Source: Isoetes taiwanensis
Taxonomy: Eukaryota; Streptophyta; Lycopodiopsida; Isoetales; Isoetaceae
Assembly (NCBI GenBank): GCA_021234155.1
Contig: JAJEKV010000003.1
Span: 22,659,569 to 22,723,568 of the forward strand
DNA length: 64,000 nucleotides
Direction: 5' to 3'
The stretch's first letter is position 1. Every line of letters begins with the position of its first letter. Shown piece after piece: positions 1-64,000 of this stretch. The notes beneath the pieces are model-generated. The model did not search any database and was not told where the DNA came from. It saw nothing but the letters and a program-made list of their open reading frames with translations. The position numbers were made by a program, and so were the translations under genes.

Positions 1-99
1 AATAGGAGAGGCTTCAACTGCAAAATCTGGAGAGTCTGCTGCAAAATCTAAAGAGGTAAGTGTTAGTAGTGATAGAACAAGTGATGACTTGAAAATAAG

Positions 100-1013
100 T
101 CAGGGCTAAGGCTATAATTATGTGCAAGGTTGCACCAAGCATAATGCTTAAACCGAGGGATTTGAGTTCTAGAGATGCTTGGAAGTATTTACTCAAGACA
201 TATATCAGACGAAAAGCTCATCGGATAGATGTTCGGAAAAGGAAATTAGAAAGATGAGATTTGATGAGAAAACCGAAGCTGACCACAATGTTCCATAAGT
301 TTGATTCCCTTTGTGCTTGATTTAGAGGCAGCTAGGGGTAACTATGTGCATGAAGTCATCAAATCTTGGCAATTTCAAAATGTTTGCTAATTTTGGGACC
401 TTGGCTACACTAATAAGGAATTTGTAGCTAGGGACGAGGGAAGAATTTGAGCAAATTACAAGGACTGAAAATAGAGCCGAAGTCCGGTGTTGAAAATGAA
501 AATGAGGATGAGGAAGATTCGAGAAGTGTTAGTGGTAAAAAGGGAAAAGCCTATAATGACAGAGGTAGGCAACTTGGTCCATGTTTTGGTTGTGGGGAAG
601 TAGGGCATTTGAAATATAACTGCCCAAGAAGTGGTCAGAATGTGAGGACTTGTTACACATATGGAGGAGTAGGAGATGTGGCGTCTAAATGCCCAAGCCC
701 AAAGGACGATATGAGGGCAAAGGGCGAGGCGGCGGGAATAATTGGAATACAAATAGAGGCCGAGCGGGGAGTGCCAAAGCAGCTAGCACAAATGTTGTTG
801 TTGTAGAATGGGAGGAGGAAGATTCAGAAGAGGAGGTAACAAATACTTTTTCTAATTATTTGAACAAAGTACAAAATGCTGAAGCATCTTTTGTTGTAGA
901 TTCGAGAGCTGAAAGAACAATCATAGGATCTTCAGATTGGCTGACAAGATGTGATAAAGAGCAGAAGACAAAGAATATACATTTGGGAGATGGTAGGGTT
1001 AAAGAAGTGAAAT
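100..1013 (+). pseudogene. Copia gag and protease remnant (copy 1)
   Basis: Gag and aspartic protease part of the copia polyprotein, broken across several frames. The nucleocapsid has two CCHC knuckles: CFGCGEVGHLKYNCP (about 583-627) is intact, while the second has lost residues (CYTYGGVGDVASKC, His replaced by Asp). The protease core reads FVVDSRAERTIIGSSDWL, so the catalytic Asp-Ser-Gly is Asp-Ser-Arg, also in copy 2. Compared with copy 2, the glycine/arginine-rich stretch after the second knuckle (about 700-770) is garbled at repeated CAG sites. Not functional as written. Confidence 0.85.
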
Positions 1014-2294
1014 TTGGAGGCATCTTTGAAATTATTTGATTTGCAAGGAAGACCAGTAGAAATAGAAAAGGTTCTTTGTGTGCCTTCTATAGTGAAAATT
1101 TTGATTTCTGTAAGTCAATTAGTTGACCTTGATTATCAGGTCCTATTTGACAAGCGTGTTTGTAGAGTTGTGAAAGATAATAAAACATGTTGTTTGGGCA
1201 AAAGGGTTGGAGATCTCTTTGAGTTGGATGTTTTTGAAAATGTGCCAGCAGTTAATCATGTATCAATTTCCAGTTATAAAACTTGGCATGAACGTTTAGG
1301 ACATACAAATATAAACAATGTGAAAGCTCTGGACAAACTTGGATACATTAATGCTGCCAAAGAAGATCAGAAGAATTTTGTTTGCGGGGGTTGCATGGTA
1401 GGAAAAAGTACTCGACTTCCTTTTGGCAGGAGATTCAAGAGAGCAGAAACACCATTGGAACTGGTTCATACAGACATATGTGGCCCACTTAATATAAGAA
1501 GTCTTTCTGGAAAAAGGTATTTCATCATCTTTATAGATGATTTCACTAGAAAAGCAAAATGCTACTGTTTAAGAAAAAAATATGAAGCTTTGAAAGCATT
1601 TAAAGAATATGTGAATGAAGTAGAAAGAGAAACAGGGTACAAAGTGAAATGTTTAAGATCTGACCGGGGTGGTGAGTATATCTCAAAGAATTTTAAGGCC
1701 TTTTGCATTGAGAAGGGAATTAAAAGACAATTAACATGTAGGTATTCTCCCCAGCAGAATGGGGTAGCAGAAAGAAAGAATAGAACATGTTTAAATGCAG
1801 TCAGGTCTATGCTAAAGCATGCTGGATTACCAAATATGTTGTGGGAAGAGGCATTGAAGACTGCAATTTACATACAAAACAGGGTTCCAAGTGCAAGTAT
1901 TGATGGAGAAATACCTGAGCTGTTGTGGTCTAAACGAATGCCATCATATGAAAGGTTTAGAATCTATGGTTGCTTGGCATATGTACACATTCCAGAAGAA
2001 TTGAGAAATAAATTAGATGATGCGGGGCCTTGACTGGTTTTTAATTGGATATGATGAAGAATCTAAGGCATATAGGTGTTATGTCCCAAGCGAGGAGGAA
2101 AATAGTGATAAGCGGGGATGCTATATTCTCGGAGAAAAACGACTATATAAGGATCTTAAGGATCCGGATGTACAAAACAAGAAGAAGACAGTTGAAATGG
2201 AAAACACAAATCATAAGTCTGAAATTGATAGTGATGATGATGGGGACTCAGACAAAAAATCACAGGTTGGCATAGAGGATAATAATCCTGACAA
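1014..2294 (+). pseudogene. Copia integrase region (copy 1)
   Basis: Integrase with its gag-pre-integrase zinc domain. A 339-residue stretch holds the HHCC finger (WHERLGHTNINN ... CGGCMVGKS, about 1285-1410), then the core with catalytic Asp in HTDICGPL (about 1470), Asp in RSDRGGEYIS (about 1660) and Glu in NGVAERKNR (about 1770). The frame breaks at about 2020 and continues in a second frame through the acidic linker to 2294, where the small LTR element interrupts it. All catalytic residues are visible, so decay here is recent or partly a sequence-accuracy effect. Confidence 0.9.
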
Positions 2295-2299
2295 AGAGA

Positions 2300-2473
2300 T
2301 GATAGCCTGAGGAAATCCTGAAGGATGAAGGAAAGACAAGGACAGAAGCGTAAGCACCTACTAGCTCCTAGAGAGTGAACCGAGAAGAATGAGGCGTGAC
2401 TATGGCTAATATAGAGTGCCATGTCAGCAACAAGTGATGACTCAGCATGCACAGTCATCATCATACTCTAACA
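2300..2473 (-). repeat. LTR of the small element (its 3' LTR)
   Basis: 174-bp terminal repeat, near-identical to 4885-5059. It has TG...CA ends and abuts the purine tract TCCCCCTGATG (plus strand) at 2474, which marks it as the downstream LTR of a minus-strand element. Confidence 0.9.
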
Positions 2474-3589
2474 TCCCCCTGATGACGTGCATGGCTGAAA
2501 AAAACAAAACTATAAATCCTAGGACTAACATCCCCCCTGAGATGTTACATGTCCTAAAATTCAGCATATAAAGCAAGCTCAACCACATAAGTAACCATGG
2601 GTGCCACTGAAACTTGGTTTTAAACCATATTTTTCTGCCTCTGTACCATTCTCGTGTCTTTGTGATGTAGACATTCATACTCTTGATATAAGATCGGGAT
2701 GGGACCGATAACCCATATCAACAATATATATCTTATGCAGAGTGCATATACCTTTCTCAAAAAATCTGATTGGTGCTATGGTAGAACTCACAAATCACAT
2801 CGACAATCTTCCAATCATATAATTATCATACAAATCCAATGAATTATTGTTTGAAGATTGATTGATCCACCCCAAACTGCTCTGGTAGACTTTCGGTAGA
2901 GTGACTTGTATGGTCATATATATCAAGAATAATTAATACCTGATTTCTCACATGCAAGCATCGTAATTTACCTTTAGCCTATTGGTGAATCCTGCAATAC
3001 CAGGGTAAGAAATATACCCCAAAACAGTCATCAAGTTAGAATGATCCTCCACCTTCCCATCATGTGTGCAAGTAAATGGAATATGTAGATGAATATAAAG
3101 TGGAAAATCGACTTCATGTTTACTAACCTTGGTGATTATGGAACTAAAACCAGCATTACGCTCATATATATCCATGCAAGGAAGTTGAAGAACCAACTCA
3201 TCTTTGAAATGCATTATACACTTGATGCTCAAATATTTCATCCCTATGCTCATGCGGACAAGCCACATGCAAATCATCTTGTTCAGATTCAACTATAACA
3301 TCTTGGTCTTGTTCTAAATCTGTAGGTGCAAATTTGTTTCCATATATGAATTATTTTGACCTTCTTTGCTGTACATGATCTTCTAGGAGACATAAACTAG
3401 TGAGAGCATCCGAAGCGGCCAGTTTCCATGGCTTATTTTCAGTCTAACCTTTGCAAATATACTCGATATGGACATGAAGCTTTGTACTAGTGAAGATAAA
3501 TCAGCAACCTCAAGATAATCATCATATTTACCTTCACGCGAGCTGAAATTCTTGTGAAAAATGGGAAACATCATAGCTTTTCAGCAAAT

Positions 3590-3840
3590 TCATATTGTCT
3601 TTGACAATAAAAACCATATCGGACTGCTCTCGTTTGATCCATGCGGCATGCTCTTCTTGATCTTGTAATCACCATGGCACAACGTTCCAAGAACTCCTTC
3701 TTGAACAATTTCAGTATCATCTCTCATATGCGCCATAAGCGCATCTATCTCAAATTTAAACTCCAATGAATCCCATAGTTCCTTAGAACTAGAGAACACA
3801 TCTAATACCCAAGGATGTATTTCTTTATCAATTGCTTAGC
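3590..3840 (-). pseudogene. Gag-like fragment inside the small LTR element
   Basis: A 69-residue minus-strand frame starting MFSSSKELWDSLEFKFEID. The pattern of a residue run before SKELWDSLE is like the copia gag motif in which a short helix precedes a TAKEAWDSL-type sequence. Upstream in the same direction the translation contains AIDKEIHPWVLD, also gag-like. No zinc knuckle, protease or polymerase is seen nearby. The assignment rests on pattern only; it could be unrelated coding debris. Confidence 0.35.
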
Positions 3841-4871
3841 GAATAGTACTCAAAGCAATTTCATCTATCGCATCAAAATTGTCCTTGTCTTACGCATCTA
3901 ACCGTGTATGCTTCCCAAGAACAATATCCAAATGTTCTGTCCATAGGAGTAAAAAGCTTATGCATGAAAATTTTCCGGCTAGAATAATTTTCATGTGCTA
4001 AGAACTCAAATGAAGCCCAATCATATGCTGATGGCATCGCCCGTAGAAGTCCATAGATCCACCCAAAGCCTCTGATCCTACTATTGATCTATATGCTTTT
4101 GATTATCAATAACCGTAGTGCAAATAATCGCACAAATGCTAGCATAGACGTCCAGATCCTAGCCCAAACTTGAGATCCGGCAAGAACTGTTGCCCCAAAC
4201 TTGAGATCCGGCACAACAAAGTTGAGATCCGGCAAGAACTGTGCCGCAAAATCCAGATCCAACCAAATTCAGAGCCAAATCGAGCTCCAAGTTCTAAATT
4301 CGGTGCCCCTCTGCCGTAACTCCAAGTGTGGCCCTATCCGACCAACAAAAATAGAACGCACCTTTTTCTTTTCTCCCAAATAAGCCACGAACCAAAATAA
4401 TTGCGCCCACCATGCAATATATCTCCGATTATACAAATTCTATTGTCGATTTGCCATATGGCACAAATCCGACTCCAAAATATCTTCGCACAGAAATCCG
4501 ACCCTTTTTAGGGTTCTAATCTTCAGATCCGGCAAGATCCGCATGCTAAAAACACCAGATCCGAGCAAATCCTTCATATTCTTCTTCAACCTTGTGGTGT
4601 AGATCCGCACCAAATCCACACAATGCAGCAAACGCTCATTCAAAGCTTTGCTCCTTTGCAGCCAATTGATCTTGCAAGGAATCTTGCCAAGAAATTGACT
4701 CGAGTTTTCGATCTAATCCATCCCGATTTCTAGAGCATCGTATCAAGAGATCTCGAACATCGTGGTGCCAATCAGACCAAGCCTTTGAGAGCTTAACTTC
4801 CAAGTCAAAAAACTCACCGAGAATTTTGAAGATCAACCGCGTGATCGACTTGCTAACCTCCCCTTCGATCG

Positions 4872-4884
4872 GCTCTCGATACCA
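4872..4884 (-). other. Primer binding site of the small LTR element
   Basis: Minus strand reads TGGTATCGAGAGC immediately inside the 5' LTR. It is one base from the tRNA-iMet complement TGGTATCAGAGC seen at both larger elements in the window. Confidence 0.8.
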
Positions 4885-5059
4885 TGATAGCCCGAGGAAA
4901 TCTCGAAGGATGAAGGAAAGACAAGGACGTAAGCGTAAGCACCTACTAGCTCCTAGAGAGTGAACCGAGAAGAATGAGGCGTGACTATGGCTAATATAGA
5001 GTGCCATGTCAAGAACAAGTGATGACTCGGCATGCACAAATCATCATCATACTCTAACA
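4885..5059 (-). repeat. LTR of the small element (its 5' LTR)
   Basis: 175-bp terminal repeat paired with 2300-2473. On the minus strand it starts TGTTAGAG and ends CTATCA. Flanked on the right by the AGAGA duplication. Confidence 0.9.
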
Positions 5060-5064
5060 AGAGA

Positions 5065-6745
5065 TAGTACAAGAAGAAATTATTGTTAGTAAACAAAGAA
5101 AAGGATGTCACGAAGCGAGAAAGACTTAAAAAAAATTGGCGGACAAAGGAATTAAGGTTGATGAGCTTGGAAGGGAGGCTGATGGAAAAGCAAGAGATTA
5201 GAGATAGTAGTAGAAGAAGTGGTCCCACATTTGATGGCGCGAATGGACAATGATGTGCCACACACCTATGAAGAAGCAATAAATAATAAAAACAACAAAT
5301 ATTGGCAAAATGCCATGAATGAAGAGATGTTAGCTTTTAAAGCGTCTTGAGACATTTGAAGTAGTTAACGAGGCGGAGGAGAAGAATATTGTGGGAAGCG
5401 GATGGATTTTAAGATAAAAGATCTTCCGGATGGATCAAAAAATTTAAGGCTAGACTTGTTGCTTTCGGGATTTACATAGCAAAAGGGAGTTGATTATAAT
5501 GACACGTACTCATCAATAGTGAAATTATCCAGCATAAGAATTATGCTAGCACTCGCCAACTCAATGAGCTGGGAAATTCATCATATGGACGTTAGTACTG
5601 CATTTCTAAATGCAGAGTTGGAGAAAGAAATTTACATGAAGCCACCCTTAGGATTTGAAGAGAAGAAAGATAAAATATGGAGGTTAAAGAGGGCAGTATA
5701 CGGACTTAAACAATCACCTAGAGCATGGTATACATGTATGGATAAATATCTCACAGAACAGGGATTTGGAAAGCTGAATGGAGATGGGAATTTGTATGTA
5801 TTCAAGCAGCATGATCATTTTTGTCTCATTGCACTTTATGTAGATGATTGCGGTATGTTCTCTAATAATTTGGATTGCTTGGAAATGTGCAAGAAATTAG
5901 TTAAATCCAGATTTAAGATGACAGACCTTGGAGAGTTGAAGAAGTTCTTAGGGATTAAGGTGATCAGAAATAGAGAGGAGTGAGTCAAGCTGATTATGTG
6001 CAAGCCGTGCTTGAGAGATTTAAAATGGTTGAATGTAATATAGTAGGTACTCCTCTGATCCCAGGACATAAGATCAGCAAGAAAATGTGCCCTAAAACTG
6101 AGGAAGAGATTGAATATATGAAAGGTTCCATACAGAAGTTTAATTGGTTGTTTGTTACATCTATCAGGGGCTACAAGACCTGACATTGCTTTTGCAGTCA
6201 ATTTATTAAGTAGATATAACAACAACCCAGGGAGACGACTTGGGCGTGCAGCCCAAGCGTGTTCTAAGGTATTTGAAAGGAACAATAGATCGAGGGAATA
6301 ACATTTAGGACAGAGGATGCATCATTGAGGGATTTTGCGGATGCGATGCAGGGTGGGGATGTGGATCAAAGACATTCAACATCAGGTTATGTAGTTCTGA
6401 TTGGAAAAAATCCAGTAAGCTGGAAATGTAAAAACCAGAGCACAGTGGCATTATCTAGTGCAGAGGCTGAATATACAGCCATAACTTTAGCATCTAAGGA
6501 AATCATATGGATAAGAAGACTTTTAGTCGAAACATATTGAGATGAAACAGCATTTCATAAGAGAGATGGTGCAAAGAAAAATGATAGCAGTTAAGTATGT
6601 TTCTACAGAAAGACAATTAGCAGATATATTGACTAAGGCTCTAAGGGAACCTAGATTTAACATGTTAAAAAATCTGTTAAGTGTTCAGAGAATAGAAGGA
6701 AGAAGAAGTGGTAAAGAAGAAATAATGGTCGAAAAAAATTAGGTC
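5065..6745 (+). pseudogene. Copia reverse transcriptase and RNase H (copy 1)
   Basis: The pol sequence resumes after the nested insertion. One 154-residue stretch (5519-5983) contains the polymerase core, including IHHMDVSTAFLNAEL (first catalytic Asp) and ALYVDD (about 5830-5846, the copia YVDD box). The following frames carry the connection and RNase H: HSTSGYVVLIG, NPVSWKCKNQSTVALSSAEA and EYTAI (about 6370-6485), ending with the usual copia tail KYVSTERQLADILTKAL (about 6590-6645). At least three frameshifts and several stops separate the pieces. Copy 2 lacks everything after YVDD. Confidence 0.92.
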
Positions 6746-6882
6746 TGCGGGCAGCTATTACCCGGACCTCGCCACGCACACCAGGGAACCTCAGGTACCC
6801 CCTGCCTGCCGATTAGGGTTTCGCGCCGAATTTCAAGTTTACAATCATGAGTTCAATCCAGGAATATTCAATGATGGGGAAG

Positions 6883-7279
6883 TGTAGAATTATATGTGCT
6901 ATGGTTTTTATAAACCATAGAGAAGCTAATGGTTATTGAATATTATTGTTTGGTAACGGTTCGATGATTTTGAATCTTACCATTAAGCATATTTCTGGAT
7001 AACCCTAAATTCTAGCTCGGTGAACAGTATCCCGAGCCAGGTGGAAACAAAAGCTTTGATTTAGCTTCCGATTAGATCAACGAGTGGATATGATGATGGG
7101 GTTGCCAGATTTCGGTGATCCCCTAATATATTTAAGCAGTAGTTCACATTGTACAGACAGGCAGATTGATTGTGAGAATGAATTGAATTCGTACATTCAT
7201 TTTTGGCTATAGTTCAATTGTGTGACATTGATGCAATAGGATAAGGTATTGTAGTCAGTTGATAAATTATTATCTTTCA
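6883..7279 (+). repeat. 3' LTR of copia copy 1
   Basis: 397-bp LTR beginning TGTAGAATTATATG and ending ATTATCTTTCA. It aligns along its length with the 5' LTR of copy 2 (34131-34522). It is followed by AGCAT (7280-7284), the same five bases that precede copy 2. Confidence 0.93.
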
Positions 7280-7284
7280 AGCAT

Positions 7285-8100
7285 CAGTTCATCCCCTTGC
7301 ACAGAGACGATGAGTTCTCGCAGGTGTTGTCTCTATTCAAGCATGGTATGAAGCGGGTCACCTACTATCTTGGCCTAATTTTCAGGCAAAGTTCCTGCTC
7401 TCTCGTTGGGATGTATCTCTATGGGAGAATATCGCAAAAAATTTGCCTCTTATAGTGCAAGGTGGTGTTCTTTGAAAAGGGTGCCATGGTGAAAATATTC
7501 ACAAAGGCAAGCACTTTGTCGGGTTGATGAAAATATTCACAAAAGGCAAGCACGTGTCGTATATGGCGATGGCTTTGGGATAGGTTGCTCCACCCTAAAG
7601 TCTCTGTACTATGGTGGCAGGTTATCCACAGGTGCCTGCGGGTTAATGCCTTTCGACATCACTATGATCCTCGCATACGTGCAGTATGCCCGCTCTCATC
7701 TCTTCGGGACGTTGAGACTCTTTGAGCATTGTCTCTTTGATTGTTTCGAGGTTCAACCGGCGTGGTCCTGGCTACAAGGTTTATTTAAAAGTACATTGGA
7801 TTTGCCGATGCATCCTCTTGGCCCTATCCCAATGCATGGCCTCCGGCTAAACAAAGGGCATTCCATCTTGGTTTTGGTTGGCTCTTATGGTCAATATGGG
7901 AGCATCGCGGAACACCACATCTTTCGGGGCATTAATTCATTTGCATGCGGTGTGTTATTACGGTGGCCGAGAAAAAGATATTTGACACGGAAGGAAGTAC
8001 AACACATATTTATCCCTATGAATCCTCCCGGAGAAACGGGGAGGATTTTGTATTTACGGAACACTAAGATTTGGGAAGGGGAGGGTTTCCCTTAGCACTC
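7285..8100 (+). pseudogene. LINE C-terminal remnant (zf-RVT type), start of segment A
   Basis: Degenerate translation in shifting frames resembles the zinc-finger tail found after plant LINE reverse transcriptases: HPKVS and WWQVIHRCLRVNAF at about 7590-7650, then FEHCLFDCFEVQPAWSWL in an open frame (about 7720-7780), the diagnostic HCLFDC-type motif. After it comes a conserved-looking tryptophan-rich stretch to about 7920. No reverse transcriptase core is present. This block has no counterpart before segment A', where the Ty3 cluster occupies the corresponding place. Confidence 0.6.
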
Positions 8101-8121
8101 TCCCATCTTCGCATCTTGATT

Positions 8122-9137
8122 AAGTGGAAGAATGCGAGGTATCATATGGTTGCAACACTGTGGTTAAATAGCGAGATGGAATAGTTGTACGAAGCACAAG
8201 CAAAGAATTTCCTCTGCTAAGGAAGGTGACAGGACAACGTTACGGGAGATCCTGAAGAATGTCACTTATGTTTCAGGAGTTGTTGGGTTACAAGAAAGGT
8301 GGCTACTCGATGGATGTCAACATTACAGTGTGTCAAAGATCTATCAGTTTCTAGGTCAAGACGTTCCGTTAAAAGCAGAGATAAGACTGGGAATGAGTAA
8401 CGTCGTGGCTAAAGTAGTTTTAGCCAATTCTTAGAAATTCATCAGCTCCAAGAAGATTCAATTCTTCATATGGATGGCCCTTGAAGGGGGGCTAAGTACA
8501 AATGTGAGTTTATATAACAGGGGTATAACAGATGTAGACAAATGCTCATTTGGATGTCGGGAATCCATTGGGCATCGATGATCATGGTTGGATCATGATC
8601 TTTTGCCCCATGATCATGGAGTACTGACATTGGGTTAGCCCCATCATTCGTTTGTCTGTCCTCGAATTAGAATGGTCATGACTGATATTGATCTCAGATA
8701 GAAGCTGTATTGATGCCTCACTTGTGAACATTGCTCTTTAGCTGGTCTGGAAATACCATTGTGGTTTATGCATTGAAGGGCTTGAGATTTCTATTGCAAA
8801 ACTAAAAAACATGTTTAATCTGGAAGTAGCATTGATGGGTTTATTGCACCATAGGCAGAAGGGTAGGAGATATAACAAAATACTTGATAGACTAGGTGCT
8901 TTGGAAGGATTCTATTCCTTCTTTGGATGCATTCGCTCAACAAGGATGGGATAGAGGAAAATGATGCCGACAATGTTGCTGCAAATGTGGCAGTTATTTA
9001 ATGTTAACTATATCGAGTATCAAGTGGGGGTTCTAGGTGTGGAAAAGGAGTTGCCTCTCTCTATAGTACCTTCCCTTTGGAGAAGATTCGTGATCCCCAT
9101 ATAGTATCCACATGGTGGGGGAGAAAAGATGATGCTC
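8122..9137 (+). pseudogene. Second LINE-derived remnant in segment A
   Basis: Repeated almost exactly at 55857-56875. One open stretch encodes GDRTTLREILKNVTYVSGVV to VVLANS and stops at about 8434. A little downstream FFIWMALEGGLSTNVSLYNR (about 8462-8525) followed by KCSFGC has the W-L-GLS-T pattern and cysteine pair of a zf-RVT finger. Several stops follow. The last part holds ATAGTACC and GGAGAAGA motifs similar to those in the retroposon at 35824-37057. It is reverse-transcriptase-derived debris, not a host gene. Confidence 0.5.
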
Positions 9138-9435
9138 TATGGGTATGTTTTTACTTAACCTACCCAACTTTTAGGAGTTCCAGCACCTTGTTAGCACCTT
9201 TATTAGCTTAACACCTAACCAAGTGGCCGACGGTAATCGACGGCTTGGCGACGGGCAAGGGTAATCGACGGGTTATTCATTTCTCACGGCAAATCATTCC
9301 CTCTCTGATTCAAGGAATCATGAGCTTCAATTTTCGCGCTATAAACCTTTCTCTTGCACTCCGGCAATCGACCGAACAATTTTTGGAGTAGTAACCCAGC
9401 TCTGTTTTTTTCTTGCACAATTCGAGGTCGCTACC

Positions 9436-11046
9436 ATGAGTTCTACGCCTGTGGCAGAGGTACTCACATTACTTTTTTTTCCTTTGATCAGAAAAGTTTG
9501 TTTTTCTTTGTGCTCAGTTCTTTTTTCCTTTGTTCAGAAATCTTGTTTGTGCTTATTTTTTTATTGTTTTTTACTTTTTCAGCTGAAGCCTGCAAGAACA
9601 CAATATGAATTTGCTGAGTTTAGGAATGTGGAGTGTGAAGGAAGGAAACCGAGTCAAATCAAGTCACATGAGGTATCACCGCTTTGAAGTTTCTGTCCGT
9701 TTTTTGGTGTACCACTAAGGTCGGGGAAGATAAATGTGAAAGAGATCAAGCCGCTTTTTGAGCGAAGTTCAATGATCCGCTTCAAGAGTTTACCGTAATG
9801 GCCCTACTAATAATGAAGTTTAGGACACGATTTGCAAGGGCATTTGTATGGCGAGAACACCCCCAAAGCTTTGGCTGATCCAGAAAATTATAAGGTGAAT
9901 TGGGCATCTTTTGGTCGCAGATTCTCATAGATATTCTATAGTTCACAAAAGTAAGGAAGAAGTTAACTGTTTTGATGTTAACTTGAATGTAATTATGAAT
10001 CACATTAGAAGTCTTTCAGCTATGAGTAAGAAAGCTGAAGAAGATATAACTACAAAAAAAGCAGCTTTGTTAAGGCTAGAAGGAGCTATGAACTGTGCTG
10101 ATGCTACATGCAAGCTGTTATACACACAGATATCCGAGAAGAAAAAAGCTATTAAGCTTTTACAAAGGTTGATTTACCTAACAATTCGGCTTTGGTGGAG
10201 TATTTGAAGAAGGAGGAAGAAAATCTGATGGCCATGCTTTCTGCCACCATTGGGAGTGCTAGTATATCCGAAAAGCAGAAGTTGAAGGAGGAAATAACGT
10301 CTTTGGAAGTTAATATAGAAGCTTATGGTCATAGGATGACTTTCTGGCATGCAAAGTGCAAACATATTACTGCTTTGCAGTTTGCTCATCGAGGTAAGAA
10401 GGTTTTGAATGTTCATATGGGTATTTATGATCTGCCTGTAGATCAGTTTGCTGAAAGATGTGAAGGTTGTGGTTTATCGTTTAGCTCAGATTATAGTTTT
10501 CTTATCAAGTTATCATGTGACCATAAGTTCCATGTGTGTTGCTTTGGTTCTGTTTTGGACACTATGCATTGTACAGTGGCAGGTTGTGGCATAGAAGTAC
10601 CAGAGAAGCTACAAGAAGAACTTGGCTACTTCAAGTCAGATGAACATGAAATATCCGAGGAGAATGAATCTTCAGATTCAGATGTGAAAGTGACAAAGGT
10701 TAAGAAAAAACCTGTGAAGGTTGAGAAGGCTGAGGATTCTAATTCCAGTGCAACTGAGTATGCAAAACCTATGGCTACAAATTTTGTTGCCAAGAGGAAA
10801 GGTAAGAAGAAGATTCTTAGGAGCAGCAAGAAAGCAAGACCTGGTCCACCAAGTCTTAAAAAAGTGGTGGATCCTGAACATGAGATCCCAGCAAGTTCTG
10901 TGCCAACTGTTAGTGATGATGTTATTCCTACCCCTGTGAAGTCACCTGTGGATTCAGATATTCAATCTGAGGAGGAAGGTCTTACTCTTGCACAGAAGTT
11001 CATAAAGAGGCTGGATAAGGAATTATTAAAGGATTTGCAGGTTTGA
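9436..11046 (+). pseudogene. Transposon accessory protein with coiled coil and RING-like finger
   Basis: A spliced gene in the left half of the 7 kb transposon. Exon 1 (9436-9459) encodes MSSTPVAE and ends AG|GTACTC. A T-rich intron ends TTTTTCAG and exon 2 (9583-9672) follows. The main body has a helical, lysine-rich part (about 9920-10320) and then a zinc finger, CEGCGLSF ... LSCDHKFHVCC ... HCTVAGCG (about 10460-10590), with the L-C-H-FH-C core of RING-H2 fingers. The tail is acidic then basic (KRKGKKKILRSSKKAR), a likely nuclear signal. One frameshift near 10165 splits it, so the last intact frame starts only at 10192. Role inferred: DNA- or partner-binding helper of the transposase. Confidence 0.6.
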
Positions 11047-11077
11047 AAGATCCTCAGGTCTGAAGTTTGAAGCTTGT

Positions 11078-11330
11078 TTATATTTTGTTATGTTTCGGCT
11101 GATCCAAGTATGTACTGATATTAAGTATGAACTTTTGAAGGCATGTAACTTTTTGTAACTTTTTGAAGGCATGTAACTTTTTTACATGTAAGATACTGAT
11201 ATTAAGTATGAACTTTTTTGAAGGCATGTAAGTTTCCACATTTATGGTACCAGTTCGTTTATGCAATCTGCAAATGAATGTTGTATATGATTGATTGTTT
11301 GGTAAGGGATTAACTTCACAATTATGCCAA
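11078..11330. repeat. 3' flank of the accessory gene with short duplications
   Basis: AT-rich sequence in which GAACTTTT-TGAAGGCATGTAA occurs three times in slightly different forms (about 11129-11232). No coding signal is visible. Confidence 0.5.
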
Positions 11331-11780
11331 TTCATATCTGCAAATATGAATACAATCTGCAAATATGAATACAATCTGCAAATATGAATACAATTATGAA
11401 TCTGCAAATATGAATATGAATCTGCAAATATGAATATGGTAAGGGATTAACTTCACAATTATGCCAATTCATATCTGCAATCTGCAAATGAATGAGAACC
11501 ATAATTCATTTGAATATACTACAATGTTTTATATGATTTCATTATCAAATGAATGTGTACATATGAATACAATCTGCAATCTGCAATCTGCAATCTGCAA
11601 ATATGAATACAATCTGCAATCTGCAATCTGAATATACTACAATGTTGTATATGATTTCATTATATGAATGTGTATATATGAATACAACCGCAACTGCAAT
11701 GCAAATATGAATACAATCAATGCAAATATGAATACAATATGAATAATGCAACTTTGAATATACTACAAAGTTGTATATGA
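11330..11780. repeat. AT-rich minisatellite between convergent transposon genes
   Basis: Runs of the unit ATCTGCAAATATGAATACA and variants (CTGCAATCTGCAA, TATGAATACAAT), plus a larger unit, ACTACAATGTTGTATATGATTTC, seen at about 11518, 11636 and 11762. It lies between the 3' ends of the forward and reverse genes of the 7 kb transposon. Expansion of a short ancestral repeat by slippage is the simplest reading. Confidence 0.85.
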
Positions 11781-11846
11781 TTTCATTATCAAATGAATGT
11801 ACTCTTTCTGCAGCAACTTGGTGCAGCCTTATCATCATCAATTATG

Positions 11847-14800
11847 CTATTCAGCATATAGACTACTCTTGTACTCCAAAACTCGGTCCAGAAGATGATC
11901 ATGAACATCCATTGGAAGTTCATATGTGTTATCATTTGCATGTAACATATCAAAACAACATGACATGACCAAGTGGCTATATGCATGGCATTCTGGTGCA
12001 TCCTCAAGCAATTCATATTGATTTCCTCCCATGAACTTGTAATACTTGCCTGACAGAACCACTTCTCTTCTTGCAAATTTAGCACCCCATGCATCTTTAA
12101 ATGCCTTTTCCACAATGTGCTTAGGTTTAGTGCATCGGATAATATAAAAGTCCACTTTTTCTTTGTTGTTGGCCTCAGATGGTACTGCAAAATTATCCCC
12201 AACATCAACTACATCAGATACCCATTCATGATCCCCTTCATAGATAGGACCCCGCAGAAGTTTCCAAAGACCTCTTCAACACCGTGACTTAGTTAGGAAT
12301 AAACCCAAGATCCTATTCTGCTTTTGTTTATGCACTTCCCATACTTTCCTGCCCAGCAGTGACGACAAAAGCAACTGAAATCCATATGAGCTACCTGAGT
12401 AGGGTCATTGGCATGAACAGGCCTGATACAATGGAACTTTCTTGATCCTGTTAATGTCTTACAATCATGGCTATCACTCCTATCAACATCATTGATAGTT
12501 ATCTCCCAAAAAAACCTGTAAAAAATAATGTTCAATATTGTTTTAAACACAACTAATTTCCATACTAGCACCATACCTATATTTTTCCTCTCCTTCTATC
12601 TCACAATCTGATTTAAAATGTGAAATGCAAAACACAACTACATCATGTGCATTCCTTAGTGGTACTGAATTCCTCTTCAACATCTCATGTGTGAGTGCTC
12701 TTTTTATTACAGCTCCAGCACCATCATGTTCACCTGCATTTGTTCATTACAAAAATCTAAAGAACAAAAAAAGCAAAGATAAAACAATAGAGTAAAGTTG
12801 AAGTATTTACCTTTGCCATGATATGATGCAAAGAAGTTCCAGTTTATTGGTATTCCTGTTTTTTGAAAGAATCTGCCAAGGAAGTAGAACATCCTTGCAC
12901 CTTTAAATTGATGGGAACAACCATCAGACCACATGACATGATTCTTGTAGTTGACACCTCTATCAACAAGAAAAATAGCATGTTTTTGCAAGCAATGTTG
13001 AACAAACAGTAACATCATGTTCTGTCATCACTTATATAGAAATGTGTTTCCTTAACGATCTTTCTTTCTTGCTCTGTAGAATTGGTAGCATGCCTATAAG
13101 TGATATGCACCAAAATGGTGCATTGGTCATTCCTCCAATGCAGGCTTTGTATTTCTTGTTGAATTTTGAAGGTATAGTTCTCTGCAAAGTCAATGACTGA
13201 AACTATAGTGTCCTTTGGAAAGGTTGCCAAGCACTCCCTGAACTGTTTTGCTTGCCATCTTGCTTCATAATTATGAGGAATAAAAGCATTAAGAAAGGTG
13301 TCACCAAATTTGAATAACTCGCATCTGGTGTTTTCTTGTACACAAGCTTGTTGACGGGTTTGGGAGCTTGCTGTAAATGACAATAAACACATGTCATTAC
13401 CACCTTCTTGGAATAAGCAATTCATTAGCAGTATAGTACCTTCTTAGTAGCTATTGAAACTTCTTTCTGACCAGGCTGCTCAACAACAGTTTGCTTACCA
13501 ATTCTCTTTGCAGTCTTCAAGGAATCCGCTATTGCTGCACTTTTCTTCTTCACATTTTTCACCTTCTCAGCAGCCTTAACAGGTTCTTCAACTATGTTCT
13601 GCCCCATAATAACTATTTCTATAAGAATGGCAATTGTTCTTAGTTGATTATAAGTGTGCAAAATGTTACCTTGTCGTCATAAACCTGTCATATAAGAAAA
13701 CAGTTTCAATTCATGTACATTTCACAAGAACGTGTCAAGAACATGTGCATCACCTTAACAAATGTCTTCCACTCTACTTGATGGTCCAACTTGTAATCTC
13801 TTTCTTGTGGACAAGTTGGGATCTTTTTTGTTCCACATGTTTTGCATTTCAGTAGCAGACAGTTATGTTGATGCCACTCTTCTGAATCATCCTTAGAACA
13901 TACCATAGCTCTCCAAAGCTCAGAGGTTGAAGTGTATGTAAATATACACGCATTGCAAGTCGGTCCTGGACCACATAAATCACAATTGCATGTGCAATTG
14001 GTACCATGAATGTTCTGATCTAGTCTTACTTTGTTTATATGGGCCTCACAAAGTCAATTCTCAAATGATAGATACAGCAGAAGTTTCTCTATCTTTTACC
14101 TTCCTCACATATGGAGGTTTCAGAGCATGGAATGCTGAAAATGATATTTGAAATTCTGGATATTGTTTTACAAAGCGTTGGTAAAAACTACACCGCAGTA
14201 AAAACAACAAAGATGTCGCCAGAGATTAAAACTTTTCATCATTGTAACAATTTTCTTAAGAATTACCTCGGTCTCCTCAAGAAAGTGAAGTGCATGCAAG
14301 ATCTTCTTTCCCGATGAGGCTTTAATCTTGATGACATGCTTCTTACATGGAGAAACCCTTGTGTTGTACCTCCAAAAGTCAACAACTAGTTTTCTCTCAT
14401 TGTAAGATAGTTTGTCACATCTAATCTTATTCTTGAACATAGACCATGGTCCATCACCATGTTCAGCACATACTCTCCTTCTTACAAATAGCTTGTAACA
14501 ATCTTTTTCGTTTCAAGCATAGAGTTCTAGAGAATGCTGATTTGTTGATGTCACTATTGACAAAGATAAACCATGGCGCATTTCTTGCCCTCCTAATATC
14601 TGTTTTCTTTCTCATTCTTATGAGCTGCAAAAAGATTTTTTTTAAATTTTCTACAATACTCTTCAATACAAACTCTTCCTTGCTGCTTGGAACAGCAAGT
14701 TCAGGAAGCCACTTTGCTGCAGATTGAAGTATCTCCTTTCTATCTTTAAAATTTGCACTTTGAAGAACCTTTTTTACCTTGAGTGCAACTCTTTTTGATA

Positions 14801-14999
14801 ACCTTTCTTTTTCCATGTCTTTGAGATCTCCTTGTAGTAAGGCTTCTTCATCCGCCGCAAGCTCTCTTTCCCTTTTAAGACTCCTCTCCTTTCTCCTTAA
14901 CTCAGCTCTATACCTTCTAAAAGCATCACCATCCGCAAAATATTTTTGAAGTTCGGGTTCAATCTTTTTGAGTAAATTGTTCAAAACAAGGTTCTTCAT
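11847..14999 (-). pseudogene. Transposase-like gene of the 7 kb transposon
   Basis: A reverse-strand gene in several exons or shifted frames. From its 5' end: a lysine/arginine-rich helical domain (14999-14463), a segment with NERKLVVDFWRYNTRVSP (about 14390), a linker with lysine runs (13661-13425), then a core with IDFAENYTFKIQQEIQSLHW (about 13195-13140), VMWSDGCSHQFKGARMFYFL (about 12935-12875) and ASYHGKG, continuing after an intron as EHDGAGAVIKRAL (about 12740-12700). I read the three acidic positions (D in DFAENY, D in SDGC, D in HDGAG) as a possible DDE/D triad. The C-terminal exon ends YKSSLYAE at 11847. The family is known to me as widespread, but I cannot name its superfamily. Confidence 0.6.
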
Positions 15000-15250
15000 G
15001 ACATTGGGTTTCTTGAGTGCTTTGTTAGAACCTTCAAATCTTCAAAGTCTTGGGGAAAAGAATCTAAAAATGGATAAGAGAATCTTTCAGGTTTGAATTA
15101 GAGAAATCTTTCAGGTTCGAGTAAATTGCTAAACTTACTTACCTTCAAAACAAGGTTCTTCATGACATTGGGTTTCTTGAGTGCTTTGTTGGCGCCAACC
15201 TTCATAATCTTCAAAGTCTTGGGGAAAAGAATCTAAAAATGGATAAGAAA
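15000..15250. repeat. 160-bp local duplication upstream of the transposase-like gene
   Basis: The block GACATTGGGTTTCTTGAGTG through TCTAAAAATGGATAAG occurs at about 14998-15077 and 15159-15246 with small differences. It lies in the 5' part of the reverse-strand gene and may have duplicated an exon edge. Confidence 0.75.
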
Positions 15251-16140
15251 TAAAATTACTTAAATTAAGTAAAAAGATTGAAAGAAAAGAAAAAGACTTG
15301 GAAATTACCTTGGAAACAAGGCTGCAAAACTTCGTGACATTCATTGCCTTCAGGTAATTGCGCATTTGATTCAATTTGTTCATAAGGTTCGGGAAAAGAT
15401 TCTAAACATGAAAGCAGTTCATCAAAACAACCAACACCAACAAATTAGGAGAGCAGTTCCCAACAACTATGAAGTAAATTAGTACCTGGATGTATGGGAT
15501 CTGTTGTAGCAGTGTGGATCTCTTGTTCTGCATCTTGATTCACAAATAAGTTGCTTATCATTCAAATTGTGTATATTTTGCTTGTCAGCACCAAATAATA
15601 TGTAATGAATTATGAGTATCAGTTACCATGCTGCAATTCTTGCACAAATTCGCTTGTATTTATCCCGGAAATGGAATCTTCAATTGCAGATTGCTGAGAA
15701 ATTGCATCAGCAATTCGAGAACAAATGGCAGAGAAGTTTTCACCCTGTTCCTGAAAAAATTGAAGGCTAGATAGCAGTTTGTCCACATCAAAATTAACAT
15801 GTGTCTTGCACACAGATGCACAAAATGCCTCTCTCCAGTGCGCCATAGCCAGAACTGGAGAAAATTAGCAGCAAAGAAACTCATGAAATTATTGCTGTGG
15901 ACAGTACCAAAACCGCCAAATCTAATTTTAAAATTCATTTTGCATCAGCGGTCACAACCTCGGATCAGCAGCACGGATTAGCAGCACCACGGATTGCTGA
16001 AGTGGCAAATTCCGGTGCTTCGGATCGACCAACAGAATTTGGCGCCCAAGAGAAAATGACGCGTGAAGGCCTTTGACGTGCGGCGAAAATGTAATGTGAC
16101 GGGTCCAGCACTCAACCAGCACATGCGTCGCCCACACTAG
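15250..16140 (-). other. 5' region of the reverse transposon gene, possible short exons
   Basis: Contains short reverse frames (15846-15619 with FSAICSRIADAISQQSAIED; 15383-15135 with FDSFPQDFEDYEGWRQQ) separated by sequence with splice-like borders. They could be N-terminal exons of the transposase-like gene, but I cannot connect them with confidence. No other signal is seen up to the right TIR. Confidence 0.3.
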
Positions 16141-16173
16141 AGATTGAGTATGTAAATAAAAAACACACCCCTA

Positions 16174-16747
16174 TTGAGTACTGCATTGGTAAAACCCTCC
16201 ACATTTAGCTGTAATTCGTTCTATCTTCCTCTACATGGGACCACGTCTTTTATATTATAATTTAATCTAATCTCCCCTCAAAAAGAAGAAAAAAACAATT
16301 AACGCAAACTATGCTCACAAAATTTTAATACAAACTATCCTTCAGATTGTGAAGATCCTAGAGCATACATTATTATCCAGGTTGGACAGCTAAGATTCAT
16401 AAAAGACATTAATAGCAATCAGCCCCTAGATAAGCATATTACAGTGTCCATGCCATACTTCTAGCATTATGTGAGGTTTATAGCTGGAGAACTTAACCCA
16501 ATTCCATTACTATAGAAAACAAAATCTACCATCAACATTTATGCTAAGTTCATCTATTGCTCTGGAATCTGAATCAACCTAATGGTAGATCTGTTTCATG
16601 TTTGTTCTTGCTGGTCATGAATGGAACTATAAGCCCAAAGAGTATCTCGTCAAGCTTGATAAGCATGGTTCATACATATAATGAACAATGGAAAGGGAAA
16701 TAAATGAATCACATTCATTTAGTTTGTTTTTTATATGTTTTTTACAG
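16174..16747 (+). other. Segment A non-coding stretch upstream of the TFIIE-alpha exons
   Basis: Intron-like, AT-rich sequence matching 56879-57451 closely. It ends in a polypyrimidine tract and TTTTTTACAG at 16747, a plant splice acceptor. No coding segment is recognised. Confidence 0.5.
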
Positions 16748-17037
16748 ACTGGAAAAGATGCCAAGGTTTGCAATGCAACTGTTGCAGTGGTTGATGGATG
16801 CATTGGGCAACGAAAGTTCAAGTTACGTCACACTGCTGCCTGGATTATGCAAAGGTAATGCCATTTTATTACTGTGCAAAGAATCACATGGTTAACATAT
16901 TTTGTTCTTATTCTCAGGTCTGTGATGTGGTGCGATATAGGATTCACAGAGCGAAAAGAAAAATAAATGATCAGCTTGAGGATAGGAATGCAATTCAAGA
17001 ATATATTTGTCCAAATGCAAGTTGTGGTCATAGATTC
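16748..17037 (+). pseudogene. TFIIE-alpha gene fragment, copy A (two exons)
   Basis: Two exons of the large subunit of general transcription factor IIE. Exon 16748-16854 ends with CCLDYAK and a GT donor. A 63-bp intron ends TTCTCAG, and exon 16918-17037 encodes VCDVVRYRIHRAKRKI, NDQLEDRNAIQEYICPN and CGHRF before another GT donor. This matches the plant pattern CCLDYAQ-V-DVVRYR-H and QEY-CPNC, where the extended winged helix leads into the zinc ribbon. The first exon has a small deletion that changes frame before CCLDYAK. The next Cys pair of the ribbon is not found downstream. TFIIE-alpha loads and stimulates TFIIH at RNA polymerase II promoters; this copy is a broken fragment. Confidence 0.75.
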
Positions 17038-17645
17038 GTACTCTCTAATTCTAAATTAGTGAACTTCTCAGTCTTTTTATGGAATCTGCTAACGATAAGC
17101 ACGTGTACTTATATCAGGTTCAGTCTCCGTGCATATAAAGGTACTCAGCATTGGATGCTCCACGATTGATGGTTCCATGCATATTGTTAAATTGCTTATT
17201 ATGCTTACAATTAAATCCATTATTGCGCATTGCATATCCTGTTGCAATTTTTGTTTCTGATATGTAATTCTTTGAAGCCAATCGTCTAAACTTTTGCTTT
17301 GATGATTCTTAACAGCATATTAGTTCTTTGTTGAGATTGCAGTCAATGCATCATATATGACTGGACATAATGACTTGGGTAGGCCAATACTTGTAAGCAG
17401 TGACTTTACTGTTTTCCGTTCAAGAGCAGCCTCCTCTTCTCCCTATTTGCTAACTGGATAATGCTAATAGGTCTTCATAATGCTTCTTGGGCATCATCAA
17501 ACCTTGATATTGTTATAATAGATAATCAACTGTATGGCTAACTCAATTGATATGGTCACAAATACAGGTACATAAGATTTATGACTTGGATGTTGCTGTA
17601 TCTGTGATGCCCACCAATGGGTCCTTTTTTCTTACTTCTCTGGTA
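17038..17645 (+). other. Intron-like sequence of segment A
   Basis: Follows the TFIIE-alpha exon and matches 62947-63510 in A'. A' lacks about 60 bp present here (about 17321-17383). No coding or RNA signal is recognised. Confidence 0.5.
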
Positions 17646-18035
17646 TATATCAGAGAAGTAAGAAAAAGCAGTTAAACAGCAGCAACTTTTAGACGAAAAC
17701 AATATAGGGGAACACAGTGAAACGCAGTAGACAGGAAAACGCAAGAGACAGCCAGGGAATACAACAGATATACGACTACAAAGTAACAAGGAGGACCAAG
17801 CAGAAGGATCAAGACAACGCACAACGGGGAAAAAAAAACAACAAGGAAAAAGGTGGTGGACAATAATGGCCTGAGACTAGACCACAACAGAGAGGCGTCA
17901 AAACAGGTACACAGTTGAACAGTACAGTGAAGTTAAGATATTCGCAAAAAACAAGAAAAAAAGGAACGGGACCCAGAGATATATAGTAAATGTTCGGGAC
18001 GAAAAGTGTACAGAAAAGTTGGCAGATCAGAGAGA

Positions 18036-18500
18036 TTCAACCTCCGCCGCACACCAGTATAGCGAGGGCCAGACCCACCAACTGGTTAAGTGTACCAACA
18101 TAAATTCCCAAAAGGCATGAGTAATGGAAGATCGCAAGATCCAAAGAGTAAAAGGCGGACGGAATAAGATACGGGACAGAGATGCTCAGCCTCCGCCGTA
18201 CACCAGGATAGCGAGGGCTAGACCCACCAACTGGTAAATCCGGACCACTATAAACTCGACAAATCGTAAAACCGCAAAAGTTGCGCAAAAGCACATTGCG
18301 AGACTGAAAAGAGTATAAAGAGGACGGAAAAGTTACGGGACAGAGAGGTTCCACCTCCGCCGTACACCAGGATAGCGAAGGGCCAAAAGAACCCACCAAC
18401 TGGTATCCGGACCACTATACACTCAAAATACAGGGAAGGAGAACAAAAATACAAAAATACAATTAAAAAGGACGGACTTTGATACACGGGACAAGGTATA
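18036..18500 (+). repeat. Tandem monomers in the LINE leader
   Basis: The motif CCTCCGCCG-ACACCAG-ATAGCGA followed by ACCCACCAACTGG starts at 18041, 18190 and 18354 (spacing 149 and 164). Each unit also holds a CGGGACAGAGA motif, and a partial fourth unit runs to about 18500. The arrangement resembles promoter monomers in the leaders of some mammalian L1s; a promoter role is inference. Confidence 0.8.
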
Positions 18501-18716
18501 TGGGCCAAGGAAGTTGCGGCATCTCAACTAACTCCTCGGAACACGACTAAGGACATACCGAATCCCATAACATGGAGGGAGGAGATCACTCATAGCGAAA
18601 TCTTCATAGAGAGACACCCGAGGGATCGAAACTAAAATAAATGATGGGGGCAGGAATAATTAAGGGTAGCCATCCCAATATTTCGAATTCAAAAATGGGA
18701 TTAACGGTGATAATTT

Positions 18717-19455
18717 TTGAATTTTCGAATTAGAGGACCGTTCAGTAGCGCAATATATAGACTCAACATAGTAAGGATACCAACCCCTCCCACGGATTTG
18801 GTAGCGGCGTTTCAGGCACAGCAGCAATCCACAGCACCTCGCAAGAAGCTCAAGAGCAATGGCGGAAAGCAGCAGTCTCAGCCAGCAAAGGAAAGCAGAA
18901 ATGGCAAGGGTAGCAAGACCTCCAAGATTTTCTCGCTCAGATGGATAAGCACCTGGAGTCCAGGATCCCTCGTATGGATGCCCTTAACACACTAGCAGAA
19001 ACGGCCAACCGTAATACGGTAGCCATCTCCAACATGGACGTGAGGATAGAAGAGGTGGAAAAGACAAGCGAGGAGATGCAGCGCAGGATGAACGAAATTG
19101 AGGAGGAAAAAGCCAAGATCTGGAAAAGGTTGGTTGAATTAGAAAAAGGAAATATTGATGGGAATCATTTGATAGAATAAAACCGCACATCATGGAGTAT
19201 GAGGAGCAGAATAGAATTAAGCATGACGTTAGGCTGATAGGGGTAGCAGAGAAACCTAACGAGGACACATATCGAGTTACTGCAGAAGTGATGGAGACGG
19301 TGTTCAAGGAGCATCGGAGTGTCATTGTCAAAGCAGTACGATCAGGACAATGGAGAGGGCGGGCGAGGAGATATAAACCCGACTCTCGAGACCGACAAAC
19401 CAAGGAGAGAATATCGCGACGGGTCCGAGGACCGAAATGGGATCATAGTTCGTGA
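18717..19455 (+). pseudogene. LINE ORF1 (coiled coil plus RRM-like)
   Basis: The first part is basic and glutamine-rich (RKKLKSNGGKQQSQPAKES). After a frameshift near 18935 a coiled coil runs from MDKHLESRIPRMDALNTLAE to RMNEIEEEKAKIWKRLVELE (18941-19145). A further frame gives NRIKHDVRLIGVAEKPNEDT (about 19200-19260), which resembles the start of the RRM-like domain of L1 ORF1 proteins (RxxIRIxGIPE-type). Such proteins bind the element RNA. Two frameshifts break it. Confidence 0.6.
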
Positions 19456-19459
19456 AGCT

Positions 19460-19975
19460 CTAACCATCATGCAAACGACAAGGACCGCAGACAGGAACTA
19501 GCCAAAGCAAGGGAACTAAATCAAAGTGGTGAATACAAAAAGGGGTCAAGAATGGCAAGGTGTTCCCGCAAAAAGGACACGGAATTTTTGGCCGTGACAA
19601 GCAAAGAAGGAGGGATATCGGAACCAGTGGAAGGAGACCGATGTGGGGAAGGAGAACATCAACCCGTAATGATACCAACAAAAGGGCGTGGAGAACAGAC
19701 ATCGGGGAATAAGAATAAAGAATAGCTCTCGAGGGCGAAGCCATCACAAAGAAGGAGGAAGAAACGAAAAGGGAAGGCGCAAAACCGAGGTCCCTCGGTG
19801 GGAGTTGGGTACAACCCAAAGAAGAAGGACCAGGGGGCACCGGAGAAGGATGGTGAACGGCGTAACAAAACAGAAACCCCGAAAGAGGGCAAACCGCGAG
19901 GGAGGAGACGTCAAGATATGGTAATCGAACTCAAGCACGGGCACCCGTGGGACCACGGAGAGAGGCTGGAGGAGC
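19460..19975 (+). other. G-rich, basic stretch between LINE ORF1 and ORF2
   Basis: Several overlapping frames are rich in Arg, Lys and Gly, but none matches a known domain. Purine-rich on the plus strand. It may be the degenerate end of ORF1. Confidence 0.35.
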
Positions 19976-20850
19976 TTTGATAGCGCTGACATAATATGCC
20001 TAGTAGAAACATGGGAACACAAACATAAAGAGGCTACCGGAAGAGGAGGGCTACCAGCTATTCACCTGTTGGAAAGATAAGAACTTCAAAGTAGGAAGAG
20101 GAAGTGCAGGCCTAGCCTGTTATGTCAAGGAGAATGTAGCAAATGGTACATGTATTTTACACTCAGATGTCAATAAAAGATACATGGTACTTAGTATGCA
20201 ATTGCAAAATAAAAAAGATCTAATACTGATCATACCGAGTAGTGACAAACTAGAACTGTTAGAATTGGGGGAAACCATGATGAAGTGGAAGGAACAGGGA
20301 CCAATGATACTAATAGGAGATCTAAATGCCGTAAGGTCAGGAGCAAGCACGATATACAAGTATAGATGAAACAAATGGACAATGGACCCAAACGGTAAGA
20401 TCGAAATAATGGAATAGACGAACTGAGGACAAGGCAGAGATCAATGCTAAGGGGAACCATCGCCGAGGTATGCACGACCACGGGGGCCATCATAGCCAAT
20501 GGGGTTTTGAGATGGCCAGGATGGGAATTCACAAGTCGAACGCTCATGGGAGAAGTATAGTAGATTACGTAATAATGAATGAACACAAAGCAGTACAGAT
20601 GATCGTAAATTGTGACCCTAGAATGGCCAATTGGGAGGAGGGAGACTCCACAGCCCATGCGCGGTTGACAATTACAGTGGGGAACAACCAAAGAATGAAG
20701 AACAAAGATGGACAGGAGAGAGATAGGGGAAAGCCTGGAAATACATTTCCGGAAAAAACACGACACGCTTGTGCAAGTAATCAAAGAGGAAATGGGAAAA
20801 TGGAAATGGGAGGAGCACAGGGCAGACGAGAATGGAGATGCGCTCAATGA
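19976..20850 (+). pseudogene. LINE ORF2 endonuclease domain remnant
   Basis: AP-endonuclease-like domain broken by stops and shifts. Visible motifs: ADIICLVETWEHK (about 19986), the early catalytic Glu region; ILIGDLNA (about 20308-20331), the central Asp-Asn motif; and NAHGRSIVDYVIMNE (about 20538-20582), the S-x-x-DYV motif near the C-terminus. The enzyme nicks target DNA for target-primed reverse transcription. Confidence 0.75.
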
Positions 20851-22402
20851 CATAACAGTGAAAGTGGCATTAGAAATATTCGGGAAAAGAAGGAAGAGAA
20901 AGGAAAATAATGCCTTCAAATCTTCAATATGGTATGACGATGAGTGCAAGGAACAGAGAAGGAAAGTCAAGGCGCTCAGAGGTAAGGAAACATATCAAAA
21001 GGAAAGAGCGATATATCTAAAGTTACTGAAAGCAAAGAGGAATAAGAATCTGATGCAGCATCAATGGGGACTGGCCAAGCTAATCAAGAAACAACCACGC
21101 ACGTTCCGGGGTGGATTTAAAGAGAAAAAAAGGGAATAAGGGAAGTGAAATCACTGGGGGCAGCATTGGAACAAAGGGGATGGGAAAACTATCTGGAAAA
21201 ACTATATAAGACAGGGGCACCCCCAGCACCAATACCTGAACTGCAAATAACGGACCGACCATGCTTCGACGTACAGGAAGTGATGATAGCATTGAATGGG
21301 ATGGCCAATAACAAGGCCCCGTGACTTATACTGGATTAATGCGTGGAAGTACTAAAATGTGCGAGATACCATTATAGTAAAGCGGTGTGAGATATTCAAT
21401 GGTATAATACACACAGGGCTCCCGGACAGATGGGCGTACAACAGGGTCATACCCCTACACAAGGGGGGAAGTAAACAGGAACCTGGAAACTACAGGACAA
21501 TAATGGTAAGTTCCATTTTCGCAAAGTGGTACGGGAAGGTTCTAGACAATAAATTAAAGCAATGGGCAGAGGCAGGAAATTTGAGAGCACAGGGGCAAGC
21601 AGGCTTCAGACCAGAACACTCAATAACAGACCATCTAGTGACCCTCCGGATACTAATAGAGCATAATAGAGGCCACGGAAAGAAAGTGATATGCTGTTTT
21701 GTGGACTTCAGAAAAGCTTTTGACACAGTACCAAGGGAAAAGCTTATACAGAGGCTTGTAGACATGCAAGCACCGAGAGACATGGTAGGGGCAATTGCGA
21801 GATTGTACTATAATGTATATGCAAAAATAGAAGAAGAAGGAAAGGCAATAGACTGTGACACAGGAGTCAAACAGGGATGTCCCTTATCTCCAACACTGTT
21901 CGGAATATATATAGATGCCCTACAGGATTTTATAGCAGAACAGCAAGGGGACGTGGACGCCCCTACACTCGGGGGAATCAAGGTACCTATCATGCTATAT
22001 GCTGATGATTTGGGCATGATGGCCACAAAGAACAAGGGAATGCACAGGTTATTGAAACTACTAGAGATCTTCTGTGAAAAGACAGGGCTAACAGTGAATC
22101 TCACAAAAACCAAAATAGTCTTTTTTGGTAACAGGAATAATCACAAGTCGTTCAAATATCTAGGGACAGACTTAGAAGAAGCAACAGAGTACAAGTATCT
22201 AGGGTATGATACACATGGCACAGGGAAATGGGCGAAAGGGGCAGATGCTAGATTCCAAGCAGCAATAGGAAGCTACTATAACATGAAAACTTCAAATGTA
22301 AATGTAAATGTAATAATAGAATGGAAATTAAATGCTACCTATTCGCACGGTAGTAAGGGTCACAACATAGCTATACGGGCGGAAGCCCGGGGACCGGGCT
22401 AA
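20708..22402 (+). pseudogene. LINE ORF2 reverse transcriptase
   Basis: A helical linker (20708-21139) leads to the polymerase in one open stretch of 347 residues (21359-22402). Motifs: NRVIPLHKGGSKQEPGNYRT, GFRPEHSITDHL, VDFRKAFDTVPR (first catalytic Asp), GVKQGCPLSPTLFGIYID and IMLYADDLGMM (YADD, about 21990-22020). QGCPLSP differs from the QGDPLSP of typical flowering-plant L1s. The core looks intact. The start is uncertain because the frame shifts before 21359. Confidence 0.9.
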
Positions 22403-22498
22403 ATGACAAGAAATGGGAAAAGCAAGAAGGAATTCTCGCATGCCTACATAAACGTGAATTCAAACTAAGAGCAAACACACCATTGACAACCATAGTGT

Positions 22499-23179
22499 AT
22501 GAGACAGTCGTCGAACCCCACGGAAGTGAGAGCATGGGAAAGGACCATCAGATACATCATAAGAAATAATGCAGGTGAAAAGTCAGAGAAGTTAGCAAGC
22601 ATCGCAATCAACGAATCAGCAAGGTCGCACATAACCACAAGCAGTGGATGGTTTAGGGATGTAGCAATATGGACCAGAGAAATGGGGCTGAATCTGAGCG
22701 AACTGATCGATGAAGGCCAATGGAATGAGGAGTGGGCAAGTAAAGCTACGCGGGCATGGCTGCAAAAGCACACAGGACCCAAAACACTCTGGCTTGTATC
22801 AATATTCAATCCAGAGCAAATGATAGGACAACAAATGTACCAAGATAACATGCTTGGAAAACGGAGAAGAGATATCTTAGCAAAGTTCAGGATGGGATGT
22901 CATGATCTGAGAATTGAAAAGGACAGGTGGAGAAAAATAGACAAACAGGACAGGCTATGCAGAATCTGTGACAGAGTGGAAATAGAGGACGAAAAGCACA
23001 TGCTTAATGAATGCCCAACTTACACAGACATCAGGGAAAAGTACAGGAGAGTAAGATGGGGACAATCAGTACATACCATAATGGCAAGGACAGAAACAAT
23101 GGGAGATTTGGCAGATGCAATACGGGAGATGCTGAACAGACACCGGGAAGCACATGAACAAAAAGGGCTTACGATATGA
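22499..23179 (+). pseudogene. LINE ORF2 C-terminal cysteine finger region
   Basis: A 226-residue open stretch after the polymerase. It ends with LCRICDRVEIEDEKHMLNEC (about 22955-23015), a C-x2-C-x9-H-x4-C finger usual at the end of many LINE ORF2 proteins. Separated from the polymerase by a frame change at about 22400-22500. Confidence 0.8.
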
Positions 23180-23415
23180 TTTGCTCAAGAGGCAAATCAT
23201 AGACGCCCACTAAATGTACAGCTTAAAGCTGTTTGATATAGACGCACACCTGCACGGCCTAGAAGCCGGAACAAAGTAGGGTGCTGGCATTAATAGGAAA
23301 AAGTGAGCCTTCAGAAAAGGCTACAACAAAACAGCGTGATGAGCTAGTAGCCCCCACCAGGGAGCTCGCCCACGCTACACAAGTCCAGAGGCCTCAGGGC
23401 ACAAGGGACAATAAT

Positions 23416-23441
23416 GTATTCTATTCTATTCTATTCTATTC
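23416..23441 (+). repeat. TATTC tail at the LINE 3' end
   Basis: Five units of TATTC instead of poly(A), directly before the TATATC target duplication. Confidence 0.85.
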
Positions 23442-23447
23442 TATATC

Positions 23448-24120
23448 TGATATCCTGATTTGTAATGGAGTTACTTTAACAACTGATCTTTTGTTAGGTC
23501 TAAGATGGCTTCTTCTCCCGTTCTTTTGTAAAGTCATCATTTATGGTCATTTAAGTACAAAAGTGCTTCCCCTATACTGTGGTCTTCTAATGTTTACAAA
23601 AGCATGATTACTTAGCATATTTTTCTTAATATATGAGGGTTAAGGTAAGATGGTACGTTCAAAAACATTAAATTCAACCAGAAAGTGGTTCCAAATAGTT
23701 CATCTTGACACTCCAGTGGCTATTGTGGTAAAACAACAAATGTAACTTTTATTATTATGGTTTTTTATGTGCAGGATAAACATTAGGTATGTTGGCAGTC
23801 CCCTCTGAATGCATATTATTCCATAAAGTAGAAGAACTTATAAGCTGAAGGTTAGCTCTCAGCATTTACTATTTATTTTGCATATGCCAGCAGTTTCTAT
23901 TCACATGTACTGGAATGGGATTGTAGGACATAGATGTTGAACCCAAGATTAGACCAGATATTGAGGGATCAAGAGCGACATGACATGGGAATTGGCATGC
24001 ATGACAAAAGCAGCAGTAGTTATGCTGCATAGTTGTCCTAAGCTTTGAACCATATCTTTTGTATATTTTATACTTTATAATTTAATCGATTTTTGAAAAA
24101 TGCTTTTTTCTTCTCTCATT
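23448..24120. other. Segment A continuation, no gene seen
   Basis: Matches A' from about 63520 to 63998 closely, ending at the window edge in A'. AT-rich, with no coding segment, RNA gene or promoter recognised. Confidence 0.5.
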
Positions 24121-24124
24121 CCCC

Positions 24125-24260
24125 CTTGTTCGGTTTATTGGCTAGTCCATTGGGTTAGCAACTAAGAGATCTTGTGTTCAAGTCTCTGGGGGTCCGTCAT
24201 ATGTCCTCATGGATGCTGCCAATGTGGCATGACGTCAAAATACTATCTATCTATCTAGCT
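24125..24260 (+). mobile_element. Possible tRNA-derived SINE
   Basis: TGGCTAGTCCATTGGGTTAG (about 24140) looks like an RNA polymerase III A box, and GTGTTCAAGTCTC (about 24174) like a B box at typical spacing. A short body follows and ends in a run of CTAT repeats (24243-24257). No clear target duplication was found, so the call is tentative. Confidence 0.4.
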
Positions 24261-24278
24261 TTAAATTTGTACTTTGAA

Positions 24279-24374
24279 CACTTTAAATGTAATTAACTCC
24301 AAATGTCCAAATGATGGCAGTACTGCCACTTTAAATGTAATTAACTCCAAATGTCCAAATGATGGCAGTACTGC
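24279..24374. repeat. Perfect 48-bp tandem duplication
   Basis: Two adjacent identical 48-bp units (24279-24326 and 24327-24374), each beginning CACTTTAAATG and ending GGCAGTACTGC. Confidence 0.9.
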
Positions 24375-24454
24375 CTGTTAATTAAGAGATTCTAATATGC
24401 AAGAGCTTTAGAGGCTCTGCCCTTTTTTTTCTTAATTTAATTCATATGCAATTT

Positions 24455-24700
24455 GACCCGTTACAACGAATGTCACATGTGACAAATGACCATTAACAAA
24501 ATACAAAAATTATGGTTCGTGACGTGTGGCAACTGCAATTAATTTTATCACATGTCACAAATACAAGATCAGTAACGCGTGACAGATTTATATTTTTGTC
24601 ACGCGTTACAAGTGGTTTTTTTGTTGCTAACGCGTCACAAATCGTATTATGTAACGGAAATTAAAAAATGCTTGTTAATGTATTTTTCGTTAAAAAGAAC
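24455..24700. repeat. Cluster of GTNAC-CGTNAC palindromes
   Basis: About six near-palindromes within 200 bp: GTCACATGTGAC, CGTGACGTGTGG, CACATGTCACAAA, GTAACGCGTGAC, GTCACGCGTTAC and AACGCGTCACAAAT. They read as head-to-head half-sites and could be subterminal repeats of a decayed DNA transposon. Confidence 0.55.
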
Positions 24701-24739
24701 GTGACAAATAATATTATATTCTATTAATTAATGTTTCTA

Positions 24740-25050
24740 ACCTACTTGTTATAACATGCAGAACTGACTCCGCCTTTGACATAATATGCTTGGTTTATTA
24801 GCACGACCATTTGTAAGTGTGGCAGGAAGGCTGTGATTTAGAGTCTACATTTTGATAGTCCATTAGAATGCATTGTGCGGAGGCATAGTACTAGAAATAT
24901 ATCAAGTTTGCACACGTAATGATTAGATTAGATCTTCCTATTATCTTCAATACCAACTTTCTATATACTAGAAACAGTATACTACACCTGATAGCATAGA
25001 CATGAAAAGATAAAAGACCAAGTAGTCAAAATAAAAGGACATCAAGTGCA
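24740..25050. repeat. Segment B repeat unit, first direct copy
   Basis: The stretch starting CTTGTTATAACATGCAGAAC and running through GAAAAGATAAAAGACCAAG is repeated at about 30470-30760 and, inverted, at about 32545-32710. Non-coding, with no TIR or TSD resolved. Confidence 0.75.
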
Positions 25051-25204
25051 AAAAACAAACAAAGGACATCAAGTGCAAAAATCTTTATAAATTCTCCACG
25101 TATTTACAACCCAAATGGGAGCTGTACAATCTCAATAACCATATAGAAATGGCAGTACAATTTCAATATGAATATACAAGTGGCTGAACATTCTCAAATG
25201 TTAA

Positions 25205-26016
25205 GTTCTCATTGGAAGCAACAATCTTGCCTTTAGGTTTCCTAGATTGTGGAGGCTTTCGAGGTCCTAACACCCTTAGTTTGCCCCCAACAGTCCACTC
25301 CCTCTTGCTTACGCGACGTATACCCGGGTTGGCCTTGCTTCTTATTGTTCATGTAGTCAAGGCGTGTGTTATCACTGAAACACCGAGGGCAATCAAGATG
25401 GGGCATCTCTATCTTACGCTTCTTCATCCTTGAGCTGTCATTTCTTGTGGCATAGTTGCCATGCTTTTTTACCGTTGTCGTCCGCTTCCAAGTTGAATCG
25501 AGTTGGCAACTATCTTCCTCTTCTTCATCTTTGGAGCTGCCATTCCTTGTGTTGCTTGTTGCTCCCATGGCTGCCATTCGCGAATCATTACAAGTGTTCC
25601 GGTGTTCACTTCAAGTCAATTGATGCATTGACCAAGTCATACATGGTCAGATCTTGGCTTCTTTACGCTTCAACTTCACTATCTCCTTTGCAGAGATTTT
25701 CTTGTATTGATTGAAAAAAGTTGACAAAGTCCTCGTCTAGGACTTCCAACTCTTTTTCTTTTTGTGACGTTTCTAGGTCAAGCTTAAGCAAGTTTTCCTC
25801 AAATAAGTCCTCGTCAAAATCATCAAGAACGCGTCTAAAGTAGGAGCTGAAAAAAGGCGCATTGAGCAAGTCTTCGTTACCTCTTTTCAACACAAAGGCG
25901 GTTCATCGGCATCAAAATGCGTCAATAGATGCTAGGGCGTCCTTACGGTCCAAGCTCCTCGGATAGTTGAATTCCTCATGATCAAAATAAATTCTTAGGT
26001 CGTCCAAGCTCGCCAT
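25205..26016 (-). pseudogene. Minus-strand gene remnant with a Dof-like zinc finger
   Basis: Starts MASLDDLRIYFDHEEFNYPR at 26016 and runs through an acidic helical region (25893-25663) to a C-terminal zinc finger. That part reads DCPRCFSDNTRLDYMNNKKQ then GQPGYTS (about 25420-25330) and, after a one-base shift, REWTVGGKLR. Spacing fits the plant Dof finger, C-x2-C-x21-C-x2-C with QPRY and CRRYWTxGGxLR. Here the third Cys is Ser and the fourth is lost at the frameshift. Dof proteins bind AAAG sites in plant promoters. The N-terminal part is not recognised, so a different zinc-finger family remains possible. Confidence 0.5.
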
Positions 26017-27897
26017 TGTGAAAGTCCTCCTTGAAAATGCTGTAATGCGACATGTGGAATGAATGGGAGTCTTATAGACCCCGTCTTGTTGCCTTGATTC
26101 CCAAGTTATCCCCATTTCTTAAAATATCTCCTAAATATATCAGTGATATTTAGGGAAAGCCGATGTCTGAGATGCCTGCTGAAACACTGAGCCGCTGCCA
26201 TGGATATACCAACAGATTGCATTCCGGCTGACCATAGATGGAGCAGTTCAAAAGGAGGAACAAGAGATGTGGTACTATTTTTTCAAAGAAATGGCGTGGA
26301 ATTTCTTGCCGAGGAGCATAATGCACGAGAGATTTGGCTATGGCGGGTTGTAGCTCTTAAATCCATCAGGAAATCCTTGGTAATTTAGGTTTTCATGCAC
26401 TTCCTTTCCTTAAAATTTCAATATTCTAATGGTTATATCAGTGAAGTTGGTAAGAATGCACCTATGGCGGTTGAATTCTTACAGAGAAATGGTGCAAAGC
26501 CCGTGAACTATTTTATCTTGAAAGGGTGCATCTTCAAAACATGGACCAGCGATGTGGTGCATCGGTCTGCATAGGCCAGTCTATGCAACCGTTATATGAG
26601 TTTCTCTCATACAAACTCGCAATTTAGTAGAGATTCTGAGTTTTCCATGCCTTTCATAGAAGGTTAGCATCGTATTGCAGCATGCGGGTGGCATCAATGT
26701 TTAAAGGCAAAAATAATTGGCTGGAAAATATTAGTAGTGGTTTCTGCCAATGGACCTTCATTGGGCTAGATTTTTGACCAGTTGTGGGTGCCTTCTAGTG
26801 GCTGTTTTAATTTACGTGATTGACCAAAAGAGATAGTGGGAGACACCATTTCTTGAATTGGTTGGGCGATAGGGAATTACCTGAGAATATAAAGGCGGTT
26901 GGTGTGCCATGAGTGGTGCACCTATGATGTATTCAGTTTGATTATTGAATGGAAACCTTTGATATGTTCATTGAAGAGGCTACTTTATATGGAAAGCAAG
27001 AATAAATTTTTGCTTTTGGCATGTACTGTTGAAGGATTGGAGGAATAATAAAGCTCATGACATGATTGCAGCATTGCACGTGAGCTAGAAGAATCCTCTA
27101 TGAAGCCTGAAGACTCCTATGGACATACATTATGAAGGTGGTATACGGGAACTCCAAAACAAAAAGGATGATGTAAGCAGTGCAGGTTGCTTGTTATTTC
27201 AAAAGAAGATATTGAGAAACAGAAGAAGGGAAGAGTAAGACTGATGGAATGAAGAAATTCAGCAAGCGTCTGTCCAAAGGGAACTGTCTCAGTCAGTCTT
27301 TGAAACAGAGAGCTCAATCTACCGGCGGAAGGAAATGATCTGAACCAGTGGAGAAGTTATGCTAGTTATATGTCCAAGTGAGAGTGTTGGAAGGGCTGAT
27401 TTACTGAAATGGCAGGGTCTGGGTGATCGATCTGGCACCAACAGATACATCTTGTCAATACATTTGAGTGTGAATGCAACTGCAATATATTACTTGGCTC
27501 CGCAAGTAAAATAATGTAATGGTCATTGTGGACATGCGTGCATTTTATGTCTTTTATACCATATAATTTTGGCCCGACATAATGTAACCATGCCCTTGAC
27601 ACAAGCCTGAGATATAACTGAAATTCTTGCAAGGCATTGGGGATGGGCCTAATGGGTTCCTCATATTTTTGTACTTGCCAATCCAATGTTGTGGATGCAG
27701 TTCATCATGATGCAATGCAATGCACAGTTTGGATGTTCTTATACACAATTTTACGATTTGTATAGAATTGCTTTGGACTGTTGGTGCAAATCAGACTTTT
27801 GGGTATTGTATAATTGGATTGCTGATAGCAATTTTACCAGCACCATGAATCTTTTGGAGACTTTCATCTTTTGGAGGCTAAAGTGACTGGATACCTA
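26017..27897. other. No gene recognised
   Basis: Short open stretches only, for example 26200-26388 (SSKGGTRDVVLFFQRNGVEF) and minus-strand frames near 27400-27700. They have no family match and no support from a duplicate copy. Composition is like the neighbouring repeat segment. Confidence 0.4.
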
Positions 27898-28080
27898 AAG
27901 ATCCGATGATGATTTGCTTGAATACTATGTCATTGCTCTGATAATATGCAGTGATTGAGCTATAATAGCATGCCAACAATAAAGATGGCTACCTAAAGAG
28001 CTGATGATTATCTGCATTTGTACTATGTCATTTCTCTGATGCCATGCAGTGACTCAACTATAATAGCATGCCAACAATGA
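27898..28080. repeat. Diverged tandem duplication of about 105 bp
   Basis: GATACCTAAAG...ATAGCATGCCAACAATAAAGATG (27890-27986) is followed by GCTACCTAAAG...ATAGCATGCCAACAATGACGATG (27987-28084). Confidence 0.8.
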
Positions 28081-28289
28081 CGATGTCGTTGTTAGCACGC
28101 TCTCTAGGTATGTTTCTAACCTTCTTGGGCTATGGTTCATATTATAGGCGATTGCATCCGTTAAGTAGCTCGAACTCTTCCTTAGATTGCAGCTCCGCCA
28201 TATCACGTCTTTAAGCTAAATGCCTTCCCTTTGGTGTTTAGTAAGATTTTTTTTTGTTTATTCTTTTCCACAGACCCCACAAATAGCAA

Positions 28290-29980
28290 TCGGGGCTAAA
28301 ACTTGCATAGAATATGTTGTTCTATTTAATTGTAGATTGTGAGACAAGTTGTGGCTTAATAAGGCCCATACTTCTGTGGTCACAATGTCTAAAGCTCCAT
28401 CACAAACTTAACTATCATTAAGCATCTGAACAAGCAGTAGCAGATGAGTCTTCCGCATCAAATACTTTGGGTTCCTTTCTTGAACTGCTACTTAGAGAGT
28501 TCATTAAAATTTTATTTGATCTTGAATCACATGCCATAGATGTTCCTTCCTTCTCATTCCTGGAAATTCCTCATTTAGTTGGTTCAAGCAAAGACCATAG
28601 TTTTCTTGTTGATTGTTTTCCAGCTACGCTCATAGGGAAGTTACTTCTTCAGACTTGTGTAACAAGCAGGATAAGCTATATTGATGTGCAACTTGTGTAA
28701 GACTCTGAGAGATAGTCTTCCTTTTTTTTTGATCTTCAACGTCGTCGCGAATTAATTTTCTAGCACTCATGTTCCCGCACCAACGAGAGCAGGCAGGTCA
28801 AGTCCATGCTCTATAGCATCAGCATGATCTTGTAGCACATAATGATTAGACTAGTTCTTCCTATCAACTTTAATATCAACGTTCTGTATAGTAGAAAAAG
28901 TGTGTACATGTGCAGTATCCAAGCATTCTACTAGTACGATTCACAGCTTATGCCACATTTCATTGAGGACTTCAGCCTTGAATTGAGAAGAACTAGTCTT
29001 TATTCCTTCTAATAGTTTAGAATACTCTTTGTTGCTATTATGGGATCCTGGAGCACAGAGAGACTTTATTCGTTCGTGCCAATTGGGTGGTTTATGGGTT
29101 TACTCTTTTCTATAGACAGAGGTTTGCAACATATCCTTATTATCATACAATATAGTAGTGGTTAACATATTGATAGCTTAGCTTAGGGGAAATCAGAAAT
29201 TTGTCATTATGCACAACATAAGAGTCATTATAAAAGTCTCAAACGTTTTTGTACATGAGAAGAATGGAAACGTTTTCCACAATGCCAGCAACCAGGCTAA
29301 ACTTGCATAGAATATGCCGCGCCATGAAAATATAGAACGTGAGGAGCTTGTGGCTTAAAACGGCCCATGTTTCTGTGATTCACAGTGTCCAAAGCTCCAT
29401 GGCAATCTCAAGTATTATTGAACCTCTGAACAAGCAGTGGGTCTTCTGCATCAAATACACTTCCAAGAATCTTAACATTCATATCCATGTTCTTTTAATT
29501 TTGCCAATGAGTTTCTAATCTTCACTTATTTAAAATAGATCAAGGACAAGAATCCCTTTCTAGGTTCCTTTCTTGAACTGCTACTTAAGGAGTTCCAGAA
29601 AAGTTTTTTGTTGATCCTGAATCACATGCTGTAGATTTTCTAAAAGTGTAAGGCAGTTTGTGCTCTTAATAAGGTAACTTTACAGGCATTAGAAGCCATG
29701 ATCAAGAGCCCTTTATTAAGTTTCCTAGCATTCAACAGATGGCGTTGCTCTGCAGCATCCAAGAATTCTACTAATACAAGTCAGTGTCTATGTCACATTA
29801 CATTGTGGACTTTAACCTTCACTTGAGAACAACTAGCATGCAAACAAAATCTAGAGGACTGCTCTTTTCTATAGGCAGAGGTTTGCAATGCGTCCCTACC
29901 ATACATCCCTTGCAGGAAGCCTCTAATATACAATGTGGAGTAGTGGTTAACACGTTGACAGTTGAGCTTAGGGGCAGAAT
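28290..29980. repeat. Two diverged direct copies of a roughly 1 kb repeat
   Basis: Shared landmarks in both copies: AACTTGCATAGAATATG (28309, 29299), GTCTAAAGCTCCAT-like text (28386, 29387), GAACAAGCAGTAG/TGG (28427, 29426), TCTTGAACTGCTACTTA (28477, 29571) and CAAG-ATTCTACTA-TAC (28920, 29760). The 77-residue open stretch at 28467-28700 lies in one copy and is not kept open in the other, so it is probably not a gene. Confidence 0.7.
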
Positions 29981-32900
29981 CACAAAGTTCTCATTATCCA
30001 TAACTAATTTGCCAGCACGTATTTGCCATTAAGGCCAAAAATTATCTGACAAATGTGTACTCATAGGAGTAGGGAACAAGTTATACATTTTTGGGAAATA
30101 AAAGCACCGGTTACTGAGACAAGTAGATGGAGATTCCTTTGTGTCATAGCTAGTAACTTGATATGGAGATTCCTTTGTGTCATAGCTAGTAACTTGATAT
30201 TGTCAAAGTGTAAGGCAATTTGTGCTCTTACATTGAATAAGCCATATATGATCGGTGCAACTCCCATTATGAAGCTTCTAAGCTACTTGTTATAACATGC
30301 ACTCTGCCCTTTGACACAACATGCTTGGTTGTAGAGGCAGTGGTAAATGGGGCCAGAAGTGTGGTTAGAAACTGCATTGACCTCTTCATACTTAATAAGG
30401 CTAATCTCACTTTATTTCGGGCATTAAAGCCATCATCAGTGCAGCTCGTAGTGTTAAGTTTTTAACATACTTGTTATAAGATGCAGAACTCACTCTGCCT
30501 TTGACATAACATGCTTGATTTGTAGCATAAGCATTAGTAAGTGTGGCAGGAAGGCTGTGATTTAGAGTCTACATTTTGATGGTCCATAAGAATGCATTGT
30601 GCGCAGGCATGGTGCTAGAAATATACAAGTTTGCACACATAATAGATCTTCCTATTATCTTCAGTAACCAAGTTTCTGTATACTAGGAAAGGTATACTAC
30701 ATCTGATAGCATAGAAATGAAAAGATAAAAGACCAAGCAGTCAAAATAAAAGGAAGTGAATCTGTTTGAGCAAGTGAATCTGTGCCTTGTAGGGTGTTTT
30801 GTGCAGATTTTTGTTGGCAAGCAATGTTTGTCCTATTGCCCATTTTACATACCTTTCGCGTCATAGGTATCTGTGAAGCAACTTAGAAAACTTGAACCAA
30901 GTTTTATTCTTATTTTCAAAAGGAAGCTGATCAAACTTAGTAGTGGCATATGGCCTGGACTAAAAACTCTGCAACATAATTGCATATATCAGATATGCAT
31001 GCTATTTTAGGCCTTTGCATGGTCTTTGGATTTATTTTTTAGGTCATGCTTCTTCAAGAAACTATTGCAGGCTTTAGGATACTTCTTTGCTTATCTATTA
31101 GGATGTTTGCAAATATGTAGATGGTAGTTTCACTTTCGTATATTATTGGAGTAATTAGCCTGATTCATATCTATGAATCAAATTAATGCTAAAATACATG
31201 CTACATTTGTGATTTTCTATCTAATGGCAAGTGTTTTCTATTTCAGTATTTTCATGCATAACAAGATAGTTCAAGAAGAAGTCTCTAGATCACGGATGTA
31301 TTGGCCAAGTCGCATGTTTTGCAATCTCGAAGGGGTCATTTTGATTTTTTTAGTTTGATGTTGCAGGGGTGATTGGCATATGGGCCTTATATTTGATAAG
31401 TCATGAGGTCTATCTTCACGACCAATATTCCATTGCGGTTTGGCCTTTATACCAAGAAGGATTACTGTTGGGTCTTTTAAATTAGAGCTTTTGCAGGAAG
31501 TACTTTCTGCGGAAGAAATTCTAGGTACAAGCATTCCATTTTTTTGTTTTTATTTTATGTTCTACTGGCTCAAACTGTTCAATCTGCTGGATACATACAT
31601 ATAGCTACAAGACAATCTTTCATGATGTAGAGATCTGGCTATAGTGCATCAGCTCCTTTTATGCATTGCTAGCCTGTTAACTTCGCATGACGCTCTTGCA
31701 AATGGCCACCACTTTGTATAAACAAATGGCCACCACTCTGTATAAATGCCATTGATCCCAATCCTGAACTCCAGCAATTTGTATATATACCCTTGCATCC
31801 TATTCATCTAGGCAAATACAAAGTGTAACCACATTGATGGCTTACAAATCTTTTTGCATCCTTGATGAGTTAACACCTTGATCATTCTTTTATATCCAAC
31901 ATTAGATGCATGATATATTTGGGAAAGGAACTATAAAAATCGATTCTTATGTATATGGTCTTCTTTATCTCTATTTTGCATAGTACTTCTATTTTAGTTC
32001 CATAAATTCGAGAGTCTGAGCTGTCTGGCAGAAATAGACATGCTCGGTTACAAATACATTATGTGACAGAAATAATGCTTAATGGTAAGCACACATATGT
32101 GCTGACGTGGCAGCCTATGTATTTACATAGGACCATGATTTATAGTTTAGCATATATTTAAGTTCATGTATGCCCCTAGCTAGGTTAGGTGTCAACATGC
32201 TGTGCTCTACACGTCATATACGTGACCATCTTCTGTAGCACCGAAGAAAAACAATCCAATCCATCATTTCTTTTTCTGAGTTCTTATACACATTAGAATT
32301 CATTCAATTGTTCTCAACATCTTTATTTAAATATATAGTTTGCCGATACTATATAAAGGGAGTCCTAAAAGGGATTAGCCAGGTAATGGCACATAAAATA
32401 CAATGCCACTACATCTATTGAGTGCAATACATGATGTCACAATCAGATATGTTTATGGATCTATAGGGAATGATGTGAATGTAGTATATGATACAATTAA
32501 GTCCCAATGCTTGGATATATAATCACCACGCTCTAAAGTCTAATCATTACATGTGAAAACTTGTATATTTCTGGCACTATGCCTGCGCACAATGCATTCT
32601 TATGGACATAAAATGTAGACTCTAAATCACAGCCTTCCTGTCACACTTGTCAATGCTTATGCTACAAACCAAGCGGGTTATGTCAAAGGTGGAGTCAGTT
32701 CTGCATGTTATAACAAGTACGTAAAAAATATAACACAGCGAGCTGCACTGATCATGGCTTCTAAGCCCGAAATAAAGTGAGATTAGCCTGATTAAATGTA
32801 AGAGCTTGAGAAGATCAAGTTACTAGCTAAGGCATAAAGAAATCTCAATGCAGTTTCTAACCACACTTCATGCCACACTTACCAATGCCTCTACAAGCAA

Positions 32901-33213
32901 GCATGTTATGTCAAAGGCAAAGTGCATGTTATAACAAGTAGCTAGAAACTTAATAATGGGAGATGCACCGATCATATATGGCTTATTGAATGTAAGAGCA
33001 CAAAGGAATCTCCATCTAGTTGTCTCAGTAACCAGTAACCGATGCTTTTATTTCCAAAAAACGTATAACTTGTTCCTTGCTCCCAGAAGTCACATTTATC
33101 AGATTATTGGCAAACTAGGTGCGCTTAATGGCAAATACATGCTGGCAAGTTAGTTATGCGTAATAAGAACTTTGCAATTCTGCCCCTAAGCTCAGCTGTC
33201 AACGTGTTAATTG
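29945..33213. repeat. Large inverted repeat, arms about 650-700 bp
   Basis: Left arm about 29945-30650, right arm about 32545-33213, spacer 1.9 kb. Matching landmarks (right arm read in reverse complement): CACGTTGACAG-TGAGCTTAG, TTGCCAGCA-GTATTTGCCAT, GATCGGTGCA and ACTTGTTATAACATGCA, AATCTCACTTTATTTCGGGC, and GAATGCATTGTGCGCAGGCA. The left arm holds an exact 36-bp tandem duplication (30128-30199) absent from the right. The structure fits a foldback-type element or a TIR transposon with long ends. No transposase is visible. Confidence 0.8.
31366..31526 (+). other. Possible isolated exon in the inverted-repeat spacer
   Basis: An open stretch between TTGCAG and TAG|GTACAAG encodes GVIGIWALYLISHEVYLHDQ followed by YSIAVWPLYQEG. 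It looks hydrophobic and gene-like with splice-type borders. I recognise no family, and one copy gives no test of conservation. Confidence 0.25.
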
Positions 33214-33655
33214 CATGAGTCCCAAGCAATATTCTTAAACTATTTTCTGGAGAAATGACATGGGGTATACTTCCCATGTAGAGATGTTACACATGGGAGT
33301 CCAACTAAGCTGGTGTCTAAAATCTTGAAGATGCTCTAACTCGTGTGCTTTCCTCCTAGCTCCATCTGCAAAGGCTGCCTTCTTGGACATGGCATTGGGA
33401 TTTAAAGACTTATAAATTGCATCATTGCAGTTACAATTCATTCAATTGTCCTTAGCATCTTTATTTAAATATATAGTTTGTCGATACTATATAAAGGGAG
33501 TCCTAAAAGGAATTAGCTAGGTATGGCACATAAAATACAATGCTACTATATCTACTGTGTGCACTACCTGATGTCACAATCATATGTTTATGAATCTATA
33601 GGAAATGATATGAGTGTAGTATCTGATACAATTAAATCCCAGTGCTTGGACATAT
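32295..33655. repeat. Direct repeat of about 235 bp flanking the right arm
   Basis: 32300-32530 and 33427-33660 share CATTCAATTG-TCT-A-CATC, TACTATATAAAGGGAGTCCT and GATACAATTAA-TCCCA. They lie on either side of the right arm of the large inverted repeat. Confidence 0.8.
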
Positions 33656-33659
33656 AATC

Positions 33660-34125
33660 ACAAAACTCAAGTGTTTATGATAAGAAAGATAGAATTTGAG
33701 AAATCCAGCTAATTGAAAGATTTTCATTTTGATTATATTTTACCCAACTAAAATGCCACATTTGTAGTCTTAGATCCATACGTTAATTACTCGCTTGTCC
33801 AACAGGTTTGCAAACTTTATTCTATTCTAATTTGCTTTTAGAAATTCTAATGGGACAGAATATACCTCAGTAGTAGATTTTATGTAAGTAATGCATCTGC
33901 AGTGACGATGCCAACATAATGCTCTTCGTACTTAATATTGTTCTTGCATCCACTGCACATGAATGCCAAGATTAACATAAGATGAAACACTCAAAATACA
34001 ACACATATGACAGCATGGGAGGCGGTCAGACATCTTTTTTGGCCATGCCCCTCTATCCACACCATATTGGAGACTCCATGGTGGTGGGCACCACTGCCTC
34101 CACACCCCTCAAAACCCCCATTGGC
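33660..34125. other. No gene recognised
   Basis: Non-coding sequence up to the AGCAT that precedes copia copy 2. Confidence 0.5.
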
Positions 34126-34130
34126 AGCAT

Positions 34131-34522
34131 TGTAGAATTATATGTGCTATGGTTTTTATAAACCATAGAGAAGCTAATGGTCATTGAATATTATTGTTTG
34201 GTAATGGTTCGATGATTTTGAATCTTACCATTAAGCATATTTCTAGATAACCCTAAATTCTAGCTCGGTGAACAGTATCCCGGGCCAGGTGGAAATAAAA
34301 GCTTTGATCTAGCTGCCGATTAGATCAACGAGTAGATATGATGATGGGGTTGCATTTTGGTGATCCCCTAATATATTTCTGTGATGGTTGCATTGTATGC
34401 ACGGTTGATTGATTGTGAGAATGAATTGAATTCGTACATTCATTTTTTGCTATAGTTCAATTGTGTGACATTGATGCAATAGGATAAGGTATTGTAGTCA
34501 GTTGATAAATTATTATCTTTCA
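34131..34522 (+). repeat. 5' LTR of copia copy 2
   Basis: 392 bp, TGTAG...TTTCA, matching 6883-7279. Preceded by AGCAT (34126-34130). Confidence 0.95.
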
Positions 34523-34523
34523 T

Positions 34524-34535
34524 TGGTATCAGAGC
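34524..34535 (+). other. tRNA-iMet primer binding site of copia copy 2
   Basis: TGGTATCAGAGC one base after the LTR, complementary to the 3' end of initiator methionine tRNA. Confidence 0.92.
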
Positions 34536-34548
34536 TAGATAGAACAAT

Positions 34549-35823
34549 GTCCACACGTTTTGGAGCTACATTGCTAAGTTACGTTGAAGTATTTCGGGGA
34601 TTGGAGGCTTTTCGGATATGGAAAGAAAGAATTAAAGAAGTCTTACAATTTGAAGGATTATGGCATATAATTGAGTCTAATGGTGGTGTTGATGATGAAG
34701 CTAGCAAAAAAAGCAATAGGAGAGGCTTCAACCGCAAAATCACGGAGAGTCTGCTGCAAAATCTAAAGAGGTAAGTGTTAGTAGTGATAGAACAAGTGAT
34801 GACTTGAAAATAAGTCAGGCTAAGGCTATAATTATGTGCAAGGTTGCACCAAGCATAATGCTTAAACTGAGGGATTTGAGTCCTAGAGATGCTTGGAAGT
34901 ATTTACTCAAGACATATCAGACGAAAAGCTCATCCCAGATAGATGTTCTGGAAAAGGAAATTAGAAAGATGAGATTTGATGAGAAAACTGAGCTGACCAC
35001 AATGTTCCATAAGTTTGATTCCCTTTGTGCAGATTTAGAGGCAGCAGGGGTAACTATGTCTGTAAGTCATCAAATCTTGGCAATTTCCAAAATGTTTGCT
35101 AATTTTGGGACCTTGGCTACACTAATAAGGACTGTAGCTAGGACGAGGAAAGAGGCTGAGCAGATTGCAAGGACTGAAATAGAGCAGAAGTCTGGTGTTG
35201 AAAATGAAAATGAGGATGAGGAAGATTCTGCAGAAGTGTTAGTGGTAAAAAAGGGAAAAGCCTATAATGACAGAGGTAGGCAACTTGGTCCATGTTTTGG
35301 TTGTGGGGAAGTAGGGCATTTGAAATATAACTGCCCAAGAAGTGGTCAGAATGTGAGGACTTGTTACACATGTGGAGGAGTAGGACATGTGGCGTCTAAA
35401 TGCCCAAGCCCAAAGGACAGTGGCAGGGGCAGGGGCAGAGGCAGGGGCAGGAATAATTGGAATACAAATAGAGGTCGAGGCAGGAGTGCCAAAGCAGCTA
35501 GCACAAATGTTGTTGTTGTAGAATGTGAGGAGGAAGATTCAGAAGAGGAGGTAACAAATACTTTTTCTAATTATTTGAACAAAGTACAAAATGCTGAAGC
35601 ATCTTTTGTTGTAGATTCGAGAGCTGAAAGAACAATCATAGGATCTTCAGATTGGCTGACAAGATGTGATAAAGAGCAGAAGACAAAGAATATACATTTG
35701 AGAGATGGTAGGGTTAAAGAAGTGAAGGCTGGAGGCATGCTGAAATTATTTGATTTGCAAGGAAGACCAGTAGAAATAGAAAAGGTTCTTTGTGTGCCTT
35801 CTATAGTGAAAAAATTGATTTCT
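34549..35823 (+). pseudogene. Copia gag and protease (copy 2)
   Basis: Begins MSTRFGATLLSYVEVFRGLE just after the primer site; the frame breaks at about 34770 and resumes in a 351-residue stretch from 34804. Features: gag helices with PRDAWKYLLKTYQTKSSSQI, two intact CCHC knuckles (CFGCGEVGHLKYNCP and CYTCGGVGHVASKCP, about 35300-35405), a GR-repeat stretch (about 35420-35470), and the protease motif VVDSRAERTIIGSS with Arg where active proteases have Gly. Better preserved than copy 1. It ends where the retroposon enters. Confidence 0.9.
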
Positions 35824-37057
35824 TGGCAAGGACAACAGACCTGGTTTACTGCTGCATAGTTCTGCAGCTTCCACAAGGTCTCCGGCCAGGGGAGCTGTGC
35901 TTCAGGTTAGTGGTCAAGTTCATGGGGAGAAGCTCTAGTTAGATATGTCCTTTCTTGGTGACTTCTAGTATGCTGGCTGGGAGAAGGAATACAGTTTTTT
36001 AGGAAAAAATGCAAGCTGAGCTATAGTATTCATTGCTTGAGGAAGAAGGACAACACTGCGTAGTACAGAAACCTTGGCCAGAATATTTTTCGGAAGGGAC
36101 CTTTAAGGCTGGGCAAGAGGCACTGGAAAGAACGGATGCTCTCCTGTAGTACTTTGGTAAGGGAAGAAGAAGACGATGCTTTCATTTCTAGTACTAGGCT
36201 GTAAACATTCTTTGAGCAGATGCCAGGGGTGGACAAGAATGAGATATATTGAGTGGAGCAGCTCCTCATAATATGTCTGCATTTATTTAGATGATTTTGT
36301 GGTAGTCTGCTTAACATGTAACAGGGCCTGCGCTCCCCTTTCCCAGCAAGGGGTGGCTTGAGTACTGGCAGTCAGGATGTGTGGGGCAGCTTGAGAGCCA
36401 TGGGCTTCTAGTGGGCGGGAGACCCTAGAAATGTCTCACTCTTGGTTCTGCAGGTAGACAAGGCCTGCATAGCTAGATGCAGATGGGCTTGGCTCGGTTC
36501 AGGATTCTAGCGGTGATGCCCCTGCTGGTTTGCTTGGTAAGAAGACGGTTGAGTGCTGCACACACCGAGGCACTCCCTATAGTACTGCTAAAGCATCTGG
36601 TTGGATCATCACTATTTTCGGGAGGAGCGTACAGAGGATCCTAAATTCTTGCTTGGTGGCAGATCAGTGCACTTGGCTGCTCCGTTCTTCTATGACTCTC
36701 TAACTCAAGTCTGGTTTCTTCGTTTTATCTTAGGGCCAACTTTTTTGAAGCTGTGATGCAATTGGGGCATAGGGAAAGACAAGAGTTGTGCTCCCATAGT
36801 ATCTGTCTGGAGAAGAGGCCGGGTAGCTCCTGTCCAGTAGCTGGCCCCGGTTGCATCACTAGGGTCTAGGAATTTAGTCCTCCTCTCCTGTAGTATCCGA
36901 TGGAGAAGAAGTTGAGAGGGATTCTAAGAGTACTAGGCCTAGAGTATGGACTGCTATTCATGGATCGGAGAAGTGGTAACAGTTCCGTACTCAACTGTAT
37001 GTACATAAATGTTTTATCATTCGAATAAAATACAGTTTCTTGCCTTCAAAAAAAAAA
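35824..37057 (+). mobile_element. Polyadenylated non-autonomous retroposon in copia copy 2
   Basis: Inserted in the gag-pol junction: copy 1 runs uninterrupted at 1095-1110. It ends with AATAAA (37024-37029), 20 bp of sequence and a run of about 15 A. The flanks repeat AAAATTGATTTCT (35811-35823) and AAAATTTTGATTTCT (about 37060-37074), a target duplication of LINE-type insertion. There is no long frame. A loose motif, TAGTA followed by GG-GAAGA, recurs about six times. Reading: an RNA without coding capacity moved by LINE machinery. Confidence 0.85.
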
Positions 37058-37059
37058 AA

Positions 37060-38736
37060 AAAATTTTGATTTCTGTAAGTCAATTAGTTGACCTTGATTA
37101 TCAGGTCCTATTTGACAAGCGTGTTTGTAGAGTTGTGAAAGATAATAAAACATGCTTTTTGGGCAAAAGGGTTGGAGATCTCTTTGAGTTGGATGTTTTT
37201 GAAAATGTGCCAGCAGTTAATCATGTATCAATTTCCAGTTATAAAACTTGGCATGAACGTTTAGGACATACAAATATAAACAATGTGAAAGCTCTGGACA
37301 AACTTGGATACATTAATGCTGCCAAAGAAGATCAGAAGAATTTTGTTTGCGGGGGTTGCATGGTAGGAAAAAGTACTCAACTTCCTTTTGGCAGGAGATT
37401 CAAGAGAGCAGAAACACCATTGGAACTGGTTTATACAGACATATGTGGCCCACTTAATATAAGAAGTCTTTCTGGAAAAAAGGTATTTCATCATCTTTAT
37501 AGATGATTTCACTAGAAAAGCAAAATGCTACTGTTTAAGAAAAAAATATGAAGCTTTGAAAGCATTTAAAGAATATGTGAATGAAGTAGAAAGAGAAACA
37601 GGGTACAAAGTGAAATGTTTAAGATCTGACCGGGGTGGTGAGTATATCTCAAAGAATTTTAAGGCCTTTTGCATTGAGAAGGGAATTAAAAGACAATTAA
37701 CATGTAGGTATTCTCCCAATGAGAATGGGGGGTAGCAGAAAAGAAAGAATAGAACATGTTTAAATGGTCGGTCTATGCTAAAGCATCTTTGGATTACCAA
37801 ATATGTTGTGGGAAGAGGCATTGAAGACGCAATTTACATACAAAGCAGGGGTTCAAGTGCAAGTATTGATGGAGAAATACTCGTTCTTTGTGGTCTTAAA
37901 CGAATGCCATCATATGAAAGGTTTAGAATCTATGGTTGCTTGGCATATGTACACATTCCAGAAGAATTGAGAAATAAATTAGATGACAGGGCCTTGACTG
38001 GTTTTTTAATTGGATATGATGAAGAATCTAAGGCATATAGGTGTTATGTCCCAAGCAGGAGGAAAATAGTGATAAGCAGGGATGTTATGTTCTCAGAAGA
38101 ACAGCTATATAAGGATCTTAAGGATCTGGATGTACAAAACAAGAAGAAGACAGTTGAAATGGAAAACACAAATCATAAGTCTGAAATTGATAGTGATGAT
38201 GATGGGGACTCAGACAAAAAATCACAGGTTGGCATAGAGGATAATAATCCTGACAAAATTGTGGGAAAGAATATTGTGGGAAACAGATGGATTTTCAAGA
38301 TAAAAATCTTCCAGATGGATCAAAACAATTTAAGGCTAGACTTGTTGCTCAGGGATTTACACAGCAAAAGGGAGTTGATTATAATGACACGTACTCATCA
38401 ATAGTGAAATTATCCAGCATAAGAATTATGCTAGCACTGGCCAACTCAATGAACTGGAAAATTCATCATATGGACGTTAGTACTGCATTTCTAAATGCAG
38501 AGTTGGAGGAAGAAATTTATATGAAGCCATCCTTAGGATTTGAGGAGAAGAAAGATAAAATATGGAGGTTAAAGAGGGCAGTATACGGACTTAAACAATC
38601 ACCTAGAACATGGTATACATGTATGGATAAATATCTCATAGAACAGGGATTTGCAAAGCTGAATGGAGATGGGAATTTGTATGTATTCAAGCAGCATGAT
38701 CATTTTTGTCTCATTGCACTTTATGTAGATGATCTC
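37060..38736 (+). pseudogene. Copia integrase and partial reverse transcriptase (copy 2)
   Basis: Continues from the retroposon. Integrase pieces carry WHERLGHTNINN, CGGCMVGKS, TDICGPL and RSDRGGEYIS. The catalytic Glu region (about 37715-37745) is garbled relative to copy 1, and the frame shifts at about 37490. The reverse transcriptase spans 38287-38736 with DNKLP-type start, IHHMDVSTAFLNAEL and ALYVDD. Translation then runs into unrelated LLPLSIPVSEK. Stop and shift positions differ from copy 1, so the two decayed independently or were read with different errors. Confidence 0.9.
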
Positions 38737-40247
38737 TTACCTTTGTCCATTCCTGTTAGCGAGAAGACGGAGATGGAGATGGAGATGGAGACGGAAATAT
38801 AGGCGGAGACGGAGATTGAGGATGGAGCTGAGGATGGAGCTGGGCTGGCGCTTTCTGCTAACCGGAATTGCCGCTCAAGGGCTCAAGAGCTCCAGGCGTC
38901 GCAAGATCTTGAGTGGTCTTGAGAGTGGTTTTTCTTGTTCTTGCTTACTATTATATAGTTCTAGGGTTACGAAGATCTGCCTGAATTCCCGCTAATTTTT
39001 ACGGCCGTCTACCTTAAATGCTAGTCTTATCGTAGTCTTGTCCTACGCTGTCTTTTCGAATTTCGTACACGGATATTCGCGACCTGGCTCCTTAGCTACT
39101 TAGCTTACCTACGTCTGTTTCGTCCTCTTCTCTATTATCATTATTTCATTCTTACACATCCTTTAACGCTCTTCCGCTTGAGCTGCCACGTGTCCCGCCC
39201 CCCCTTAAGTGTGTAGTCTACTTTTGTTATTCCCCTGTCGCCACGTATTCCGTCTTTTTTATTTTTTTTTTATTTTATTTTTTTCATGTAATTTTAAACT
39301 CAGCGATATTTATCTCACATTTATTATTCCCACACCCCATTTCCTTTTCTTTTATATTCGCTATTATTTCATAATATTGTTATTTCCTTGCTAATTCGAA
39401 TTTTCATGACCGTTGTGTATCTGTTGGCGAATATGCTTCCGATTCTCGTCCTCCATCCTGCTCGACCCATAGCTCCGTTAGCTATGCTGTGCTGATTGGC
39501 GTCACCCCTTCTTCTGTTCCATTGACCTTGCCCTCTTCCATTATTAAAACTAGCACTCCGATACTCCCCTTTTCGAAGCTCTCATGGATCTGGCTACAGT
39601 TCTCTTGTAGTTTTAGCATTTTTAGTAATTTGCAATACTATCTGGTTCTCCGACTACAATTGGCTACTTCTGCTAAACCTAACTTACAATCATACTGATA
39701 ACAACACAGATTGGAAAGTAAATCACATATTACTGACCTGTTTATCGCTATATTCCCTCGATCGCCAATCGCCCCAACGCCCCATCGCCCATCGCCCCAT
39801 CGCCCATCGCCCATCGCCCATCGCTTTCCGCCCACCGCCCATCGCCCATCGCTTATCGCCATCGCTTATCTAATTCTTGTGTATGATAATTAAAACCTTG
39901 TTTATGTAACAATAAGTCTAAACCAGGGTTATTGTTTAAATAATCACGATCTAAAAGTCGTTAAATATTGCAAAGCTTAGAGTGAATATAATTGTACTAT
40001 CGAAAGTAATGTATCCGATACTATGATAATGTTAATTCATAAATATTACCTTAGGGTAATTATGTTAATCACATGCATTAAAGGAGCCAGCAGAGATCAT
40101 GCAGGTTTCAAGTTAATCTACGCATGCAGCCTATGCTAGGTATGGGTTGCATGCGTATTTACCGATGATGGGACCACCACGGGGATCTCTAGAACGTGGT
40201 GTAATGTCAATGTAGGCATGACCGCGGTTCCACTTGGATGAGTGGAA
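38737..40247. other. Low-complexity and unassigned sequence between copia 2 and the Ty3 cluster
   Basis: Starts with GGAGAT/GGAGAC hexamer-like repeats (38762-38840). T-rich and C-rich stretches follow without a recognisable gene. No LTR boundary could be found, so what truncated copia 2 is unknown. Confidence 0.45.
39770..39868. repeat. CGCCCATCG minisatellite
   Basis: About ten tandem units of CGCCCATCG or CGCCCCAT with a few CGCTTATCG variants. Confidence 0.9.
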
Positions 40248-41992
40248 GGTAGATTAAAAAGTCTACTTCCGTCCCACGGAAGTAGACGACCTCGAGAGAT
40301 AAGAGGTCATTCAGGAATGCATTGATAGGAAAGCACCTCTAGTCAATGCCTACGGGAAGGACCCTATCCTCCACGTCTCAGGCAACTAAAGGTGTAGGCA
40401 TAAGTGGCATATAGGCATTATAGGGCGCTGTCTCCACGACCACGATGGAAGAAGCATCCTCTTCCTATGCTGGGAGATTAGTCATGCATTCATGTAGATA
40501 GATGGGGTGGTTCCCTTATAACCAACTTTACATTAATATTCTAGCGTGGTGTGAATCCAGGAGGCCAATGAGAACGAAGAACCGGCGGGGAGTCGCATCA
40601 CGAGCACTTGTATAGATAGTTCTAGAGTAGTTATGATTTCTACCATTTAAACTAATCGCTTAAATCTTGTGTGAGATAGTAAGTATGTAATTATAGATAT
40701 TGTAAAATTAATGCAGGATTTCAAGATGCAAAGACTTGCAACACAAATTTTGTTATAACGTGTTGCAAGGGACGAAGAGTACCTTGGAAGTGTAAATTTT
40801 GTATGAAATTGATAAACTTTGATAAACTTAAATGTTGTATTAAGTAAGGTTAGTAATTACTTTGCGTTGATTAAGTTATGAAGTGATAAGTTAATTGGAT
40901 AATGAAATAGTACAGTAATGTCTTAAACATTACCTTAGAGTAATTCTAATAATTGTGTAACTATAATAATAATTGCATGCATCAAGTTGGTTGCAGGATA
41001 GGAAGATCCCAAGGTGGGGAGAACCTCGATGCTGCGGACATCATCATTTTAAGGTGGGGAGAATGTGACGTTGCAGTATAACATACGATATGAATACGTA
41101 TATTATACTGACACGTCATTAGTACATGTCGACTCAGACGACATGTACACGGCGACCGTAAAGGGTAGTACCCTAGGGTACGACCTTGTGAATCATTATA
41201 TTGCACATGTTAAAGCAACATGTGAATATAATCCCTTTTTGCCACGTGGCAATGACCCATTGACCAAAAAGGGACCAGCCCTAAATGCGTGGAGATAAAG
41301 GGGGCCCCTGAGTCTCGGATTGGAGCAGCAGAGGACGCATTTCCGCCTGAACGGAAGCAGAGAAGTCGGATCTCCTAGGTTGCAGCTCGATCCAAGATCA
41401 GCAGACCCGAGATCAGCAGCATGGACGCTTTCAGGGGAGTGGGAACCAGCCAAGATGCGGGTGAGCAGTTGATTCGATAGGTAGATCCGAGTTATCATGC
41501 CTCTTTCAGTAGGTTTAGCATTCATTCTTAGCTATAGGCAACCCCTACAGCCTAAGAATGATAGACACTAACAAAGGAACCTAACCATGTATGATTAAAT
41601 AGATTAGAATAGATGTATTCTATTATTTTCAGTTCTGTTGTGATGATGTTTTGACATTCTATGCGCCACTCTTGTGTATTGGGAAGGGGGGTAGAGACCC
41701 AGAGCCCAAGAAGTTGTATGATCGTAGTTTTAGTCCATTAATTCCCAATTAATACGGTCTGTGCATAAGAGCCCGCCTGGCTGTGGGTGGCGGAGCTAGA
41801 CCGGCTAACAAGGAAGGGCTTGTCTGATCACAGTTGATCCCTCTGGTGCGTAGCGACGGCCGGGGAACATTGTGGGCTAGGCCTAATACCCTGGCACTGC
41901 GTGCGGGCAGGGTCTGGGCTCGACACCTCTTGGGTGATGCGTCATCTTCTAGGGGTTCAAGTCGTATACGAGCAGTGGCTCTCTAGCTCGCC
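40248..41992 (+). mobile_element. Remnant of an older Ty3 element: 3' region and 5' part of its 3' LTR
   Basis: 40248-41050 matches the 3' untranslated region of the complete element (about 52937-53632), with AAGAGGTCATTCAGGAATGC and the ending AAGGTGGGGAGAA, the purine tract. An LTR starts at 41064 (TGTGACGTTG) and runs 929 bp before it is cut at GCTCTCTAGCTCGCC by the LTR of the complete element. The remaining LTR part is at 55203-55801. Confidence 0.88.
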
Positions 41993-43558
41993 TGTGACGT
42001 TCCAGGATAATATACGGCACGAATACGTATATTATACCGACACGTCACTAGTACATGTCGACTTAGACGACATGTACGCATCGACCATAAAGGGGTAGTA
42101 CCCTAGGGTACAACCTTGTGACCGATTATATTGCACATGCTAGGACCACATGTGAATATAATACCCTTTTGCCATGTGGCAATAGCCCATTAACCAATCA
42201 GGGCCCAGCCCTAAAGTCGTGGGGATAAAGGGGCATTAACCCTAAAAGGGAAACCTTTTCAGTTCCCAGCCCCATAGGTCGGATTGGAGCAGCAGTGGAC
42301 GAATTCTCGCGTGAACAGTAGCAGAGGAACCGACATTCCTTAGCAGCAGCTCCATCCAAGCCAGCAATCTCGAGATTCAGCAGCATGGATGCCTTCAGAG
42401 GAGTGGGAGCCAGCCAAGAAGCCGGTTAGTGGTTGATCCGATAGTTAGATCCGAGTTTTCAGTCCTCATTCCATAGGATTAGTGTTCATTCTTGGCTATA
42501 GGCGACCCCTACAGCCTAAGAATGATAGATACTAACAAAGGAACCTAACCATGTATGATTAGGTAGATTAGAATAGATGTATTCTATTGTTTCAGTTCTG
42601 ATGTGATGTTATTGTGATATTCTATGCGCCACTCTTGTGTATTGGGAAGGGGGGTAGAGACCCAGAACCCAAGTAGTTGTATGATCATAGTTTTAGCCCA
42701 TTAATTCCCAATTAATGCGGCCTGTGCATAGGAGCCCGCCTGGCTGTGGGTGGCAGAGCTAGACCGGCTGACAAGGGAGGGCTTGTCTATTCACGGTTGA
42801 TCCCGCTGGCGCGTAAAGACGGCCGGGGAACGTTGTGAGCTAGGCCTAATACCCTGGCACTGCGTGAGGGCAGGGTATGGGCTCGACACTCGTGGGGTGA
42901 TGCGTCGCCTTCCAGTGAGTTCAAGTCGTATACGAGCAGTGGCTCTCTAGCTCGCCCGTGGGTAGCATGAACCTTCTGGAGGAGAGAGATCTCCTCCTGC
43001 CTCATTGGGGCTGGGGAGATGCAACCCAGTAGCAGTAGCCCCCCTGGCTATTCACCCGCAGCTACGGTCGGGGCTCCAATACTTTTCACCCTATCTCGCA
43101 TAGTATGCGGGGGGGGCGGATGGAGTGGACTACCCAACGGCCATGTTCCTTTGCCAGCCAAATCCATTTGCCATGAACTCTGTCTGCATTGTTCTCTGGA
43201 GACCCCAAGCTGTCAGTCGACCCCCATGAGTCAGAGCCTGGGTAGGATCTTCCCTATGTTATGTTGTTGTACTGATGTGTGATGCAGCTACTGTGATATG
43301 GTGGACCACCCTTCGAGGTGGGTATATTATTATTGTTTGATGCTATGTGCTCATGTTTTGTTTACGCTTCCGTTGCTAGGTCGATCCCGAGGGAGACGGG
43401 ATGAATGACACGTCCATTCTTCCCCGTCGGGTTCTTGGCCACCATCGAGGGCCCGATGTTAGGTGGACGGCCTCACATCAGCGGGCAGATGCTGGTTTGA
43501 GGGATGATCTCCAGTTTGTATACGATCGGGGCATCGTATATGAGCTGGGGCCGTCACA
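41993..43558 (+). repeat. 5' LTR of the chromovirus
   Basis: 1566 bp, TGTGACG...GTCACA. Near its start lie two palindromes: GTACATGTCG/CGACATGTAC (42051-42077) and ATTATATT...CACATG/CATGTG..AATATAAT (about 42124-42161). These could serve as regulatory sites in U3. It is conserved with 53646-55202. Confidence 0.93.
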
Positions 43559-43559
43559 A

Positions 43560-43571
43560 TGGTATCAGAGC
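43560..43571 (+). other. tRNA-iMet primer binding site of the chromovirus
   Basis: TGGTATCAGAGC, two bases (43559-43560 region) after the LTR. Confidence 0.93.
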
Positions 43572-43813
43572 TCTGATCTTGGCAGACCAGGATCGAGCAC
43601 TGACCGAAACCCTATAGGGACTAACTCATCTAGACATTCAGTCTTGGGGATAAAAGCCCAAGCACAAACCTCGAGTAGCGGGAAAATTTTTCTCCCTGGG
43701 TAGAGATAGTAATTATCTAAGATTAAGATAATTAGAGAACATAGGTAAGATAGAACAAACATTCGAAATAGCACTTAAGAGATCCTACTAAATTTCAAGC
43801 ACTTTTGGCCAAT

Positions 43814-44305
43814 GACTCCAAGAGTGCGCCAGGAGCATGTTAGGTTCAGACCTAATGACCCTCTCGCGCACTCTTAGAGTAGTCACCCCATATGAACCCT
43901 AGAACTTGACCTTAGGAACTCCAAATGGTAAAATAAAAGATGAAATCCCAATCAAAAAGCTCGAAATAGCTAGGATTGTATGTTTAAACATCGAAAAACA
44001 TTAAGCACAAGTCACTTTTGGAACAGCGACTCCAAGAGTGCGCCAGAGCATAGTTAGGTCCCGACCTAACACCCCTCCCGCGCACTCTTAGAGTCACCCC
44101 TAAAAGTGATCCTTAAAATTGATTATAAATTAATCAAAGGGTCAAAGTAATAATAGGATCTTGTTTAGAATGCTTAAATTAGTGGGTAACAGCATGTAAA
44201 TTGTGTAAATTGGGGGTGTTGGAGCAGAGAAGGCCGACGACTCCAAGAGTGCGCCAGAGCATAGTTAGGTCCCGACCTAACCCCCTCCTCGCGCACTCTT
44301 AGAGC
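43814..44305 (+). repeat. Three hairpin repeats upstream of the H3-like gene
   Basis: Copies at 43814-43883, 44028-44095 and 44239-44305. Each has an outer stem ACTCCAAGAGTGCGC against GCGCACTCTTAGAGT and an inner stem TTAGGTC against GACCTAA. Starts are 214 and 211 bp apart. The 140 bp between copies shows little similarity, so only the hairpin is kept. Confidence 0.92.
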
Positions 44306-44395
44306 CATTCGAAGAAGCAGCACCAAACAAGACCCCAATTTCGCCCAAGACGAGGAGACTTTCGCCAGCAAAATCACCAGAAGACAAAATCGACC

Positions 44396-44424
44396 AAACC
44401 CTAAAAATCCAACCCTATAAATTA
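44396..44424 (+). promoter_or_regulatory. Telo-box and TATA box before the H3-like gene
   Basis: AAACCCTAA (44396-44404) followed by CTATAAATTA (44415-44424), about 105 bp before the ATG. AAACCCTAA boxes near TATA are known from many plant housekeeping promoters. The same pair precedes the second extra gene, which suggests individual promoters, inferred not proven. Confidence 0.6.
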
Positions 44425-44526
44425 CGGGACATAGGCTCATTTTTTAGGTTCCTTCCGTGGTTCTACGAGCTCCTTCTCAGTAGCCGATCTTTTGGCGCCC
44501 TGCTCCAAATCAGACGCTGTCATACA

Positions 44527-45729
44527 ATGGCTAGGACCAAACAGACCGCCCGCAAGCCAAAGAAGGACGATAGGCCCAGCGCCCAGGTGCTCGCAGCTGA
44601 ACAGAAGCTCAAAGACGCTGACGAGAAACTGAAGGCGGACATGGAAAGGCGGCCTAGGTATTACAGGAATTTGGAGAAGAGGCGGAGGAAAGAAGAAAAG
44701 GCAAGGAGGAAAGAAGAAAAGGCAAAGAAGAAAGAGGAAAAGGCAAAAAGAAGAGAAGAAAGAGCCAAGAGTAAGGAGGAAAAAGCGAGAACAGAAGCAG
44801 ATGAGGAGGTTGCAGAACCAAAAGACGACCAATGGCGGGAACAAAGAACCAAGAACAGAGAGGACCCCGACCCCAAAGGAAAAAGAGTAATGACAGAAGA
44901 ACCCCGGCCTAAGAAGAGAAGAACCTCGGTCGGCGTATCTATAAACGAACCAACCGAAGGCGAACAACCCCCAACCTCGTCGGGGGAGACTGATGTTGCA
45001 GCGGACTTCTTGGAGGAGGCGCTCTTCGGAACAGGAGAAACTTCACAGCCAAAACCTAACCCTCATCCTGATGCAGATGAAACGCTGGAGGAAGAGCCAA
45101 TCCCAACTCCAAACGCAGCGGAGACACAGATTAACCTACCCCCGCCGTTGCCCCCACCCTTTTTGGAATGGCAAGAAGCAAACAAGCTAGATGCAGAGAA
45201 GGCAGCTGGCAAGAAAGCAACCAAAGTCGCCAGGGAGTCGTACACCTTGGGACCGGAAAGGAGGTACAAGAAAGAATTGGCAGATTACAAGATATACAAG
45301 AAGATGCACGAGGACTACGTAGCCTATTACGAAGCAAACAGAGTCAAAGTAGTCGAAGGAGGTAGGCCAACTCGAGAAGCATTTCAACTCAAACCCCCGC
45401 CAGAACTGCCAGAACCCCCGAAGAAGCCTATGAAGAGGTCCCAAGACTCCCCTTTTGCTAGAGCCTTGCGGGAAATCAAACACTTCCAAAGGAGCTACGG
45501 ATTCCTCATCCCGAGAGCAGCATTCCAGAGGTTCGTCCGAGAAATCTTGTGGGAGTTCGACCCCAACAAGCGAGTAACCAACGACATGTTACTCGCTTTA
45601 CAAGAAGCAGCAGAGATGGAGGTTGTGCAGCACTTCGAAGATTCATTAGCATGCACTCTCCATGCAAAAAGAGTCACCCTTCAACCAAAGGATATGAGAC
45701 TGGCTAAATCCATCAAGAGGAGAGACTAA
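44527..45729 (+). CDS. Histone H3-like protein with a 300-residue internal linker, in a retrotransposon
   Basis: A single intact 400-codon frame. Residues 1-10 (MARTKQTARK) equal the histone H3 start including K4 and K9; residue 11 is Pro where H3 has Ser10. Residues about 25-100 are Lys/Glu-rich repeats (KEEKARR-type, likely coiled coil), K129-R132 (KKRR) is a probable nuclear signal, and about 140-310 is acidic and proline-rich. Residues 313-400 align to the H3 fold without gaps from ALREI to the end, about 42 of 88 identical by my count: FQR-VREI, ALQEAAE, FED, HAKRVT, PKD. The Cys, His and Asp of the H3-H3 interface remain; K56 is Arg and K79 is Asp. Expected to pair with H4 in nucleosomes or bind H3-tail readers (inference). 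A polyadenylation-type AATAAA follows at 45790. Confidence 0.93.
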   Translation: MARTKQTARKPKKDDRPSAQVLAAEQKLKDADEKLKADMERRPRYYRNLEKRRRKEEKARRKEEKAKKKEEKAKRREERAKSKEEKARTEADEEVAEPKDDQWREQRTKNREDPDPKGKRVMTEEPRPKKRRTSVGVSINEPTEGEQPPTSSGETDVAADFLEEALFGTGETSQPKPNPHPDADETLEEEPIPTPNAAETQINLPPPLPPPFLEWQEANKLDAEKAAGKKATKVARESYTLGPERRYKKELADYKIYKKMHEDYVAYYEANRVKVVEGGRPTREAFQLKPPPELPEPPKKPMKRSQDSPFARALREIKHFQRSYGFLIPRAAFQRFVREILWEFDPNKRVTNDMLLALQEAAEMEVVQHFEDSLACTLHAKRVTLQPKDMRLAKSIKRRD

Positions 45730-45789
45730 TAGAAGGGAACTTACCTATTTGTAACTAACAGGTTTATATCTGATGTATAAGTTTTGAAT

Positions 45790-45795
45790 AATAAA
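45790..45795 (+). terminator. Possible polyadenylation signal of the H3-like gene
   Basis: AATAAA 61 bp after the stop codon, in AT-rich sequence. Confidence 0.45.
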
Positions 45796-45871
45796 ATATA
45801 TAGTTGTTAAAAATGTGCATTCATTAGGCACAGTATTAGTTTTTGGAGCAATTGGAGTAATTTCACCAAAG

Positions 45872-46148
45872 ACTCCAAGAGTGCGCCAGAGCATAGTTAG
45901 GTCCCAACCTAACCCCCTCCTCGCGCACTCTTAGAGTCATCCGGCCAACTGCTGCATGAATTAACCTTAATTGTTCAAAACGTGGTAATTAAACAAAGAA
46001 ACTCGCATTTAAGAAGACAAAGTAATAGGAATTACCCCTACCAGCGGACATTTTTGCAGCCATTGACACAAATATGCGAGCGACTCCAAGAGTGCGCCAG
46101 GGCATACTTAGGTCCCAACCTAACACCCCTCCCGCGCACTCTTAGAGC
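45872..46148 (+). repeat. Two hairpin repeats between the extra genes
   Basis: Copies at 45872-45938 and 46082-46148, 210 bp apart, with the same outer (AAGAGTGCGC/GCGCACTCTT) and inner (TTAGGT/ACCTAA) stems as the three upstream copies. Confidence 0.92.
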
Positions 46149-46298
46149 CGCCCAAACTTCCCAAGTTCATAACATGAGCTAGACGTACCCAAATCGACCA
46201 AAATTTATTGCATTAGAACCCTAAGACTGTAGGCAAGCCACTTCGAGCCTCAAATTAACCAAGAAACATTAGCCTTCATCCCAAATGTCAGGAGTTTT

Positions 46299-46340
46299 AG
46301 AAACCCTAAAAATTTTAGGGCATAAATTCCCTATATATAC
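46299..46340 (+). promoter_or_regulatory. Telo-box and TATA box before the second extra gene
   Basis: AAACCCTAAAAATTTTAGGG (about 46300) then CTATATATAC (46331-46340), about 110 bp before the ATG. Order and spacing repeat those before the H3-like gene. Confidence 0.6.
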
Positions 46341-46450
46341 CCGCATAACCCCCAAACCTCAACCACAGAACTGCTCCTGCAATTGAGGCGATCTTCCAGC
46401 TTACTCAGGCGCTCCCACTTCCGTTTGATATCGGCAGCACGCTCTTCGCC

Positions 46451-47975
46451 ATGGCTACAGAAGCCTTCATCAGTTGGTATAGCGCCTCCCCCCACATCAC
46501 TGAAGTAGATGTCAATATAGTATTCCAAGTATTTCAAAAAGAATTTGACCTTTCAGCAACCCTGAACTCCAATCCTTTCTGCCAGCAAGTCCTGCAAGAA
46601 TTCCAAGAGAAAGTTGTCCCTAGCTTACAGAAGATACCACCATGCATAGGGTACTTTGTACCAAGGACCGCATTGCAAACAGCCCTCAGTCATGTACCCA
46701 ATATTGCCAAGGCTTTGAGGAACAGAACCAACCGCTTACCAACCTACATGACCCTAACAAGCAATGGCAAAGTCTTCTTCTCCTACAACACAGCCTTAGC
46801 GCTATATCTAGTATATAGGGCAGAAACCGTAATAGGTGAACCATCAATTCAGCCACTAGAGGTCACACCCTTGGACGCGGCAGACCCATGCAGATTTAGC
46901 GCCCCGCTTGAGTACGAAGAGACCATAGCGAAGCAGCATCGAAGAGAGTGAAGACTCCAACAGAAAGCGAGGATGACATAGAGGTGGACCCGGAGGAGGA
47001 ACGCCGGAAGTTTAACAAGACATCACCCGCCGGAAGGCGATTGGGACCACCCCGAGGATTGCACAACCAATCGGGCTGGGAATAACAAGTCTAGCACCAA
47101 TCATAGTCGAAGGACAAGAATACTTGCTGCCAAATGACATCAAAAACCTCCCCGAATGCAGGGACAGAGGCTACCGCGTCGATGAACTCCTTCACCTCCT
47201 ACGGCAACAGCCGGATCTAGAAGACTTCATCGACCAAGAAACGGAAGATTTTCCGGTACAAATACGAGAAGCAACTACTTACACAGGACACACCATCTCA
47301 GACATTGAAGCATATGGCGCTATTAGAGGTATGATGACAGAAGAACTTCCTACCGAGGAGGAGTTTATAGCACTTCAGGAGCAGATGGGAATAAGGGGGA
47401 AGACAACAAGAGTACTTCAAGGGGAGTCTTCTTCCTCACAAGAACAGGTAGCAAAATTCCAAGGGAGAGCCACAAACCTAACAAGTGTACGATCGCTCTT
47501 CCACGATTACAAGGAATTAGTTCAAGTACCCGTCGACCAGTATGCATCAAGGCACAGGGGCATCTCAGGGGCACGTGGAGGAGTACCGGGAGCAGCACTC
47601 AAATATTATCTTCCGCTCCTAACAGACGGTAGGGTAATAATATTTCACAAGCGCTTCAGCCCACGCGGAGAGGAAGCTGTGCAGATGCTGGTAGCACTTT
47701 CGGATTTTGGCATGCACGCACGCCTATCAGAAAAGGTCGACCATGTCATTTTGGTGAAGCGGAAAACAGCCTTCGGCATCTTCGACTTTGCAGTACCACA
47801 CCTTCGACAAGGTAGGTTAGCAGTGACAGCAGCTCATACCTCCCATAGACGGGTGGAAGAGCTAGCATCTGCCATCTGAGGGGGATCAGCAAGGGATATA
47901 CTCAGGAACTTGGGAAGTACAGTAGGTACAGCCCAAGTAAAGAAGTTCCTTGAGGATCACCCCGACTATCAGTAA
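46451..47975 (+). pseudogene. Second extra gene of the chromovirus, unknown function
   Basis: About 500 codons if two frame changes (about 46950 and 47020) and one in-frame TGA (47877) are set aside; the frame past the TGA stays open to TAA at 47973. The N-terminal part (46451-46950) is mostly helical and contains IGYFVPRTALQTAL. The middle is acidic (SEDDIEVDPEEE), then IVEGQEYLLPNDIKNLPECR and a long C-terminal part ending FLEDHPDYQ. No catalytic motif, zinc finger or membrane segment is seen and I recognise no family. The IGYFVPRTALQ stretch resembles YGFLIPRAAFQ of the H3-like protein, a weak hint of shared origin. Confidence 0.55.
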
Positions 47976-48134
47976 AGCAATGTAATGGAAATCATGACTA
48001 CTGTATTAAGATATATCGGCTATATATATTAATATAAGATCTTTTTTTGAATTGCATTTCCGAATGTTTTTTTGGTATCGTTGCCTTAACAATCATATCA
48101 TTAAAACACCTAATGCAACCAACAAAAGGAACTC
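47976..48134 (+). other. Spacer before gag with AT-rich box
   Basis: Contains CTATATATATTAATATAAG (about 48008-48028). No AAACCCTAA box and no hairpin, unlike the other two gene starts. Confidence 0.4.
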
Positions 48135-49487
48135 ATGATAAATGGTGCCAATGTAATATGTGCAGTCAGAGCAGCCAGGAATGTCGACCTTGAGTTCCAA
48201 GCCCAAGGCGATCAGACACCTCTCAGACAATTCCAACCTCGGGAACTATTCGAAGAGTATTACGCTCCGACACCGGAAGAAGAAATCTCGCAGATGAGGT
48301 CAGATCTGCAAGAGATCAAAGCCATGCTGGCAGGCAGAGGAAGAAACAGGCAGGACCAGAATGTACAGGTCCCAGAGGCCCGTTCTCAGCACAAAGAAAA
48401 GGAGAAAAAGAGGAACCGACCCAGGTCTTCTAGTTCCAGCTCGTCCGACAGCTCGGATTCAAGCTCTGAGTCTGAAGAGGAAACAGTAAGAACGGCCCGA
48501 AAGGAGGAAAGAATAACGGGGAGGCAACAAGGCCAATCCGACTACCAGAAGAAGGTCGATTCGGCCTTAAGTAATGTCTGGAAAGCACGCAAGCTGGAAA
48601 AGTTTTCCGGCGAAAACAGATCAGGGATGGAAGCCGAAGCATGGCTAGACGAGATGAGTGAGTATGGAAATGCTTACGGCATGAAAGATAAAGATAAGGG
48701 CAGGGTAGCCACCGCTAACTTGAAAGGGGCAGCCCGAATTTGGTGGAGGGGTTATGCTAAAGCCCATGGGATGAGCAGAGACAAGTGCAGGTTCACAAAG
48801 TTCGCAAGGGCCTTCAAAAAGCACTATGTTCCAAGAGAACACAAGTGCCACCAGATGCAAGCGTTCCACAGATTGCAACAGGGGAACAAATCCGTACAGA
48901 AATATACGGAAGAGTTCATGAGGTTGAGGCTATATGTGCCAAAACTCAGCGAGAGAAGAGCAGTGGAAGGCTACGTGGAGGGGTTGAATGAGGACCTACG
49001 GAAGATAGTCCGAGCCCTCAACCCACCTTCCAAGACGGAGGAAGTTTTAAGGCACTGAGCCTACAAGGGACAGGGCCTCAGAAAAGCGAACCCAAACAGT
49101 GGTATGACAAGGGAAAAGCATATGGAGGTCATGGCCCAAGAGCAAACAGTCCATCGCCTGCAAAGACACCTTACACCGGAAATCAATGGAAAAAAATGAG
49201 AAAAAAGTCGCCTTCAAGGATAAAGGACAAGGGGAGGCTCAAATTATTCAAAGAGCGGTCAAACAGTTCCTCAACTCCATCCCGAAGAGAAGCGGCGGGG
49301 AATGTATAGAAAAACGGTTGTGCTTCCGGTGTTTCCAGCCGGGCATAGAACACACAACCGCCGCTCGCGTGATAAATGCAAAGACTTGCGGAGATGGGAG
49401 GTTGGGAGACCCCCGAGAAGAAGAAGAGGCGAAGGACGCGACTATATCCATGGTGAGTGTCACATCTTTGCCGCCATAGACACGTAA
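48135..49487 (+). pseudogene. Ty3 gag
   Basis: The N-terminal part is charged with a serine run (SSSSSSSDSSDSSSESEEE, about 48430-48485). It is followed by the capsid-like gag domain: KLEKFSGENRSGMEAEAWLD, ANLKGAARIWWRGY, FARAFKKHYVP and RLQQGNKSVQKYTEEF (48590-48925). A stop at 49056 and frame changes follow. The nucleocapsid knuckle is CFRCFQPGH (about 49322-49350) with the last Cys apparently Arg, split by a frameshift. It would package element RNA; broken as written. Confidence 0.85.
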
Positions 49488-49559
49488 AGCCAGAGCCGGT
49501 ACCAAGTAATATCCACGATTGGTAAAATAGCCGCCAAATCTTTTATAGTCCTCATAGGC

Positions 49560-51135
49560 GTGGCGGTTCCCATAATTTCAGCGTCACCAAGGATGGCACA
49601 AATGCTAAAGTTGAAAACACTAAAGTCTAAGCCCGGACCAAGTAGTGTTGTTAGCCAAGCCATAAGGCACACTACCGGGCAAGAGAGTGAATTTCAATAT
49701 AGACTTACCGGGTATCAATATTGAAATGGGAGCAGAGATCATGAGCATAGGGAAATATGACCTCATCAAAGGTATGGAATACCTCAACCCGGCGAAAGCA
49801 CAAATAGATTGTGGAGAGCGGAAGGTGAAGCTCACAGCGCCTAACGGAAAAATCATAGAAATCTCAGGTAAGCAAGTGACACCTATAATGCAATGCATGT
49901 CGAGTAAGAAATTACTTAGATGCATCAAAAGGGAGCAAGTTGCATACATCTTCAAATTAGAACTTGCCGAAGAAGAGGCACCAGAAGATAAGGAAGATAA
50001 ACCAGTAAGCAAACTACCCAAGCAGGTAGCCAAGCTAATAGAGGAATTCCATGACTTGTTCCCCCAAGAAATCAAGGAGCTTCCGCCATATAGGGGAGTA
50101 GAGTGCGAAATTGCACTTGAACCAGGCACTAAGCCCACAAGTAAAGCACCATATAGAATGATAGCTCACGAACTATCAGAGTTGAAGAAGCAATTACAAG
50201 AGCTCTTAGACCTAGGGTTCATAAGACCTAGTGTCTCTCCGTTCGGAGCCCCCATCTTATTCGTCAAAAAGAAAGATGGAAGCCTGAGGATGTGTATTGA
50301 CTATCGTCAATTAAACAAACACACAATCAAGAACAAGTATGCCTTACCCAGAGCAGATGACCTGATGGATCAGTTACAAGGTGCCAGGGTCTTCTCCAAA
50401 ATAGACTTAAGGTCTGGATATCATCAAATTAGAATCAAGGAGGAAGATATTCACAAGACGGCCTTCCGAACAAGATACGGCCACTATGAATTCACAGTCA
50501 TGCCATTTGGCCTATCAAATGCCCCAGCAACATTCATGAGACTCATGAACGATATCTTTCGGGAATTCCTTGACACATTTGTTATCGTGTTCTTCGATGA
50601 CATCTTAGTGTATAGCAAGTCCCTAGAGGAGCACATTCAACATTTGAGAAGGGTACTTGAGAAGCTGAGAAGGCACCAGCTTTATGCGAAATTGTCGAAA
50701 TGTCATTTCGCCACCGAAAGAGTGGAATACTTGGGGCATATTATATCAGCGGATGGCATCTCCACCGATCCGGCAAAGATCCAAGCGGTGATTGAATGGC
50801 CAGCACCAAAGAACATACACGAGGTGAGAAGCTTTTTAGGCTTGGCAGGATATTATAGAAAGTTCGTCAAGAACTTTGCTAAGATAGCAGCCCCCTTAAC
50901 GGACCTCACCAAGGCAGAAAAGATAAAAGACTGGGTGGCACATTGGCAAAAGAAGGCTCAAGCAGGATTTGAGAAGTTAAAGGAGGCCTTAACAACCGCC
51001 CCTGTCTTAACACTGCCTGATCCAGAGAAGGACAAGCTAGTCGCAACGGACGCGAGCAAGATTGCGACGGGAGCAGTCTTAATGCAAGAGGAAAGAGTGG
51101 TAGCATACGATTCACGAAAGATGAATGACGCTTGA
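49560..51135 (+). pseudogene. Ty3 protease end and reverse transcriptase
   Basis: One frame of 482 codons (49687-51135). It starts inside the protease (the Asp-Ser/Thr-Gly motif is not found in the damaged part upstream), with [20 protein letters not shown] as the typical post-active-site end. The reverse transcriptase follows: [66 protein letters not shown] and [13 protein letters not shown] (about 50580-50620), so the box is F-DD. RNase H begins with [15 protein letters not shown]. The frame ends at 51135 at a short frame-changing difference. Confidence 0.92.
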
Positions 51136-52700
51136 GACTTCGCTACCCGACACATGATCAGGAGCTATTGGCAGTAGTAAGAGCTTTAAAGATCTGGAGA
51201 CACTATCTATTGGGAAGGAAGTTCCAATTAGATACCGACCACCAGAGTCTGCAGTACATCTTCACGCAACCATTGTTGAATCTAAGACAAAGAAGATGGA
51301 TGGAATTCCTCGAAGAGTACGACTTCGAGATTGTATACAAGCCGGGGAAACTCAATGTGGTCGCAGACGCTCTGTCAAGGCACCCCTTAACAACAAGGGT
51401 GCATTGCAATGCCATATCAACACTCACCAGTGAGTTTGGCAAGAAAATAGAAGAAACGATGCCAACAGACAAGGACTTCCAGGAAGTATGGGCTAGCCTC
51501 TCTAAGGAGGCAAGAACGGACAAAGAGAGAGAAGCCTTCAAACATTTTAAAAAGGAAGGAAAGCTCTTGTACCATAAAAATAAGTTGTGTGTGCCAGAAT
51601 CATCCGGCGTCAGAAGGTTGATTCTCCATGACACCCACAACAGCCCAATAGCCAGCCACGCAGGGTTTACGAAAACCTACTTCAAGATAAGAAGTAGTTA
51701 CTATTGGCCAGGCATGAAGAAGCAGATAGCAAGGTACATACGCGAGTGTCAGCTATGCCAGCAGACCAAAGCGGAACAACTACGAATTCCAGGAGCATTA
51801 GAGCCATTGCCAGTACCAAACTCCAAGTGGGAGATAATAAGCATGGACTTCATTACAGGGCTCCCTAGAACCATAAGGGGCAAAGATGCCTTAATGGTCG
51901 TAGTCGACAAATTGTCGAAGATGGCGCACTTTGTGCCTTGTAGAAGCACCGACATGGCATTAGACACAGCGGTGCTATTCACAAAGGAGATTTTTAGACT
52001 CCATGGGATGCCAAGAGAAATAATCTCTGATTGAGATTCGAAGTTCATGAGTGCATTCTGGTAGGATCTCTTCAGCACCATCGGAACGAAATTGTCAATG
52101 AGCACAGCTTATCACCCTCAGACAGATGGGCAGACGGAGCGCACAAATCGGATACTCGAAGATATGCTGCGTAATTACGTCTGGAACAAGCAATCGAAGT
52201 GGGATGACTTCATTTACTTGGTTGAGTTCGCATACAATAGCACCAAGCAAGAGTCATCCCAAATGTCGCCGTTTATGATCAACTACGGCTATCAGTGCTT
52301 GACACCAGACACTTGGCACAACCCTGTGTCCAAGGTAGAAGTATCCCGAGATGCTGCCGAGATGCAACAATTGGTTGAAGAGGTGCGAGGATACCTCTTA
52401 GCGACAGCAAAAGCGAGGCAAAGAGCATAGCTGATCGGCCTTAGAAACGGTAAAGGGAGTTCAAGTAGGGGACAATGTTTGGCTAAAGATAAAAAGTCAA
52501 ACAAAGCGAAACTCCGCGACGGCAATTGCAAGAAGCTTGCTCCAAGGTGGGCTGGTCCATTTAAAATTGTCAAAAGAGTAGGTAACCAAGCCTACAAATT
52601 GGACTTACCGGCACACCTCAAGATCCATAGAGTCTTTCACGTAAGTCTCCTAAAGAAACACACTCCTAATCCAGGAGGAAGTATTGGGACACCGAAGTTT
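51136..52700 (+). pseudogene. Ty3 RNase H end and integrase
   Basis: RNase H ends with YPTHDQELLAVVRALKIWRH and VADALSRHPL. The integrase has an HHCC finger (HDTHNSPIASHAGFTKTYF, CQLCQQTK) and the DDE core: D in ISMDFITGLP (about 51840), D in EIISD (about 52030) and E in GQTERTNRILED (about 52130). Two stops in the core are C-to-T changes: TGA at 52032 in place of CGA, and TAG at 52062 in place of CAG. After 52430 a shifted frame carries PRWAGPFKIVKRVGNQAYKL and KIHRVFHVSLLKKH, the usual end before the chromodomain. Confidence 0.92.
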
Positions 52701-52714
52701 CTTGGAATTAACAG

Positions 52715-52945
52715 ACGATCAACTTGAGATTGTCCACGAGGTTCTTCTCGACCGATCTTATAAGAAGGCGAGAAGATCTAAATTTCTCCATTACCTTGTG
52801 AAATGGGCCTTTACGGTGGAGGGACGCTACGTGGGTACTACAATCAGATCTTGAGAAGCGGTACCCACAATTCATGGAGCAATGCAAGGGTCAGCTTCGT
52901 CCAGAAGTGGTGGGCTCGAACCGATGGGTGAGTGAGGTAAAGTAG
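52715..52945 (+). pseudogene. Chromodomain at the integrase C-terminus
   Basis: Translation gives DDQLEIVHEVLLDRSYKKAR and FLHYLVKWAF, then after one frame change DATWVLQSDLEKRYPQFMEQ, ending at TAG 52943. HYLVKW and ATW are the chromodomain hallmarks and hold the aromatic cage that binds methyl-lysine in H3 tails. The position after the integrase defines chromoviruses. The frameshift lies in the loop between the halves. Confidence 0.82.
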
Positions 52946-53632
52946 GAGTCTACTTCCGATGCCCGCGAGTAGTCAGCTTGAGAGAAAAGAGGTCATTCAG
53001 GAATGCATTAATAGGAAAAGCACCTCTAGCCCCATATATGTTTTGATAGGAGGAATCTGTCCTTCACGCCCCATATACGGGAAGGACCTCATCCTCCACG
53101 ATGGGCAACTAAAGGTGTAGGCATGAGCGGTATATAGGCATGATAGGGGCTGTCTCCATGGCCACGATGGAAGAAGCATCCTCTTCCTATGCCGGGAGAT
53201 TAGTCGCACATTCATGTAGATAGGTGGGGTGGTCACCATATAACCAAAAATTTTATTAATAATTAAATGATACTAATGTAGTGTTGAACCTGCAGGCCAA
53301 TAGAACGACGAACAGGCGGGAGGTTGCACTACAACACCTTGTAGCATATGTACTGAATAAATGCTACAAGGGGGACGAGAACCTTAAGAACACTTTTTGT
53401 GATGTTCAATCTTAATAATTTAACTTGATATTTTAATGTTGATAATTTTACCTAATGTTGAATTAAGGCATAAATTAAATGCCTTACCATGTGGTCATTA
53501 TAAACATTGCAATTGAAATTTTAAAGTATTATCTCATAATAATTCTGTTAATTACATGTACCATCCAAGCTTCCTTTTGCAGGTATCTTTCCAAGGTGGG
53601 GAGACTCGTGATGCTGCGGACAGCATCAATCC
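52946..53632 (+). other. 3' untranslated region of the chromovirus
   Basis: About 690 bp without a gene, shared with the older remnant (40248-41050). Confidence 0.7.
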
Positions 53633-53645
53633 AAGGTGGGGAGAA
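53632..53645 (+). other. Polypurine tract of the chromovirus
   Basis: AAGGTGGGGAGAA directly before the 3' LTR. The same sequence precedes the older LTR at 41064. A second GGTGGGGAGA lies at 53595. Confidence 0.85.
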
Positions 53646-55202
53646 TGTGGCGTTTCGGGATAAATATACGACGCGAATCGTATATTATACCGACCGTCAC
53701 TAGTACATGTCGACTTAGGCGACATATGCGCGCATCGACCATAAAGGGGTAGTACCCTAGGGTACAACCTTGTGACCGATTATATTGCACATGCTAGGAC
53801 CACATGTGAATATAATACCCTTTTGCCATGTGGCAATAGCCCATTAACCAATCAGGGCCCAGCCCTAAAGTCGTGGGGATAAAGGGGCATTAACCCTAAA
53901 AGGGAAACCTTTTCAGTTCCCAGCCCCATAGGTCGGATTGGAGCAGCAGTGGACGAATTCTCGCGTGAACAGTAGCAGAGGAACCGACATTCCTTAGCAG
54001 CAGCTCCATCCAAGCCAGCAATCTCGAGATTCAGCAGCATGGGCCTTGAGGAGGAGTGGGAGCCAGCCAAGAAGCCGGTTAGTGGTTGATCCGATAGTTA
54101 GATCCGAGTTTTCAGTCCTCATTCCATAGGATTAGTGTTCATTCTTGGCTATAGGCGACCCCTACAGCCTAAGAATGATAGATACTAACAAAGGAACCTA
54201 ACCATGTATGATTAGGTATGTATTCTATTGTTTCAGTTCTGATGTGATGTTATTGTGATATTCTATGCGCCACTCTTGTGTATTGGGAAGGGGGGTAGAG
54301 ACCCAGAGCCCAAGTAGTTGTATGATCATAGTTTTAGCCCATTAATTCCCAATTAATGCGGCCTGTGCATAGGAGCCCCCTTTGGTATGTGGTGGGTGGC
54401 GGAGCTAGGCCGGTGACAAGGGAGGGCTTGTCTATTCCGGTTGATCCCGGCTGGGCGTGAAGGCGGCCGGGGAGCGTTGTGAGCTAGGCCTAATACCACT
54501 GGCCACTGCGTGAGGGGCGGGGTATGGGCTCGACACTTTCGTGGGGTGATCGTCGCCTTCCGGTGAGTTCAAGTCGTATCTGGCGGTGGCTCTCTAGCTC
54601 GCCCGTGGGTAGCATGAACCTTCTGGAGGAGAGAGATCTCCTCCTGCCTCATTGGGGCTGGGGAGATGCAACCCAGTAGCAGTAGCCCCCCTGGCTATTC
54701 ACCCGGCAGGCTACGGTCGGGGGCTCAATACTTTTCAGCCTATCGCATAGTATACGCGGGGAGGAGGCGGATGGAGTGGACTACCCAGCGGCCATGTTCC
54801 TTTGCCGGCCAAATCCATTTGCCATGAACTCTCATCATGCATTGTTCTGCGGAGACCCCAAGCTGTCGATCGACCCCATGAGTCGAGCACGGGTAGGATC
54901 TTCCCTATGTTATGTTGTTGTCTTGATGTGTGATGCGACTCTTTGTGATATGGTGGACCACCCGCCGAGGTGGGTATATTATTATTGTTTGATGCTATGT
55001 GCTCATGTTTTGTTTACGCTTAGTTGCTAGGTCGATCAGGGAGGCGGGATGAATAACCGTCCATTCTTCCCGTCGGGTTCTTAGCCACCATCGAGGGCCC
55101 GATGTTAGGTGGGCGGCCTCACATCAGCGGGCAGATCTTTGGTTTGAGGATGATCTCCGGTTTGTATACGATCGGGGCATCGTATATGGTAGGGCCGTCA
55201 CA
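53646..55202 (+). repeat. 3' LTR of the chromovirus
   Basis: 1557 bp matching 41993-43558. Begins TGTGGCG where the 5' LTR has TGTGACG. Many differences are at CTG or CAG. Confidence 0.92.
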
Positions 55203-55801
55203 TCCTTTGTGATTGGCATGAACCTTACGGAGGAGAGTGATCTCCTCTGCCTCATCGGGGGCTGGGGAGATGCAACCCGGTGGTAGCCCCCTTTATGAAC
55301 CCAGCAGGCTACGGGCAAGCTCTAATACTTTTCAGCCTATCTGCAAAGTATGCACAGGAGGGGCGGATGGAGTGGACTACCCAACGACCATGTTTCTATG
55401 CTAGCCAAATCCATTTGCCATGAATTACATGCGCATTGTTATCCGAGACCCAAGCCGTCGTCTTTCCCCAAGAGTCCCGAGCACGGGTAGGATTTCCCCA
55501 TGTTATGTTGATGTACTGATGTGTTGTTGCAGCTACTGTGATATGGTGGACCATCCTTCGAGGTGGGTATGTTATTGTTGATTGATATCATGTGCTCATG
55601 TGTGTTTACGCTTCCGCAGCTAGATCGATCCCGAGGGAGACGGGATGAGTGACACGTCCATTCTTCCCCATCCGGTCCTTGGCCACCAGCAAGAGCCCGA
55701 TGTTAGGTGGACGGCCTCATGTCAGCGAGCAGATGCTGGTTTGAGGGATGATCTCCAGTTTGTATACGATCGGGGCATCGTATAGGAGCTGGGGCCATCA
55801 C
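55203..55801 (+). repeat. 3' part of the LTR of the older Ty3 element
   Basis: Corresponds to the last 600 bp of the complete LTR (from about 42958) and ends GGGGCCATCACA. With 41064-41992 it completes the LTR that the younger element entered. Confidence 0.85.
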
Positions 55802-56878
55802 AGTATCCACATGGTGGGGGAGAAAAGATGATGCTCTCTTGAGTACTGCATTGGTAAGTGGAAGAATGCAGATATCATATGGTTGCAACACCTGTGGTTA
55901 AATAGCAGATGGACTAGTTGTACGAAGCACAAGCAAAGAATTTCCTCTGCTAAGGAAGGTGATAGGACAATGTTACGGGAGATCCTGAAGAATGTCAATT
56001 ATGTGTCAGGAGTTGTTGGGTTACAAGAAAGGTGGCTACTCGATGGATGTCAACATTACAGTGTGTCAAAGATCTATCAGTCTCTAGGTCAAGACGTTCC
56101 GTTAAAAGCAGAGATAAGACTGGGAATGAGTAACGTCGTGGCTAAAGCAGTTTTGGCCAATTCTTAGAAATCCATCATCTCCAAGAAGATTCAATTCTTC
56201 ATATGGATGACCCTTGAAGGGGGGCTAAGTACAAATGTGAGTTTATATAACAGGGGTATAACAGATGTAGACAAATGCTCATTTGGATGTTTGGTTCGGG
56301 AATCCATTGGGCATCCATGATCATGGTTGGATCACGATCTTTTGCCCCATGATCATGGAGTACTGGCATTGGGTTAGCCCCATCATTCGTTTGTCTGTCC
56401 TCGAATTAGAATGGTCAGGACTGATATTGATCTCAGATAGAAGCTGTATTGATTCCTCACTTGTGAACATTGCTCTTTGGCTGGTCTGGAAATACCGTTG
56501 CAGTTTATGCATTGAAGGGCTTGAGATTTCTATTGCAAACTAAAAAACATGTTTAATCTGGAAGTAGCATTGATGGGTTTATCGCACCATAGGCAGAAGG
56601 GTAGGAGATATAACAAAATACTTGATAGACTAGGTGTTTTGGAAGGATTCTATTCCTTCTTTAGATGCATTTGCTCAACAAGGATGGGATAGAGGAAAAT
56701 GATGCCGACAATGTTGCTGCAAATGTGGCAGTTATTTAATGTTAACTATATCGAGTATCAAGTGGGGGTTATAGGTGTGGAAAAGGAGTTGCCTCTCTCT
56801 ATAGTACCTACCCTTTGGAGAAGACTCGTGATCCCCATATAGTATCCACATGGTGGGGGAGAAAAGATGATGCTCTCT
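55802..56878 (+). pseudogene. LINE-derived remnant in segment A' (matches 8122-9137)
   Basis: Same open stretch as in segment A: GDRTMLREILKNVNYVSGVV to AVLANS, then FFIWMTLEGGLSTNVSLYNR. A 55-bp sequence beginning AGTATCCACATGG and ending CTGCATTGGTA occurs at 55802 and again at 56838, bracketing the remnant. In segment A only the downstream copy exists and is split by the 7 kb transposon. Confidence 0.55.
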
Positions 56879-57451
56879 TGAGTACTGCATTGGTAAAACC
56901 CTCCACATTTAGGCGTAATTCGTTCTATCTTCCCTCTGAGGGGACCCGTCTTTTTATATTATAATTTAATCTAATCTCCCCTCAAAAGAAGAAAAAAAAC
57001 AATTAACGCAAACTATGCTCACAAAATTTTAATACAAACTATCCTTCAGATTGTGAAGATCCTAGAGCATACATTATTATCCAGGTTGGACAGCTAAGAT
57101 TCATAAAAGACATTAATAGCAATCAGCCCCTAGATAAGCATATTGCAGTGTCCATGCCATACTTCTAGCATTATGTGAGGTTTATAGCTGGAGAACTTAA
57201 CCCAATCCCATTACTATAGAAAACAAAATCTACCATCAACATTTATGCTAAGTTAATCTATTGCTCTGGAATCTGAATCAACCTAATGGTAGATCTGTTT
57301 CATGTTTGTTCTTGCTGGTCATGAATGGAACTATAAGCCCAAAGAGTATCTCGTCAAGCTTGATAAGCATGGTTCATACATATAATGAACAATGGAAAGG
57401 GAAATAAATGAATCACATTCATTTAGTTTGTTTTTTATATGTTTTTTACGG
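56879..57451. other. Intron-like sequence of A'
   Basis: Matches 16174-16747 closely. The acceptor that reads TTTACAG in A reads TTTACGG here. Confidence 0.55.
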
Positions 57452-57727
57452 ACTAGAAAAGATGCCAAGCTTTGCAATGCAACTATTGCAGTGGTTGATG
57501 GATGCACTGGGCAACGAAAGTTCAAGTTACGTCACACTGCTGCCTGGATTATGCACAGGTAATGCCATTTTATTACTGTGCAAAGAATCACATGGTTAAC
57601 ATATTTTGTTCTTATTCTCAGGTCTGTGATGTGGTGCGATATAGGATTCACAGAGCGAAAAGAAAAATAGATATAGAATTCACAGAGCGAAAAGAAAAAT
57701 AAAAGATCAGCTTGAGGATAGGAATGC
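57452..57727 (+). pseudogene. TFIIE-alpha fragment, copy A', 5' part
   Basis: Exon 57452-57558 encodes the CCLDYAQ end with a GT donor, and exon 57622-57727 starts VCDVVRYRIHRAKRKI. A 30-bp duplication (about 57645-57702, CACAGAGCGAAAAGAAAAAT twice) and the loss of the splice acceptor mark it as broken. The exon stops at ATAGGAATGC where the 5.2 kb insertion begins; its end is at 62912. Confidence 0.75.
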
Positions 57728-58659
57728 CCTACGTCACCCCCCGTGTGAATATGCACCCAAACCAAAGGGGGTTTCAAGGGGGATTTAATTTTAAAGTGTT
57801 GGATATAATGATTTGTGTGTTAACCCAAAAAAATTTTGGCCCCTTCGGGGTCGTAATGATATTATATGTGTCATATGTATTATTATTATTATTATGTTAT
57901 TATATGTGTTAGGGTACCTTCGCACCCACCATTAAGTTAGGATTAAGTTAATTTTTTTTAACTGCTCAGTTAAACATAACAGAGACCTTTACGTTCGCAC
58001 CAAGACTAAGTTAACTTTCCGTTAAGACTTTAAGATAACGGAAACTAGTTAAATCCTTTTGCACAAGAACAAGTTAGGTTATTTTTTTTTAACTTAACGA
58101 CAAAATAAAAATGTGTTCGCACATGTCTTGGTTAAGTTAGTGCTAACTTAATGCTAACGGCAATTGCTTCGTACATATGCCTATTAAGTTAGTCTAACTT
58201 AATCCTAATGGCGATCGCTTCGCACATGCCTCCGTTAAATTTTGTCTTGAGTTTTTTGATAAAATAGAAGATAAATATCATGTGGGTCAATTTTAGCCCA
58301 TGGATCAAGAATCGTAGGCCTACGACAACAAGAAATCCGACAGTTTAGGCCAACAAATATCCCGAACCAATTAGGTACCCTTCAATTGGCAATATTTATA
58401 TCTAGGTGAACAACTTGAACTAGGCAGATTTTGCAAATTTCCACCACAGATGTAGGCTTCATTATGACATAGATGTATTAAAAAAAGGCATTTTCAAAAA
58501 TGCAATAGGCTGGTTTAGATGCATCACGCTTGTTACAGCAAATTATTAATGCCAATCACAATATTATAGCCTCTACACTTATATTGAATCCTCTTCATCC
58601 GTAGTACTATATAAACAGGCATAAGAAATACGGCAGAACAATTCAGCAGATATATAGGC

Positions 58660-59620
58660 ATAGAGACTAGCAGCCTCCTTTGGATATTCACTGGCAATCC
58701 ATCTTTCATACTCATGGTAACCCGCACAAGACATTGTGGTTTAACGCCCTCTACCACTGATAACTTAATATACATGCTGTTGCAACATACTTCATACGTA
58801 TAGTGGCGTCTCCTTCCCTAAACAAATCCTTGGACTGCTTGGAACACTAGATATTTGTAAGGATCTGCTGGCACAAATTGTCCATCTCGATCCATCTCTC
58901 GGCTTATATTCCAAGCAATCCTCTCCCCATATTTTCTTAGATCTTCCCATCTTCCCAAAATATCATCTTGCAAGGCAACCTTGGTGTCATTTGGAACAAC
59001 GGGATATAATCTCATTGATTCATATAATGCATTTCCTTCAATTCTTCAAAGCTAAATTGCCCTTTTGAGAATGGCCAAGATTTGGAATCCTGTGACACAA
59101 TCTAAGCTTATCTCTTTGTAAATCCTCTCTTCCTTTGAGGGATTAAAGAGATAGATGCCAAAAGAACCAAGCCAAGGTTGTGAGCTTGTATCTCTTCCAA
59201 CAAGAATAAAGTTGATGATTATATCTCTCAAGAACTTGTGGGAGGTATCCTCCAAGGCCATAAATCTGGACAATAAGTCATGGTTTTCTCACTGTAAATT
59301 TATTGCCCCCTTTCTTGCGCCAATTTTTCCCTTCTCTTTGTGATGACGGAAGATGCAAATTCATCTACCATTTTGATGGTCTTCTTCAACTCTCCTTGAG
59401 CCTATGCTAAACATTCTTTTTAGTTTCCATAACGAGAGGATGTGGAGAAACAAACCTTTTGCCACTTAAAGGCGTAGCGACATCAAATGCCTCTGCAAAT
59501 TTGGCCTTTCGGAAAAAAGCGGATCAAATACCGGGGTCTACTCCAAAGCAGCTTGCAAATATTATCAAATGTAAATCTCAAGAAGCAAATGCTTGGTGCA
59601 CATGAAAGCATAGTAAACAT
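58660..59620 (-). pseudogene. Captured CYP94-like cytochrome P450 pseudogene
   Basis: Reverse strand, N to C, in shifting frames: TFDNIC (about 59565), FGVDPG, FAEAFDVATPLSGKRFVSPH (about 59490), LLSRFM, the I-helix FLRDIIINFILVGRDTSSQ (about 59230-59180), FEELKEM and MRLYPVVPNDTK (K-helix ExxR region, about 59015), FVPADPYKYLVFQA (about 58860) just before the heme site, and a C-terminal end GVKPQCLVRVTMSMKDGLPV (about 58745-58690). The order and wording match the CYP86 clan, best CYP94 (fatty-acid and jasmonate omega-oxidation). The heme Cys loop is damaged and the N-terminal third is not identified. No introns, as is common in CYP94. Confidence 0.85.
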
Positions 59621-60400
59621 TCAATGCATTGTTTACGTTAGATTGAAGCGAGAATCTTTTTTTTCTTCATCTCTTGGCTATTTGCATCTCTATGATCATC
59701 ATCCGCCCTTGAACTCTCTGTTGCATCTCTGTGCTTTGACACAGTCCCCATGATAGGATTGGCTTTTATACTACCATTATTATCCACACAATGTTCTTGA
59801 GTTGATATTTTATTTGCAATGACCTTTGTCCTTCTGTGAAATCGGGGAAAATGATCTCCTTTTGAAGATCGAGAAATTTAAAGCTCAAAAGCGGAGGCGG
59901 GATGGGGATTTGATATTGAGACTTAATATGTGTCTGGAATTTCCAAATCCTCAAGGACTTACAGTTCTTTGGAGTGTGCGCATTGCCCCATAGTTTCAAA
60001 ATTTTGCTATGCCAAGAGCCCTTATAAATCTATATTGGGCTTGACTCGGCGCCGGGCATGGAAAGAATGAAAAGGGGGATGCTCTAAAGGTGAGACTTTG
60101 AGACTTAGAAGCCAGATCCCTGCTCTGACCCTGTGCAAAACGTCTCAGTTACCAGCAATAATATGCAAACTACTCAATTCTCCCAATAGATATCGACCTC
60201 TGTGAAAGGCGGCATCAATCAAGTTCCCCCGCCGGGGAGCGCACAATCACCTCTACGTTCTTTGCAAGCAAATTTTTGATTGAGATATTCAAGAATGTCA
60301 TAACCGAGGAAAAGAAAAGCATGCGGATCACGAGGAAAACATGGAGGCATATCATTGAGATCCCCAAGCTTGATATCTTTGCTTCTCAATCTCACAGTCT
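59621..60400. other. Interior of the P450-carrying transposon, unassigned
   Basis: Upstream (in the P450 direction) of the recognised part. A 77-residue reverse frame (59999-59766) contains KSQYQIPIPPPLLSFKFLDL. It may be the degenerate P450 N-terminus or a second captured piece; not recognised. Confidence 0.3.
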
Positions 60401-60826
60401 TCTAAAGCAATAAGTTTTGACAAAGCTAACATGCTCTAAAGAACCCGGACCTGCGGCCGCCTCGACACACCCTCGACCTCACGGGAGCTTGACATTTTGA
60501 GGTCGACCTGCATTCCGGTAGCGACCTCTTTTTAAATGTCGCCATTTCGACGAAAGCCAACAACTCCGTCAGGTTAAAATAAAGTGACCTTGAGGAGGTC
60601 ACTTTAATTTTCGATGTAATTTTAATTTTGAGTTAACTTTGGGTTTAATTTACTAACTTAATGGGGCGGGTGTGAATCAATTTAAGTTAATACTTTTAGA
60701 TTAAAAATCTTAGCGGAATGCTAAATAAAAGATTAATGCAAAACTAACCTAACTAGTGGTGTGAAGGCAAATTAGGTTAAAATCTTAGCGGAATCCTAAC
60801 TTTGGCAGTCTTGAAAGGTACCCTTA

Positions 60827-62911
60827 TATTGATAAAAGGATAAATGTGATGAGGATAGAAAAGAAAAGCTGTCATAATGATGTTGCCATATTGATGTAAT
60901 ATGGATCAACCAATCAATGTAGACCAAGACAAGATAAAATATCATCCTTGTCATTGGAGCTAGGAGAATCTTAGAATCTCTTTAAAGACCTATTCGAAAA
61001 TCCATTGGCAAAAGCCATAATAATTTATATTCAAACTCTAACTTGGGAACCACGAAGCGGGCATCATACCATCTTATAGCCCAGGAACAACTTTGGAACA
61101 CTAGATTCTCGTTATTAGAATATACATTAAGAATAGCGAGTGGAGTTATAGTTTATTAAAACAAATAGCTTTGAAAGTGCCCCTAGGATTTGAACCTAGG
61201 CATGGCCACCAAGAAAAAGAAAATAACCTAAGCGTATTTGTGGTGTCCATGTGAAGTCGTAACCACGGAACTCTTGAATAACTCGGAGCGAGGAACTGCA
61301 CCTTCAATGGCGGCGGCTTCTTTGGCTGGTTTGCTCTGCACTCATCGGTGATTTTTCTTTGTTTGGCGTTTTATCATTATAAGCATCAATATTTACTGCA
61401 GAGAATTCAGCTGTTAACAATCATTAAGGATAGTGACCTACGTATCTATGCCTTTATTTTTCACCATGAACTGGAAAGCATTGTCCATGAGTCCACCTTG
61501 GCGACCATTGTTCACCTCGTGTCCGATCAACCAGTTCTTGTTTGGATCTGGTGATAAGTTGACCCGGTCTTTATTTTATTGATGCCTTCTCTTTGCACCC
61601 GATGTGAGAGAATTTTCAACAGGCCCCACGAAGATAAGAGAAATGAAATGGAGCCTATTACGATCTGTAAAAGTACTTAATTCATTTGGACAAGCTGCAA
61701 TAAGATAAACACTTTCACCAACTCCATTACACAATCCTCCAAGGTCAATGGGGCAAGCTGTTAGTGGCAATTCATTTAGTGAACTGAAAAAACGTGATAA
61801 GTGGAAGAAATAATAATATTAGGCCAAGAATGCTCAGGTTCCTAAAGCCTATAAAATAGATCCTATCTGTGCTGCATTCCTCACATGCAAATGAATGCAC
61901 TTACCAACTATATCTACCATAACAAGTGGAGATCTTAACTTCACTACATTCCTTTCAATCAAGAGAGACCAGATGGTAGCCTTCTCATTTTTCTTCTATG
62001 TCAAACTTGGAGCTAAAATCATTTCGTCTTCTTTTCAACGGGGCTCAGCTCTAGTTTGAATCCTTTTTTGGTAAAGCATAGAGTCTGTGCACACCATGAT
62101 GATAGATGGTGTTCCTCATTGGCACTAACAGAAATCTGAGATTATGCCCAGGTCATAGGGCTAGTAAATATTCTGCATCCCTGCATCATGCCATATTTCG
62201 TTTCTCTTTAAAACATGCCTACTCTGTATTTATTTTCCATACATTTAGGCATCCAGCAAGAGGAGCCAGAACCATGGCAAAAGCTTTATCAATAGTCCAA
62301 CCATGAAGAACTAAAATAGAAAAGAACCACATCATAGGTGGGTGCTCATAAGATCGAGGAGCCAAAACTACAAACTAAGAAGATGTCGACTCACCGTTTG
62401 CCTTGGTCCTTTTCTTTGCTGTCGCGGCACCACTCGCCTCCGGTCTACTTGTTTGAGGAGACTAGTCCGTCCACCCTCGAATCCACATCCTGTTTGAAGC
62501 GAAACTTTCATGCTTACATTAAGTCACGTGAATTTTGTCTGAACTCCTCAAAGCTCGTAGCCAAACCCACCCGGCTCCTTTTCTTTGTGTGAATCAAAAA
62601 AAGCCTTACCCTAGAAACAAAGAGCTCGAGGTGCATGTAATTCAGATAGCAAAGGGGCTTCCATTATGAGCCCTTGATCTCGAACTAAAGAGTTGATCTA
62701 CACCATTAAAATTACAGGGGAAAATTAGACAACACAAAAACTATACAAATATGAGGCTAAACCATTGCAAAAGTGGAATTAAAACATAAAATATAGTGCG
62801 CACTCTAGATGTACGCATTAGTACGTTTTTTAAAATACGCCCATGAAATCATATGAAAACTATGCCAAAAAGCGTATAAAATCACAAAAAAACCCCCTGT
62901 TATAATGCTAC
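60827..62911. other. Right part of the 5.2 kb insertion, no gene recognised
   Basis: AT-rich. It contains a tRNA-like B box on the minus strand (GGTTCAAATCC, about 61175-61195) without the rest of a tRNA, and short frames such as 62338-62592 with no family match. Confidence 0.4.
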
Positions 62912-62946
62912 ATATTTGTCCAAATGCAAGTTGTGGTCATAGGTTC
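62912..62946 (+). pseudogene. TFIIE-alpha fragment, copy A', 3' part of the split exon
   Basis: ATATTTGTCCAAATGCAAG continues the exon as ICPNASCGHRF and is followed by GTAC where A has the donor GTAC. Confidence 0.75.
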
Positions 62947-64000
62947 GTACACTCTAATTCTAAATTAGTGAACTTCTTAGTCTTTTTATGGAATCTGCTA
63001 ACGATAAGCACGTGTACTTATATCAGGTTCAGTCTCCGTGCATATAAAGGTACTCAGCATTGGATGCTCCACGATTGATGGTTCCATGCATATTGTTGAA
63101 TTGCTTATTATGCTTACAATTAAACCCATTATTGCGCATTGCATATCCTGCTGCAATTTTTGTTTCTGATATGTAATTCTTTGAAGCCAATCGTCTAAAC
63201 TTTTGCTTTGATGATTCTTAACAGCATATTGGTAGGCCAATACTTGTAAGCAGTGACTTTACTGTTTTTCGTTCAAGAGCAGCCTCCTCTTCTCCCTATT
63301 TGCTAACTGGATAATGCTAATAGGTCTTCATAGTGCTTATTGGGCATCATCAAACCTTGATATTGTTATAATAGATAATCAACTGTATGGCTAACTCAAT
63401 TGATATGGTCACAAATACAGGTACATAAGATTTATGACTTGGATGTTCTTTGTATACGTGATGCGGAGGTGCCCACCAATGGGTCCTTTTTCTTACTTCT
63501 ACGGTATATATCGATATCTCGATTTGTAATGGAGTTACTTTAACAAGCCCGATCTTTTGTTAGGTCTAAGATGGCTTCTTCTCCGTTCTTTTGTAAAGTC
63601 ATCATTTATGGTGGAGTTAAGTACAAAAGTGCTTCCCTATCTTTGTGGTCATCTAATGTTTACAAAAGCATGATTACTTAGCATATTTTTTCTTAATATA
63701 TGAGGGGTTAAGATAAGATGGTACGTTCAAAAACATTAAATCCAACCAGAAAGTGGTTCCAAAGAGTTCATCTTGACACTCCAGTGGCTATTGTGGTAAA
63801 ACAACAAATGTAACTTTTATTATTATGGTTTTTTATGTGCAGGATAAACATTAGGTATGTTGGCAGTCCCCTCTGAATGCATATTATCCATAAAGTAGAA
63901 GAACTTATAAAATTTGAAGGTTAGCTCGGCATTTACTATTTATTTTGCATATGCCCGGTGAGTTTCTATTCACATGTCTTTGGAATGGGATTGTAGGACA
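62947..64000. other. Segment A' continuation to the window end
   Basis: Matches 17038-17645 and then 23448-23930, that is, segment A without the LINE. The empty LINE site is around 63500-63525. No gene recognised. Confidence 0.7.

Follow-up and report, generated by a model that had tools for sequence, protein, structure and literature searches.

A selected H3-type histone gene in Ty3/chromovirus LTR retrotransposons of Isoetes taiwanensis

Architecture of the host element

The window analyzed in this study is a stretch of 64,000 nucleotides from the Isoetes taiwanensis genome (contig JAJEKV010000003.1, forward strand, positions 22,659,569 to 22,723,568), and all positions are counted from its first letter. 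It contains an LTR retrotransposon of the Ty3/chromovirus kind, which carries a 400-residue histone open reading frame (ORF; 44527..45729) and has all its features on the + strand. The LTRs, the primer site, gag, and the reverse transcriptase (RT)-RNase H-integrase order are those of a Ty3/Gypsy chromovirus. The 5' LTR (TGTGACG...GTCACA, 41993..43559) is repeated as the 3' LTR (53646..55203), which is preceded by a polypurine stretch; the two differ by 85 substitutions and 25 gap events over 1538 aligned sites (K2P 0.0577). An exact match to the primer-binding site TGGTATCAGAGC, which we take to be of the tRNA-Met type, follows the 5' LTR (43560..43571), and the histone ORF lies 3' of this site and 5' of gag, as the original prediction had placed it. 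Behind the histone ORF stands ORF2 (46451..47972; about 500 residues), which is broken here by frameshifts and corresponds to a 528-codon open frame in a sister copy (L069). The ORF2 pieces had no Pfam match, and the best match of an ORF2 piece among PDB sequences reached only E=0.12. Pfam matches and reading frames located gag (PF03732, 48114..49055), RT with the start of RNase H (PF00078, 49666..51132), and RNase H plus integrase split into frames (51129..52427); a profile search and the frames added the integrase C-terminus (PF24626) with a decayed chromodomain (52431..52942). The chromodomain was recognized at the integrase end in the family (PF00385, 40.7 bits, E=2.2e-10, in a frame taken from copies), and the window's own piece falls below the PF00385 cutoff (E=0.04). 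The first and third aromatics of its cage are missing by eye, and the available passages on plant type II chromodomains describe the same aromatics as missing and the partner as unknown (PMC3350952, PMC6317226).

The histone ORF had been singled out as the only long frame of this element without a stop. No other ORF of this copy is complete, but the longest open stretch is the RT-containing frame (482 codons, 49687-51135), a fragment of the broken polyprotein. About 12 stops or frameshifts were counted by eye across about 6.3 kb of ORF2, gag, and pol, a load that we estimate would spare 1.2 kb about 1 time in 10. The stop-free frame in this one copy is thus weak evidence, and the claim of selection rests on the other copies.

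The element is flanked by the two halves of an older related LTR (41064-41992 and 55204-55802; K2P 0.227 to the 3' LTR), indicating that it inserted into a relative, and pieces resembling the 3' end of that older relative lie at 40235-41063. No clear target-site duplication was seen by eye at 41992/55204. Elsewhere in the window, 1-2295, 5382-7279, and 34131-38733 hold pieces of two copies, 93-97% alike, that read as a Copia-type element, with a primer-site match at 34524, and an ORF at 21359-22402 reads by eye as a non-LTR (LINE) RT.

The histone ORF

Translation of 44527-45729 (+) gave 400 residues opening with MARTKQTARK, as originally predicted, and comprising an H3 tail (residues 1-10), a lysine-rich helix (about 19-95), a linker extending to 308, and an H3 fold (309-397). 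The curated profile PF00125 identified a core histone fold at residues 298-394 in a Pfam profile search (E=2.7e-21, 76.5 bits against a cutoff of 26.4), and H3 chains matched the C-terminal fold in a PDB sequence search (E of about 1e-19). Chance resemblance to H3 was rejected on these scores. The fold, for which a gapless alignment to H3 with about 42 identities in 88 residues had been proposed, is identical to plant H3 in 44 of 89 columns with 0 gaps. The protein is of the H3 type, being gapless through loop 1 and carrying the exact N-terminal ARTKQTARK. CENH3 is defined by a lengthened loop 1. The ORF contains a LIP.A.F spelling that we regard as CENH3-like; a CENH3 origin was rejected because loop 1 is not lengthened (gapless against canonical H3) and because matches nearer to canonical H3 exist in the genome.

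In an AlphaFold2 model of the single chain, helices were predicted with moderate confidence at 309-324, 330-344, 352-371, 373-382, and 387-397, presumably the arrangement of H3 aN, a1, a2, and a3, and a long helix was predicted confidently at 19-95. The structural matches shown for the model were chains of nucleosome or histone entries, but their rmsd was high. A KKRR stretch resembling a nuclear localization signal reads PKKRR in the window copy and in L069, and QKKRR in copy L037. Residues 38-55, ERRPRYYRNLEKRR, are near-invariant among the family copies shown and missing from the sister copy.

Searching with the whole protein returned histone proteins, mostly covering about 22% of the query (best 120 of 256 matches). 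Linker residues 100-308 had no relative among 596 candidates drawn from 5.8 billion predicted proteins, and a three-row linker alignment had none among 8000 scored candidates from the same number of predicted proteins. No match was confirmed in the viral contigs scanned.

Copies across the genome and selection on the histone gene

The histone protein was searched against the 1.66-Gb genome of the window, and the best 104 of 38310 first-look candidates were scored. All of these 104 places match the protein, with varying query coverage and decay, and many of the matches listed are full length and stop-free at 72-95% identity. From 41 distinct copies, 29 had a frame of 380-410 codons starting with MAR, and 27 intact copies remained after L041 and L048 were dropped for internal frameshifts. 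Since mostly intact copies were chosen, counts of intactness mean little, while substitution rates within the copies are still informative.

Matches to the histone, ORF2, gag, and RT occurred in that order in 16 of 20 neighbourhoods of 9.9 kb, and the exact primer string was found 942-990 bases before the ATG in 12 of the 20 and 1518 bases before it in one more. The four most diverged of the 20 (L065-L068) share the LTR and leader sequence, but a threshold of E 1e-8 left them with no match to ORF2, gag, RT, or integrase. Two of them, L067 and L068, hold an intact histone ORF and run on without a gag/pol match into sequence like the element's 3' end and LTR, and look for this reason like a non-autonomous subfamily that keeps the histone. 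The other two, L065 and L066, diverge past the histone, with other long frames there in L066.

Pooled Nei-Gojobori estimates over the 27 intact copies gave a dN/dS of 0.138 for the whole protein, 0.055 for the H3 fold (bootstrap 0.030-0.088), and 0.032 for tail residues 2-10 (bootstrap 0.009-0.063). The ratio was 0.105 at residues 11-45, 0.057 in the lysine-rich region (46-90), 0.249 in the linker (91-210), and 0.130 at residues 211-308; adding the two frameshifted copies raised it to 0.155 for the whole protein and 0.123 for the fold. It was highest at the lowest dS (0.35, 5 pairs) and about 0.11-0.13 in distant pairs, as expected if inserted copies decay while the source lineages are selected. 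For the window plus 16 copies, dN/dS was 0.100 for the histone, 0.046 for its fold, 0.097 for RT, 0.088 for RNase H-integrase, 0.164 for the second integrase piece, 0.144 for gag, and 0.145-0.162 for ORF2. Constraint on the histone is thus close to that on the core enzymes of the element, among copies picked for intact histone frames. The check set beforehand, whether other copies lack the frame or the fold and tail evolve neutrally, came out for selection, with the gene at the same place in 16 of 20 neighbourhoods and dN/dS far below 1. Purifying selection keeps both the histone tail and the fold.

Among the tail residues, K9 and R2 are kept in 27 of 27 copies, K4 in 26, and R8 in 25, and the position of S10 is occupied by P in 19 copies and V in 8. 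The idea that the tail is the single most conserved stretch within the family was rejected, since a pN as low as that of the tail occurs in 34 of 290 linker windows, and in 16 of these pS is at least as high.

A sister family and other H3 sequences

The RT matches listed form two groups, 22 at 94-100% identity and 65 at 86-89%, and the RT of the sister family is at 88%. The sister family is represented by one copy (L069), which was chosen for its long open frame and analyzed over the 6 kb upstream of its RT. It has the primer site, a 427-residue histone ORF (PF00125, 94.6 bits), the 528-codon ORF2 frame, and gag. The first 11 residues of the tail are identical in the window and L069, although synonymous changes have altered 8 of the 10 codons that follow Met. 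The folds agree at 56 of 85 residues (66%) while synonymous sites are saturated (pS 0.908), and the linkers are 32% identical. Fold identity to H3 is 59% in L069 and 49% in the window. At 28 positions of the fold, L069 and every one of the 27 copies share the residue of H3; among these are R83, C110, H113, K115, R116, T118, and L126, which we assign to loop 1 (R83), loop 2 (K115/R116/T118), and the H3-H3' face (C110/H113/L126), that is, presumably to DNA, H4, and H3-H3' contacts.

A sister family without the histone was rejected as L069, the sole sister copy examined, has the gene. None of the 65 sister RT matches overlaps a histone among the best 104 histone matches, which is not evidence of absence, given that only the best 104 enter the comparison and that L069 carries the gene. 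Within the family itself, 14 of 22 RT matches have a listed histone match on their own strand no more than 20 kb away, and for the remaining 8 there is none among the matches listed.

A search with canonical H3, of which the best 150 of 9031 candidates were considered, returned 15 matches that are full length at 97-99% and presumably represent the host genes, together with at least 135 further matches at 72-87% identity. Among the first 64 of the 135 further matches, the open frame reaches at least 400 codons in 26 cases and at least 300 codons in 35. In the H4 control, all 69 candidates were scored, and 16 were full length at 99-100%, with 27 partial or decayed matches in open frames of at most 176 codons. 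With H3 matches many and H4 matches few, the excess is H3-specific relative to H4, the one control made. We infer that the 72-87% matches probably sit in transposons. The proposed capture of an H3 gene by the element, with enlargement of its tail, gains support, as it agrees with a gradient in the identity of the fold to H3, from 49% in the window through 59% in the sister copy to 72-87% in further genome matches that may belong to such elements. Taken together, copy number, conserved position, low dN/dS, the sister homologue, and the excess of H3 but not H4 indicate that these elements carry an H3-type histone as a gene under selection.

Hairpin arrays and cis signals

A repeat search found a hairpin repeat of about 66 nt five times in the window, three times before the histone gene (43815..43880, 44029..44094, and 44240..44305) and twice after it (45872..45937 and 46083..46148), at a spacing of 211-214 in each group; the third folds at -31.2 kcal/mol (z -8.9, 44240-44310). 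In total, 95 copies were found in 21 stretches, window included. The sister copy has four hairpins that differ from these in sequence but resemble them in build, one pair on each side of the gene (319-2450, reverse strand). Covariation within the family gave a mixed picture: 35 cells had a double change against a shuffle mean of 18, a value reached by 0 of 500 shuffles, and 6 pairs had a double change, which 88 of 500 shuffles reached. No Rfam family was found at gathering scores in the 64-kb window.

A possible TATA box (TATAAAT, 44416..44422) lies 111 nt before the histone ATG, with CCCTATAAATAG in a comparable position in the sister copy. A possible polyadenylation signal (AATAAA, 45790..45795) follows the histone stop codon by about 60 nt, and another possible TATA box (TATATAT, 46332..46338) precedes ORF2. 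The hairpins, TATA-like motifs, and AATAAA suggest separately expressed genes flanked by element-specific cis signals.

Possible roles of the element-encoded histone

The original proposal named, as possibilities, a marked or mimic H3 in chromatin near the element and the titration of silencing factors. Our main reading, to which we give a probability of roughly 45%, is that the element encodes an H3 variant that would be built into chromatin and would disturb silencing based on K4 and K9. Judged from its residues, including the KKRR stretch, the protein would be nuclear and may pair with host H4 through a fold that keeps the presumed contact residues of loop 1 (R83), loop 2 (K115/R116/T118), and the H3-H3' face (C110/H113/L126). 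The exact H3 1-9 tail would sit on an arm some 300 residues long. The variant would enter chromatin, most usefully that of the element itself, and the K4/K9 tail there could occupy or misdirect the H3K9 and H3K4 methylation enzymes and readers, so that silencing is eased. As the residue after K9 is P or V and not the phosphorylatable S10, the usual phospho-switch beside K9 cannot work. In a wider form that we hold only tentatively, several chromovirus families in one genome would share an element-encoded chromatin system, in which an H3 variant with the host-identical K4/K9 tail on a long arm, its gene flanked by family-specific hairpin arrays about 210 bp apart, would let the element form nucleosomes of its own and escape or redirect H3K9 silencing.

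Rather than entering nucleosomes, the protein might act outside them as a soluble decoy, with the H3 1-9 tail and the fold titrating away H3K4/K9 enzymes, readers, or H3 chaperones. The exact tail suits this explanation, and the 300-residue arm with an altered chaperone site could hinder nucleosome assembly; however, a tail acting as a free peptide could do without a fold held at a dN/dS of 0.055 with conserved DNA- and H3-H3'-contact residues, and we consider the decoy unlikely. It is somewhat less probable that the element H3, placed in host chromatin or on cDNA, is read by the element's own integrase chromodomain and so anchors or targets integration. A chromodomain does end the integrase of the family (PF00385, E=2.2e-10, in a frame from a copy), but its cage lacks the first and third aromatics by eye, and L067 and L068 keep the histone without a gag/pol match, though an integrase from elsewhere could serve them.

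A basic, lysine-rich protein could also act in particles much as an additional nucleocapsid protein or core histone would, condensing the RNA or cDNA of the element. Such packaging would agree with the low dN/dS of the lysine-rich region 46-90 (0.057) and with the location of the histone gene in the same internal region as gag, but would leave unexplained both the exact K4/K9 tail common to two families and the TATA and AATAAA motifs around the histone, and we regard it as improbable. Retrotransposons commonly capture host genes, and a host H3 copy caught by chance might be carried as a passive passenger. A neutral passenger was rejected on the histone dN/dS (0.138 over 27 copies and 0.100 for the window plus 16), a range of 0.10-0.14 that is as low as that of RT in the same copies, and on the conservation of the histone in a second family despite saturated synonymous sites; we assign it almost no probability. 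The preferred reading remains an H3 variant built into chromatin.

Comparison with known systems and significance

No retrotransposon-encoded histone was found in a literature search that covered mostly papers outside subscription, in agreement with the original statement that no Ty3 element with this cargo had been described; a DNA transposon with an H3-like gene is known (PMC3538342). This closest precedent found in print is H3L, carried by a hAT element of the wheat fungus Pyrenophora tritici-repentis, for which the available passages of Manning et al. (2013) report 26 very similar copies (PMC3538342). Both are transposable elements with an H3-like gene, and the hAT element likewise has two forms, a long one that is likely autonomous and a short non-autonomous one. 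The hAT element is a fungal DNA transposon with inverted repeats, whereas the Isoetes element is an LTR retrotransposon with diverged families, measured purifying selection, and an arm of about 300 residues; the available H3L passages contain no selection test (PMC3538342).

Single viral histones with longer tails offer a functional parallel. In the parts available of one account, a bracovirus encodes H4, and a xenomavirus and the Dishui Lake phycodnavirus encode H3 (PMC9145170). There too the parasite supplies a single core histone, whose N-terminal tail is lengthened in several cases, and these histones are thought to join host nucleosomes. They belong to DNA viruses or virus-derived elements, unlike the LTR retrotransposon described here; the folds of the viral single H3s are 73-87% identical to a possible host H3, and the added tail measures 35-68 residues in three of six. 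The text of that account contains no word starting with "retrotransposon" (PMC9145170).

Accessory ORFs resembling host proteins also occur in Ty3-type elements of other plants, as the available passages on the orchid AlkB/2-ODD ORF and on eORFs describe (PMC9289625, PMC6317226). In Phalaenopsis Gypsy elements, a role of the AlkB/2-ODD ORF against host control has been proposed, and no histone is named among the extra domains given there by name, of 15 found over 121 angiosperm genomes (PMC9289625). The orchid elements are Tat-related, whereas copies of the Isoetes element carry a chromodomain. The plant Ty3 eORFs were compared by text passages, and their supplementary tables may include a histone (PMC6317226). 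As a lead only, the hairpins may be likened to the motifs of VANDAL elements, in which an element-encoded protein, VANC, goes with element-specific repeated motifs that differ between related elements. In the available passages, VANC binds DNA motifs, removes DNA methylation, and is not described as a histone (PMC5735166). The hairpins of the Isoetes element are known from their sequence and from its difference between two families.

The element makes available natural H3 folds whose identity has fallen to about 49% under selection, and divergence of H3 to this extent under selection is rare. Transposons are silenced through marks on histone H3, and an element in which selection retains an H3 bearing precisely the residues that are marked would make the arms race testable at the substrate itself. 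The finding opens the questions of whether the element tail is methylated, by whom it is bound, and where it is located. If the wider reading is true, this would be the first LTR retrotransposon lineage with a selected core histone in its gene set, numbering hundreds of copies in a single genome.
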